In this document: piece by piece, positions 1 to 64,000 of the stretch
Layout of the letters: every line of letters starts with the position of its first letter
How positions within the stretch are numbered: position 1 is the stretch's first letter
Source: Entoloma clypeatum
Taxonomy: Eukaryota; Basidiomycota; Agaricomycetes; Agaricales; Entolomataceae
Reading direction: 5' to 3'
Assembly (NCBI GenBank): GCA_963565915.1
Contig: OY751490.1
Location: 1,612,001-1,676,000, forward strand
DNA length: 64,000 nt
Notes under the pieces: model-generated
Seen by the model: only the letters and a program-made list of their open reading frames with translations
Database searches by the model: none
Told to the model about the DNA's origin: nothing
Program-made: the position numbers and the translations under genes

Positions 1-754
1 CAGATGAGGGAGTTAGCAGCATTGACAGGGCAGCAGGTGTGGACTCAGGTGTCATCTTCAACATGGATGGAGGTGGGGGGGTGGTTATTGATGTGGGGGG
101 AAACATGGGACACATGGGCAAAGATGGGGGTGTCGACATCGGCAGGGACAGAGGCAACAGGGAAGGCGATGGGGACAGGGACATGGACATGGACTCCATG
201 GTAGTTGTCAATATGGAAGGGAGCTTGGTGGTTGTGGCAGCTGCAGACAGAGGGATTTCCCTCCTTCCTTCCTCATAGTCAATTTTCCTTCCTGCCTTGA
301 AGGCATGCTCATACTGTTCTGCAAGCATCGCCTCAAGCTGCGGATGGCTCAGGGTCAGGACGAGGTCTGGCAGCTCGTCAGTTGGAGGGAGTCGTGTTAC
401 AGAATCCATGAACGCTGCCTTCAGCAACAAAAGGCTTGGCATTGTTGGCAACCGCAAAATCGGGGTGTTGGGGGAACTGGCTGTAGAGGGCGGTGGAGTT
501 GTCAGGTCAGCAGTGGCAGGCATGGTCATGGAATCAATGGGGGGTGGGGGACTGGGGTTGTTTGCAGGTATTGTCAGGGTAGTTTTCTTCTTATTTGGTT
601 TTTTGAGCTTATTCGATGGTGGGGGCATGATAACGGGCATGGGCGAGGTCAAAGGGGTTGTGGTAAGGTTCTGTTTGGCTTGCTGAAGGGTGTGGGGCTT
701 GAGCCTGGTGTTTTGCTGATGTGGCGCGATTTTCGGGTTTTCTTGGCGAAGGGT
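1..754 (-). CDS. 3' part of unknown gene (Pro/Ser/Thr/Met-rich protein), cut by window start
   Basis: A minus-strand reading frame stays open from about 754 down to base 1, so it has no stop inside the window. It looks like an exon, because a good 3' splice acceptor (pyrimidine run then TTAG) lies at 755-760 and an in-frame stop would otherwise sit at the junction. Upstream residues are basic and Pro-rich with a KKPNKKK patch. A more ordered helical part follows around 330-400 (motifs LPPTDELPDLVLTLSHPQLE and AEQYEHAFKAGRKI). The last third is low-complexity Pro/Ser/Met. I do not recognise the family. Its position beside retroelement relics makes a transposon-associated or decayed gene possible. 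The plus-strand frames overlapping it are Gly/Val-rich mirror images of the Pro-rich coding strand. Confidence 0.45.
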
Positions 755-1540
755 CTAAGAAAAATTATAAATCATATATCAGTGAGCCTCCATCTGTTTC
801 CTCTCATTAATATCTTGACTTCATCACATTTATGTGTAGATTAACAGCCCACTCAGATGAGAGCCTAGCGTTTTGCCGATGTGGTGTGATTGTGGGTTTA
901 TGATGAGGGAGTGATGTGCTGGCATTGCCTGGCAAAATGGATGGGCTCTATCCTTGCAACGAGTGCAGTTATTTTAGCGGTCTCTTTTGCATCTGAAAGC
1001 CCTTCTAAAACACTTCTAGAACCGATACAGAGATTGTTCTAATCCCATTTATTCACTCTCTCCACCTCAGACTCTGCTTTTTTGGTATTCACACTATCTT
1101 GGCCAACATTGTTCTGCCGATTTGTTGGCCACCACTTGTAATTGAGCTCAATCACCACTCTCTGCACCCTTCTTGTTGCTCAAGGTGATGTAAAAGGGGT
1201 TCAGCAGGTGGACAAAAAATCAATGTTTTCAGCTCTCGAACCTGGTTCTGACCTGAACCAGACCTGGCGAACCCGAACCTGTGGTCCAGGTCCATGTCCA
1301 CAGTTTGCCTGAACCAGACCTGAGGTCCAGGTTTGGGTTCAGCACCAAAGGGGTCAAACCTGGACCAAACCGGACCATGGCCAGTCTAGTACTACTTGTG
1401 CTCCCGATTTTGTCCCATGTTCCTGCCACCTGGTGGACATGATATCTCCTGTTGTGCCCAGTGGCATCTTCAGTACCATATACCTTGGTTCTCTCATGGG
1501 AAATATACCACCTATCAGCACAGCTTTGAATTAACCCACA
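755..1540. other. no gene recognised
   Basis: I see no convincing reading frame or splice pattern here. It contains the degenerate repeat at 1233-1390 and may include the upstream exon(s) of the gene at 1-754. The sequence next to 1541 could be interior of the LTR relic that follows. Confidence 0.4.
1233..1390. repeat. degenerate short tandem repeat
   Basis: Variants of a roughly 12-14 bp unit built from ACCTGAACCAGACC and its near complement GGTCCAGGT recur about ten times. They alternate in orientation so that short inverted repeats form. Translation gives only low-complexity Gly/Pro/Thr/Trp peptides. This is a decayed minisatellite, not coding sequence. Confidence 0.5.
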
Positions 1541-1905
1541 TGTTATAGTAGTATATACCTGTTAAGTAGGTGAAACGTCAGAGCTTCGTCGGAGTCCGTC
1601 GGAGGTCGGACGTAGGACTGAGACCAGAGTGGAACTCTGGAAATGTAGAGGAACAATGAAGGGGAGGGATGTGGCTTCAACGTATGTGTTGCGCCGCCAT
1701 TTGTTGGATAAGGTGTCCCAATTTCAGGAGGTCGGAGAAGAGGTCGGAGGTCCTTGGAGAGATCTTGGTGAGGGACACGCTGACATGGAAGTGGTCGGAT
1801 GATGCTGGAGTTGTGACTCAGACACAGTACTGAGCTCATTGAAGGGTAATGATGGAGGAAGAGCAGAAGATGAGGATGTTGTTGGCGTATTGTACCACGG
1901 CGAGG
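1541..1905 (-). repeat. LTR-like relic (minus orientation)
   Basis: Read on the minus strand, the start near 1900 (GTACAATACGCCAACAACAT) resembles the start of the LTR-like sequence at 14005-14333. The end at 1541 (CTACTATAACA) resembles that repeat's end. Part of the middle (a GCGCAACACA..GTTGAAGCC stretch at about 1670-1690) also resembles the family-B Gypsy LTR. I infer a solo or truncated LTR. The Copia 5' LTR begins 6 bp further right. Confidence 0.35.
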
Positions 1906-1910
1906 ATCTC

Positions 1911-2219
1911 TGTTGAAACTTTTCCATCACGTAGATTAGATTAGATTAGATTACATCACGTGACCTTTACATATCTTCGTTACATACTTGTTTGGTTGGT
2001 ACAAACAGTAGTACGGTATATAAGACCAGGAAACTGTCAATATCATCAAGTTGTCTCTTGACTCTTAACCAGCTCCATCGCTCTCACCAGCCTCAACCGC
2101 TCTCACCAGACTTACCCCCTCCAAACCATGTAAGTGACCATAGCGGTATCGTAGAGTACTTCCACTGTAGCCGTGTTGCTCAGTACACCTGTGGCTAGCG
2201 CCCAGGTGGAACTTCAACA
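1911..2219 (+). repeat. Copia 5' LTR
   Basis: It begins TGTTGAAACT and ends GGAACTTCAACA, so the termini are the inverted pair TGTTGAA/TTCAACA. It contains three GATTA units, two CATCACGT(G) boxes (an E-box-like CACGTG at about 1956) and a TATA box (GGTATATAAG at about 2015) that should set the transcript start in the R region. The same sequence from 1911 to 2192 recurs at 7382-7663. Confidence 0.9.
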
Positions 2220-2232
2220 GGTTATGGGCCCC
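2220..2232 (+). promoter_or_regulatory. primer-binding site (initiator tRNA-Met half-tRNA type)
   Basis: GGTTATGGGCCCC lies directly after the 5' LTR. It matches the internal-iMet primer site known from Drosophila copia (GGTTATGGGCCC), where a 5' half of initiator tRNA-Met primes minus-strand DNA synthesis. Confidence 0.75.
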
Positions 2233-2579
2233 GGATAGCAGAGGGACTTGGGAAACGCTGGCAACAGCGAGTACCTGCCCACTCTACCCTGGTTGGCAAA
2301 GAACCGATCGAAAGATCTAGGTTCTGAGTCATACTTCTTCACATATGAACCTGGGAACGTCATTACGACAAGTACCTTCATGAGACGTCCCTAAGGGGAT
2401 TGACCTAGTACACTCCATGTGGAAACGTTGATCGCACCTTATACGTTTCTGACATATAAAGGGTTTTCCCATGACCGCTATTCCTGAAGGGAATATGTCA
2501 TAAGGAATCATTCAATTGTTTTCTCGAATCATATTCATAACACATCACTGATTGAGAACCCTTTTTAGATTCATTCACA

Positions 2580-4274
2580 ATGTCTACCTCTCGTTCTGCC
2601 CTCGACACAATCACTGCCTTTGACGGCATCGACTACCGGAGCTGGGCCGAGAAAATGAAGTCTTACCTCCTCCATCAAGGAGTCTGGCGCCTTGTTTCTG
2701 GCGACATCCCCCGCCCTGTCATCGCCGACTTCACCACCACAGTCTCCACCCCTGGGGCCACTGCTACTGCTCCCCCTGTGCTGGCCACCATGGTCGACCA
2801 GCCCGGCTTCCGCAAAGAAGAAAAAGCCTTGATCAGGGACGACGACGTAGCTCTTGGGGCGATACGCCTGAAGGTCTCCGAGGCGATCAGACGCCACATC
2901 AAGGACGCCACTTCCTCAAAAGACGCCTGGAGGTCATTAAAGGATGCCTACTCCAAGGTATCCCCGGCTGTCATCTTCAGCGACTTCAAGGCCGCCGCCA
3001 CCTACAAGCTCTCTGGACGCGACCCCGTCCCTGAAATTGAACGCTTGGGGTCTCTTTTCGCTCGGCTCGCCGATTCGAACTTTGATGTCCCCGATCTAAT
3101 GCAGGCAATGATCCTGGCAAATGCAATTCCCGACGCCTGGTCGTCACTCTCCACCGCCCTCTTTCAGGTCTATGACGCCGACGACTTCACATACAAAGCC
3201 GTCGCGGAAAGCATCATATCAGAATACCGGCGCAAGTATTCGATTGGGTCCACTCGTACGTCCAACGAGCAGGCCCGGAAAATCTCCGGGACAAAGCGCA
3301 AGGGGCAGGACCCCAAATGGGAAAAGCAGCAAAAGCCGAGTACCTCGCAGAACAACGCTGACGAGCAGCCTAACTCAACTGACCATAGTACCGCTTCTGA
3401 AAAGAAGAAGGGAAAAGGACGCTGGCGCAATCAGAAGAAAAACGCCAACACTGCGGACAACGCGTCCGACCATGTGGAAGAAACGGTTGAGTTTGTTGCT
3501 CCTGCCATCCACTTTCCTCCTCCTCCGACACCGTCCTTCACAACTGTCACTGGGCGCGGAAAAACAATGAGTACCGCCCAGCCAGACTCTCAAAAGATGC
3601 AGTCGCTCCTTCAGCGAATGAACCCCCCTCCGTCACTGTACACTGGGCTTCCTTCTGGAAAACCATCCGTGTGGAAAAAGAACGACCATGTCCGCAAACT
3701 CGCGCGCGGCATTGGTGCTCGCCCCTCAGGATCGAATCTTCGTATCCTAGACACCATCATTCCTGACATCGACAAAAGGCCGGCTAAACAGCGTCGCGTA
3801 GCCCCGTCGATAGAAGAATCGCTGAAAATGATGGACATAGACCATCAAAGTGAGCGGATGGGGCCGGAACAATTCGAAGATGGGCTGATTGAACTTGACG
3901 GTTCGTCACATATTTCTCTCAAACTTGACCAAATGGGAAACGCTAATAATCACGCACAGACGTTTGAATACATATTAGCTAGTACCGATGCAGATAGTAT
4001 AGATCTCTTTAGTGATGATCTGTACAAAAAATATATCAAACATTCCGCGTCCTGCACACACTGCAAAGAGAGAGAACGCGCTCAGTGGATCTTAGATTCC
4101 GGCGCATCATTACACTTTACCCATGAGTTCAAAGACTTCGCGTATTACAGGCCTCTCAAGGCTAAGCGATTTGTCCAAACAGCTGCAAAGGGAAAGAAAC
4201 TGGAAATTCTCGGAGTTGGGGCCGTTCCAGTACGGCATACCCTAAATGGGGAAACTAAAACCCATCTCCTATGA
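2580..4274 (+). CDS. gag-pr: Copia Gag and protease part of the polyprotein, ends at in-frame TGA
   Basis: 564 residues from the first ATG after the leader. Residues 1-230 are the Copia Gag/UBN2-type capsid region (motif DGIDYRSWAEKMKSYL near the start). A Lys/Arg-rich stretch at about 240-300 (KKKGKGRWRNQKK) seems to replace the usual CCHC zinc knuckle, which I do not find. The aspartic protease active site WILDSGAS is at about 503-510. The frame stops at TGA 4272-4274, but the same frame goes on directly into pol with conserved Copia residues on both sides. The stop is therefore either a nonsense mutation (CGA to TGA is plausible) or a read-through stop between protease and integrase. Confidence 0.9.
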   Translation: MSTSRSALDTITAFDGIDYRSWAEKMKSYLLHQGVWRLVSGDIPRPVIADFTTTVSTPGATATAPPVLATMVDQPGFRKEEKALIRDDDVALGAIRLKVSEAIRRHIKDATSSKDAWRSLKDAYSKVSPAVIFSDFKAAATYKLSGRDPVPEIERLGSLFARLADSNFDVPDLMQAMILANAIPDAWSSLSTALFQVYDADDFTYKAVAESIISEYRRKYSIGSTRTSNEQARKISGTKRKGQDPKWEKQQKPSTSQNNADEQPNSTDHSTASEKKKGKGRWRNQKKNANTADNASDHVEETVEFVAPAIHFPPPPTPSFTTVTGRGKTMSTAQPDSQKMQSLLQRMNPPPSLYTGLPSGKPSVWKKNDHVRKLARGIGARPSGSNLRILDTIIPDIDKRPAKQRRVAPSIEESLKMMDIDHQSERMGPEQFEDGLIELDGSSHISLKLDQMGNANNHAQTFEYILASTDADSIDLFSDDLYKKYIKHSASCTHCKERERAQWILDSGASLHFTHEFKDFAYYRPLKAKRFVQTAAKGKKLEILGVGAVPVRHTLNGETKTHLL

Positions 4275-4295
4275 CCGGTATTTTATATTCCGGAT

Positions 4296-7200
4296 ATGGA
4301 CACATGTCTATTGTCCCTAGGCGTCTTCCTTAACCATGGTTACAAAGTTGATGGAATGCGCGGAGAAATTAATATCTCTAAAGGGCTGAACAAAATACAG
4401 TTTTCGCCTCATTTCATCGGACAAACCATTTACTGGTTAGACACTGAAATACGCTATGACCAAATCCACGCGATCTCTAGTGAAATCACTGTTGAAACCT
4501 GGCATAAACGTCTTGGCCACCCAAATGACCAGGCGCTTAATAAAATTCCCACTAGTACCAAAGGAGTACCCAGGACGTTAGTACGTGAGAAATCACAGGA
4601 AAGCTGCACGGGGTGCCTCAAAGGGAAAATGCCGAATCAATCTTATCCTAACTCGATGACAAGGGCTGTCAAACCCTTTGATTTGATCCATTCGGATTTG
4701 AAGCAGATATCCACGGCATCGTACCATAAGTACAAATATTTCCTTACCTTTTTGGACGATTTTTCATCCCATGTCTGGGTCGTCTTGCTTAGGAAGAAGT
4801 CAGGCGCCATCACGGCGCTGAAACAATTCCTTGCGATGATCCAGAATCAATTTGCCGCTACCCCTAAAAAGTGGCGGGTTGATGGAGGTGGAGAATTTGA
4901 CGAATACAAGGATGTACTTGCCGATCATGGAATTCTGATCGATGTCACGCTCCCATATCAGCACCAGCAGAATGGTAGAGCAGAAAGGATCAATCGAACA
5001 CTATGGGAAAAATCTCAGGCATTGCGCTTCGATGCATGCTTACCGCCCATGTGGTGGGAATTCTGTTTGGAACACGCAGCATTTCTCTACAACAGAACCC
5101 CCATGCAGCGTCTTGAATGGAAAACCCCTTACTCCAGGGTGACCAATGAGATCCCCGACATGTCTAGTGTCAGAGTATTCGGATGTCAGGCATATGTATA
5201 TATCCCAAAGGAGAAACGTAGGAACTCCCTGGAATCAAGATCCCGATTGATGATTTATCTCGGATCGAAACCAGGGGTCAAAGGATACCGCTTCATGGAT
5301 CCTGAAACCAACACGATTTTCATGGGCGGGAAAGCTATCTTTGATGAAAGCAAGTACCCTAGATGCCACATTGACCCGTTGCCAGAAAACCACCCAGAAA
5401 TGGAAAACCCAGAGCCGGCTGATGAGTTTGAGGATCTCATTCCCGGCAGCAACGATGACGATAGTCACAACGAAACACCTCATATCCCAGTTCCCATTGA
5501 ACAGGATCAACCTGAATCAGATAACGAACTGCCTGCCAGTGAGCCTGATGACGAACCACGAGTACCCACTCCGGAACCCGAGCAAGTACCAGATCGACCG
5601 ATCAGGGAACGACGAGTTTGGAAGATGCCAGGAAGCATCTATGGGGAAGACACTCCAGCGTCTGATCTTGAAAAATTAGATCGAAGACGGAGATTGGGCG
5701 GTCAAACGGCATGGATGAATGACCTCCTGATGGAGGCAATATCAGTCCAAGTTGGCATCGTTGAAATGTCCCATAAAGACATATACCCTCTTCCAAATAA
5801 AGAAGACTGGTATGCGGCTGAACGTAAAGAGCTAGACATGCTCAAACGCCGCGGGGTGATCACAGAGCTAGTACCCCTGCCTGCAGGAAGGAAAGCTCTA
5901 AGGAACAAATGGGTTTACAATGAAAAGTCTGACGGGCGCCTGAAAGCACGCCTTGTCGCAAAAGGATTTTCACAAGTAGAAGGGATCGACTTTGATCAGA
6001 TCTTCTCACCAGTCGTAAGATATGAAACCGTCCGACTAATACTGGCATTGACAGCCCTTGAAGGGTGGTTCATGACTCTTTTGGACGTCTCATCAGCCTT
6101 CCTCTATGGAACGCTCCGTGAAGTCATCTACATGCGACAGCCTGAGGGCTACATAGTAAAAGGGAAAGAACACCTCGTGTACCAACTATTCAAAGCTCTA
6201 TATGGACTTAAGCAGGCCGCATTAGCCTGGTGGAGGGAACTTGATTCCTCCATGAAAAAGCTCGGCTTTGTCTGGCTTCACTCCGATGCGGGAGTATTCA
6301 TTCACAAAAGTACCAACGGGGAAATTGTAATTGCCGTCATCTATGTCGACGACTCTGCTTTTCTCAGCACAAACCGGGAATATACGCTAGAAAAGAAGAA
6401 GGCCTTCATGACAACATGGGAATGTAGGGACCTAGGTCACCTAGTGCCCGATGGGGAACCAAAGGAATTTCTCTCAATCCAAATAAGGCAACGTGGGAAG
6501 AGGATCTTCATTGATCAAGTACCTTACCTTGAGAAAATTCTGGCACGCATGGGGATGAGCGAATCTAATGCCACCCATACCCCACTCCCTACGGGCTACA
6601 AACCCATGGCGTCCGAAGATGAACCCAATGCGGAACTCCGATCTAAGTACCAATCCGTCATCGGATCACTCCTATATCTGATGATCGGAACGAGGCCTGA
6701 CATCTGCTTTGCTGTAATCAAAATGTCCCAATTTTCCGCAAATCCCACCAAACGCCATTTAGAGGTGGCTAGGGATATTTGCAGATATTTAAAGGCAACA
6801 AAAAATTACGCGATCATGTACGATGGGGACTCAGGGAAAGGGATCTATGCATTCACAGACTCCGACTGGGCGTCAGATGAAAACACGAGGAGGTCTACCA
6901 CCGGCTTCTTCATATCACTGGCGTCTGGAGCGATAACATGGGTATCATCGGCGCAAAAGACCATCGCCCTCTCTTCTACAGAAGCAGAGTATATGGCGCT
7001 ATCAGATTGCAGTCGCGCAGCAACATGGCTGAGAAGCATGCTTGCCGAACTTGGAATGCAGATCGGATCAGTACCGATCTATGGAGATAACAACGGCTCC
7101 GTCTTTATCGCATCCAACCCTGTAACTGAGAAGCGATCCAAGCACATTGACGTGCAATTCCACTTCGTCAGAGAAAAAGTCTCCGAAGGAATTATTACGG

Positions 7201-7307
7201 TCGAATTCATCAAAGGAGTAAATAACCCTGCAGACCTTTTAACTAAGAATCTGGGGAAAATCCTCTTTTCCAAGTTTATCCCGTACTTCGGATTGATAAA
7301 GAACTAG
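4296..7307 (+). CDS. pol: Copia Pol: integrase, reverse transcriptase, RNase H
   Basis: Same frame as the gag-protease ORF; reading actually resumes at 4275 and the first Met is at 4296. The GAG-pre-integrase zinc-binding region (WHKRLGHPND with CTGCLKGK) is followed by the integrase core, with catalytic Asp at 4695 (HSDL), Asp at 4881 (VDGGGEF) and Glu at 4983 (GRAERINR). An acidic linker, the RVT_2 reverse transcriptase (NKWVYNEKSDGRLKARLVAK; YVDD at about 6342-6353) and Copia RNase H (DSDWASDENTRRSTTG; SSTEAEYMALSD) follow. The end (KHIDVQFHF..NPADLLTKNL) is typical of full-length Copia. No further stop or frameshift was seen, and all catalytic residues are present. If the TGA is read through or repaired by a sister copy, the element looks capable of movement. 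Confidence 0.93.
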   Translation: MDTCLLSLGVFLNHGYKVDGMRGEINISKGLNKIQFSPHFIGQTIYWLDTEIRYDQIHAISSEITVETWHKRLGHPNDQALNKIPTSTKGVPRTLVREKSQESCTGCLKGKMPNQSYPNSMTRAVKPFDLIHSDLKQISTASYHKYKYFLTFLDDFSSHVWVVLLRKKSGAITALKQFLAMIQNQFAATPKKWRVDGGGEFDEYKDVLADHGILIDVTLPYQHQQNGRAERINRTLWEKSQALRFDACLPPMWWEFCLEHAAFLYNRTPMQRLEWKTPYSRVTNEIPDMSSVRVFGCQAYVYIPKEKRRNSLESRSRLMIYLGSKPGVKGYRFMDPETNTIFMGGKAIFDESKYPRCHIDPLPENHPEMENPEPADEFEDLIPGSNDDDSHNETPHIPVPIEQDQPESDNELPASEPDDEPRVPTPEPEQVPDRPIRERRVWKMPGSIYGEDTPASDLEKLDRRRRLGGQTAWMNDLLMEAISVQVGIVEMSHKDIYPLPNKEDWYAAERKELDMLKRRGVITELVPLPAGRKALRNKWVYNEKSDGRLKARLVAKGFSQVEGIDFDQIFSPVVRYETVRLILALTALEGWFMTLLDVSSAFLYGTLREVIYMRQPEGYIVKGKEHLVYQLFKALYGLKQAALAWWRELDSSMKKLGFVWLHSDAGVFIHKSTNGEIVIAVIYVDDSAFLSTNREYTLEKKKAFMTTWECRDLGHLVPDGEPKEFLSIQIRQRGKRIFIDQVPYLEKILARMGMSESNATHTPLPTGYKPMASEDEPNAELRSKYQSVIGSLLYLMIGTRPDICFAVIKMSQFSANPTKRHLEVARDICRYLKATKNYAIMYDGDSGKGIYAFTDSDWASDENTRRSTTGFFISLASGAITWVSSAQKTIALSSTEAEYMALSDCSRAATWLRSMLAELGMQIGSVPIYGDNNGSVFIASNPVTEKRSKHIDVQFHFVREKVSEGIITVEFIKGVNNPADLLTKNLGKILFSKFIPYFGLIKN

Positions 7308-7373
7308 GCGAAACAGAGTACCTATATATATGTGGGAAAAAGTAAGATGTATTTAGAAGTATGTACTAAATAT

Positions 7374-7381
7374 GGGGGGGG
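7374..7381 (+). promoter_or_regulatory. Copia polypurine tract
   Basis: A run of eight G directly before the 3' LTR start at 7382, the expected plus-strand priming position. Confidence 0.7.
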
Positions 7382-7663
7382 TGTTGAAACTTTTCCATCA
7401 CGTAGATTAGATTAGATTAGATTACATCACGTGACCTTTACATATCTTCGTTACATACTTGTTTGGTTGGTACAAACAGTAGTACGGTATATAAGACCAG
7501 GAAACTGTCAATATCATCAAGTTGTCTCTTGACTCTTAACCAGCTCCATCGCTCTCACCAGCCTCAACCGCTCTCACCAGACTTACCCCCTCCAAACCAT
7601 GTAAGTGACCATAGCGGTATCGTAGAGTACTTCCACTGTAGCCGTGTTGCTCAGTACACCTGT
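7382..7663 (+). repeat. Copia 3' LTR, lacking its last 27 bp
   Basis: Same as 1911-2192 as far as I can read, then broken after CAGTACACCTGT. The missing end (GGCTAGCG..CTTCAACA in the 5' LTR) is replaced by minus-strand Gypsy family-A pol, matching the intact copy up to about 62775. The junction shows no clear homology between the two parents. Confidence 0.9.
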
Positions 7664-9648
7664 CCACTTACTGTCCTCTGTTGGTTGGGACAGTACTGCT
7701 CCGGTTGCAAAGTCCGAGCTATCCGCTTCTATCTGCCACTCCTTTTCATGATCAGCTAAGACCAGGATCAGAGTGGATGTAATCCTCCGCTTCAACTCCG
7801 CAAATGCGGACACTTCTCCCTCCTTCCAAGACCAGAGGTGCCCTTTCTTTGTGAGCTCAAAAAGAGGGCGCACGATGTCCGAAAACCCTTCAATAAAATG
7901 GCGATAGAAGTTAGTGAATCCCAGAAAGGACTGTACTTCTCAGACGTTTGTCAGAGCAGGCCACTCCGCGATCCCCGCTACCTTCACCGGATCCATCTCT
8001 ACGTGTCCTTGTTCAATAATAAGGCCTAGGTATTCAATGTGTGTTTGTTCAAACTCGCATTTCTCTGGTTTTAGATAGAGTTTGTGTTCGCAAAGTCATT
8101 CCAGTATGATCCATGTGACTCTCCGATGCTCCGCAAGGGTCTCCATGAAGATGAGTATATCGTCAAGGTAAACACAGACTACACCTTCAGTGATAAGGTC
8201 CTGAAAGATCTCATTCATCATAGTCTGGAATGTGGATGGACTATTAGTGAGGCCGAAGAACATCACCAATGGTTCATAGAGTCCGTGATTGGTCCGAAAA
8301 GCGGCCTTCCACTTGTCTCCGGGTTTTATCTGCACATTGTTGTAGCCCCAGCGGATGTCGAGCTTGGTGAAGTATTGAGCACATTGAAGTTTATTGATCA
8401 GTTTGGATATGAGTGGAAGCGGATACTTGTTTTTGATAGTTTTGGAGTTGAGTGACCGGTAGTCTTGTACAAGACGAAGGGAGCCATCCTTCTTCTTGAT
8501 GTAAAATACCGGAGATGCCATCAGAGACTTGGAAGGGCGGATCCGACCAGTTGCAAGGTTTTTCTCCAAAAATGCGTCGAGTTCCTTCTGTTTGTTCGGA
8601 GCAAGTGGATATACCTTACAACCCGCCGGAGAGGCATCTGGAACAAGTTCAATGGCGTGGTCCCAAGTCCGCTCTTCCGGTAAGGTGTCGAAAGAGGTCT
8701 TTGAGAATATGTCTTCAAAGTCAAACAAGTGGTCTGGTACAGAGTCGCAGAAAGATTTAGGTTTTTGGTTACTGAGGAAGGCCTCCGATAGACGTTGCGA
8801 GATATTGGATGAAGCGCGGATGAACTCCGCCTCCGCGGGTACTGTTCCGACAAAAAGGCGATCTCCCTCCTCAAACTCATCCTCTTCCTCAGTGCCTTCC
8901 GCTAACTCCTCCGCTTCCTCTCCTTCTGTGACATCCTCCACCCATGGGCCAGGTGGAGCCTCCTCCTCTAGACCGGACGTCAGAGTGGAACCCATCCGAC
9001 AGGCTCAGATGCAGACTTGTTCAAACTTCTGCTCCTTCCGCTCTTGGGCTGCCTCCTGGTGGCATGTCCGACATTGTGCAGGACACCAGCTCATCTTCAC
9101 TTCCCCTGAAGTCCAATCTACCTCGGGGTTGTGTTCTTTGAGCCAAGTGAAGCCTAACACAATTTCTTGTTTTCCCAAACTTGTGACTGCAAGCTGGGTC
9201 CGTTCTGAGTGATTCCGATAGCGGAGCACTACATCCAACACCTCCGTTATTGCTCCGGCCTCGTTTGGAGTTTCGTCGATGTTGTATACCGGAATTGCGC
9301 ATTGAAGTTTTCGAGTAGAGGGTCGATGTTTCTCAACCAGAGTGCGTTCAATAAACGACCCTGTTGCCCCGCTGTCAAGTAAGGCCTTTGTGATAGTGTG
9401 TCTTTGGTGTCGGTAGCTTCAAGAACTATGTCTAGTTCAATAGAATTGTCGGAGTGAGCGGAGGCGAGGACATATTGTTTTGGAAGCCGACGCTCCCATT
9501 TAGAGAGGCGAAGGCGGATGGGATTTGCGGAGTTGGGTGCGACTATGGGATCGTTTGCAGGCTTAGAGATGGAGGGTATAGGATCATATTGTTCCATAAA
9601 TAAGGCAGCATAACAATTTTTAGCAGACAACGAGGGCGCACTGTTCAC
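7664..9648 (-). pseudogene. Gypsy family-A pol remnant (protease to RNase H)
   Basis: Collinear with the open pol of the copy at 60788-62770. The protease region (9648-9247) is frameshifted. A long open piece at 8995-8096 holds the reverse transcriptase with conserved YLDD. RNase H begins at about 7873-7664 before the sequence ends at the Copia LTR. Several frameshifts, one close to 8100, and substitutions interrupt it. It keeps the wild-type YLDD that the otherwise better copy at 59167 has lost. Confidence 0.85.
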
Positions 9649-10799
9649 TCGCTGTGGGGAGGAAAATCCTCCTGTCCTTCCTCCGACTCCGCAGACTCCG
9701 TGGGCAGAACGGAGTTGCCTTCCGCTGCGTCCTTGACCACGAGTTGTTCCATAACAAACTCATCCTGCTCCTCCGTTGTCATGAAGCGAACGTCGAAGCG
9801 AAGGGGGGATTCACGACTAAAGTGACCCGTTTTGTTACATCTGAAGCATGCATTGGCATTCTTGCCTTTGACGCGTGAAGTATCAATGTCCATTGCATTG
9901 GGGTCCCTTGTTGGCGGAGCGGATGCGGATGCGAGCGGAGCTGTATGCGGAGTGAATGGAATGTAGGGGCGAGGGAATACTGAGGTGCCAGGTACTCATG
10001 GTCCGACAACGTTGCGGAAGGCGGAGGTGCGGGTCGGAGCAGTGGCTTTGAAGGCTTTGTTGGCAATCCTATTGTCGTCATTGACTCGTGCTGCAGAGTA
10101 CCACTCATTGGGGTTGTCATCCGCAGGCCGTCCATGGGTCAGGGTGGCAATCTTGTTCTGAATGTCGGAATGGAGACCATGGCGGAATTTGAGTACGATG
10201 TTGGTATCCTCCTGATAGCCCGCTTTGTCAATGTAGTCTTTGAACTCGTCAATATAGGTCTCGACATCCCGTTGACCTTGATAATAGGATTCTCCTTCGA
10301 GGATCAGTCTCGCATCCTGTTCCTCATTCTTCGGAGTGAACTCCACTGTAAAGACTGCACAGAAGTCCACCCAAGTCCGATAAGGCGGAGCACCGGTTCT
10401 CCGCTCCTGTCGGATAATGCGATCCACAAAGCATGCTGCGCATCCACTCTTCATGAAAGATAAGGCCCAATAAATTTTAGCGTGGTCGTCTGCAAACTGT
10501 TCCGGAGCCAGCCCCATAAACAATTCACAGGAGTTTAGAAAGGTCCAGCCATTTGCGCGTGATCCATCAAAGTCTGACAGATTGGCAGGTTTTGCTCGAC
10601 GCACGCCCGGATTGGCCGGAGCGAGCGGAGCGGGTATAATAGCGGGTGCGGGAGCAGCTGGGATAGGTGGCGGAGCTAGGGCAGGAATTGTGTTGAAGGC
10701 GAGGAGGAGTTGGTCAAGTTGAGTAGAGATATTGGTGAGAGTTTGACATTGTTCCTGGAACTTGTGCTCAAGCTGTTCAAGGCAATTGGGGTTGTCCAT
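9645..10799 (-). pseudogene. Gypsy family-A gag remnant
   Basis: It starts at ATG 10799 with the family-A Gag N-terminus and follows the 384-residue Gag of the copy at 59634 throughout. A TGA at 9996 (AGA in the other copy) ends the first 267 residues, and the frame is then shifted. The CCHC zinc knuckle CFRCNKTGHFSRES has lost its last cysteine (Ser instead). Nonfunctional. Confidence 0.85.
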
Positions 10800-10960
10800 T
10801 ACTATGCGCGGAGCAGAATCACCAGTTACGGAGAGGTAATTAGAAGAACTGGAAGGGGTGTGAGATGTATCGGAGTCGGACGCGGACGAAGCTGCTCCAA
10901 AGCATGGAATCGTGACAACGATGCAATCGGACCCGGTCCAATTAGAAGAGAACTTTCTAC

Positions 10961-11394
10961 TGTAAGGGCAACCTTACAATCCAAGACTCAAACTCAGATG
11001 CTTGCAAGGGAAATCCAAAGTTTAGATTGAGCAGTCCGATAAGTAATACAACACATACCTTGCAAGGGAAATCCAAAGAGAAAGTTCTAAGGATTCCCCT
11101 GCAAGCTAGCTGCGATAAATAGTAAAATGAGATATGAAATAAGAGATAAAACGAGACGCATGAATGATGAGCAATGATTGGGAGTAGCGATGAAGGATGA
11201 ATGGAAACAAGATGAATGATAGTACCTGTGATCCGATGTGCGGAGTAGCGGATGGGGGCGGAGTCATCGGATGCGGAGAGGCAGATAAGATGTCGGAGAC
11301 AGCAGATACAATCGGAGGACGTCGGAGATGGTGGAATAGAAAGGAAAGAAAGAAAGTAGAGGAAAAGTGAAAAGTGAAAGTGGTTGCCCTTACA
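10961..11394 (-). repeat. Gypsy family-A LTR (inner element 5' LTR)
   Basis: 434 bp with inverted ends TGTAAGGGC/GCCCTTACA. It is homologous to 12021-12434 (414 bp) and 59167-59472 (306 bp, which lacks about 128 bp near its 5' end). It sits between a gag fragment (right) and the leader of the next gag (left). Confidence 0.88.
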
Positions 11395-11859
11395 ACCCAA
11401 GTCTGATAAGGCGGAGCACCGGTCCTTCACTCCTGTCAGATAAGGCGGAGCACCGGTCCTCCGTTCCTGTCAGATAATGCAATCCGCAAAGCGCGCTGCA
11501 CGTCCACTCTTCATGAAAGATAAGGCCCAATAAATTTTAGCGTGGTCATCTGTAAACTGTTCCGGAGCCAGCCCCATAAACAATTCACAGGAGTTTAGAA
11601 AGGTCCAGCCATTTGCGCGTGATCCATCAAAGTCTGACAGATTGGCAGGTTTTGCTCGACGCACGCCCGGATTGGCCGGAGCGAGCGGAGCGGGTATAAT
11701 AGCGGGTGCGGGAGCAGCTGGGATAGGTGGCGGAGCTAGGGCAGGAATTGTGTTGAAGGCGAGGAGGAGTTGGTCAAGTTGAGTAGAGATATTGGCGAGA
11801 GTTTGACATTGTTCCTGGAACTCGTGCTCGAGCTGTTCAAGGTGATTGGGGTCGTCCAT
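11395..11859 (-). pseudogene. truncated gag 5' part of the outer family-A element
   Basis: Gag start ATG at 11859 (upstream in-frame codons run to 11943) and about 130 codons almost identical to the neighbouring gag 5' part. It ends where the inner element's LTR begins at 11394. Within it a 34-bp direct duplication (about 11405-11471, each unit holding AAGGCGGAGCACCGG) disrupts the frame. Confidence 0.8.
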
Positions 11860-12020
11860 TACTATGCGCGGAGCAAAATCACCAGTTACAGAGAGATAGT
11901 TAGAAGAACTGGAAGGGGTGGAAGATGTATCAGAGTCGAACACGGATGAAGCTACTCCGAAGCGCGGAATTGTGACAACAATGCAATCGGACCCGGTCCA
12001 ATTAGATGAGAACTTTCTAC

Positions 12021-12434
12021 TGTAAGGGCAACCTTACAATCCAAGACTCAAACTCAGATGCTTGCAAGGGAAATCCAAAGTTTAGATTGAGCAGTCCGAT
12101 AAGTAATACAACACATACCTTGCAAGGGAAATCCAAAGAGAAAGTTCTAAGGATTCCCCTGCAAGCTAGTTGGATAAATAGTAAAGTGAGATATGAAATA
12201 AGAGATAAAATGAGACATATGAATGATGAGCAATGATCAGGAGTAAAGATGGGGGATGAATGGAAATGAGATGAATGGTAACCTGCGATCCGAGGTGCGG
12301 AGGAGCAGAGTCATTAGATGCGGAGCATCAGATAAGATGTCAGATCTAGCAGATCCAATCGGAGGACATCAGAGATGGTGGAATAGAAAGAAAAGGAAAA
12401 GAAAAAAGGAGATAGAAAAGTGGTTGCCCTTACA
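12021..12434 (-). repeat. Gypsy family-A LTR (outer element 5' LTR)
   Basis: 414 bp with the same TGTAAGGGC/GCCCTTACA ends as the inner LTR. Its outer edge at 12434 abuts unique AT-rich sequence. The partner LTR is lost, so no target duplication can be checked. Confidence 0.85.
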
Positions 12435-13110
12435 ATTACTATACTTCATGTTTTCTTTTCCTTTCCATCATCTCACATTGATATGATCAGATGGCAAAAT
12501 AGGAGTTGTCACTCAAATACTTGAGAGTAATAGATTCCCCCATGACAACTGTTTGCAGGGTAAAGGCCTGGGACTTGGGAATCCAAGCAAACTGAAAAAG
12601 AGATTATGACAGTCATTAATAAGGAGCTGAGACAGCATAATATTAAAAAACACTATGTACAAAAAATAAATAATAACAAAGAATGAAAAGTCTGGAATAT
12701 TTTAATATAAATAAATTCTAATTAAAATAGAATAAATATTAGAAGAGATTAGATGTAGTATTAATATTTATTTTATTTACATTGAGATATTAATATTAAA
12801 AAATAAGTATTTTAGTACACATAGTTTTTGTTTATAGAACAAATATTAAATAAATAATTTAATAAGTTTTATACTACTTCAAGTCCTTCCATTAATTAAA
12901 TTTCAAGAGTATAATTGAAAGTCAACCAAAAAAATATATATTTTTTAAAGATAAGTCTTCTTATTTTGATAGAAATACTCATTGAAATAATAGTATATAT
13001 TTTACTTAAGAATTAAAAGCTAAAACTACTTATACTCATAGTAGTGCATGAACTTAAAATAAGAATAAACTTATAATTGATGAAATAAATGTGTTAAATT
13101 TTTTAAGAAT
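12435..13110. other. AT-rich stretch without genes
   Basis: From about 12620 to 13110 the sequence is very AT-rich with homopolymer and TAATA/AAATA runs and almost no CpG, in sharp contrast to both neighbours. No reading frame, tRNA or repeat unit was recognised. It could be a decayed repeat or intergenic spacer; mitochondrial origin cannot be judged by eye. Confidence 0.5.
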
Positions 13111-13886
13111 CATACTTGACAGTTCAGACTGCAATCATGATTGGCAAATCTAAAGGGCACTAAGACAAGCCTCAGTCCAGGGTAACACTTGTAGGATGAA
13201 TGGACAAGAGAGACAGCCTGTTTTTGATCAACTTTAGCACTCAAGATGGACCCACAAGTACTGTAGCATTTCAATCAATTTGTTGGGCCTGTGACGCGTG
13301 ACACAGTGCGATGAAATTTTGATTTCGTCACGGCTGAAAATTTCCGTGACATCGACTCAAGTGACCGATCTTCATCATTTTCAGTGCCATTTTTGGCAAT
13401 TTCTCTGTGCCATTTTTCTGTGCCATTTTTGGAAATCCCACATGCCGAATTCGTCGCCAGGCTCAGGGAAGCGTGACAAACATGACATTCCAGTGTTTTC
13501 AAGAGCCCCATTATGTGTGACCGACAAATTGATTGAAATGCTACAGTAGCAAGAATCAGGGTTGTGGCAGGAATCATCTGAGAAGCTTTTAAATCTGCAG
13601 ATATTCTACCGTCCCCAAAGGAGACCTTCTCAATATGAACAGGACTTTGGGAACTGTATAGAATGCTGTATTTGGCAAGAAGGCTGAGGTGTGAATGAGA
13701 AGATGAAAAGGTGTATATATACATAAAAATAAATAATATATGCACTGCTTGACTACTGGCTGGTTGTCTGGCAAAATAGATGAAAGCACTACTACAAATA
13801 AGTTGAGCTGCATTTTCCAGTGCTATCTCTGAGGCCAATTGCCAAGTGAAACAAAAGTCTTGTACATATGATAGAGGTGGATGCAT
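13111..13886 (-). pseudogene. SET-domain (SUV4-20/Set9-like) coding relic split by a MITE
   Basis: From ATG 13886 the minus strand reads into a segment resembling the start of the fungal SUV4-20/Set9 (KMT5) SET domain (..ADLKASQMIPATTLILA). The MITE at 13261-13546 interrupts it. Beyond the MITE, from 13258, the same frame continues as CGSILSAKVDQKQAVSLVHS and then LVLVPFRFANHDCSLNCQV, which fits the SET motif (R)FxNHDCxxN in the expected place. A stop (at about 13109) follows at once, so the C-terminal part of the domain and post-SET are missing. The family methylates histone H4 Lys20. I infer a dead fragment, possibly carried beside the LTR-like sequence at 14005. Identification rests on motif memory only. 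Confidence 0.55.
13261..13546. mobile_element. 286-bp MITE with 23-bp perfect terminal inverted repeats and TA target duplication
   Basis: 13261-13283 and 13524-13546 are exact reverse complements (outer end CTGTAGCATTTC). Both ends are flanked by TA (13259-13260 and 13547-13548), the Tc1/mariner-type duplication. The interior has repeated TGTGAC motifs and no transposase. Removing it plus one TA rejoins the SET-like reading frame exactly, which independently supports the boundaries. Confidence 0.85.
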
Positions 13887-14004
13887 CTTGCTTAGCAGTG
13901 AATCTGCAAACTGAGGATTGAATTATGGGTTGGGGTTTAGAGTGGGCATCAATCTTTCATATATCACCAGTGAATCATCTGTAAAAGTAGTCACAGGTTG
14001 CAGG

Positions 14005-14333
14005 TGTTATACTGTATGTAACAAACTGTTCCAAGGTTCGGACAGAGTATGCAGGAAGTTGGAAAGGCGAAGAGCAATGTTATTGCTAAATCTAAGAAAT
14101 AGAACTATTGTACAGAGGTTTATATAATACTGACTATGAGCGGTAGCGGAATGAGTCAGTACTGTGGAAGGCAGTGTGCATGAGTAAGGTAACTGTGGAA
14201 CTGAGTTATACTACTGTGCAAAGCAATTCAGCATGGGAGCAAAGTAAACTAAAGGAGATGATAAGTAGAAAAGGAATCAGGCAGATGAGTAAAAAGATAA
14301 TGAGGTTGTTGGCATAGTGTACAGTTTGTAACA
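14005..14333 (-). repeat. LTR-like sequence (minus orientation)
   Basis: On the minus strand it runs from TGTTACAAACTGTAC to CAGTATAACA (TG..CA, TGTTA/TAACA ends) with a TATA box (AGTATTATATAAACC). The following bases (CCTGCAACCTGTGAC) could be a primer site. The flanking 5-mers do not match, so it is not a clean solo LTR. It is probably the 5' LTR of a truncated element whose interior lies leftwards, beside the SET-like relic. Confidence 0.45.
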
Positions 14334-14704
14334 TGTTTCCCTCCTCAAGCTCTGTGTCCTCACAGAGTCACTGTCCCCATCCATTGCTGTTGTTGGGGTT
14401 GGACCAATTGAGGTTGGTCTTGACACTCCAGTCTTGTATCAACTCATTGTTGACAGCAACAGCTAAGTTGAGGCCTCAGATGGCTGGTGTTGGTGTAATT
14501 CTTGAGGATTTGCTGTTCCTCATGGTTGGGAGTGACAGGAGGTTGAACAGCATATGGAGGTGTATGTACATCTGCCAACAGTGCAGAATGTTGGCGAGGG
14601 CAGTTTTGAGTGTGTGGATCTGATCTCTCATGGAGAGTGCTTTATCCATGAGGGCAGTGACATTATTCTTCTCATCCTTCAATAATGACTGGATCAGGGG
14701 CCGG
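14334..14704. other. no gene assigned; weak minus-strand coding look
   Basis: The minus strand is open over about 14476-14730 with a helical, coiled-coil-like stretch (ALMDKALSMRDQIHTLKTAL), but there is no family match I recognise and no start of its own. The ATG that would open it lies in the Gypsy-B LTR at 14784. Left unassigned. Confidence 0.3.
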
Positions 14705-14736
14705 CTTCTGACTTCATCCTCATTATTCTTGACCGA
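14705..14736 (+). pseudogene. left stub of the older Gypsy integrase, split by Gypsy-B
   Basis: The frame TCTGACTTCATCCTC.. reads SDFILIILDR up to the ACCGA duplication and joins LTKQSIFIP at 22022 when Gypsy-B is removed. This fits the integrase motif SDAILVIVDRLTKQ seen inside Gypsy-B itself. Homology fades left of about 14705. Confidence 0.6.
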
Positions 14737-15281
14737 TGTCATAACCATACGATTCACATCTGACTGATCCGACGACTCCGACATTTCATCCGCTCCAACA
14801 TCCGCTCCAACAAAACATTCTATTTATATTGAATATACTTCTACTACGTAACATCCCAACCATACTTACAAGTAGACACATGTTGTTCACTTTTCATTTG
14901 CTACTCTCCGTACTCCGAATGTTCCGATGGTCAACTCCGATATCTGCACATCACTTATAGTAATGCTGATCATTCTAGTCTACTATAAATAGTGTACAAA
15001 CCTGTCGTAGAACCTCAGTTCAAATATCATATGTTATACCTCATTCGCATCCGTCTCTACTTGCCTTTGAGCATTCTCTCCGTCACCTCCGCTCATCCGC
15101 TCATCTGCTCATCCGACATCCGCCAATCCAAAATTGAGGACCACATCAAAGAGTGGGGCGCAACACACAAGTTGAAGCCAGGTCCTTTCTGCCAACGTCG
15201 CACTTACCGCATTCCGCTCCTCCGCTACTCCGCTCCGACTCGTCCGACGTTTTCCGACGTTGAGAAACACGCTACGTGACA
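14737..15281 (+). repeat. Gypsy-B 5' LTR
   Basis: Starts TGTCATAACC, ends GCTACGTGACA (TGTCA/TGACA inverted ends). It contains TCCG-rich pyrimidine blocks and a TATA-like TACTATAAATAG at about 14981. No standard tRNA primer site is evident directly after it. Confidence 0.92.
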
Positions 15282-15332
15282 GTATATTTGAACTACCACC
15301 ATTCTTTGATTTACCCAACAACCTCTACCCAC

Positions 15333-16625
15333 ATGTCTCAAACCCGTAATACAGTTCGAACAACTAGGACTGCTCGTGCAGCAGCAGAACGTTCATCCTC
15401 CACACCACGCTCTGCTTTTCTTCGAGGAACACGCAATGTAACCATTACCCCTCGAGGAGCCACAGCATCATCATCCACTCCTACCCCCGGACCATCCGTT
15501 CCTCCGCCTTCTTCCGACTCTCAGCTCCCACCACTTCCTGCCAGTCCTCCACTAAACCCACCAACGGAACCCTCCACACCCCTAAATTCTGGCTTATTCG
15601 GCGGACCTCCAGGAGGATCTCCTCCTCCTTCCGACGGTAGTTTACATGGAGATTTGGACGACTCTGATTCCAATCCAGATCAGGAACCCAATCTAGCTGA
15701 AGCCATTCTGCTCATGACCAAAGAGTTGAAACATCAAGATACAAAGAAGAAAAAGTCGTATGCCAACGAACCAGATACCTTCGACGGATCCGATCCGCGC
15801 AAACTCTCCGCATTCATTTTACAATGCAAACTTTACTTCTCCGACAACGACAACTTCGACTCAGAACATTCCAAAGTCAACTTTGCCATGTCTTACTTCC
15901 GAGGCACAGCACTCGAATTTTTTGAACCCTTCATTCTAGATGATGATGAACCCAATTGGCGGGGTTCTTTCCCCGAGTTTGTCCGACTTCTCCGCTCCGA
16001 GTTTGGTACCATTGACCCTCAGGGCGAAGCCGAAGAACAGTTGGACAACCTACGGATGAAGGAAAATCAAAAGATATTGAAGTACAACGTTGAATTCCAA
16101 TGTCTTGCTACCAAGACTGACTGGGATGAAAACTCCCTCCAACACCGCTACTACGTCGGACTTCCAGATCGGATCAAGGACATCCTCTCCCAACAACCCA
16201 AGATCAAGTCTTTACCAGACCTACGATCCGCGGCTCATACTATTGACGCTCGCTACTGGGAATGTCAACGAGAGAAATCCAGAACCAATAAACCCACTCC
16301 CAAGTCCGACAAGAAACAATCCGCTCCGAACCAATCCACTCCACAAACATCATCAAACAAACCCTCCGCTCCCGCTACCGCTTCCGCTTCCACATCCGCT
16401 CCGAAACCCGACCTCTCCAGTAAATTAGGCAAAGACGGCAAACTGACGTATCAAGAACGCAAACGTCGTTTCGATAATAACCTTTGCGTATTCTGCGGTA
16501 GCGTCGGACACGCTGTCAAGGACTGTCCCAAGTCCACCTCCTCCGCTTCCAAGGCTAAAGGGAAAGCCGCCCAAGTTGGCACTCAAGCCAAGGAAAAAGG
16601 TAAGGAGATCGAGTCAAAAAAATAG
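15333..16625 (+). CDS. gag: Gypsy-B Gag
   Basis: 430 residues from ATG 15333; the frame is open from 15276 but has no earlier ATG. A low-complexity Ser/Thr/Pro N-terminus is followed by the retrotransposon capsid region (PDTFDGSDPRKLSAFILQCK, LEFFEPF, FPEFVRLLRSEFG), a Pro/Ser/Ala linker and one CCHC zinc knuckle (CVFCGSVGHAVKDC at about 16489-16530). The C-terminus is Lys-rich and ends TCA AAA AAA TAG, which contains the frameshift site. Uninterrupted. Confidence 0.93.
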   Translation: MSQTRNTVRTTRTARAAAERSSSTPRSAFLRGTRNVTITPRGATASSSTPTPGPSVPPPSSDSQLPPLPASPPLNPPTEPSTPLNSGLFGGPPGGSPPPSDGSLHGDLDDSDSNPDQEPNLAEAILLMTKELKHQDTKKKKSYANEPDTFDGSDPRKLSAFILQCKLYFSDNDNFDSEHSKVNFAMSYFRGTALEFFEPFILDDDEPNWRGSFPEFVRLLRSEFGTIDPQGEAEEQLDNLRMKENQKILKYNVEFQCLATKTDWDENSLQHRYYVGLPDRIKDILSQQPKIKSLPDLRSAAHTIDARYWECQREKSRTNKPTPKSDKKQSAPNQSTPQTSSNKPSAPATASASTSAPKPDLSSKLGKDGKLTYQERKRRFDNNLCVFCGSVGHAVKDCPKSTSSASKAKGKAAQVGTQAKEKGKEIESKK

Positions 16626-16657
16626 GCAGTGGTCCTCATGAAGCACGGTCTGAGGAC
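16616..16657 (+). promoter_or_regulatory. programmed -1 ribosomal frameshift signal (gag to pol)
   Basis: The heptamer A AAA AAA (16616-16622) is in the X XXY YYZ phase of gag and directly precedes the gag stop TAG. After a 9-nt spacer (16623-16631), GTCCTCA (16632-16638) pairs perfectly with TGAGGAC (16651-16657), extendable by two G-U pairs, around a 12-nt loop. A -1 shift places the ribosome in the frame that is open for pol from 16622. All three parts of a classical signal are present. Confidence 0.8.
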
Positions 16658-19600
16658 TGCGTTGACTCTCTCCGTGCCTCCGCTCCCATCCGACTTAACG
16701 CGTCCACTCTCTCCGATCCAAACTCTTTACGTATCAATATCTCATCTTCTTTTTTCTCTTCAGATTCTGTTCCAGCACTTATTGATTCAGGATCTACTCA
16801 CTGTTTTATTGACAATAACTTTTCCTCCGCTTATGATCTTCCGACCTCCGCTATTCCGCCTTTAGAACTAAAGCTTTTCAACGGTTCTTCTAACATGTTT
16901 ATCACTCAAGTTGTAACAATACCTATATGTTTTCCTTCAGGTGAATCTTTTGAACAGGATTTTTATGTTACTCCGCTCAACTCCGCTTCTTCCGTGGTTC
17001 TTGGATACAACTGGCTCACCCGCCACAATCCTATGATTGACTGGGTATTGGGCAGTATCACTTTCCGTCCACAGATGCAAAAAGAGCCGTTTCCGACATC
17101 GACGTCGACCCCCTCCCAAGGTAGGACAGCTACGCTTCCTCCTCCGGAACCTCCGATCATACCTCCGCAGATTTCACTCATTAACGCAGCCGCATTTATG
17201 AGGGCATGCAAATTGCCTGGTACACAATCCTTTCGACTTCACCTTTCAACTCCCTCCGTTTCCGCTCACTCCGCATCCGCTTCCGACACCCCCGACTTGA
17301 CAAATGTACCCAAAGAATACCATGACTATGCTGACATCTTCAGTAAAGGAAAAGCAGACACTCTTCCACCCCACCGTCCCTACGACCTCATGATTGAACT
17401 TGAAGAGGGCTCCGCTCCTCCGTTCGGTCCGATCTACTCCCTTTCACAAACCGAACTCAATGCCCTCCGTGAATTCATTGACGAACACCTCACCATTGGA
17501 TTCATCCGACCCTCTTCCTCTCCACACGGTGCTCCCGTCCTTTTCGTTCGTAAAAAGGATGGCTCCCTTCGTCTTTGCATCGATTTCCGTGGTCTTAACA
17601 AAATCTCAAAGAAGGACCGATATCCGCTTCCGCTCATATCCGACCTTCTCCAGACCGCTGGAAAAGCCAGTGTCTATACGGCTCTCGACCTCCGACATGC
17701 CTATCACCTCGTCCGCATAGCGGAAGGAGATGAATGGAAAACCGCCTTCCGCACGCACTACGGGTCTTTTGAATGGCTTGTCATGCCATTTGGACTCACC
17801 AACTCCCCAGCCGTTTTTCAACGCTTCATGAACAACATCTTCCACGACCTGCTCGATAAGTATGTTACCATATATCTCGACGACATCCTCATCTACTCTG
17901 ACTCTCCCTCCGAGCATCGGAAGCATGTCCGCGAAGTCCTCTGACGTCTCCAACAACACGGCTTATACGCACGCGCAGACAAATGCGAGTTTTCTACGGA
18001 TACTGTTGAATACCTTGGCTTTATCCTCTCTCCGACAGGCCTCTGCATGTCGGATAAGAAAGTCAAAATTATTCAAGATTGGCCTGAACCAAGGAAGGTC
18101 AAAGACATTCAGTCTTTCTTAGGTTTTGCCAATTTTTATCGATGATTCATTCCTTACTACTCCGAAATCACTGTTCCGCTCACTCGACTCACCCGCAAAA
18201 ACACACAATGGCACTTCTCCGACTCCGCTCGCAAATCTTTCAAAACTTTGAAGAAAGCCTTTACCACGGCACCTGTTCTTACGCATTGGATTCCCGACAG
18301 CCCTATTATTGTCGAAACCGATGCCTCCGACTACGCTTTGGGTGCAATCCTCTCCATCTGCACCTCCGACGACGAAATCCATCCAGTCGCTTTCCACTCC
18401 CGCACCTTTACACCTCCCGAATTAAACTATGACACCCACGACAAAGAACTATTAGCGATCCACAATGCATTCAAGGTTTGGCGTCACTACCTTGAAGGCT
18501 CCGCTGCTCCGATCGATGTCATAACGGACCACAAAAATCTTGAGTACTTTTCTACTACCAAGATTTTATCACGTCGACAAGCTCGTTGGTCCGAATACCT
18601 CTGCCAGTTCAATATCATCATCCGCTTCCGCCCTGGCCGTTTAGGTACGAAGCCCGATCTTTTAAGTAGACGATGGGACGTCTACCCTAAAGAGGGAAAT
18701 AGCGACTATTCGTCCGTCAACCCAAGCAACTTCAAACCCATCTTCACACAAGAACAGCTCACCACTTCACTTTGCGCAACAGAGTTATATACGCCCGTCC
18801 TCCGTGCCACAATCATCATGGATACGGATCAGCTCTGCTCCGACATCCTCTCCGCTCTTCCGACCGATCCCATTTATACCTCTTTCCTCGACAATCCTAA
18901 TCCACGCTGGATCGTGAATGAAGCAGGTTATCTACTCCACAATGGACATATCTATGTTCCCAACTCATCCAACCTCCGTCTCCGCATCCTCCGCAATAAG
19001 CACGACCATATCCTCGCTGGACACCCTGGTCAAAATAAGACTATTAGTCTTATCCAACGAGAATACACTTGGCCTGGAATGCGCGACTTCGTCAAAAAGT
19101 ATTGCAAGTCATGTACCACTTGCATGCGCGCCAAACCCCAACGTCATAAACCCTACGGTCTGCTTAAACAACTCCCTATTCCTGAACGTCCCTGGCATTC
19201 TATTTCCATGGATTTCATTGAACCCCTTCCGACATCTGCTGGCTCCGATGCAATTCTGGTCATTGTAGACCGCCTCACTAAACAAGGCACCTTCATCCCT
19301 ACCACCATTAATTGCACATCCGAAGACCTAGCAAACCTTTTCGTGCTTCACGTCTTTTCCAAGCACGGAGTTCCGCAAAATGTCACATCCGATCGCGGAC
19401 CTGAATTCGTCTCCCGCTTTTTCCACTCTCTTGCAAAAGCCCTCGATATGAGACTTCACTTCACTTCTGGATATCACCCTGAAGGCGATGGTCAAACCGA
19501 ACGCACCAACCAGACACTCGAACAATACCTCCGCATTTTCTGCAACTACCAGCAAGACAACTGGTCCGCTTTGCTTCTGCTTGCGGAGTTCGCTTACAAC

Positions 19601-20287
19601 AACACTCTGAGTGCCACCACAGGTGTATCACCATTCTTCGCCAACAAAGGTTATCACCCCGACATTACACTCCATCCGGAACGTGATCTAGCATCCGATA
19701 AAGCTCGACAATACATCATCGACTTAGATGAATTACATCAAGAACTAAAGACTGCTGTCGCAGAGGCACAACAACATTATCAAGGCCCTGCGGATGTCCA
19801 ACGTTCTCCACCTCCCCCGCTCCACGTCGGACAAGAAGTCTTTGTTAAAGCTAAGTTCTTCCGCACCACACGACCCACCCAAAAGTTATCCAACAAATAT
19901 GCTGGCCCATTTGAAATCATAGCCCAACCCGGCACGCACTCCTTTACACTACGTCTACCCGACACTATGCGTGCTATACACCCCGTCTTCCACATATCCA
20001 TGCTCAAACCAGCAACTCCTAACAAGATTCCAAATCGGATACAATCTCCTCCGCCTCCGCTCGAGATGGACGGAGAAACCGAATACGAAATTGCGGAAAT
20101 CATCGACTCAAAGATCGATAAAATATGACGCTGCAAACTCCTTTACCTCGTCCGCTGGTTAGGTTATGAAGACACCAGTGAAGAGTTTTCTTGGTTACCC
20201 ACATCCGAGCTTGAACACGCAGCGGATACGGTAGCAGACTTCCACTCCGCTCAACCAACTAAGCCAGGCCCCTTATCGCGCTTGTAA
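16622..20287 (+). pseudogene. pol: Gypsy-B Pol: protease, RT, RNase H, integrase, chromodomain; three in-frame TGAs
   Basis: One frame of 1222 codons with stops only at TGA 17942, 18143 and 20126. Protease ALIDSGSTHCFID (catalytic Asp about residue 55), RT with YLDD (about 418-421), RNase H (ETDASDYALGAIL; NYDTHDKELLAI), HHCC zinc finger (GHPG..CTTCMRA) and integrase (SMDFIEPL, SDRGPEF, GQTERTNQ, catalytic residues about 864, 924, 960) follow. The C-terminal chromodomain (CKLLYLVRWLGYED, SWLPTSELEHA) lies after the third TGA. All three TGAs stand where the family has Arg (VL-R-RL, YR-R-FI, KI-R-RC) and each is one C-to-T step from CGA. This fits deamination at CpG. Open pieces are 16622-17941, 17945-18142, 18146-20125 and 20129-20287. 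Confidence 0.9.
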
Positions 20288-20333
20288 CAAAAAGAAAAGA
20301 AAATCTATTAAAATTTTATACTAACAAAAAAAA

Positions 20334-21340
20334 CTACTTTTGCTGTTTTTTGTTAGATACCCCCTCCGTCTCCTCGTTCCACTCCGATCCGGATTCCTCT
20401 TCCGCTTCCTCCATCCGCTTCCGCTTCTTCGTTTCTTCTTCTTCTTCTTTTTCTTCTTCTACCTCCTTTGCCAACTCCTCCAATACCCTATCATACTCCT
20501 CCGCATCCTCGTCCTCGTCGGATCCCTCCTCCGAAGCCTCCAAATCCTCCCTCCACACGATAACCATCAAAAGCTCCTTGATCTCCCACAGTTCCTTCAA
20601 CTCCGCCTTTATCAGCCGCATCTCCCTTATCATGCTCCTAAGCCCTCTCACCACCTCCGTGCCTATGACCACCTCCGGCGGACCAAACCCCTCCGGCATG
20701 AACTCCGGCTCCTCCGATGCTGCGGCTATCCGCAATCCCTCCGCGGTCCCCTCTCCCTTGGACGATCCTGCCTTCGCGTTCTTCGTCGCACCACCTGCCA
20801 CCTTAGCCTTTCCGACCCTCACCGCCTTGGTCATCCTCCGCTTCACCTCCGACTCCGCTTCCGCTCCCGTTCTGCAGCTTCGTTTTAAACGCTGGCACCG
20901 CCAGCACGATGAAGCATTGTCATTCCTAAAGAACAAGTTAATAACGAAGCGTATAAAGAAATAGGAAAAACTCACTCCGATGGCCAAAAACACAAGTCCC
21001 CCGCTTTCAAGCAGGAGGTGCAATCCTCCTTCCCCTGCTCGTAACTCGCAGGCATATTCTTGAAAACCCCCTGCAGCCGGACCTTCTTCACCTCTGCACT
21101 TGCCGCATCCGCATCCGCATCCGCACCCGCACCCGCAACCGGTTCCTTCGCCTTCGCCTTCTCTGCCTTCCTCTCTGCTCGTCTCTGCTCTTTCGCCGCC
21201 CTCTTCGCCTCCGCGCGCTCTGCATCTTCCTTCGCGCGCTCCTCTGCCTCCTGCAGTTTCCTCTCCAACTCTTCGGTGACTTTCTTCTGGCGCTCCCTTT
21301 CAGCACGAAGAACGGCGAGGGGTGAGTTTTCAGCAGACAT
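20334..21340 (-). CDS. antisense gene inside Gypsy-B: Zn2Cys6-like domain plus coiled coil, 318 aa
   Basis: Two exons on the minus strand: 21340-20976 and 20925-20334, joined across a 50-nt intron (GTGAGT..TTCTTTAG) in frame, giving 318 residues. Residues 10-75 are a charged Glu/Arg/Lys/Ala helix (coiled coil or basic tail). The splice brings together CTSCLKAGDLC (Cys107, 110, 117) and CWRCQRLKRSC (Cys129, 132, 139). The spacing C-x2-C-x6-C-x11-C-x2-C-x6-C is that of the fungal Zn(II)2Cys6 DNA-binding cluster. The C-terminal half is acidic (poly-Glu) and ends with a basic patch (KKRKR). It lies between the pol stop (20287) and the 3' LTR (21472), transcribed towards pol, so the 3' LTR side would supply its promoter. 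Open reading despite pol decay suggests selection. The family identity and any role in element regulation are inference. Confidence 0.75.
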
Positions 21341-21471
21341 AACGGATAGGCGTCGGGATAGATGTTGTGGTTGGGTGACAAGAGAGAAAGATCACGCACA
21401 AAGCTTTTCAACCAATGGTCACGTGGATTACCTCATCTGGGCCTCAGGGTTCGGCCCTAAGAGGGAAATAC

Positions 21472-22016
21472 TGTCATAATCATACGATTCACATCCGACT
21501 TATCCGACGACTCCGACATTTCATCCGCTCCAACATCCGCTCCAACAAAACATTCTATTTATATTGAATATACTTCTACTACGTAACATCCCAACCATAC
21601 TTACAAGTAGACACATGTTGTTCACTTTTCATTTGCTACTCTCCGTACTCCGAATGTTCCGATGGTCAACTCCGATATCTGCACATCACTTATAGTAATG
21701 CTGATCATTCTAGTCTACTATAAATAGTGTACAGGCCTGTCGTAGAACCTCAGTTCAAATATCATATGTTATACCTCATTCGCATCCGTCTCTACTTGCC
21801 TTTGAGCATTCTCTCCATCACCTCCGCTCATCCGCTCATCTGCTCATCCGACATCCGCCAATCCAAAATTGAGGACCACATCAAAGAGTGGGGCGCAACA
21901 CACAAGTTGAAGCCAGGTCCTTTCTGCCAACGTCGCACTTACCGCATTCCGCTCCTCCGCTACTCCGCTCCGACTCGTCCGACGTTTTCCGACGTTGAGA
22001 AACATGCTACGTGACA
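21472..22016 (+). repeat. Gypsy-B 3' LTR
   Basis: 545 bp, nearly identical to 14737-15281. The preceding AAGAGGGAAA (about 21459-21468) is a weak polypurine tract. The following ACCGA completes the target duplication. Confidence 0.93.
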
Positions 22017-22455
22017 ACCGATTAACAAAACAAAGTATCTTCATTCCACCACCATCCACTGCACCTCCGAAGATCTTGCCATCCTCTTCATATTACATGT
22101 CTTCTCTAAACATGGCATTCCCAAACATGTTACCTCCAACCATGGCCCTGAATTTGTCTCCAGATTCTTCTGATCTCTCAGAAAGGCTCTAAACATGACC
22201 CTCCACTTCACCTCCAGTTACCACCCTGAAGATGATGGCCAAACCAAATGCACTAACCAGACCCTTGAACAGTACTTGCGGATATTCTGCAACAACCAAC
22301 AGGACAACTGGTCTGCTCTCCTTCCAATCACAGAGTTCACATACAACAATGCACCTAGTGCTACCACTGGCATCTCTCCCTTCTTTGCTAACAAGGGTTA
22401 TCATCCAAACATCACTGTTCACCAGGAATGTGACCTCACCTCTTCCTGAGCCAAT
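22017..22455 (+). pseudogene. integrase fragment of an older Gypsy, interrupted by Gypsy-B
   Basis: Reads LTKQSIFIPTTIHCTSEDLA and onwards through the integrase core, close to the Gypsy-B integrase at 19270-19690. A TGA interrupts it (RFF-stop-SL), another stop follows at about 22448, and catalytic positions are lost: the second Asp is Asn (SNHGPEF) and the catalytic Glu is Lys (GQTKCTNQ). Nearly all changes are C-to-T or G-to-A at former CpG sites, and few CpGs remain. The left stub is at 14705-14736. Confidence 0.8.
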
Positions 22456-22594
22456 CACCTTTTAAATTGTAACAAAAGAATATTGTATATTCAAAATTAT
22501 CTCCATACACTCCCTACATCACAATTGAAACACATCAGCGCATATATCCCCAGAAGAAAAGAAAGACAAGATGGAAACGCAATCCAAGCCCGAA

Positions 22595-25186
22595 CTACAT
22601 TGCATACACCGCCGCGAAATTCCAACCTATATCGTCCAATGACAGGCTACCCTCCCCATCTCCATCTCCGCCGCCTCTGCTCGGGCTCAACACCGCCGCC
22701 GCTCCATCCTCCGTCAACGGTTTGCTGTCTTCTGCCACATCCCCAGCATCCCCAGGCACACAAGCATCAAGCAGAGAAATAATATCATCCAACGCTCTTG
22801 ATCTTCTCCCATTCGAGTTGGACGCAGGTTGCCCGGGTATGGATCGTAGCTCGGCCTTGGGCTCAACCACGGAGGGGGCCGCATCCGTCGGTGCATCATC
22901 CTCATCACTGCCATCGCCTCCAGCTCCAGCTCCCCCCTCTTCAGCCACAACCGAGTTGCGACTCGCCACACGAGCAGGCAAAAGCAGCGGACGCAGCGTC
23001 GATGACCGCCTTTTCGGCGCTGTCGCATCACTACCAGCCGCGGATGGAGCTCGGCCGCTGCTCATAAACGGATCATCTCCATCCCCATCCACACCCCCAG
23101 ACCCCGCCAACCCAAACGGACCCGTGACCGTCGTCCTCCTCCGGCCCCTCCCTCCTCCCATCGCCAGCGCCATGCTGATGATCTTCCCCGTCTTGTCGTC
23201 CACCGCGACCGAGCGCCGGTGCCTCCCGTACGCCATATCCGACAGCTGCTTCTCGGGGAGGGTCCACGAGAGCGACGCCGCGCGGAGGTTGGATATCGCG
23301 CGTTTGCGTTTGGGCGAGAGCGGGAGCTTGAATGTGCATCTCTTCGTTGGCGTCGTGCTGGTGGGTGTCAGCGGTGCGTTCACAAACGGGTCGTTTTCGT
23401 TTTCGTTTTCGGTTTCGGTTTCAACGTCCATCTTGATCAACGGCCCCGCGGCGGCGACGATTTTTTGGGAGGCACGAGTTGGCGTCCGATCGCCATCACC
23501 ATCGCCGCAGTCGATTGTGATCGTTCCGCGTCCAAACAGCGCGTTTGTTCCGTCCGATGAGCTGGCCAGCGAGGCTCTCCGCAGATCCGCGATTTTCGGT
23601 TTTCGCTTCGGAGAGGGCGTCTTCGGTCCTTGGGAATCGGTCTCATCACTAGCACTGGCAGAACCTGAGAAGTAGCGGAGCTCAGGAAGCACAAAGTCCA
23701 CCTGATCGGGAGACGACAGCGCCGCAGACGACTTGAGTTGCCTAGATAAGCGCCGAGCATGTGTCCCAAAAGCGTCATCGTCATTTCCCTTGTCCTCGGC
23801 CACCAACCTGTCGGGTCCCGAGCTAGACTTGGCAGTGGGCGTCAGGTTCCCAACATCGGCGAGCATGGATCTTGTCTTTCGAGGTGTAGCCATCTCTTTC
23901 GGCCGGCGCTGGTGCAGATAGGTGCCGCCAAAGTCATATAAATCACCCAGGCTGACAGGAGGAAAGACAGGAAGCTCGGACGAAGGATCAGAAGCTTGTG
24001 GTGGTGGTGGTGGTGGTGGTGGCACCTGATCATCTTCCGATTTTGTAGTAGTCGATGACGATACATCTTGACAATTCATAGCAGCCACAGGGGGCACTTC
24101 ATTTGCGGGGTCAGGGCTGCTCGTCTTGATGGGACTAGAGGGGACACTTGGCAGTGTGAGGATAATGTTTGGCGAGGCGCCTGCTGGAGCCGAACGATGT
24201 TTTCGTGGTTGTGGTGCCTTCGACTTGCGCTTTTTCGCGGCGCGTATGGGTTTCGCAGGGACGTCGGCGACCAAAATGTCATAGATCGTTGTCTTCATGG
24301 CGTATTTCCTCTTCGAGGGAGCGGCCACGATCCCCGCCCCGCGCTTTATGGACTGCGTCCGACTAGACGGCAGGGGGTCACGGTGGTATGGGGTGAAGTT
24401 GTTGATGTTGCCGGTGGGGACGATGCCGAACGAGACGCTGGGTGTAAAGAAGCTGTCGCCAAAGGTGCAGAACGGATCCGCGTCGTCGTAAAAGTCTTGC
24501 AGATCTTGAGATACATCCTTGAAAAATGACTTTCTGGTCCGGATCAGGTTTGTGACCGCCTCGAGTGGGCTGCGGGGGCTTGGGGGCCAGTCAAGGAGAG
24601 AGCGGACACCAAGCAGGCTGAAACTGGGGGGCAAGAAGAGGAGAGAGGATTTGAGGCTGAGAGAAGATGTGGAGAGCGGTGCGCCTTGAAAGCCACGCCG
24701 TTTACCGAGACCACCGAGATCGATGTCGAGACTTGGGACGGAGAGACGGTCTTCGTCGAAAAGACGTGTCGAACTCCGGGGTGATCGAGAAAGTCCTTTG
24801 GTTAGAGATGGACAAGGGGAACTTAGTGGCGAAGGCGAAGGAGAGTAAGAGAGAACGGGCGTGTAATAGACAGACAATGTTGGCGAAGGGAGAAGGTCGA
24901 TACTGGAACTTGCGGAGCCGGTCATGAATTCGGCACGAGGTCCCGGAAGATCGATGAACAAGTCTCCTAAAAGTTCGCTGGAGATATAATGAGGCTTGCT
25001 CCTCTTGGAATGGGTCCTTTTAATGACAATGCGCTCTTTCTTTTTACCGGGGAGGTTAGACAGTAATTTCCTGGGCGGACCGCGTGGAAGCTTTTCTGTG
25101 ACATCTGCAAAATGTATTTGATGATTATCAACCTGTCAAAACGGTCCGCGAATACCTTTCCGGAGTCGGACATATGGTGCTCCCAT
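22595..25186 (-). CDS. large low-complexity, probably nuclear protein of unknown function
   Basis: Two exons: ATG 25186 to 25156 and 25104 to stop 22595, separated by a 51-nt intron (GTATTC..TTTTGCAG). Together 846 residues. I chose this start because the upstream frame joins DVTEKLPRGPPRKLL in phase, and the 788-codon main frame is open above its first Met. The N-terminus is strongly basic (GKKKERIVIKRTHSKRSKPH). The rest is Ser/Pro-rich and disordered with many S/T-P-x-K/R sites. A motif occurs twice (SPKRKPKIADLRRASL and SPKRKRAISNLRAASL), perhaps a docking or binding repeat. A poly-Pro run and acidic blocks also occur. This looks like a cell-cycle-kinase substrate or chromatin protein, but I do not recognise the family. 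An alternative upstream Met exists at 25348 in the exon-1 frame. Confidence 0.7.
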
Positions 25187-25725
25187 GACGGTGTTTGTGT
25201 GGCGTGGACTTGGGATTGTTAGAGGTAGATCGGGAGGAGGCTGAGCGGGTTCCAGGGACGAAGCGATAAACTGGACGGTCTGCATGAGCCAAGAAAGCAA
25301 GGAGGACAGTATGTGGCAGAGACGCGCGATGAATCCCACCAGAGACATGGCGTGGGGGATTGGCGGACGCCATCTCGTGTCAGGATTGCCTTAAGTTGGC
25401 GTTGAGAATAAAAGTCAGCCTCAGTCACGAAGTCACACAATGTCACAGAAATTAAAAGAAAACTATTTCATCCAGCGTCTCTTGCACGTTTCGTTGTCAA
25501 TATTAATGCCGCCAAGCCATTTACCCTGACACGTGCCGTAATTTATCAAAAAGGTACTTAAGGAAATCTGGAATACTTACTGATCAGGCAGGTTTCGCAC
25601 ACCGCAGGCTTCGGAGGAGGATCTTCTGCTTCCCTCTAAAAAGCTTAAAAGGTCCTTCAAGTTGCGCTGTCCGGCCAATATCTCGTCCGAACCTTTCCTT
25701 TCCACGCCGACGTGGCTCCCTCGCA

Positions 25726-26551
25726 ATGGCACCAAAGACCTACACCTGGATATCGGTCTGGTTCTTGTTCACCGCCCCGCTGATGCTGTGGGATGCAGGC
25801 TATTGTCTTATGCGGCAAGTTTTTCACGCTCGTATCTCGAGGCTCCACGTTGAAGAAACTCACGGTCACTATTTGTAGACCGCGTTCTATGGTGGGCGGA
25901 GACCTCCATTGGATTTGGAAGCCGTACGAGCTGTACGAAAAGGTTGACTATGTGAGTAAGAGACGAATGCTTCTTCCTCTTGGCCTCATGCTGATGATCT
26001 CCTCTAGGTATATGGCGTCAAAGCGTTTGAGAACGGAGAAGGATTCGCTGGCGCTGCAGGTACGATCCCTTTGTTCACTCGTTCCCATGAACCTGCAGGC
26101 TCAATGCCGAAACTTTTGCCAGCTGTTCTGAATGTTCTGGAGATTTCCACGAATGTGCGTCCATTACGATGATTCTTCCCGTCCGTCATCGACCCTCGAC
26201 GGTGTTTTTTCCAGCTGATATACATGTATCATGCCCATATCATCCGATCTGACTTCGCACCCCTGCTCGGCTACACGGGCGCCGTCATGACGCTTGCAAA
26301 GACGTTATTATACATATCGCAAGAATATTTTTGCAGTGGCTGCGCAGTCGGCCACAACAGCCTATTCATCGCTTTTTGCTTTTGGATCCTTCCCAATATG
26401 TGCGTGTTTATTTCGTCGTGGAGCTAGGGCGTCTCTGAGAAATACCCTCGTCATCAGTGTATGGATAACCTTCAGCTCCTTAATCATGTGGAGGTTAGGG
26501 CGGGACATTACCACGTTAATTAGAAGGGCGCAGCGTGTCAAGACAAATTGA
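25726..26551 (+). CDS. EXPERA / emopamil-binding-like integral membrane protein (copy 1)
   Basis: Six exons: 25726-25814, 25879-25951, 26008-26059, 26099-26154, 26215-26399, 26458-26551; 182 residues in one continuous frame. The first intron uses a GC donor (GCAAGT..TTTGTAG), and the others GT-AG, down to 39 nt. Helix 1 is TWISVWFLFTAPLMLWDAGY. A conserved loop (RPRSMVGGDLHWIWKPYELY, then KVDYVYGVKAFENGEGF) and two or three further membrane segments (AVMTLAKTLLYISQEYF; FIAFCFWILPNIVW) follow. The pattern fits fungal proteins of the EXPERA/EBP fold (sterol-isomerase-like four-helix membrane proteins), but catalytic function is not established for this branch. The tail RRAQRVKTN is basic and probably cytosolic. 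Confidence 0.7.
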
Positions 26552-26559
26552 TCGGCGTC

Positions 26560-28930
26560 TAGAGGTCTCCCAGGTATCTATTTAATTTATATTAGACCCT
26601 TTTCAATGATGCACAACACTTATATAGTATGTATACCGTCACACGTGGCGATCTCGTGTTTAGACTACGATCTTTCCGGATTTGCACCCATTCACCCCGC
26701 GGTGGATTTGCCACTGGTCGAAGACTATAACATAGACGCCTGCGATGTTCTGCTAGTTCTGGCTATTGACGTGTATCGCATCCTCATGTCAGATTGCCCC
26801 CCCCCCTCCCCCTCACGGCTCGGAACATGAGTTTAGGAATCTTTTCGACCATCTATCGAAAGCCGTTGTATCATCAAATGACGTTGCAGCAGTGTGTCGT
26901 TTTTTCCCCATGACATGAGTACTTACTACACGTCAGGCAATGTTCAAACTCGACCAAGCAGACGTCCCATCTGTGTTGCTTAGTTTCGTGCCTATCATGA
27001 TTAGTGTTTAAGCTATACTATGACCTCGAACGCTGCGAGTCTATTCCTTTCCTCCAACAGGCAAGACCCAAAACCGAGGACTCTATTGAGCCTCGAGGAG
27101 TCGACATCGACGTCGTAAGTACAAATGCAACGAGTTAATCAACATATTAATTTCATCACGGACTGACGAACTCTTCTCCTGTCTTCAAGAAAATTAAAAC
27201 CACTTGACACCTTCACCTTCGGCGCCACAAATCCGGTTTTTGGCTCAGAATCGAAAACGTCCGGATGGGCGTCAAACCAAGACAGACAACTTAGTCGAAC
27301 AGGAGCAACTGCCCGACATGAACTTTGCTCCTGAGTTGGCCAAAAAAAAAAAAAAACCTGATTCTGGGGGTTCTGGAAACTCAGAAAATGAATGCCCAAA
27401 AAAGAAATCAGAAACGTGAACTTTACCTTTTACGAATGCCTCCTGAAAACTGTCCTTGGGAAGCATGAAATCCGGGATCCTTTGTTGATTTCGGGCTGCC
27501 TCGCCGAGGTCCACACAAAAAAATCTGGTGAGTTTGCGATCCATGCCGTGGCGTTTTGAGTGTGAGGCTAACAGAGTATCAAGGGGCAATGGAAGGTAAT
27601 AAATGAATGGGACAGTGACAACGATCTCTCGACACCTCACCATCCAATCTGTACCTGCTCAACGGCCGCATGTTGTCCAGACCCCATCGCCTACTATTTT
27701 ATGAAGTCTTGCTGAAGCGTAATTACACCTCAATATCGCAAAGTTGATAATAAAGGAATGGGAAGCATATACTAGCTCGGGGAATCAAGGAGAAAAAATC
27801 TGACAAATGGCCTGCAGTGAGGCACTGACCTCAATCTTCCTCCGAGTCCAACTAAACTCCGCCTTCAAGGTAGCTGTCGCCGGGGACCTCCATTGTGTCT
27901 TGGCTCTCGTCAAGTTGGGATCACCCATCATCATACAATGACATTATGCCAAGGGCTTGACTGTGCACCGTGACTTACCCGACATTGTACACATCTAGAT
28001 CTCTCTCTGTCTCTACACAACTGTGACACTAGTGCGCCCAATCAAAAAGCATGACCAACGAGCGATCTGCCGGACTCGCATACTCAAGGGGATCGTATGA
28101 CGCAACCCGTCAATTCTCTCTTCCCATGTTCTCGATTCGATCGTCATCAACCTTGGGGGAGGCAAACACAGGAAATGGCATTTGAGAGTTTTTAACTCTG
28201 CTTTGTTCCGAAGCTTTCCCCCGCTCCGCAGTTGACAACCCACCGGTGTTTAATTAATACCCCACTCTGGTACGGATCTACAAAAATCAACTGCTTTCTA
28301 TTGATTGTTGATTGTTGCGAGTCTAAATTTAGAAAAATGCTCTCCACCATATGCTGATTATCGTCGAACTTGAGGTGGGCCTGGACCACCCACTTACTGC
28401 CAAAACCCTTAGATTGGTCAAGCGAAAGGGATCCAGACGGTTTCAGCGAGTGTAAGTGACATAACCTTTTATTAGAAAGTACTTGACAATGTTGACAACG
28501 ATGAAGTCTTACAAAGTTACAGTCCACTACCATCAATTACGCCCTCATGGGTGCTCGCTCGATTTCTCAAAATGTTGGAAAAGTCATCTGTGGCAGAGCT
28601 TCAGTTTATCGCGGCATTACTTACCTGCAGACTTGGCCAGTTCGAAGTTGAATCATCGAATACCTATGTCAAAGAATGACATAGACCATGGCTTTTATAG
28701 TTTGTTCCACATGCTGTACCCTCGTGACAGGCTTTCCAATAATACTTATCAGCGCCAAGGTTTAACAACAAGTGGTTGCAGTCCTGTTGTTAGGTCAATT
28801 GCGATGCACCGCTTGCTCATCGTCGACAGGTTTCCCGAAATGGGCCCCATATGTATCGATCGATCATGGCCATTGTTAGGTACATACCTCACTAATTCTC
28901 TCCCTTCTTGCGATCGCCTGGCAGGCTTGA
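26560..28930. other. no confident gene; possible terminal exons at about 27061-27210 (+)
   Basis: A well-formed pair of exon ends is visible on the plus strand: after an acceptor CCAACAG (27060), GCAAGACCC.. reads ARPKTEDSIEPRGVDIDV up to a donor GTAAGT (27115). After TTCAAG (27189) the frame ends KIKTT-stop. I cannot find convincing upstream exons. Short frames elsewhere do not look coding. The same holds for 33652-36024 in copy 2. Confidence 0.35.
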
Positions 28931-28934
28931 AGCA

Positions 28935-30673
28935 ATGTCAGTGCCTCTGCAGCTGGTTCCGCTTGTTGAAGAAATTTGGGAAGCGTACGTCACTTCATAC
29001 CCCGTCTTCCTGCGGTTCTGATGCGATTGATATAGTCGGGTCCATGAATACCTCAGTCTCTTGGCAGTCTGTTCGTCCCGATACCGGTACCGTTGATTCA
29101 TTCTATCAAGCTAATGGCCTGCAGCCTTTCTCTTCTACGACCACCTCATCACTCTGGGTGCGTTCCGAAACTCCGAATAGTAGCGGCCTTCACGATGCTT
29201 AAGTGACCATGAACAAAAAGGAGCCGAGATCGATTTTTGTTGGCGACGTCCGTTGCACAGCGGCCGTTGGTTTTTCCTCAATCGATACTTTGCGTTCTTC
29301 GGAAATGCCGTGATTACTGTTCTGAATTTCATTAAATTCTCTCCAGCAGTGCGTTCTCCATGTTTCCCCTTCCCCTTCGAAGTCCTCTAATATGACCTTT
29401 CGCACAGAGGTGTGTTCAATCTTAATTTGTGCGATTTTGCGCGTCGAAAACCTTGTTCAGTTGCGAGAAATACAATCTTTTTCGGCAGACGCTGCTCATC
29501 GTAAATGTATCCATGGTTGGCAGTGAGTCGGGCTCGTCTTCTTTTGATAAAATCTCTAATTGTGACCGTAATTCACGCAGTCCTCCTGAGCATGCGGACA
29601 TATGCTTTATACAATCGGTCAAAACGTATCATGTGGTTCATGATTCTATCAGCCTCTGGGTTGATTGCCCTTGCCTGTGTACGTCCTATTCCTGTGTCCT
29701 GTGGATTGGGAGTTGAGGAACCTTCCAGTATTTCACGTTCTTGGATAAGAAGGCACTGTCTACCCAATCTATAGGATGCTATAATGCCGTACCGACAGAC
29801 GTGTATGTCCACCCATCCTGTTTTCTTCCAGATCAGACCTGAAGTGGAGCATTTATTCAGGGGCATTCGTACGTTTTGATATGCTGTTTTCTTTCGAGCA
29901 AAGTACGGATAATATCGTAGATTATGCCGCAGCGTGGGAGGCAAACTTTGTCTATGATACCATCGTTTTTTTCCTCACTACTTTTAAAACCTGGGAAGCA
30001 AGACATGGCTTCTCTGGTGGTCGTATTGGTTTGGTTACGCTCATCTTCAGAGACGGTATGTCTTCCACCCTGTTTGACTATTCACGGTCAGTTTGTTGAT
30101 ATGATTCGTCTTGCAGGCGCTGTATACTACGCGTGAGTCATGCTTCCATTTCGATGGCTAGCAATCTCGACGCATCTTGGCACTTCCAGTGTAATGGCTA
30201 TGGCAAACTTCGCGAATATCTTGACATTCTATGTAAGGTAGCTCTCCAGCACACAGATTGTATCGTTAACGAGTTCTCCACAGTTGTGCGGAGTACGATA
30301 CATCTTCAATTTCCGTTCGAGATGGACTTTGACGAGAAGCTATAGCCTTTCCTCAAAGGCAGCTTGTCATCGTTTGCAAGCACGTACGCATTTTACATAC
30401 TACACCTTGAAACGCCCTTGGTTCTGATGTGGTCCTGCTGCCAGGTTGTCCGTCACCCTCATGTCCCGGCTCATGCTCAATCTGCACCAGACGGCCGAAA
30501 CTCATAACATTCATGTGAATTCTGGTCTTCCTAATCATGGCCCACTCACCAATCCTAGCATCGAACTAAGTCCTATGTGGGCGAACGGTCTCACAACCAC
30601 GGGTGAACTACCGTTGTTCCAGATCCACACATTCGACTCCCACCGTATACCCCCAGCTCCCCCAGAGCCATGA
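28935..30673 (+). CDS. DUF6533-like seven-helix membrane protein (copy 1)
   Basis: A multi-exon gene starting at ATG 28935 (MSVPLQLVPLVEEIWEA). It continues with the diagnostic helix 1 (LSLLAVSFLFYDHLITL, spliced at about 29104-29153) and the following loop (AEIDFCWRRPLHSGRWFFLN, 29216-29280). Later exons encode TM segments with LLSMRTYALYNRSKRIMW (29580-29640), AAWEANFVYDTIVFFLTTFK (29925-29990), LVTLIFRDG and AMANFANILTFY (30194-30235). The last exon (SVTLMSRLMLNLHQTAE, from 30445) is hydrophilic and ends at 30673. About 300 residues. The family is large in Agaricomycetes and receptor-like, but ligand and function are unknown. Two divergent paralogues lie at 51964-53642 and 54211-55914. The exon joining near 29355-29461 is uncertain. 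Confidence 0.75.
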
Positions 30674-31615
30674 CATTCCCTTCCGATATTTAACGACTAA
30701 TAACATACCCTTTGCACTGGCTTACAGTCTAGATTACCTGGAGTTGAGGGAGGAGAAGACCGACTGTAGGATAGCGACGTGGTCCTCTGGGTCGTACATC
30801 ATGGATGCACAGATTAGTACAGCGCGCCATGTTGATCAGGGTATACAGTACTTGTACTTGTACCATATGATGTACTGTACTTAGTGTACATCCTCAAAGC
30901 CTCACCAGAAGTGGGCATGAGGACTTTGTGTCCGGCGCATGTCTAGTACAGTTTTGTATGAAATGTGGATATTCTGTGACGATGGTCTATTTCATTTATT
31001 GGGGTTAAATTCGGCTTTAGATTCTATCCTGAGACTAGGCCTTGAAGTACTTATGCACTAGCGATATTTCTTTGGCAGGTGTTGAAGTGACCGGTGCTGC
31101 TACTGTACAGCGTTCGTCCACAATGACGGGAGGCAGCCCGAGGCTATTCTTAGCCATTCGCATTACGTTCACCAACTTCAACTTCAACAGATATCTATTG
31201 TGGGTTTCAACCGCAGCTATATTGAAACTGGGTACTGGTCCGTTCGGAGTGGCACTCATTCTGTTTTCCTCTGTAGGCAGTTTTTCATTCACTGTTAACG
31301 TTAGTCTTACCGACTCTGTCGTCGTCCTACGCCGTCACTAAATCAGCACACCAACTCCTCCGTCTTTTCTTGGTCCCCCGATGTCGCCATACGAGTATTG
31401 CCCTTTGCCCTGAGGCAAGTCAGGGTCCTTTGGTTGTCCAATCCTACGCTGTTCAATGCCCTTGGTTTTTTTTTCAGATTAGCGCCCGCCCAAGCCACTG
31501 TGACTCGAGGAAACTCATTGATGTTATCTTGTTTTGCTGTCGTGCTGTTGACCTTATCTACCATATAAAGCTTTCACCATGAAGCTCGTCGAAGTACCAT
31601 CTGTTTCTTCTAGGA
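30674..31615. other. no confident gene
   Basis: A minus-strand frame at 31292-31035 (85 codons) and the overlapping plus frame 31042-31341 (99 codons) mirror each other. Neither has a known motif or splice context. A CTTGTACTTGTACC-type short repeat lies at about 30845-30885. The same applies to 37768-38709 in copy 2. Confidence 0.35.
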
Positions 31616-32199
31616 ATGTCATCTAACGTCATTCGCCACCCTGCCGCAGTCCGCGCGGTGTTCGTCATCGTGTTTCCGTACAGCAATAGTTCTCTGGCGC
31701 ACTGGTCTGTGTTCTTTCCCTCCCCAGGCGATGTAAGGACCGCGATTTCGTTTTCAATTTTTCAAATCTCAACAATCTAACGCCACTGTAGCCGAACAGT
31801 GGGAAGCTGTTGCACGTCATCGGAAGCCCAATGCGAGGCTATCAACACGAAGCAAAGCACTGGGATGCCAATATCGCTACCTCTCAGCGCCCTCACACCA
31901 AGCATTTCCTGGGGTTTACCTATGCTTCTTACATCGTTGACCCTCCTCCGATTTTCGACCCGCAAACCGGGAAACGCCAACAAGACATTCGTCAGCTGCA
32001 GCACTTCAGTATGTATGACAGATTTGAACGTGTGGCATCCTTCGTCCCGGCTCCAGGTGTCGCTCATACAAAATATTGGCCAACGGGCACTCCGATGAAA
32101 CAGGTCAAGGCTTGGTCGCGGGGTATTCCAGGGGTCAGGACGTGCCACGATTGGACCAAGGACTTTGTGCAGTTCTGCGTCGCCCAGCCTTCTCTCTGA
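31616..32199 (+). CDS. small conserved fungal hypothetical protein, 174 aa (copy 1)
   Basis: Two exons, 31616-31732 and 31792-32199, joined over a 59-nt intron (GTAAGG..CACTGTAG) in phase 0, giving 174 residues. The N-terminus (AVFVIVFPYSNSSLAHWSVF) is a beta-rich start. It is followed by GKLLHVIGSPMRGYQHE, a variable middle and a C-terminal PGVRTCHDWTKDFVQ. The general pattern resembles a widespread fungal family of unknown function with an HWxLFxP..G..hhVxG start and a CxEWxxxxV end. The match is from memory, so the family name is left open. No signal peptide or catalytic motif was seen. Confidence 0.65.
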
Positions 32200-32415
32200 G
32201 TCTGCTATCGATGCAGTCCAACCCATTAACTTAGTCCCGAGGGTCATGGATGATCAGCCTCTGGCTTGCTCAAGAAATCCAAGAGTAGTTCTGCCTTTAA
32301 TCTCTGTGATTATTATTATGTATCATTCGCACTCTTTATAAATTTGTAAATTATGTATTCGATACCACTCACAACATCGTGCTTCTCTAACGCGTTTTTC
32401 CTTACTGAAACCCAT

Positions 32416-32615
32416 NNNNNNNNNNNNNNNNNNNNNNNNNNNNNNNNNNNNNNNNNNNNNNNNNNNNNNNNNNNNNNNNNNNNNNNNNNNNNNNNNNNNN
32501 NNNNNNNNNNNNNNNNNNNNNNNNNNNNNNNNNNNNNNNNNNNNNNNNNNNNNNNNNNNNNNNNNNNNNNNNNNNNNNNNNNNNNNNNNNNNNNNNNNNN
32601 NNNNNNNNNNNNNNN
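32416..32615. other. assembly gap (200 N)
   Basis: Exactly 200 N, a conventional scaffold-gap length. Both flanks are the edges of the 6.9-kb duplicated segment. Confidence 0.99.
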
Positions 32616-32817
32616 CCCTGACACGTGCCGTAATTTATCAAAAAGGTACTTAAGGAAATCTGGAATACTTACTGATCAGGCAGGTTTCGCACACCGCAGG
32701 CTTCGGAGGAGGATCTTCTGCTTCCCTCTAAAAAGCTTAAAAGGTCCTTCAAGTTGCGCTGTCCGGCCAATATCTCGTCCGAACCTTTCCTTTCCACGCC
32801 GACGTGGCTCCCTCGCA

Positions 32818-33643
32818 ATGGCACCAAAGACCTACACCTGGATATCGGTCTGGTTCTTGTTCACCGCCCCGCTGATGCTGTGGGATGCAGGCTATTGTCT
32901 TATGCGGCAAGTTTTTCACGCTCGTATCTCGAGGCTCCACGTTGAAGAAACTCACGGTCACTATTTGTAGACCGCGTTCTATGGTGGGCGGAGACCTCCA
33001 TTGGATTTGGAAGCCGTACGAGCTGTACGAAAAGGTTGACTATGTGAGTAAGAGACGAATGCTTCTTCCTCTTGGCCTCATGCTGATGATCTCCTCTAGG
33101 TATATGGCGTCAAAGCGTTTGAGAACGGAGAAGGATTCGCTGGCGCTGCAGGTACGATCCCTTTGTTCACTCGTTCCCATGAACCTGCAGGCTCAATGCC
33201 GAAACTTTTGCCAGCTGTTCTGAATGTTCTGGAGATTTCCACGAATGTGCGTCCATTACGATGATTCTTCCCGTCCGTCATCGACCCTCGACGGTGTTTT
33301 TTCCAGCTGATATACATGTATCATGCCCATATCATCCGATCTGACTTCGCACCCCTGCTCGGCTACACGGGCGCCGTCATGACGCTTGCAAAGACGTTAT
33401 TATACATATCGCAAGAATATTTTTGCAGTGGCTGCGCAGTCGGCCACAACAGCCTATTCATCGCTTTTTGCTTTTGGATCCTTCCCAATATGTGCGTGTT
33501 TATTTCGTCGTGGAGCTAGGGCGTCTCTGAGAAATACCCTCGTCATCAGTGTATGGATAACCTTCAGCTCCTTAATCATGTGGAGGTTAGGGCGGGACAT
33601 TACCACGTTAATTAGAAGGGCGCAGCGTGTCAAGACAAATTGA
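32818..33643 (+). CDS. EXPERA / emopamil-binding-like membrane protein (copy 2)
   Basis: Same six-exon gene as at 25726-26551, shifted by 7092, including the GC-AG first intron. I saw no difference. It is probably the same locus assembled twice, so count one gene. Confidence 0.7.
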
Positions 33644-36028
33644 TCGGCGTCTAGAGGTCTCCCAGGTATCTATTTAATTTATATTAGACCCTTTTCAATG
33701 ATGCACAACACTTATATAGTATGTATACCGTCACACGTGGCGATCTCGTGTTTAGACTACGATCTTTCCGGATTTGCACCCATTCACCCCGCGGTGGATT
33801 TGCCACTGGTCGAAGACTATAACATAGACGCCTGCGATGTTCTGCTAGTTCTGGCTATTGACGTGTATCGCATCCTCATGTCAGATTGCCCCCCCCCCTC
33901 CCCCTCACGGCTCGGAACATGAGTTTAGGAATCTTTTCGACCATCTATCGAAAGCCGTTGTATCATCAAATGACGTTGCAGCAGTGTGTCGTTTTTTCCC
34001 CATGACATGAGTACTTACTACACGTCAGGCAATGTTCAAACTCGACCAAGCAGACGTCCCATCTGTGTTGCTTAGTTTCGTGCCTATCATGATTAGTGTT
34101 TAAGCTATACTATGACCTCGAACGCTGCGAGTCTATTCCTTTCCTCCAACAGGCAAGACCCAAAACCGAGGACTCTATTGAGCCTCGAGGAGTCGACATC
34201 GACGTCGTAAGTACAAATGCAACGAGTTAATCAACATATTAATTTCATCACGGACTGACGAACTCTTCTCCTGTCTTCAAGAAAATTAAAACCACTTGAC
34301 ACCTTCACCTTCGGCGCCACAAATCCGGTTTTTGGCTCAGAATCGAAAACGTCCGGATGGGCGTCAAACCAAGACAGACAACTTAGTCGAACAGGAGCAA
34401 CTGCCCGACATGAACTTTGCTCCTGAGTTGGCCAAAAAAAAAAAAAAACCTGATTCTGGGGGTTCTGGAAACTCAGAAAATGAATGCCCAAAAAAGAAAT
34501 CAGAAACGTGAACTTTACCTTTTACGAATGCCTCCTGAAAACTGTCCTTGGGAAGCATGAAATCCGGGATCCTTTGTTGATTTCGGGCTGCCTCGCCGAG
34601 GTCCACACAAAAAAAAATCTGGTGAGTTTGCGATCCATGCCGTGGCGTTTTGAGTGTGAGGCTAACAGAGTATCAAGGGGCAATGGAAGGTAATAAATGA
34701 ATGGGACAGTGACAACGATCTCTCGACACCTCACCATCCAATCTGTACCTGCTCAACGGCCGCATGTTGTCCAGACCCCATCGCCTACTATTTTATGAAG
34801 TCTTGCTGAAGCGTAATTACACCTCAATATCGCAAAGTTGATAATAAAGGAATGGGAAGCATATACTAGCTCGGGGAATCAAGGAGAAAAAATCTGACAA
34901 ATGGCCTGCAGTGAGGCACTGACCTCAATCTTCCTCCGAGTCCAACTAAACTCCGCCTTCAAGGTAGCTGTCGCCGGGGACCTCCATTGTGTCTTGGCTC
35001 TCGTCAAGTTGGGATCACCCATCATCATACAATGACATTATGCCAAGGGCTTGACTGTGCACCGTGACTTACCCGACATTGTACACATCTAGATCTCTCT
35101 CTGTCTCTACACAACTGTGACACTAGTGCGCCCAATCAAAAAGCATGACCAACGAGCGATCTGCCGGACTCGCATACTCAAGGGGATCGTATGACGCAAC
35201 CCGTCAATTCTCTCTTCCCATGTTCTCGATTCGATCGTCATCAACCTTGGGGGAGGCAAACACAGGAAATGGCATTTGAGAGTTTTTAACTCTGCTTTGT
35301 TCCGAAGCTTTCCCCCGCTCCGCAGTTGACAACCCACCGGTGTTTAATTAATACCCCACTCTGGTACGGATCTACAAAAATCAACTGCTTTCTATTGATT
35401 GTTGATTGTTGCGAGTCTAAATTTAGAAAAATGCTCTCCACCATATGCTGATTATCGTCGAACTTGAGGTGGGCCTGGACCACCCACTTACTGCCAAAAC
35501 CCTTAGATTGGTCAAGCGAAAGGGATCCAGACGGTTTCAGCGAGTGTAAGTGACATAACCTTTTATTAGAAAGTACTTGACAATGTTGACAACGATGAAG
35601 TCTTACAAAGTTACAGTCCACTACCATCAATTACGCCCTCATGGGTGCTCGCTCGATTTCTCAAAATGTTGGAAAAGTCATCTGTGGCAGAGCTTCAGTT
35701 TATCGCGGCATTACTTACCTGCAGACTTGGCCAGTTCGAAGTTGAATCATCGAATACCTATGTCAAAGAATGACATAGACCATGGCTTTTATAGTTTGTT
35801 CCACATGCTGTACCCTCGTGACAGGCTTTCCAATAATACTTATCAGCGCCAAGGTTTAACAACAAGTGGTTGCAGTCCTGTTGTTAGGTCAATTGCGATG
35901 CACCGCTTGCTCATCGTCGACAGGTTTCCCGAAATGGGCCCCATATGTATCGATCGATCATGGCCATTGTTAGGTACATACCTCACTAATTCTCTCCCTT
36001 CTTGCGATCGCCTGGCAGGCTTGAAGCA

Positions 36029-37767
36029 ATGTCAGTGCCTCTGCAGCTGGTTCCGCTTGTTGAAGAAATTTGGGAAGCGTACGTCACTTCATACCCCGTC
36101 TTCCTGCGGTTCTGATGCGATTGATATAGTCGGGTCCATGAATACCTCAGTCTCTTGGCAGTCTGTTCGTCCCGATACCGGTACCGTTGATTCATTCTAT
36201 CAAGCTAATGGCCTGCAGCCTTTCTCTTCTACGACCACCTCATCACTCTGGGTGCGTTCCGAAACTCCGAATAGTAGCGGCCTTCACGATGCTTAAGTGA
36301 CCATGAACAAAAAGGAGCCGAGATCGATTTTTGTTGGCGACGTCCGTTGCACAGCGGCCGTTGGTTTTTCCTCAATCGATACTTTGCGTTCTTCGGAAAT
36401 GCCGTGATTACTGTTCTGAATTTCATTAAATTCTCTCCAGCAGTGCGTTCTCCATGTTTCCCCTTCCCCTTCGAAGTCCTCTAATATGACCTTTCGCACA
36501 GAGGTGTGTTCAATCTTAATTTGTGCGATTTTGCGCGTCGAAAACCTTGTTCAGTTGCGAGAAATACAATCTTTTTCGGCAGACGCTGCTCATCGTAAAT
36601 GTATCCATGGTTGGCAGTGAGTCGGGCTCGTCTTCTTTTGATAAAATCTCTAATTGTGACCGTAATTCACGCAGTCCTCCTGAGCATGCGGACATATGCT
36701 TTATACAATCGGTCAAAACGTATCATGTGGTTCATGATTCTATCAGCCTCTGGGTTGATTGCCCTTGCCTGTGTACGTCCTATTCCTGTGTCCTGTGGAT
36801 TGGGAGTTGAGGAACCTTCCAGTATTTCACGTTCTTGGATAAGAAGGCACTGTCTACCCAATCTATAGGATGCTATAATGCCGTACCGACAGACGTGTAT
36901 GTCCACCCATCCTGTTTTCTTCCAGATCAGACCTGAAGTGGAGCATTTATTCAGGGGCATTCGTACGTTTTGATATGCTGTTTTCTTTCGAGCAAAGTAC
37001 GGATAATATCGTAGATTATGCCGCAGCGTGGGAGGCAAACTTTGTCTATGATACCATCGTTTTTTTCCTCACTACTTTTAAAACCTGGGAAGCAAGACAT
37101 GGCTTCTCTGGTGGTCGTATTGGTTTGGTTACGCTCATCTTCAGAGACGGTATGTCTTCCACCCTGTTTGACTATTCACGGTCAGTTTGTTGATATGATT
37201 CGTCTTGCAGGCGCTGTATACTACGCGTGAGTCATGCTTCCATTTCGATGGCTAGCAATCTCGACGCATCTTGGCACTTCCAGTGTAATGGCTATGGCAA
37301 ACTTCGCGAATATCTTGACATTCTATGTAAGGTAGCTCTCCAGCACACAGATTGTATCGTTAACGAGTTCTCCACAGTTGTGCGGAGTACGATACATCTT
37401 CAATTTCCGTTCGAGATGGACTTTGACGAGAAGCTATAGCCTTTCCTCAAAGGCAGCTTGTCATCGTTTGCAAGCACGTACGCATTTTACATACTACACC
37501 TTGAAACGCCCTTGGTTCTGATGTGGTCCTGCTGCCAGGTTGTCCGTCACCCTCATGTCCCGGCTCATGCTCAATCTGCACCAGACGGCCGAAACTCATA
37601 ACATTCATGTGAATTCTGGTCTTCCTAATCATGGCCCACTCACCAATCCTAGCATCGAACTAAGTCCTATGTGGGCGAACGGTCTCACAACCACGGGTGA
37701 ACTACCGTTGTTCCAGATCCACACATTCGACTCCCACCGTATACCCCCAGCTCCCCCAGAGCCATGA
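36029..37767 (+). CDS. DUF6533-like seven-helix membrane protein (copy 2)
   Basis: Identical in reading to the gene at 28935-30673 (offset 7094), with the same exon pattern and C-terminal SRLMLNLHQ. Probably the same locus assembled twice. Confidence 0.75.
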
Positions 37768-38709
37768 CATTCCCTTCCGATATTTAACGACTAATAACAT
37801 ACCCTTTGCACTGGCTTACAGTCTAGATTACCTGGAGTTGAGGGAGGAGAAGACCGACTGTAGGATAGCGACGTGGTCCTCTGGGTCGTACATCATGGAT
37901 GCACAGATTAGTACAGCGCGCCATGTTGATCAGGGTATACAGTACTTGTACTTGTACCATATGATGTACTGTACTTAGTGTACATCCTCAAAGCCTCACC
38001 AGAAGTGGGCATGAGGACTTTGTGTCCGGCGCATGTCTAGTACAGTTTTGTATGAAATGTGGATATTCTGTGACGATGGTCTATTTCATTTATTGGGGTT
38101 AAATTCGGCTTTAGATTCTATCCTGAGACTAGGCCTTGAAGTACTTATGCACTAGCGATATTTCTTTGGCAGGTGTTGAAGTGACCGGTGCTGCTACTGT
38201 ACAGCGTTCGTCCACAATGACGGGAGGCAGCCCGAGGCTATTCTTAGCCATTCGCATTACGTTCACCAACTTCAACTTCAACAGATATCTATTGTGGGTT
38301 TCAACCGCAGCTATATTGAAACTGGGTACTGGTCCGTTCGGAGTGGCACTCATTCTGTTTTCCTCTGTAGGCAGTTTTTCATTCACTGTTAACGTTAGTC
38401 TTACCGACTCTGTCGTCGTCCTACGCCGTCACTAAATCAGCACACCAACTCCTCCGTCTTTTCTTGGTCCCCCGATGTCGCCATACGAGTATTGCCCTTT
38501 GCCCTGAGGCAAGTCAGGGTCCTTTGGTTGTCCAATCCTACGCTGTTCAATGCCCTTGGTTTTTTTTTCAGATTAGCGCCCGCCCAAGCCACTGTGACTC
38601 GAGGAAACTCATTGATGTTATCTTGTTTTGCTGTCGTGCTGTTGACCTTATCTACCATATAAAGCTTTCACCATGAAGCTCGTCGAAGTACCATCTGTTT
38701 CTTCTAGGA

Positions 38710-39293
38710 ATGTCATCTAACGTCATTCGCCACCCTGCCGCAGTCCGCGCGGTGTTCGTCATCGTGTTTCCGTACAGCAATAGTTCTCTGGCGCACTGGT
38801 CTGTGTTCTTTCCCTCCCCAGGCGATGTAAGGACCGCGATTTCGTTTTCAATTTTTCAAATCTCAACAATCTAACGCCACTGTAGCCGAACAGTGGGAAG
38901 CTGTTGCACGTCATCGGAAGCCCAATGCGAGGCTATCAACACGAAGCAAAGCACTGGGATGCCAATATCGCTACCTCTCAGCGCCCTCACACCAAGCATT
39001 TCCTGGGGTTTACCTATGCTTCTTACATCGTTGACCCTCCTCCGATTTTCGACCCGCAAACCGGGAAACGCCAACAAGACATTCGTCAGCTGCAGCACTT
39101 CAGTATGTATGACAGATTTGAACGTGTGGCATCCTTCGTCCCGGCTCCAGGTGTCGCTCATACAAAATATTGGCCAACGGGCACTCCGATGAAACAGGTC
39201 AAGGCTTGGTCGCGGGGTATTCCAGGGGTCAGGACGTGCCACGATTGGACCAAGGACTTTGTGCAGTTCTGCGTCGCCCAGCCTTCTCTCTGA
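38710..39293 (+). CDS. small conserved fungal hypothetical protein, 174 aa (copy 2)
   Basis: Same two-exon gene as at 31616-32199 (offset 7094): exons 38710-38826 and 38886-39293. Probably the same locus assembled twice. Confidence 0.65.
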
Positions 39294-39409
39294 GTCTGCT
39301 ATCGATGCAGTCCAACCCATTAACTTAGTCCCGAGGGTCATGGATGATCAGCCTCTGGCTTGCTCAAGAAATCCAAGAGTAGTTCTGCCTTTAATCTCTG
39401 TGATTATTA

Positions 39410-39958
39410 TTATGTATCATTCGCACTCTTTATAAATTTGTAAATTATGTATTCGATACCACTCACAACATCGTGCTTCTCTAACGCGTTTTTCCTTACT
39501 GAAACCCATGCAGCATGTAAGCCCTTGCGAAGGGTGACAGAATTATGATGAACTGTGCAATTTGTGACCCACCTCGCGCTCGCAATGATATAAGATGAAT
39601 TGCAGGTTTTTGGCACAGAACGTTTGATGTTCCCTTCAGCATCCTCCCCAACAGGGGGACTGGCCCCGAGTCTCGCCGCGCCGATGGTGGTACGGGTATG
39701 TCTCTTTCGAGGACCGTGAATTGCACCGGCAGATTCCAGGCTTGACTGGCGAGGTATGTCCAAGGATAGTATAACACGGAATTGATTGCGCGCCGCCCAT
39801 ATGGCCATGACATGCGCCGCCGTTCGGGAAATAGCTAAAGTTCGCTGGGGCTTAAAGGAAAGCGAGGTTTGCGTGTCATTCGAAATGATATCGACGAGAT
39901 TTTGTATGTTATCTGACCACGTCTCCCGTTCACCCAAACCTCGAAGAGGCTTGATCAC
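39410..39958 (-). CDS. possible hypothetical protein (weak)
   Basis: An open minus-strand frame of 182 codons spanning the end of the duplicated segment. Composition looks mildly protein-like (NIQNLVDIISND, AAHVMAIWAA) but there is no known motif, and competing frames on both strands are nearly as long. It could be a part of a spliced gene or chance. Nothing else was recognised between 39294 and 40288. Confidence 0.2.
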   Translation of the reverse strand: MIKPLRGLGERETWSDNIQNLVDIISNDTQTSLSFKPQRTLAISRTAAHVMAIWAARNQFRVILSLDIPRQSSLESAGAIHGPRKRHTRTTIGAARLGASPPVGEDAEGNIKRSVPKTCNSSYIIASARWVTNCTVHHNSVTLRKGLHAAWVSVRKNALEKHDVVSGIEYIIYKFIKSANDT

Positions 39959-40288
39959 AGATTTTCGATCCTCTTAAGCTGGGGTCTCTCGTACGAGTGG
40001 ACCTCCTGCAGTGGGCGCGTTTAGACAGGGCGAATGGGCAGCCGGACTGCAATATGTAATTGTTGAGGATTGATCGGGATGTACGCACGAAGACAAGAGG
40101 GGGGTTAGCGCTGGCGTGCATTTTCCGCGATCTTCATAAAAAGCGGGACACATTATGAGATTGAGAGCTCCATCACAAATTTACAAAAGCTGTGGTTGCG
40201 GGAGGGTAAGCACGCCGATAAATCCTCTTGCGATGCAGATACACACCAGTTCATGCAGTCCATAAATGGATCTCCATAGCGAGCCTGA

Positions 40289-41461
40289 CTACTTCGCTTT
40301 TTGGCTCTCTTTATTTTGACGGTCCTGCTCATCTTCCTCTGCAGCCACCCTCTCCAGCTCTTCCATATCCACGTCCCTCAACCTATCCAAATTGCGCAGG
40401 GCATTGTCAACTTCCTCCTCCAGCCCACCCGGCTCGACATCCTCATCCTCCTCCTCTGCCAGGTCTTCTTCTTCCCCGTCATCTGCGCCAACAATCCCAT
40501 GCTTCTCCGCATACTCCTCCACCTCCTTCGCCATCGTCGTCAACAACTTTATCTCCTCCTCCTCGGTCATCTGCACGTCGCCGACGAACCCAGCTTCCTC
40601 CCAGGGCATGGATTTGGTCGGGGTATAGTCCAAAAACCCGTCGGCCAAGACGGGGATGACGGCCTCGTCGCGCTCCAGGATGCGGGTCAAGACGTTCTGG
40701 CCTGCTTCGTCCGGTTCGACTTTCTTCAACGTTCCCATCGCCTTCGCTTCTCCTGCTTCCTCAGACATCATCCTTACCAACTCATCCTCCCCGTTTAGCC
40801 CTTCGAACCGCCACAGCTCCCCTTTCTCCCCGTCCGCATAGAATAGCTTGGTCTCATCCCTGACAAGCGTGAAGATGAACGCGTTTTTTGTCGTCGAGAA
40901 GAGGACGGGACGTGTTTCCCCCGGGATGTGGTGTTTGATGTTGACGAGCATCTCGATTTGGGGAAGCATGAGGTAGTATGGGCCGAGCCAGTAGTAGGTC
41001 AAGAGGTACGGCCATTCTGGCCAGGTACAGGACCATCCCGGCGGGACGAGTTCCGATGGAGAGCAGGGCCAGTATTGTTGGACACGGGCGATTATGGCGC
41101 TGGTGTTGGCGTCGCTCTATGGGGAGGGAAGGAAACGGGGCTGTTGAGGTTAAGTTTAAGAGATAGGTGAGAAGGGACGTACGAGATATAAATCGTTGCC
41201 TTCTTCGTCGAAGCGGGGAGTGAATATTGAGCTTGGGGATGAGGTCGAGGCTGAATTTGACGCAGGGACAGAGGTGGAGTTGTAACGGGCGGATTGGAGG
41301 GTGAATGGTTTAGCTGACCTCCTGGGGGCTGACGTTGACGGAGGCGAAAGGTCACGGTTTGGCAAGTTCGAGGGCCGCGTAAAACATCGTGAAGTGTTGG
41401 GCACTGTGGCTCGCGTGAACCGCTGGAAAAGCTGTCTGCGGCATGGTGCAGAGAACATCAT
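40289..41461 (-). CDS. predicted mitochondrial protein of unknown function, 368 aa
   Basis: Two exons, 41461-41183 and 41116-40289, with a 66-nt intron (GTACGT..CCCCATAG), together 369 codons including the stop. The N-terminus (MMFSAPCRRQLFQRFTRAT) is rich in Arg/Ser/Thr without acidic residues, a typical mitochondrial targeting sequence. After a Ser-rich linker comes a conserved-looking core: NTSAIIARVQQYWPCSPSEL, WPEWPYLLTYYWLGPYYLML, IEMLVNIKHHIPGETRPVLF, TKNAFIFTLVRDETKLFYAD. The C-terminal 150 residues are acidic and helical, ending in a coiled-coil-like LRNLDRLRDVDMEELERVAA. Aromatic Trp/Tyr clusters suggest a compact domain. I do not recognise the family; a mitoribosome- or membrane-associated factor is possible. 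Confidence 0.75.
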
Positions 41462-41970
41462 CGTGTAGTTCGAGATTTTACATTGTTTTGTTTGCCTGGC
41501 TAAATATTATGGAACTATAGTAGTAAGTTGTCCTCTCTCAGAAGACCTCTTAACTGGTTCGTGCCGTCCAAGTAGAGGGCCAAATATTCACGACCCGCAT
41601 GCCGATACCTGCTCGAGTCCTCTGTCCTTCACTATCTACGCGGGGCCCGTTTCGATTCGCTATCAGCTTCCGAAACCCCAACCTGCGAGTACACGACGCG
41701 GAGCGAGACCAGCTGACACAGTAGACTGTCGCCGAAGAAGTCAATATTCCAATGCCCATGCCCGAATGGCGAAAATCGGTGTATACTCGGTAGTCGAAGC
41801 GCCCAGGAAGCGCTATCGATGACAAGCACATCAAGAAGCACAGCGCGTAGCTGCGAGGTCGTCAGGAAAATGACACCCCCCGGCTTCCATTCCGACCTAC
41901 TCGTTTTGCCAGCTATAAAGGATTTCCTAGGGGTCGCTCTATCAATCCCCGCAGACAGAAGCTGCATCCA

Positions 41971-44228
41971 ATGTTCGTTCTGGTCGTGTTCAGTCTCTTG
42001 ACATATAGTGCCCTTGGCTCCCCAACACCTATAGTCGATCTTAAGTATGCAAGATATGCCGCGAACTACAGCGCAGAGAGCGATATAACCCATTTCCTTG
42101 GCATCCGTTACGCCGCTCCACCAACCGGTCAGTTCTCATCGAAATTGACATTGACTATAAGAGAGTTGACTCTTCTGCATATGGAGGTACTTTACGATTC
42201 CAGCGTCCACACCCACCATCATTTACCAAACAGCTAACACACAGCCTCCTGGGTGCTATCAGGCAGGCCAAGGTCTCAACTCTACGAGCCCATTCCGTGA
42301 GGAGACCTCAGTCAAACGGGACGCCTTACCTTCCGAAGATTGCCTTTTCCTCGGGTTCGTTCTATAATGCACAAAATCCTCCATCTCCAAACCTAAAGCG
42401 TCCTGGCAGTGTCTTTACGCCCGGGAAACTTGGGGCAAAAAGATCGTTGCCGGTCGTCGTCTGGATCCATGGGTAGGCTTGGAGTTTCGTCAGTTCCTGC
42501 TGGGTAATGACTATGAAATGCTAGTGGCGGATATGTCGCTAGAAGCCCCCAGATCTATGATGGTGGGGATCTTGTTCGTGAATCTGGTTATGCTACCGTC
42601 GTTGTCATCATTCAATATCGACTTGGTTTATTCGGGTTCTTGGCTGGAAGTAAAGTCGGAAGAAATGGCGCCCTCAATGCAGGACTATGTACGTTCCATG
42701 TCTCGCCTGACTCTTGATGAAATTCAACATATGATATCAAAAGTGGACCAGCAGTTTGCCCTCCGTTGGGTGCACGAACATGTTCGTCCTTTCTGCCCTC
42801 TCTCAACTCCCTGTTAGTCAACAATGATGATTAGATCCACAAATTCGGAGGTGACCCTTCCCGAGTTACGATCTGGGGAGAATCTGCAGGTATACCCGGC
42901 GCTTATGATAGAAGCCTATCTTCACTTGCTTCCCCTTCTCAGGGGCTGGGTCTGTGTTGCAGCACGTAATTGCCAATGGTGGAAAGACCTCACCTCCGTT
43001 ATTTCGGGGTGCTGTAATGAGCTCCTCATTCCTCCCTTCTCAATATGGCTACAACGACCGCATTCCACAGGTATAAAACATCTGTTCTTTGCACACTTCA
43101 CGCAAACATTCATGATCAATATATCAGGCTTTGTATGACGAGACTGTCAAACAGACAAGGTCAGTCAATCTGCTCATTATATTTACGCCGTTTGTTCATG
43201 CTCATTATTACTTACTCAGCTGCGATTCTGCCAAGGATTCGCTCGCGTGTCTTAGAGCCACTGATATCGAAGTCCTTCAAAATGCCAACCTCAACATCAA
43301 CACCGCCGGGTTTTACGGCACTTTCGTCTTCGTTCCCGTCGTCGATGGTACCTTCATACGACAACGCCCGACAGAAGCCATGACTGAACGGAAATTGAAT
43401 GGGGTTTGCAACCTAGGATCCTCCTTTTGTAAAAGGGAAAAAATTGACAAGGGGCTCTGCAGGAAATGCTCCTAGGCGTGACAAATACTTTCGAAGGAGC
43501 GGCGTTTATCGATCCTTCTACGCCCCCGAATGCGAATGTGTCCAATTATGTGGGACAATTGTTCCCTAACTTTGGGCCGGAAGAAATATCAGCTGCCGCC
43601 GCTCAATACCAAGATTTGGGTTCACCGATCTCCCAGATCACTGCAATCATGGGAGAAGCTATCTTCATATGTCCCACCTACACCTTGTTGGAGGCATTCA
43701 GGGATCGCTCTTACAAGGTCTGCATTTTCAATGAATCATTCCCACTTCGTCCCCCTGACTCCAGTTCTTTTCAGGGAGAATTCGCTGTCCCACCAGGTAA
43801 ACATGGAGCTGATATTACCTACTATTTCCCCTCGTAAAATGTTTTCCTTGATATATCAGCCTCCTCGCCATGATACTAATGGAAAGGGATCACAGCATAA
43901 ACCCCACTGGCATTCCACCCTACCCCAACACCGCGTTCCGCAAAGCATTCGCAGGCTCATTCGCGAGTTTTGTTACTTCTTTAGATCCTAATGTTAGATC
44001 CAATGGCTCGACAATCACCCCTCCTTGGAACCGCTGGGCGCTGGGAGAAGTTGAGATGCTGTTCAACAGGACCGAAGCGGGCGAACCAGACGTGCGCTCG
44101 ATCAAGACTTCCGGCGCTTTGTTGAAGAGGTGTCGGTGAGTAATTAATGAGTTCATCGGTGTTGCAGATGACTCCAGCATTTTGCTTGTAGATTCTGGCA
44201 GAGCGTCGGTGCTTTGGCTGGCCAATAA
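41971..44228 (+). CDS. type-B carboxylesterase/lipase, one probable frameshift
   Basis: A multi-exon gene starting MFVLVVFSLLTYSALGS (signal peptide, so secreted), then THFLGIRYAAPPTG, the type-B N-terminal motif. Oxyanion-hole HGGGY is formed across an intron at about 42474-42530. The nucleophile serine is in TIWGESAG (about 42870-42890), the acid in NTFEGAAF (about 43487-43507) and the His in KHGADITYYF (about 43800-43830). All three triad positions are present. The last exons give LLKRC and RFWQSVGALAGQ, stop at 44226. Introns are about 50-65 nt. Between PSFTKQ and QPPGCYQAG (42225-42250) the frame is off by one with no usable intron, so this is a 1-nt deletion or a sequencing error. Its 3' end converges on VPS34 (188 bp apart). 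A broken paralogue lies at 48.3 and 51.5 kb. Confidence 0.85.
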
Positions 44229-44415
44229 ATAGTCCCAAGCGTGAGGGGCAGATGCTTCATGGCTTGAGATTCGGAACACACATCGACTCATTTTTGATGT
44301 AATTCCAATTGTGTGGCAGGCTTGAGCGGATTGTGAATAAGTAAATAATTAACATACATATCGTATGCAGAAGCTGCTACACGTAGATCAAAAGCATCCA
44401 AAGAACAAGGAACCA

Positions 44416-47400
44416 TCAGCTCCTCCAATACTGCGCTAAATCATGTATCCGATCCAACACCACTGTGATATACGACGTCTCATTCAACAGCGCCTCAAAA
44501 TGCTTGATCGCCTCCTCCTCCGTCAAATCCAGCCTGAACTTTTCTTGGATCTGCTCATGCACGTCGCGGTGTTTGATGTCAGGTATGTTCGCGTCCACCA
44601 TCAGGGCGACAAGGTTCAGGATCAGGTTCGTGCTTTTGCGAAGGATGCTGAAGGCGGTGAAGCAGAAGTTCTTGAACCGTGCGTAGTGGGGAGATTGTGC
44701 GCCGCCCATGCCATCGACCATTTCTTTGCAGACTTTGACAGGCGGTGGAAAGGGCTTGGGATCGCGACCGAGGATGTAGCCAAAGTCGACTGTAAAGGGA
44801 TAGTAGGTGGGGATTTTCAATCAAGGGGGAGAGTTGCGTACCATGGAAGAAATGTCCTGAAAAGGACGAGCAACGTTAGCAATTGTGACGATAGTTTAGA
44901 TAAAAGGGCTGGCTCACCATCTGGCGCAACTAATAAATTGTCCAAATGTCGATCACCCACCCCCAAGAGATATGTTACCACACAATACCCAGCTGCAAAA
45001 AAAAAATTAAGCCAGTCTCCTCAAGCAAAGCAACAAATCTGCAGACCACAACTCCTCACGAACGTATCAATAACCCCCGGCTCCACCCCACTTGTCCCCA
45101 CACTCCCCTCATCCGGATTATTCACTCTTAGATAATTCAACAAATTCCCATGCTCGCTCACAACCGCCGCAATCGTCTTACTCGGCACATACTGCACCAT
45201 CCCTTGGTGCTGACCCGTCGCCAGCACCCCATACGGTATCAGCTTCAAGTCCAGGCCTTCCTTCCTCAACAGCTGGTCCATCAGTGTGAACAGCTGTATC
45301 ACTAGCTGGTCCTGCCGCATGTCGTCCCCGTCCTTGAAGATGACCGGGTACTCGGACCCGTCGGAGCATTGGAAGGAGAGGAGGAGCGGGAAGAGGTTGG
45401 ATTTGAAAACGGAGGACTTGTCAGCGTTGATGCCTATTATTTCGATGCGGGCGTTGAGTGGAAGTGGGAGGGGCGGCATGGAGGCGAGGTTATTCTTGGG
45501 ATCGGAGAGGATGGAACGCAGTTTTTCAATCTTCTTAGGGCGCGGGTCTTTGGATGTGCGGAGCTCGCGGGCGCGTTTCGAGAGGGTGTCGATGAGCAGG
45601 CCTTGCCGACGCATCAACTCCCGCCGCTCGGAGCCATTCTCGGACTGGGATGAGGGCTGAGTGAGATGGTGGAGGATGAGGGGAAAGACAGGGATATACC
45701 TCCATAATCTTGTTCATAAACTTGAAGACAACCCGACCGTACATCTTCGCCATCACTTTATCTTCCAGAGCGACCTCGACCATCAAATACCAATAAAGTC
45801 GATTCCCAAGGACAGGATTCTTTACTCCACGTGCTATCAAAAAATCCGTCAACCCACTGTCGTCATAAGATATTGCGCTCGTGGTGGTTCTCGCCGACCG
45901 CTGTTCACTCGCTGTGCTCTCGAATTTGAGGGCCTGAACCAATTGCAGAAGATACAATAAAAGATCCTAAAGGGAAAATTAGTAGGATATGATATGCATA
46001 TGAGGGAAACTCACATCATCATCAGCCCTCATAAGTTGTTTAACAGCAAAGGCCCGGACACGCGAATCTACAGTCCCAGGACCCAACAACTCCAATGCGT
46101 CATCTGTGTCAATCTCTGTCCACTGCGGCAATAATTCCTCAACAGCTTGCTTGACCTCCGATGGATCACGCCACGTTACAGACTTGAGAAACTTCGTAAG
46201 ACCACGCTTGTCACGCGCGAGGTAGAAGCGGAATTTCCAGATGAGATCTTTCTCTTCCGAAGTCAAAATGTGACTCGGAGAATAACCCAGAATCACCTGG
46301 GAAAATGGATAGCATGGTCTTTGGCGTTTGTCAAGATACGATGACGACGTACGCCCAATTCATCTCGTATCTTGGCATTTGGTTTAAGCTCCCTATCGTA
46401 CGGACTGCTTCGATGACTACGGACGAGGCGACGATGTTTATCCTCTACGGGATTTTCACGAGAAGCTTCTGGGTCTACTACGACAGTCCAAAGGCTAGAG
46501 TCCGGTGCGAAAGAAGCTGAAATTGAGGCTGACACTGGTGTCTGAGATATCGTTGGAAGTTGTGTGGCAACGGGAAGTGCTTGTAGCTGAGCCTGTAGTT
46601 CCTGGATTTTATGAGACAGATTCCGAGGAACCATGACACAATCTTACTGGTGGCTCGCTGAAGATGATAGGAAAGTCAAACCTGGGCAAGTCAATGTACA
46701 ACCAAAGGTTTTCAGATTTCTCCGTCGCCGCCTGAGTGATAACGCGTTTTAGAACGTCGTGCAGGGGGGAGTCGATGAAGAGTTTACTGCATGTATCTCC
46801 TCCATTTTTCTGAATGCCAACTTGTCCAGCCAGTCCGATTTGGGAAGGTCACCTCGTTCGTATTTCTTAACAAGCTACGGTGCGATTCCTGAGAACAGAC
46901 TTCTCGGATGTGGACGAGGGTGCTGACCTTTTCGAGATTACCCATCTCGTCCCGCGTGCCCAACTTGCTTGGTGTGGTCGTCTCGAATGACCCATCTGCT
47001 TCCACCCCTGGCCAAAGGAACAAACGATGTTTTCCCCGACGCAAAGTCCTATAACCCTGTTACCGTCTGGAGAAAGGTAGTCCACAAGCAAACGCACCAT
47101 TTCTTTCCAAAGAGACGAAAAGTTGAACCCCCCACGGGTACTGCGGCGCGTGGTTCACCAATATCCCATACCGTAAACGTGATATGCGAGCTCAGAGGAA
47201 GATCGCAGTAACGAATAGGCAGCGTGATCCATTCGTTCCAGCTGATGAGACAGCGTCAAATGGGAATGAATTTGGTCCTGAAATTACAACTCACATATAG
47301 TTGTTCTTGAAAGCCTTGAAAGACGTCCGAAAGGGAATTGTGAGTGGTTTGTTGTCGGCGATGAGTTGACAAGTGACATAGAGATCTGAGAGGGTTCTTA

Positions 47401-47661
47401 AGCCGGGGGTTATTGGGCAACTTGGAGAAGGTTTCGAGGAATGCACGCACGGAGATTGTACGCCGTGGAATCTCAGCTCTGGGTTGTCCAGAAGCTTGGT
47501 AAATGGTCTTGGTCGCCGGATTCCCTGCAGCTGAGATCTGTGTCCGGGCCATTAGGAACTTGGGTCGTCGATAGAGGTATTACTGACATTCTGAAAGTAA
47601 CAGGAAGTTTCAGGTCTGAGAGTTTTGCGAATGTGAAGTCGTCACGGTTATCCTTGTCCAT
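44416..47661 (-). CDS. vps34: VPS34, class III phosphatidylinositol 3-kinase
   Basis: Makes PI3P from phosphatidylinositol on endosome and autophagosome membranes, in complexes with Vps15 and Vps30/Beclin (family knowledge). Start ATG 47661 ([20 protein letters not shown]) matches fungal VPS34 N-termini. C2 domain: [20 protein letters not shown] (about 47290-47380) and [16 protein letters not shown] (about 47180-47245). Then [20 protein letters not shown] (about 46650-46715), the helical PIK domain ([40 protein letters not shown]) and the kinase domain. The ATP-binding Lys is in [14 protein letters not shown] (about 45310-45350), the catalytic loop is [11 protein letters not shown] (about 44940-44970) and the metal motif [14 protein letters not shown] (about 44750-44790). 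The C-terminal membrane helix ends [12 protein letters not shown] at 44416. At least eight short introns; boundaries not all resolved. It appears complete. Confidence 0.92.
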
Positions 47662-48319
47662 GGCTAGAGTCCAAGACGAAAGACTGTTTGTTGCTAATGA
47701 CATCGCCCGTTACATATGACCTTGACCACTCTCCTCTTCATGAGCCATCATTCACTTCCACACCTGCCAGTGAAGAAACCTCTGATATAATACGACCTTT
47801 GAAAGGGGGACCTTCGTCAGAGGGAGGCCCATGATACGTCCACATCACTATTCTACTGTTGTCATCGCGTTCCTCCAGAGGGCTAGTTCAGTAGCCGGCC
47901 ATGGGAATGCATCGACTCAGTACCCGATGGCGTGTACAGCATTCCTCCAGCCTCAACTTTTGTTGGAACCACTTCAATAATATCAGTGAGTGTTTCCATG
48001 AAAAGATTACCTACGCATCCGACAGAATGTCGGCGTTCCTCCTGGGCACTGAATTTCATAACATAAGCCCATGGTCATATTCCAATCCAGTCCGAAAGCA
48101 TGTGCTATGCGTTCCTCGTCAACACCCCCTATGACCACCGTCACTGGCAATGGTAAAATCCCTGGCCAGGGCGCTGGATGAATAGTATGGTCAGAAAGCA
48201 CCTACACCTTCCGCCCCTGCTTCGGGGGCTGCATTTGTTGCCCATAAAGCGTTTCCGACCTGTCTTTCTCATCATTATCCACCGACGGATGCTGCACCCT
48301 CAGGGTGTTAAGATTGGTC
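47662..48319. other. intergenic, nothing recognised
   Basis: The presumed VPS34 promoter region (5' side at 47662). No clear TATA box or reading frame was assigned. Confidence 0.4.
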
Positions 48320-48825
48320 TCGCTTTATGGACACCAAGTGCTCTAGTTTCCCCGGGAGCCCCAACGCCCATAGTGAATCTCGGGTATGCAGGATATGCAA
48401 GCCCAGAGAGTGGTATAACCAATTTTCTTGGTATCCGTTATGCAGCTCCGTCTACCAGTCAGTCTTTACCATCCCTGTCATTACTTTCATGCAAAGAAAT
48501 TCCGGGTTTCAATTCTACGGGTCTATTTCATGAAGGGGCCTCAGTTAAATGGGACTCGTCAGCTTCTGAAGTGTCTTTTCCTCAAGTTTGTTCATGTCCT
48601 AGCAAAGACTCCCTGGGTAAGCCCTTGAATTTTTTGTCACTTTCTAGGATAATGACTTGCGAAACTAGTGGCAGATATGTGTTAGGCAGTGCCCAGGGCT
48701 GTGATTTTTGTTCGTCTGTCAAACTACTCTACAGTCGTAGTCGTCATCCAATATCGCCTTGATGTTCACGGGTTCTTGAAGTAGGGGGAAAAGGCACCCT
48801 CAACGGACTGTGTGCGTTTCATGTT
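48320..48825 (+). pseudogene. carboxylesterase pseudogene, N-terminal half
   Basis: Matches the esterase at 41971 in order: GAPTPIVNLGYAGYASPESG with NFLGIRYAAPS (about 48358-48455), GFNSTGLFHEGASVKWDSSA (about 48505-48565), then near 48735-48775 VVVIQYRLDVHGFL against VVVIIQYRLGLFGFL. Introns and frames are scrambled, the oxyanion HGGG segment is degraded, and nothing with GESAG follows. A decayed tandem duplicate. Confidence 0.7.
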
Positions 48826-49117
48826 CCTCTATCACGACAATCCACGATGGTACTTGAATATGAAACGGGCGAATTGTACAAGTGCGACGGGCTGGAAAGT
48901 CAAACTTGGCGTGCGCCAAATACATGCATTGTGATTCATAAATGACAGACGACCGTGATGACTTGTGTGTGAGAAGCACTATCTGGGTGGAACATGGCAA
49001 GTCCTACATAGGATATCGAATTTTTAGATCGAATTTGCAAAGTGGTAATGTGCAAGAATCAACGTTGTCGCCGCCCCTCAACCTACCATGGGTTAAACGG
49101 AAACTGAACGGGTGTAG

Positions 49118-50358
49118 TTAATCATCGGCGAATAGATTGATGTCTCTGTCTCCAAGATCCGCAAAATACCTTCGAGGCGCCACTGGCTCGTGTAATTCCC
49201 ACCCTAGGAGCAACAAACCACGGCTTAGAATTGGATTATTATTGAGAGTGCATGGCTCACCTGGCCCCCAAAGGGTTGTCCAAATAAACCTGAACAATTC
49301 CCTCGACATCGCTCTCCACATCATGACCATCGTCTTCGGTATCAGCAACCAGTTATCTGTTCCAACGAGCAACATGTTCTCGTCCCATCTCGCGATCACA
49401 TCGAGCAGCTCCATGCAACCGAATTGAAGGAAGTGTCGGCAGTTGTTGTTGATACGGTGGTAGGCCCCTAAGCGGTTTACGAGCCTTTGGAAGATTGCGC
49501 GGATATCTTGGGTTTCTTTGCGAGTCCATCCGACGAGAACGATGTAGTTCCGGACGGTTCCGGTAATCTTTTCCTCTTCCAGAGGAAGGAGTGGTCGGTC
49601 GCTGAAGAGGGGGCGGCGGCAACCTGCGTCAAGCCGAAGCTCATACTTGTGGCCGTTGATGAGGAGGACGAAGTGGCCGCAAAATTTAAAGATGGGGATG
49701 GACACGTAGACCGGGTTTCCGTACCTATGTGGAAAGTGAGGATGAGATATTGCAAGAAGGTGAATCTGTTGTTATACATGTCTGCGTTTTCGGCCAGTAT
49801 TGCATGTTCGTAACGACATCTCCAGTACCAGCCATAGAAGAGATTGAGCATGAAAACAGTACCGCAGAACGGGACAATCATTGCGATAATTGTCAGCCAT
49901 GGCTCGGAGTATTGGATGACGACGGGAATCATGAAGAGACATTGGAGGGAGATGCTGAGGCTGAGCATGTGTGCGATGACGAGTATCGTTCTACATCCGT
50001 ATCGCAGCAGTCGTTCCAGGAAATCGGTTGGGTGGGGGCTGTAATAAAAGACGTATCGCGATACTGAATTTGCGATATGTACTAGGTTCTTTCCTCACCT
50101 GAGATGAGTTGACTGATTGGAGCGAGGAACCGATAATCCAAACGCACATATGGCAACAAAAGTAGCGGAAACGACGACAGCCGTCGGAGTCCATCCCCAG
50201 ATACCCAGGTAAGAAACACAGAGCTTGGTCCATAGATATCCACCAGCGAATGGGTAGACGACAAGGAAGATGGCTAGACAGATCGTTGGAGAGTAGTTGA
50301 TGACTCGCCGGCCTAAAGATTCGCGAGGAGCGTCGGGTGTGAAGTCCAGGACATCCAT
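49118..50358 (-). CDS. membrane-anchored protein with NlpC/P60- or LRAT-like Cys-hydrolase domain
   Basis: Three exons, 50358-50099, 50038-49778 and 49724-49118, 375 residues in phase. Helices: VINYSPTICLAIFLVVYPFA, WTPTAVVVSATFVAICAFGL, ILVIAHMLSLSISLQCLFMI, WLTIIAMIVPFCGTVFMLNL. The C-terminal half then has GHFVLLINGHKYELRLD (candidate catalytic His in GHF), VLVGWTRKETQDIRAIFQRL and YHRINNNCRHFLQFG (candidate Cys in NNCRHF). The His..NC-x-HF arrangement is that of papain-fold PPPDE/LRAT/NlpC relatives in fungi. A membrane-tethered deubiquitinase-, amidase- or acyltransferase-like activity is inference. The start is uncertain: another hydrophobic stretch is open in frame above Met 50358 (to about 50472), with an acceptor-like TTGCAG in front of it, so an upstream exon may exist or have been lost. 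Confidence 0.65.
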
Positions 50359-50524
50359 CAGGCAGGCTAACGCATGGCAAGCCCAGGGAGCAATGGCGCA
50401 CAGGACAAGACAGGTTGTGCCAATGTTTACAAAGCAAACGGGCGCTGTGCGCCATCTGTGCCTGCAATTGTATTAACTTGATATATGGGGAAAACATTGA
50501 AGTTGAAGGTACGAGACAGGAAAA

Positions 50525-51458
50525 TCAATGCAGCGTTGCAAAGATTTTGTCTCCTCCAGGGAGGGAAGCTGTTGTCCCAGCATCGACTGGCATGATGACG
50601 CCAGTAATCCAGCGAGCTTCCTCACTGGCCAAGAACCGGACAGCAGCTCCACAGTCCCAGCCATTGCCCTCCGTCTGCAACAGGCTAGCCTTGCGACGAG
50701 TTTCTCTTATCTCGTTCGCCATACCTTGGCCGTAAAGCATCGGGGTGTACAACAGACCTGTTGTGAGAAGTCAATCTCCATGAAAAGAGCTGGTTTACTC
50801 TGCGCTCACCTGGACAAACGGCATTGACCCGAATCCCCATCGGCGCATGATGTACGGCCATAGCTCTGGTCATGTTGACAACCGCCCCTTTGCTCGTGGG
50901 ATACAGCAGAGCCGGAGTGCCTCCAACCATGCCGCAAATGCTCGCGATGTTCACGATACTTCCCCTCCCATAGACCACTCCAATTTCATTCCTCTCCATC
51001 GCAGGAACAGCGTATTTTGTCATCAGCACCATGCTGGTGACGTTGATTTCGAGACCCTTCGCCCACTGAGCCATATCGACCTCCACCGCAGACCCCAGAG
51101 CTCCTCCAATTCCAACATTGTTGACGAGGATGTCGAGCCGCCCGAACGTAGTAAGGGCTGATTCGACGGTATGTTTGCAATCCTGCTCCTTCGTCACGTC
51201 CGCCTTCACCGCGAGGGCTTTTCCCTCGCCGAACTCCTGATTGATCATGGAGACGGTGGCATCTGCCAACTCGAGGTTGATGTCGGAGCAGACGACCCGT
51301 GCGCCTGCTTCTGCGAGGAGGATAGCAGCCGCCCGACCATTGCCAATGCCGGACGCTAAAGAACCTGCGCCTGTGACGATGGCGACTTTGCCGTTGAGGG
51401 ATCGTGAAGGGCGAGGAGGGTTGGGGTAGCTGGCATTCGTGGACATGGAAAGTGACAT
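50525..51458 (-). CDS. short-chain dehydrogenase/reductase (SDR), 293 aa
   Basis: Two exons, 51458-50810 and 50757-50525, joined over a 52-nt intron (GTGAGC..CACAACAG) in frame. Classical SDR: cofactor loop VTGAGSLASGIG at about residues 28-39, NNVG, the serine region SIVNIASICG, active-site Tyr/Lys in LLYPTSKGAVV, and a C-terminal substrate loop ending WITGVIMPVDAGTT. The acidic residue after strand 2 (CSDINLEL) favours NAD(H). It is close to bacterial-type 3-oxoacyl-reductase/alcohol dehydrogenase SDRs; the substrate cannot be told. It ends 167 bp upstream of the presumed start of the membrane protein at 50358, same strand. Confidence 0.88.
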
Positions 51459-51503
51459 CGGAGATGGTGATCACTCCTAAGGGTTCTTCTGAATTGTTTG
51501 TAG

Positions 51504-51540
51504 ATTTTAGCAGAGCATCAGTGCTTTGGCTGGCCAGTAG
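51504..51540 (+). pseudogene. terminal-exon relic of a carboxylesterase
   Basis: After TTTGTAG the 37 bp closely match the last exon of the intact esterase at about 44191-44228 (..CAGAGC.TC.GTGCTTTGGCTGGCCA.TA). The Trp codon has become TAG. With the N-terminal half at 48320-48825 it brackets the SDR and NlpC/LRAT-like genes. Confidence 0.55.
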
Positions 51541-51963
51541 GTTCAAGGGGGAGGAGTGATCTGATCAGGTTTCACTGACGATTTTTGATGTTTCGTGAAA
51601 ATCGAAAATCCTCGTCTGTTTGCAGAATAGCATGATCACGCCAGTCCCGATGAGACGAGCCTCGACAGAGGGAACAGTATCGTCCCTTCATACCTCGTAC
51701 CAGTCCATGTCTACCTCTTGGCTGAGCGTCACAGACTATCCTGCCATGGCCAGCTTGCAGATTTTGAGTGGAGGCGAGGCTAGCCTGAGCGTAATATCAA
51801 TGTATACATAGGCAGTCTCAATATATGGAAGATGTTTCTAACCAATGCCAATGATGTTATAGCAGACGTTGCAGTCCGTGGCATGCCGCAGCCATGTATG
51901 AATAAAGTGATCTTTCGTGAGGGTATCATGATGGCCATAAGAAAATCAATCGATTGACTGATT
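51541..51963. other. intergenic, nothing recognised
   Basis: Downstream flank of the DUF6533-like gene ending at 51964. No supported feature. Confidence 0.4.
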
Positions 51964-53642
51964 TTATCCACCTCGCCAACTTCGATCTTGTCCTGTCACT
52001 ACGAAGTCCCCACTCCACAGAGTGTCCAACTCGACACCCGTGCTTCGTTCCATATGAGGATCGGTGATATTGATATGCCTCGTCGAGTAGAGGCCGGCAT
52101 CAGCCATTTCATGAAGGTTGAGCATAAGACGGGATACCATATTGACGGAGATTCTACAATGAATATTAGCAGTAAAATATAAAGATGGCTGGAGTGTTAC
52201 ACACGCGTTCGCGAACGTCGACAGACAGCCTTTGAGGAAAGGCTGGAAGTTGTACTATCAGAGCATGAAGGTGTAGTTGAATGTGGGCATACATACCCCA
52301 GGGAACTTGTAGAAGCATCGTCAGAAGAAAGGTTTAAATTGTACATTTGAGGATTGACTCACATAGAAAGTCAATATATTCCCTAAATTTGCAAGAGCCA
52401 TCACTCTGAGATGAAATTTAGGTGAGTGTTCCTACCCTGAGACCACAACTCACGCGAAGTACACTGCACCTAAGAAATGTTTAATATATCTGCTGCGGGC
52501 AACGAAAAAGAGCGCAATATCCACCATCTCTGAAGATAATTTGGACGACTGGTATTGGCCTGACCAAGATCCCAGACTCATACCTCCCTCTCCAGGTTTT
52601 TATCATAGTGAGAAAGAAGATAATAGAATCGTATACGAAGAGTGCTTCCCAACCCCCGGCGAGGCCTAAAATGCGCGACTTTCATTCAAAAGATACAAGT
52701 TGGCAGCGGAACGGAACTCACGAACAGCGCTGGAAAGATTATTTCGCGATGAGTCAAAGGGAAACGAAGAAATCTCAGCAAATTTACGTTATTGAAGAAG
52801 AGCCAAAATGGCATCCCCAGGATTGTTCAGATCCCACGCTTCTTTGTCCAAACAGTGACCACTGGAGTATTTTCAAGCCATGAACTATAACGGATGAGGT
52901 CAAGGGAAGCACATACACAAGCGACCCCAGCGAGGACGGCACCACTACAAGCCATGTAGGACAGGATACGTTTGGAGAAATTGTACAGGGCATATGTTCG
53001 CAAGGTAAGAAGAACTGGGATGAAGTCGGCTGTGCTGGAAAGTGAACCATGTTCGTATGGGAACTCACCGCAAACAAGGACCTGATTGGTGACGAGTTGT
53101 AATTGACGGAAGAGACTGTAACTGTGACAACTGTAGGGAAGATGATATAACGGAAAGGGGATTCAGTGGACAGCTGAAAGTCAAACCTCTTGAAAGTTGT
53201 GAATAAAGAACTCCCGAGAAACGCTGCGCTCACTTTGGGTGACAGTGTCAGAGAGGAAAGGATAGTGATTGCAAGATTGCTGAAAAATGCAAAATAACGG
53301 GTGAAAAAAAACCAATACGCGCTGCGAGATTTTGGACGCCGCCAGACACAATCGATTTCGATTCCTTTCGTGGATGTGTGTTAAGTGACTAAGTAGTGCC
53401 AGATGGATCCAGGGCACTTACTGAGAGTGATCAAGTGGTCGTAATACAGAAGCGCTATGCGTTGTTTAGCTTCCAAAGAAGGGTCAGAAACAGAGGCAAG
53501 ACCAACGTACTGATTCCTAACAGGCGGAGACAGTCGTGAACAAATCTTTTGAAATGGTTAGGACATTTCCCGTGAAGGATGCGTCAACTCACATCTCTTT
53601 TGTACTATCGAGTGGCGAGATTACATCCAGGGAATCGAACAT
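51964..53642 (-). CDS. DUF6533-like seven-helix membrane protein (paralogue 3)
   Basis: Start ATG 53642 (MFDSLDVISPLDSTKEM). Further exons carry ALLYYDHLITL (about 53420-53460), IEIDCVWRRPKSRSAYWFFF with RYFAFFSNLAITILSSL (about 53240-53370), and a run of small TM exons. The end is SVNMVSRLMLNLHEMADAGL (about 52080-52150) and a hydrophilic tail to stop 51964. About ten short introns, several unresolved. The loop after helix 1 (EIDxxWRRP..) and C-terminal SRLMLNLHE are shared with the copies at 28935 and 54211. Intactness in the middle (52200-53100) is not certain. Confidence 0.65.
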
Positions 53643-54210
53643 GATACCTGCCAAAGCGGAGGGCAGGAAAAACCGACGTCGTATGCAGCGAAGTCTACTT
53701 CTTCCCCAGGTTCATATGCATCAGGTTCGGACCAAGGCGCAACCACTTGGCAAACAAAGGCCGAGAGTTACAAGGATCATTCGAGTATCCCTAGTGACTC
53801 CCTGGTGATATGGATGTCGAAAACGTGTCATGGAGGTAGTCCGATACAAAATATGGGGTATATAATTGATACTCTGGATGACTTTGAATTCAAGAAAACT
53901 AACGTGTCATGTGGCTCTCCACCGAGTCACTGACCCTGCGCTGACTGGTCGTCAATTACTAAGTAGTCACTTCTGGTCGAGGTCCTGGGATTGATCGTGG
54001 GTTGAGCCTGACTCCAGGGTTGGCCTGATTAACCGCAAAGAGTCTACGCATCACGGTATAGCGGACCACGTACGAGTACTTAACATAGCACACGTCTTCC
54101 GAATTCACGCTCATCACTCGTGCTGGTTTTCATATGTTTTGAGTTATGTATGTGAGGGGCAACGTGATACATTCCAAACACCCATCGGAAGGTTGGAGTT
54201 CAAAGGAGGT
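53643..54210. other. intergenic between two DUF6533-like genes
   Basis: No gene recognised. It should contain the promoter of the 51964-53642 gene and the 3' end region of the 54211-55914 gene. An open plus frame up to 53808 has no support. Confidence 0.4.
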
Positions 54211-55914
54211 CTAAAATGATGGTTTGGATTCACCAGCTCTTGACCGTTGGGCTTGTAGCGGAATGCCAACATTCCAAACAGGGCTCGTTTCGAGATGGGG
54301 CCGGGATCCTATGAGAGAGTTGACATGGCGGCTAGGAGTGGCGATTTGATGAACGTTGAGCATAAGGCGAGACATCATCGTGACAGAGATGCTGTAATGG
54401 AGGGGTCAGAAGAAGACCAGAAGAATTGGAAATCCTCCACACACGCGCTCGCGAATGTTGATAGACCTCCCCTGAGGTAAGGCTAATGATTACGAGGTTA
54501 TTAAATCTCGACAAAAGAGCGACCGAATACACAGTACCCCGCAGAACTTGATGGAACGGATGAAGTGGAGTCAGTGTGTGAACCAACGCGAATGTGTCTG
54601 GCTCACGTAGAAAGTCATAATGTTTCCCAAGTTCACCAGCGCTATCACACTGAAAATCTGGTTTTCTTGCGATCGCATGAACGATAAAAATAGAGCTTAC
54701 GCAAAATATACAGAACCTGCACTCGGTCAAGTACCACGTTAGGATTATGGGCCAATATGACGACGTACCATCTCGGAACAGGAGGTAGATGATGGGAAGC
54801 CGATCTTGTCCAATAGCGGTCTCATGTCGAGCTTTCCATGTCTTTTTCATGGTGACGGAAAAGACAATGAGATCGTATACAAAGAGCGCCTCCCAAGCAC
54901 CCGCAAGACCTGCGACCGTCGTTGATAAACTAGATATATAAACAATATCCAAAGTACATGAACTTACGAATGGCTCTGGATGATCCCAGCGATGCTCAAT
55001 TGCGAGTCGCAAAAAAGAGACAAGGGTCAGAATCAACGTACGTTTCTTGGGATCGGCCAATATGGCACCCTGAACCCTGGACATAAGGTTCATTCTTCTG
55101 TCCAAATAAAGACCACTGATGGACTCTTGAATTTAGTAAAACCAGACTGTGTGAAGAATGCATACGCAGGCAACCGATACCAACAGGGACCCACTGCCGA
55201 CCATGCCAACGAGGACACGTAGCGATCCATTATACAGTGCGTATGTTCGCAACGTTAGGAGGACTGGATTACAAGTCCATTTGCGAAACTGTGTTATGGA
55301 ATGATCAAATGACTCACCACAAACAAGACTTTGATTAAATAGTAGGAGCGACTGTCGGAAAACGTTGGTCTCTCGACAACTGTAAGGGTGGGGGAGTTAG
55401 CGGCATCATGTGTAGGACGCATCAGATAGTCATGCCTCTGTGGAGCAGGCTTTGAACAACAAGGTCGAGTTAAAAAGATATAGACACACTTGTCGCGTTA
55501 AGTTCAAGAAATTGAGAACGGTGATCGCAATAGTGCCGAAGAAGGCGATGTAACGGTTGAGGAGGAACCACAAAGCGCCTTGGGATTTCGGCCGTCCCCA
55601 GACGTAGTCAATCTCTACACCTACAGAAGTCCATATAGTCGTTCAGACTGGCGCCATTTAGAATTGAACAACATGACGTGCCCAGCGTAACCAAATGATC
55701 ATAGAAAAGTATTGCTGTGAAGTTCTCATCTCAAAAAAAAGCCGAACAAATAGGATAGATGACGGACTTATAGAAAGAAGATGTAGGTATTCGTGGACAA
55801 TGCTGTTTACATGGATCACGGTTGTCAGCCACGATGATTAGAAGTATAAGTATGGTCCACTCACATCTCTTCCACACTGTCCATGGCCGAAACCAATCCC
55901 AGCGAATCCGACAT
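54211..55914 (-). CDS. DUF6533-like seven-helix membrane protein (paralogue 2)
   Basis: Start ATG 55914 (MSDSLGLVSAMDSVEEM). DYVWGRPKSQGALWFLLNRY and IAFFGTIAITVLNFLNLT lie at about 55495-55610. AGAWEALFVYDLIVFSVTMK, KTWKARH and PIIYLLFRDG (about 54780-54920) form TM5/TM6. The final exon ISVTMMSRLMLNVHQIATPS (about 54340-54400) leads into a hydrophilic tail to stop 54211. Same order and spacing as paralogue 3 downstream, so the two are a tandem pair on one strand. Splice sites for some exons are unresolved. Confidence 0.68.
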
Positions 55915-56055
55915 GCTGAATGCCAAGACTCAGGCGGTAGTAGAAGGGAAGGGGCTGTTGCCGGAGTGTTGTGTAACTGTCCATATGGCTGTTCTACATA
56001 ATATCCCACATTCTATCACCGTTGTGACTGGTCGCATTGTAACCGTACGAGATTA

Positions 56056-56722
56056 GCACTGGGTGAGATTGCTTTCCCTGGATGTTAATAACGTGAGTTT
56101 GCTGGACCCCCCATGTGAGGTGCTTTTCACACTGTTAAAAACCGTGAAATATATATTACATAATCCACTTTTGCAAAGCAAAAAATCTCAAAACTTTCGG
56201 CCAGAATGGAGTATATTGTGCTCGTTTAACGGCAAGTGTACATCTTTCAATCCCTGGAGAAGCTGCTAGCCCCGCCATTGCTTGGATAGAGTAACAGAAT
56301 GTCTCCTAAGTTCTTCATGATGTCACCTGCAAGATAATACTTCGTGAGAGATTCAAATTCAATCAAGATATATTATAACACAGATAAATCCCATTCAATG
56401 ATCGTGTACCACACCCCATAAGCTTTCTATCAGAATTTCTAGCATGTACTTGCTTTGCCTCTGTGAGGCCATAGGGATCTGAGTGATGGAACCACACTTC
56501 TTCAAGGCCCGAGGAGTGACATGGTATCAATATCTTCTGGAAATATGCTCAGTACACTCAGAATGCACCGTTGTTCATCCCAGGAATGCCACTACATACA
56601 GTATATCTTTTTACATTTCTCACATGCAAATTTTTCTACCCCAATGTTAAAAACGTTATAAACATGTTAAAAACATGTGAAAAACTCCGATGTTTTTAAC
56701 ATCTGAGTTTCTCACCCAGCGC
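56056..56722. mobile_element. 667-bp non-autonomous inverted-repeat element, TA-flanked
   Basis: Left end GCACTGGGTGAGA (56056-56068) and right end TCTCACCCAGCGC (56710-56722) are inverted with one mismatch, and both sides carry TA (56054-56055, 56723-56724). Similarity continues weakly inwards (GATGTTAATAACG against GATGTTTTTAACATC). The interior has repeats of GTTAAAAAC/ACATGT near the right end and no transposase. Probably Tc1/mariner-type or another TIR family; boundaries fit but only one copy is visible. Confidence 0.6.
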
Positions 56723-56739
56723 TATACGAGATGGGCGGT

Positions 56740-57516
56740 CGTTTCGTATACACGTGAAAGAGAGGATGGATATGATCACTCGAACACCGGTCGCTATTAT
56801 ACATCTTGAAGCCACCTATTTTTAGATTAACCGTAAGCATACCCTTTCCTCAGATTTCATTGTCATTTAGCGAGGTTGGCAGACAACATCATTAGAAAGG
56901 GTAAGCGCGAACGCCATGGGAGGAAACGTGATTCACGGAACCGCTGTAACATCTTGGGCCACAGTTCAACGTTCTTCCGGATGCACGGACATTGATGATT
57001 TAGATTGCTTGACAGTTGATCGGCTAAAAATACTGAAATATACGCAGGTGGCAAAGCAGCTCAAGCCTCAAAGGAGTGGTCGACGCTGCGTGACGACGCT
57101 CAACATTTCAGCCACTTGCTTGATCAGGCAAAAGACATTACAGCGATCGGCATAGTACCCTAAGCAGAAGTAATTGCACCACGCTGTCGACATCGATGCT
57201 GGGATGCGCCGGCCGTAGGTGTGTTCTTTATTTGAAAATAGGCTACTTGCCAAACGTCAGTCAGGTGAATCATATGTCATAACATACAGTGACAGTGCAT
57301 ATCTGGGATATTCACATACCATACACGCTGAATGTTTCCGGTCCCGAGCGCCACCTCCGATATTCTCAGGACTCGGAAGCCTATTTACGCAGTTGCTCAA
57401 GTCTTCGTTGGCGTTCCTGTCCTTGGCATTGAATTCATCCAGGCATTAGAGCATATTTGCACCCCCTCTCAAAGTGACTTTGAAAGGGTGAGCAGCCAAT
57501 CAGATCCCGTTCAAAC
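56740..57516. other. no gene recognised
   Basis: Short frames only (up to 79 codons), no motif. Lies between two inverted-repeat elements. Confidence 0.4.
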
Positions 57517-57518
57517 TA

Positions 57519-57876
57519 CTGTACTATTACGACTGGGTGTTCATTGGGTGTGACATGTGACACCAAGTGTCCGTTATTCCGAGGGTTCAAAACCCATGGT
57601 GACCTGTGACAAAGTGTTCATTAGTGTGCATCTGTGACAGAGTATGCCACCTATAGGCAATATTCGGGCAGAGTATGGCTCATTTGATGATTTTAACTCT
57701 AAATTACAGTTATTTTGACATGCAACCCCGAAGGGGAAGAAAAATTGACTATTTCATCACTTGTGACCATTTCTGGAAGTGTTCATCAACCTAGTGTGAC
57801 TGTTACATTGAGCCAAAAGTGTCCAGTTCATCGGGGTATGTGACGTGTGACTGAACACCCAGTCGTAATAGTACAG
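57519..57876. mobile_element. 358-bp MITE with about 26-bp perfect terminal inverted repeats and TA target duplication
   Basis: From 57519 inwards (CTGTACTATTACGACTGGGT and following bases) the sequence is an exact reverse complement of the end at 57876. Both ends are flanked by TA (57517-57518, 57877-57878). The interior contains several copies of TGTGAC-type motifs (GTGTGACATGTGACACC; TGTGACAAAGTGTTC). It shares the CTGTA end and the TGTGAC motif with the MITE at 13261, so the two may be driven by related transposases. Confidence 0.85.
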
Positions 57877-58231
57877 TACACTGCCAAATGGCACTCAGGT
57901 GGGAGAAATGTGTGGATGAAAGGCTGACAAGCACCTTTTCCCACCTGTCACAACATGATTATTTGTGATGGCTCCAATGTTGAGATCTGGCTAGGAGCAG
58001 CATGTCACAGCTTTGATGTGGTGGCAACATTTACGGTGGATGTTGACAAGAAATGGCCAGACAGCTGGGGCAAAGGAATGTCATGAGCTTCAAACCAGCT
58101 CGGCATGCACAGAATTATTTCATATTTCTTGTCATTTTCTCAAGCTAAATTCAGAGCTGCTTGATTCCTCTCGCAAGACATGGTTCATCCCTCTTGTGTG
58201 ATGTGGTTAATTGCTATTATGAGATGCTGTT

Positions 58232-58375
58232 AATCCCCCTAGCAAGACCTGGCCTATCCTTTTGCAACACCTGTTGTATCCCTTTTGCAACATTGATTGT
58301 ATCCCTCTCCCAAGGCCTGGTCTATCCCTCTCTTGAGACCTGGTCTATCACTCTTCCAAGACCTGGTCAATTCCT
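58232..58375. repeat. about 23-bp minisatellite, six degenerate units
   Basis: Successive units of the form CCCTAGCAAGACCTGGCCTAT, with CTTTTGCAACACCTGTTGTAT, CTCTCCCAAGGCCTGGTCTAT and CTCTCTTGAGACCTGGTCTAT as variants. A further outlying unit is at about 58164-58190 (CTCTCGCAAGACATGGTTCAT). Not coding. Confidence 0.7.
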
Positions 58376-58527
58376 CTCACAGTCTACACTCCGGAGATGG
58401 GTAGTCAGCTCACTTCAGGCTTGATGTAGACCAATAGGATACAATTCAGATGGACATTAGAAAGGACAATAGTATTGATGTTGACAATAAGAAGGACTAG
58501 GCTAAACTTGAACAAGGGTCCGAGATA

Positions 58528-59166
58528 CTATGACCCACCCACCCCTATGACCATGCCAGCCCCTGCGAGCACATCATCAACAGAATTTTGGAAGTCATTG
58601 TTATCCTTGTCAAGTGTATAGGTCGTGTCACTACCATAGGTGCTCCGATCAGCCTGGAGGATGCACTCAAAAGCTCTTGCATATTTGTAAGTATCACAGC
58701 TGGTAAATAGATTCAAATGACACACTTGATAATCTTCCAGGCCTCGCCATCTGCTATGTTATGAATAAGCATTAGCCGTGCATCGACTTTGTCCCAGTAC
58801 TTTGAATTAGAACATTCAACATAAACTTTGCGCTATCTGGGGGAGATGTACGTTGATATAAAACCAATGCCAATGATTAGAGACTTACTAATAATGCCAG
58901 TCTCACACAGAGGGGAACACTGACAGACGACTTTGAGTTGGTAACCACCGCTGTTGCAAGGTCAAAGATACTGTCTGAATCTGAAATGCTATTCAGTATC
59001 TGTAAAAATTTGGATGGTAAGGGTGTGTTAACGACCAAAGGAATAGACTCACAAGTTTCTTAAATTTGGCATGTGCTTGTGTAAATTCTTCCTGTACATC
59101 ACTTTTCACCGTCTTCAGGATAAACGGATCATTTGCCAAATTTTCTGGTACGTAGGAGCGGGTGAC
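58528..59166 (-). pseudogene. Agaricomycete hypothetical gene, 5' part cut off by a Gypsy insertion
   Basis: Four consecutive exons splice cleanly: VTRSYVPENLANDPFILKTV (from 59166), ILNSISDSDSIFDLATAVV with SVPLCVRLALL, RKVYVECSNSKYWDKVDARL with NIADGEAWKIIK, and AFECILQADRSTYGSDTTYT with DDVLAGAGMVIGVGGS, stop 58528. Introns are about 50 nt with GT-AG ends. The order (a PFIxxTVKxDV start, an ALLRxV helix, WDxVDxxLxxI, YG, VDDVxAGA) resembles a multigene Agaricomycete family of unknown function, from memory. The first exon runs straight into the Gypsy LTR at 59167, so start and promoter are separated by at least 4.8 kb. Confidence 0.6.
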
Positions 59167-59472
59167 TGTAAGGGCAACCACCCGCTACTCCGCACGTCGG
59201 ATCGCAGGTACTATCATTCATCTTGTTTCCATTCATCCTTCATCGCTACTCCCGATCATTGCTCATCATTCATGTGTCTCGTTTTATCTCTTATTTCATA
59301 TCTCATTTTACTATTTATCGCAGCTAGCTTGCAGGGGAATCCTTAGAACTTTCTCTTCGGATCTCCCTTGCAAGGTATGTGTTGTATTACTTATTAGACT
59401 GCTCAATCTAAACTTCGGATCTCCCTTGCAAGTATCTGAGTTTGAGTCTTGGATCGTAAGGTCGCCCTTACA
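59167..59472 (+). repeat. Gypsy family-A 5' LTR, internally deleted
   Basis: 306 bp, TGTAAGGGC/GCCCTTACA ends. Aligned to 11394-10961 read on the minus strand, it jumps from GGGCAACCAC directly to CCGCTACTCCGCAC, removing about 128 bp of the upstream U3. Confidence 0.9.
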
Positions 59473-59633
59473 GTAGAAAGTTCTCATCTAATTGGACCGG
59501 GTCCGATTGCATCGTTGTCACGATTCCGCGCTTCGGAGTAGCTTCGTCCGCGTCCGACTCCGATACATCTCACACCCCTTCCAGTTCTTCTAATTACCTC
59601 TCCGTAACCGGTGATTCTGCTCCGCGCATAGTA

Positions 59634-60788
59634 ATGGACGACCCCAATCGCCTTGAACAGCTCGAGCACGAGTTCCAGGAACAACGTCAAACTCTCGCTG
59701 ATATCTCGACTCAACTTGACCAACTCCTCCTCGCCTTCAACGCAATTCCTGCCCCAGCTCCGCCACCTATCCCACCTGCTCCCGCACCCGCACCTCCACC
59801 TGCTCCGCTCGCTCCGGCCAATCCGGGCGTGCGTCGAGCAAAACCCGCCAATCCGTCAGACTTCGACGGATCGCGCGCAAATGGCTGGACCTTTCTAAAC
59901 TCCTGTGAATTGTTTATGGGGCTGGCTCCGGAACAGTTCGCAGACGACCACGCTAAAATTTATTGGGCCTTATCTTTCATGAAGAGTGGACGCGCAGCAC
60001 GCTTTGCGGATCGCATTATCCGACAAGAGCGGAGGACCGGTGCTCCGCCTTATCGGACTTGGGTGGACTTCCGCGCCGTCTTTACAACGGAGTTCACTCC
60101 GAAGAATGAGGAACAGGACGCGAGACTGATCCTCGAAGGAGAATCCTATTATCAAGGTCAACGGGATGTCGAGACCTATATTGACGAGTTCAAAGACTAC
60201 ATTGACAAAGCAGGCTATCAGGAGGATACCAATATAGTACTCAAATTCCGCCATGGTCTCCGTTCCGACATTCAGAACGAGATCGCCACCCTGACCCACG
60301 GACGGCCTGCGGACGACAACCCCGATGAGTGGTATTCTGCAGCACGAGTCAACGACGACAATAGAATTGCCAACAAAGCCTTCAAAGCCACTGCTCCGAC
60401 CCGCACATCTGCCTTCCGCAACGTCGTCGGACCAAGAGTACCTGGCACCTCAGTATTCCCTCGCCCCTACATTCCATTCACTCCGCGTCCAGCTCCGCTC
60501 GCATCCGCAACCGCTCCGCCGACAAGGGACCCTAATGCAATGGACATTGATACTTCACGCGTCAAAGGCAAGAATGCCAATGCATGCTTCAGATGTAACA
60601 AAACGGGTCACTTCAGTCGTGAATGCCCCCTTCGCTTCGACGTCCGATTCATGACGATGGAGGAACAAGACGAGTTTATCATGGAACAACTCGTGGTCAA
60701 GGACGCGGCGGAAGGCAACTCCGTTCCGCCCACGGAGTCTGCGGAGTCGGAGGGAGGACAGGAGGATTTTCCTCCTCACAACGAGTGA
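59634..60788 (+). CDS. gag: Gypsy family-A Gag
   Basis: 384 residues from ATG 59634 (MDDPNRLEQLEHEFQEQRQT: an N-terminal coiled coil), then a Pro/Ala linker. The capsid region includes SDFDGSRANGWTFLNSCELF, KIYWALSFMKSGRAARFADR and the WVDFRAVFTTEF/DVETYIDEFKDYID block. One CCHC zinc knuckle CFRCNKTGHFSRECP (about 60587-60630) and an acidic tail follow. Uninterrupted. The pol frame (-1 relative) is already open from 60623, so gag and pol overlap by about 165 nt. No perfect X XXY YYZ heptamer was found in the overlap. Confidence 0.93.
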   Translation: MDDPNRLEQLEHEFQEQRQTLADISTQLDQLLLAFNAIPAPAPPPIPPAPAPAPPPAPLAPANPGVRRAKPANPSDFDGSRANGWTFLNSCELFMGLAPEQFADDHAKIYWALSFMKSGRAARFADRIIRQERRTGAPPYRTWVDFRAVFTTEFTPKNEEQDARLILEGESYYQGQRDVETYIDEFKDYIDKAGYQEDTNIVLKFRHGLRSDIQNEIATLTHGRPADDNPDEWYSAARVNDDNRIANKAFKATAPTRTSAFRNVVGPRVPGTSVFPRPYIPFTPRPAPLASATAPPTRDPNAMDIDTSRVKGKNANACFRCNKTGHFSRECPLRFDVRFMTMEEQDEFIMEQLVVKDAAEGNSVPPTESAESEGGQEDFPPHNE

Positions 60789-63700
60789 ACAGTGCGCCCT
60801 CGTTGTCTACTAAAAATCGTTATGCTGCCTTATTTATGGAACAATATGATCCTATACCCTCCATCTCTAAGCCTGCAAACGATCCTATAGTCGCACCCAA
60901 CTCCGCAAACCCTATCCGCATCCGCTTCTCTAAGTGGGAGCGGCGGCTTCCAAAACAATATGTTCTCGCCGCAGCCGCTCGCTCCGACAATTCCCTCGAA
61001 CTAGACATAGTTCTCGAAACTACCGACACTAAAGACATACTATCACAAAAGGCCTTACTCGACAGTGGGGCAACAGGATCGTTTATTGAACGTACTCTGG
61101 TCGAGAAACACCGACTCTCTACTCGAAAACTACAACGCGCAATTCCGGTATACAACATCGACGGAACTCCGAATGAGGCCGGAGCAATAACGGAGGTGTT
61201 GGACGTAGTGCTCCGCTATCGGGATCACTCGGAACGGACCCAGCTTGCAGTCACAAGTTTGGGAAAACAAGAAATCGTGTTAGGCTTCACTTGGCTCAAA
61301 GAACACAACCCCGAGGTAGATTGGACTTCAGGGGAAGTGAAGATGAGCCGGTGTCCTGCACGATGTCGGACATGCCAACAGGAGGCAGCCCAAGAGCGGA
61401 AGGAGCGGAAGTTCGAACAAGTCCGCATCCGAGCCTGTCGGATGGGTTCCACTCCGACGTCCGGTCTAGAGGAGGAGGCTCCACGCGGCCCATGGGTGGA
61501 GGATGTCACAGAAGGAGAAGAAACGGAGGAGTTAGCGGAAGACGATGAGGAAGAGGATGAGTTTGAGGAGGGAGACCGCCTTTTTGTCGGAACAGTACCT
61601 GCGGAGGCGGAGTTCATCCGCGCTTCATCCAATATCTCGCAACGTCTATCGGAGGCCTTCCTCAGTAACCAGAAACCCAAATCTTTCCGCGATTCCGTAC
61701 CAGACCACTTGTTTGATTTCGAAGACGTATTCTCAAAGACCTCTTTCGACACCTTACCGGAAGAGCGGACGTGGGACCACGCCATTGAACTTGTTCCGGA
61801 CGCCTCTCCGGCGGGTTGTAAGGTATATCCGCTCGCCCCGAACGAACAGAAAGAACTCGACGCGTTTTTGGAGGAAAACCTTGCAACTGGTCGGATCCGC
61901 CCTTCCAAGTCTCCGATGGCATCTCCGGTGTTCTATATCAAGAAAAAGGATGGCTCCCTTCGTCTTGTACAAGACTACCGGTCACTCAATTCCAAAACTA
62001 TCAAAAACAAGTATCCGCTTCCGCTCATATCCGAACTGATCAATAAACTTCAACGCGCTCAATACTTCACCAAACTCGACATCCGCTGGGGTTACAACAA
62101 TGTACGGATAAAGCCCGGAGACGAGTGGAAGGCCGCTTTTCGGACCAATCGCGGACTCTATGAACCATTGGTGATGTTCTTCGGCCTCACTAATAGTCCA
62201 TCCACATTCCAGACTATGATGAACGAGATCTTTCAGGACCTTATCACTGAAGGTGTAGTTTGTGTTTACCTTGACAATATACTCATCTTCACGGAGACCC
62301 TTGCGGAACATCGGAGGGTCACACGGATTGTACTGGAACGACTTCGCGAACACAAACTCTATCTAAAACCAGAGAAATGCGAGTTTGAGCAAACGCGCAT
62401 TGAATACTTAGGCCTTATTATTGAACAAGGACGCGTAGAGATGGATCCGGTGAAAGTAGCGGGGGTCGCGGAGTGGCCTGCTCTGACAAACGTCCGAGAA
62501 GTACAGTCCTTTCTGGGGTTCACTAACTTCTATCGCCGTTTTATTGAAGGGTTTTCGGACATCGCGCGCCCTCTTTTCGAGCTCACGAAGAAGGGGCACC
62601 TCTGGTCTTGGAAGGAAGGAGAAGTGTCCGCATTTGCGGAGTTGAAGCGGAGGATTACATCCGCTCCGATCCTGGTCTTAGCTGATCATCGAAAGGAGTG
62701 GCGGGTAGAAGCGGATAGCTCGGACTTTGCAACCGGAGCAGTACTGTCCCAACCAACAGAGGACGGTAAGTGGCACCCTGTCGCATTCTATTCCAAAAGC
62801 CTCAGTCCGGTGGAACGCAACTACGAGATCTATGACAAGGAGATGTTGGCAGTGGTCCGCGCATTAGAGGAGTGGAGGCACTTCCTTGAAGGAGCGGAGA
62901 AGACAGTGGAGATTTGGACGGACCACAAAAATCTTGAGTACTTCATGACAGCTCAAAAACTAAATCGACGACAAGCTAGATGGTCCTTATACCTCGCTCG
63001 TTTCGATTTTAAAATGCACCATCGACCTGGAAAGTCAATGGGCAAGTCCGACGCTTTGTCCCGACGAGCGGACCACGGAGACGGATCGCGGGACAACGAA
63101 AACATCATCCTTCTTCGACCAGAATTGTTTGCAGTGCGAGCAATGCGTGGGGTAACTGTTCAAGGGGAAGAACGCGACGTCCTCTGCCAGGTCCGACAGG
63201 GAATCCGAGAGGGGCTACTGGAGGATAGTGTGGCGGAGGTCGTCAGATCCCTTCCGACCGTCGGAGCGGGGTCCGTCCGAAGTGCGGAGTGGAGGCAAGC
63301 GGAAGGTTTGCTCTACTTCAGGGATCGTATCTATGTTCCTAATAATCCCCAACTGCGTCATCGGATCCTCACACAACACCACGACACTCCAGTGGCCGGA
63401 CATCCGGGACGGTGGAAAACCTTGGAACTGGTGTCGCGCAATTACTGGTGGCCACACATGTCTCGTTTAATAGGTCAATATTGCAAGACATGCGACTCAT
63501 GCCTCCGCACCAAGGTCCGACGCACTCCGCCCTCCGGAGAGCTCAATCCACTACCGGTCCCCACGGAGCGGTGGCAAGTAACCAGTGTTGACTTCATTAC
63601 TGAACTACCAGAAGCCCACGGCTACGACGCTATCATGGTGGTAGTGGACTCAGTAGGGAAGCGGGGACACTTCATCCCGACGCACTCCGACATCTCCGCA

Positions 63701-64000
63701 CTCGGGACTGCACGCTCCTATATTCAAAACGTCTGGAAACTCCACGGACTACCGGAGGCCATTGTCTCCGACCGCGGACCACAGTTTGTCGCCAAGTTTA
63801 CGCGCGAACTATATAGGCTACTTGGCATTAAGATTGCTGCCTCGACAGCCTACCATCCGCAGTCGGACGGACAGACGGAGCGGGTCAATCAAGGATTGGA
63901 ACAATATCTTCGCCTATTCGTCAATGAACGTCAAGATGATTGGGACGAATGGCTTCCGATGGCTGAATTTGCATACAACAACCATGTTCACGCATCGACA
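60788..64000 (+). CDS. pol: Gypsy family-A Pol (partial at window end): protease, RT, RNase H, integrase
   Basis: Open from 60623 and across 1071 codons from 60788 to the window end, with no stop. Protease ALLDSGATGSFIE (Asp at about residue 92), RT with first catalytic Asp in TKLDIRWGYNNV (431) and VYLDNILIF (about 494-502), RNase H (VEADSSDFATGAVL, IYDKEMLAV, TDHKNLEYF), HHCC finger (HHDTPVAGHPG..CKTCDSC) and integrase DDE at about 935 (VDFI), 995 (SDRGPQF) and 1031 (GQTERVNQ) with DD35E spacing. The second RT-box Asp is Asn (codon AAT, 62276-62278), a single G-to-A change predicted to abolish polymerisation. The older minus-strand copy still has YLDD. The chromodomain, if any, lies beyond the window. 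Confidence 0.92.

Follow-up and report, generated by a model that had tools for sequence, protein, structure and literature searches.

A two-exon antisense gene for a probable zinc-cluster-type product in three Gypsy retrotransposon families of Entoloma clypeatum

Introduction

Why should a retrotransposon carry, between pol and its 3′ LTR, a gene that is read from the opposite strand and whose six-cysteine cluster comes into being only upon splicing, and is this gene kept for the sake of its protein? The question is raised by Gypsy-B, one of the elements found in a 64,000-nt stretch of fungal DNA (hereafter the window). The answer reached here is that Gypsy-B carries a two-exon antisense accessory gene that is maintained by selection and common to three Gypsy families within a single genome; the role of its product is addressed more tentatively, with reference to a four-base word that fills the elements bearing the gene.

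The element and its antisense gene

Gypsy-B (14737..22016, plus strand) is an LTR retrotransposon with a chromovirus-type pol, recognized by its LTR pair, by the direct repeat ACCGA found at both ends (14732–14736 and 22017–22021) and by its pol and gag domains. Seven of the 545 positions distinguish the 5′ LTR (14737..15281, plus strand, 545 bp) from the 3′ LTR (21472..22016, plus strand), the antisense gene having the latter on its upstream side. The gag gene (15333..16625, plus strand), identified from its open frame and profile scores, contains a zinc-knuckle-like stretch (Pfam: Retrotrans_gag, 31.8 bits; zf-CCHC, 15.5 bits, the latter below cut-off), and a domain search places after it, in the sense direction, protease, RT, RNase H, integrase and an SH3_Tf2-1 domain. 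The pol frame (16604..20287, plus strand; own stop at 20285) is interrupted by early stops at 17942, 18143 and 20126, whereas the antisense frame of the same copy is open, exactly as had been claimed when the locus was first described. Adjoining the element, at 22048–22449, is an older Gypsy integrase remnant having 73% identity over 300 nt to the integrase DNA of Gypsy-B.

The antisense gene runs on the minus strand from an ATG at 21340 to a stop at 20336–20334 and is thus placed tail-to-tail with pol. Exon 1 (20976..21340) contains the first half-cluster (~21022–20990) and exon 2 (20334..20925) the second (~20906–20874), the two being separated by a 50-nt phase-2 intron (20926..20975, minus strand) whose sequence, read from 20975 to 20926, has the ends GTGAGT...TTCTTTAG. 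Splicing in silico joins the halves, one per exon, into C-x2-C-x6-C-x11-C-x2-C-x6-C, with the cysteines at positions 107, 110, 117, 129, 132 and 139 of a predicted product of 318 aa; the coordinates and the product length of the original prediction, a minus-strand gene between pol and the 3′ LTR whose intron unites two half-clusters, are therefore borne out. Between the 3′ LTR and the antisense ATG the window copy has CACGTG and an inverted CCAAT; since inspection by eye revealed neither at the corresponding site of the two related families described below, no promoter is claimed.

The window holds other repeats as well. A Copia element at 1911–7663 has long frames of 572 and 1010 aa, and its terminal repeats show no difference across the 282 nt compared, which makes a recent insertion probable; a different Gypsy, Gypsy-A, starts at 59167 and continues beyond 64000 in a neighboring piece (L082); a direct duplication of ~6.9 kb (25524–32415 and 32616–39509) is 99.97% identical, and no Rfam match was found in 25000–41000.

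Distribution and conservation of the gene

Searched against the genome at the protein level, exon 2 has 136 matches, 22 of them with an internal stop. Forty window-family copies, the 20 best-scoring and 20 picked as divergent, were read out of these matches. The splice donor GTRAGT is kept in all 40, GTGAGT and GTAAGT both being present, and the acceptor AG in 39; exon 1 has a length that preserves the phase in 37 and the six-cysteine spacing is retained in 36, although 4 of these 36 have a stop codon within the cluster. In 28 of the 40 copies the frame stays open for 296 aa or more, one of the 28 having a shifted tail.

Maintenance of the gene is further indicated by its position with respect to the integrase. 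Since 102 of 3096 candidates were scored in the integrase search, the resulting copy counts are lower bounds: at least 71 window-family matches (88–100% identity, fragments counted) and at least 32 at 77–78% identity. The antisense core lies on the opposite strand no more than 532 bp downstream of 66 of 70 listed window-family matches, the second fragment of one copy having been omitted, and, in a sister family, within 550 bp and again on the opposite strand for 29 of the 32 listed integrase matches, as compared with part of the listed antisense matches. A search with the donor followed by C-x-W-P, a pattern that misses those sister copies bearing Trp-Ala, returned 137 and 24 places as against 0 and 2 in the reversed controls. 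The sequences of five odd places among 124 listed matches to this pattern were fetched and proved unrelated to the antisense gene.

The antisense protein of the sister family has 287 aa and is 36–38% identical to that of the window family in a gapped alignment. Its gene has the same phase-2 intron, located shortly after the first half-cluster, a loop of 10 residues between the cysteine halves and, after the third cysteine, Trp-Pro or Trp-Ala. Among the 27 copies analyzed (L054, whose start is not recognizable, being excluded) donor and acceptor are both present in 27, the six-cysteine spacing in 23 and the exon-1 phase in 24, while the intron ranges from 46 to 63 nt. A third family, represented by an element at C1:612–619 kb that was found through a search for TCCG clusters and only then seen to carry the gene, has at its 3′ end an antisense gene for 303 aa with a 53-nt phase-2 intron and a loop of 8. 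Thus, diverged homologues occupy the same position in three Gypsy families, each with its half-clusters separated by a phase-2 intron, and the cysteine pattern expected to recur across copies and related elements does so (36 of 40 and 23 of 27 copies in the first two families). In two further copies, reached via a related LTR, both half-clusters are present in antisense frames when read unspliced; in one of them (L087) the exon-1 frame is open for just 65 aa.

Outside these elements, searches of a protein database gave no homologue of the whole 318-aa protein at E up to 0.001 (7985 candidates sharing most words with it were scored), none of its residues 84–252 at E up to 1 among 511 candidates and none of residues 88–210 of the sister protein at E up to 1 among 1090 candidates.

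Selection on the antisense frame

Constraint was assessed by contrasting variants shared by at least three copies with private ones, nonsynonymous and synonymous changes (N/S) being counted in the antisense frame; the former presumably arose for the most part in the source lineages and the latter mostly after insertion. In the window family N/S is 124/110 for shared and 151/47 for private variants (p = 5e-7), and outside CpG the contrast is 40/49 versus 130/32 (p = 2e-8). Non-CpG private variants are evenly spread over codon positions 1, 2 and 3 (51, 55 and 56), whereas the shared ones fall mostly on the third (21, 15 and 53). Over exon 2, neither of the two wrong antisense frames displays a contrast between shared and private variants.

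The signal is not uniform. Residues 1–83, the N-terminal third, give no significant contrast when taken alone (p = 0.33), and in the 20 best window-family copies taken alone the contrast is absent (OR 1.07), the private variants of these copies being themselves biased toward third positions (47 of 88), a bias that might come from the window copy being the sole member of its subfamily. The integrase, used as a positive control in 16 copies, yielded OR 0.44 with p = 0.18. In the sister family the whole-gene N/S is 75/79 versus 174/59 (p = 3e-7), a contrast that owes much to the numerous private differences in exon 1, which is poorly aligned in some copies; exon 2 alone gives a weak contrast (p = 0.04) and, outside CpG, p = 0.49.

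Taken across copies, the shared/private contrast favors constraint, as the premise of selection on the gene demanded, yet it does not appear in the 20 best copies alone. The view that this is a maintained accessory gene is upheld by the synonymous bias of the shared variants, along with the 66 of 70 integrase neighborhoods and the donor conserved in every window-family copy.

The predicted zinc cluster of the product

Zn2Cys6 proteins are defined by six cysteines arranged as C-x2-C-x6-C / C-x2-C-x6-C and read CGG triplets. The antisense product has the C-x2-C-x6-C spacing in each half, with loops of 11, 10 and 8 residues in the window, sister and third families, respectively, and to this extent its initial classification as a Zn2Cys6-type protein holds; the profile score, on the other hand, does not sustain it, the whole window protein reaching 9.5 bits with Pfam Zn_clus (PF00172) against a curated cut-off of 21, and no Zn_clus match being found by Pfam in the whole sister protein. 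The trimmed clusters in their native order score 16.5 (window), 15.0 (sister) and 13.0 bits (third), all below 21. When the halves are swapped the scores become 23.1 bits for the window cluster, which exceeds the cut-off, 18.5 for the sister and 19.3 for the third; indeed, the Pfam alignment pairs the second half-cluster of the window protein with the first half of the profile. Controls in which one half is doubled, made for the window and third families, gave 11.5 and 15.3 bits for the former and 19.4 and 10.4 for the latter, the value of 19.4 being practically that of the swapped form. Since in addition the native sister cluster scores higher with ADD_DNMT3 (17.8 bits) than with Zn_clus, both being below cut-off, the swapped order of the half-clusters relative to the Zn_clus profile is suggestive only.

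Likeness to PF00172 thus consists in the C-x2-C-x6-C halves, a loop of 8–11 residues and an invariant lysine in one half, which is located four residues past the cysteine pair of the second half in all six rows compared from the three families; the differences are the score below cut-off, the position of the lysine-bearing half, which comes second, and the splitting of the cluster by an intron. A three-family profile run against the PDB had a single match up to E 10, namely the Zn2Cys6 protein LAC9 (E 0.7). The C-termini are basic (NKKQQK, AKKAKTQ and NKKQRTK) and look like nuclear signals. The same genome has 18 PF00172 matches, all above cut-off, compared with none in 14 control genomes, which points to a fungal host.

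A one-way word in the gene-bearing elements

TCCG, which is CGGA on the opposite strand, is the most over-represented four-base word of Gypsy-B (157 occurrences versus 40 expected), CGGA being found 30 times versus 24 expected. It is likewise the top word of the LTR, where the TCCG:CGGA ratio is 20:0 with 2.7 expected, whereas in host DNA (40289–58000) it occurs 50 times versus 68 expected. The excess extends into coding DNA: relative to codon-preserving shuffles, TCCG is in excess in Gypsy-B gag (z 3.1) and two pol pieces (z 5.8 and 5.6), the range over three pol pieces in all being z 5.6–6.5, as well as in Gypsy-A gag (z 5.1), and the Copia element has no excess (z 0.4 and 0.1).

A comparison of three gene-bearing families with two gene-lacking LTRs revealed TCCG:CGGA counts of 25:4 in the sister LTR (first 640 bp) and 22:0 in that of the third family (first 600 bp, the LTR ends not being fixed), as against 1:3 in Gypsy-A, which lacks the antisense gene since its pol runs into the LTR, and 0:0 in Copia. 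In 31 of 31 window-family LTRs CGGA is absent and TCCG is present 13–25 times per LTR. The LTRs of the three gene-bearing families have only short blocks in common (matches of 32 and 29 bp), so that their similar TCCG density is not simply a matter of shared sequence. For whole pieces, LTR included, the TCCG:CGGA ratio is 3.5–5.6 in gene-bearing elements and 0.8–1.1 in Gypsy-A, Copia and a nested Gypsy (L090). Enrichment is absent from the Copia element, the nested Gypsy and host DNA and is present on both strands inside Gypsy-A, the internal part of which has TCCG 90 times versus 30 expected and CGGA 75 times versus 37.

Genome-wide, a pattern of three TCCG at short spacing has 16,002 matches versus 1,650 for its reverse, overlapping matches being counted. 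According to our own grouping, 71 of 100 listed places, which lie on the forward strand at the start of contig C1, fall into three stretches of 6.5–7.1 kb, which belong to one copy each of the window and sister families, the latter being L084, and to the then unidentified element of the third family. Within the window-family LTRs the motif columns vary more than the others (7 of 76 versus 13 of 437, p = 0.02), a difference that CpG decay may explain.

A further TCCG-rich LTR type (L085:285–963, with 41 genome matches) was also noticed, the 1401-bp locus having 24 TCCG and 5 CGGA. No full-length element of this type was found, the two LTR pairs examined proving to be a nested Copia and a nested Gypsy (L089 and L090); the latter Gypsy (L090:1–3301, reverse strand) has a 156-aa sense frame after pol, and an antisense cluster was not found in it.

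Possible functions of the antisense protein

The fact that the gene-bearing elements are packed with a word of the kind read by Zn2Cys6 proteins suggests that the element may recognize its own DNA. The gene would be transcribed from the 3′ LTR side and then spliced, to yield a nuclear protein with a six-cysteine, Zn2Cys6-like zinc cluster whose halves are perhaps swapped; the targets of this protein would be, chiefly, the LTR arrays in which TCCG/CGGA has one orientation and, less so, the remainder of the element, and it would act in trans on the copies of the family, either regulating their transcription or countering silencing in a way comparable to that of Arabidopsis VANC. The orientation of the gene, for its part, would preserve the intron through reverse transcription, because the sense genomic RNA, which is the one reverse-transcribed, leaves the antisense intron unspliced; such protection is implied by the way in which LTR elements replicate.

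That the product is an accessory DNA-binding protein recognizing the arrays of its own element, so as to regulate it or keep it unsilenced, has in our estimation a chance approaching even. Somewhat more doubtful is the joint reading in which this Gypsy lineage would possess its own sequence-specific DNA-binding protein, Zn2Cys6-like with swapped halves and encoded by a spliced antisense gene, the one-way TCCG/CGGA arrays of the LTRs and of synonymous gag-pol sites would have co-evolved as its binding sites, and the whole would constitute a self-recognition system for trans-activation or anti-silencing, a retroelement counterpart of VANC.

A serious competitor, of a probability likewise short of even, accepts the gene as real and supposes that its protein helps in RNA binding or in packaging, reads chromatin or has other targets, the TCCG arrays being unrelated to it and owed to a host factor or to a role in the sense RNA. 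The presence of TCCG in the internal part of Gypsy-A, which has no such gene, would fit this alternative, as would the ADD_DNMT3 zinc finger as best score, below cut-off, of the sister cluster and the lack of special conservation of the words in window-family LTRs; it is less easily reconciled with the one-way LTR arrays occurring in three gene-bearing families and not in two gene-lacking LTRs, and with a search for TCCG clusters having led to a new family in which the gene is present.

It seems improbable that the activity resides in the antisense transcript, through double-stranded RNA or transcriptional interference with pol, and that the protein hardly matters. Antisense non-coding retroelement transcripts have indeed been described (PMC7264820, in its accessible part), and the gene, tail-to-tail with pol, lies wholly within the expected sense genomic RNA; the constraint, however, operates at the codon level in the antisense frame, the exon lengths keep the phase while the sister intron varies in length, and the six cysteines are kept in three families. 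Far less probable still is an antisense frame kept open incidentally, by selection on a sense frame or by base composition. It is true that, over exon 2 of the window family, one of the sense frames is more open than the antisense one (stops in 3 versus 10 of 40 copies), and this frame, which shares its third codon positions with the gene, displays a weaker, diluted contrast (OR 0.44, p = 0.002), the other two sense frames displaying none; but among the 27 sister-family copies exon 2 is interrupted by stops in 19, 27 and 19 when read in the three sense frames and in none when read in the antisense frame, by which this explanation is already contradicted, and the three families agree in splice sites and intron phase. 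An accessory DNA-binding protein directed to the arrays of its own element is retained here as the preferred, if tentative, reading.

Relation to known systems

HBZ is a spliced gene product of the bZIP type. It differs from the present case in being such a bZIP protein and in belonging to an animal retrovirus, HTLV-1, and resembles it as an antisense regulatory gene read from the 3′ LTR side (PMC11963269, PMC7264820, accessible parts). Closer in host is brtn, an additional antisense gene of a fungal Gypsy element, carried by the Boty-like retrotransposons of Botrytis cinerea (Zhao et al. 2011, Virology 417:248, as cited by later papers). In plants, antisense additional ORFs (Grande gene23, RIRE2 and Retand with TRP28) likewise lie between pol and the 3′ LTR and are present in most copies, the Grande product being nuclear and that of Retand predicted to bind DNA; aside from the different hosts, an intron, a zinc cluster and a self-target motif are not among the features described in the accessible parts of these sources (PMC7264820, PMC11963269).

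The closest mechanistic parallel is VANC, if the proposed role is correct. The VANC proteins are anti-silencing factors of Arabidopsis VANDAL transposons (PMC5735166, PMC10398659), and their target word occurs at high density and in one orientation in the noncoding parts of their own transposon (PMC5735166); to judge from the accessible parts of these papers, the likeness resides in a transposon-encoded protein and a dense one-way word in noncoding parts of its own element, here the LTRs of the three families (20:0, 25:4 and 22:0). On the other hand, VANDAL is a DNA transposon, the Gypsy-B word fills coding DNA too, and binding and loss of methylation are proven for VANC, the Gypsy-B case being built from sequence.

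A search of the mostly non-subscription literature brought up no fungal LTR element with an antisense gene of the zinc-cluster type. Antisense accessory genes as such are known, both in plant LTR elements and as Boty brtn; what is new is one that is predicted to be spliced and of the zinc-cluster type, common to three families and accompanied by a candidate target.

Significance

A review of the plant elements states that what the antisense additional genes of LTR retrotransposons do is not yet known (PMC7264820, accessible part). Here the gene, the type of fold and a candidate target word are found together in one element, so that a single binding assay could provide a function. The case also illustrates how a retroelement can retain an intron despite reverse transcription, and raises the question of what role a protein whose presumed sites span whole elements may have vis-à-vis the genome defence of the fungus.
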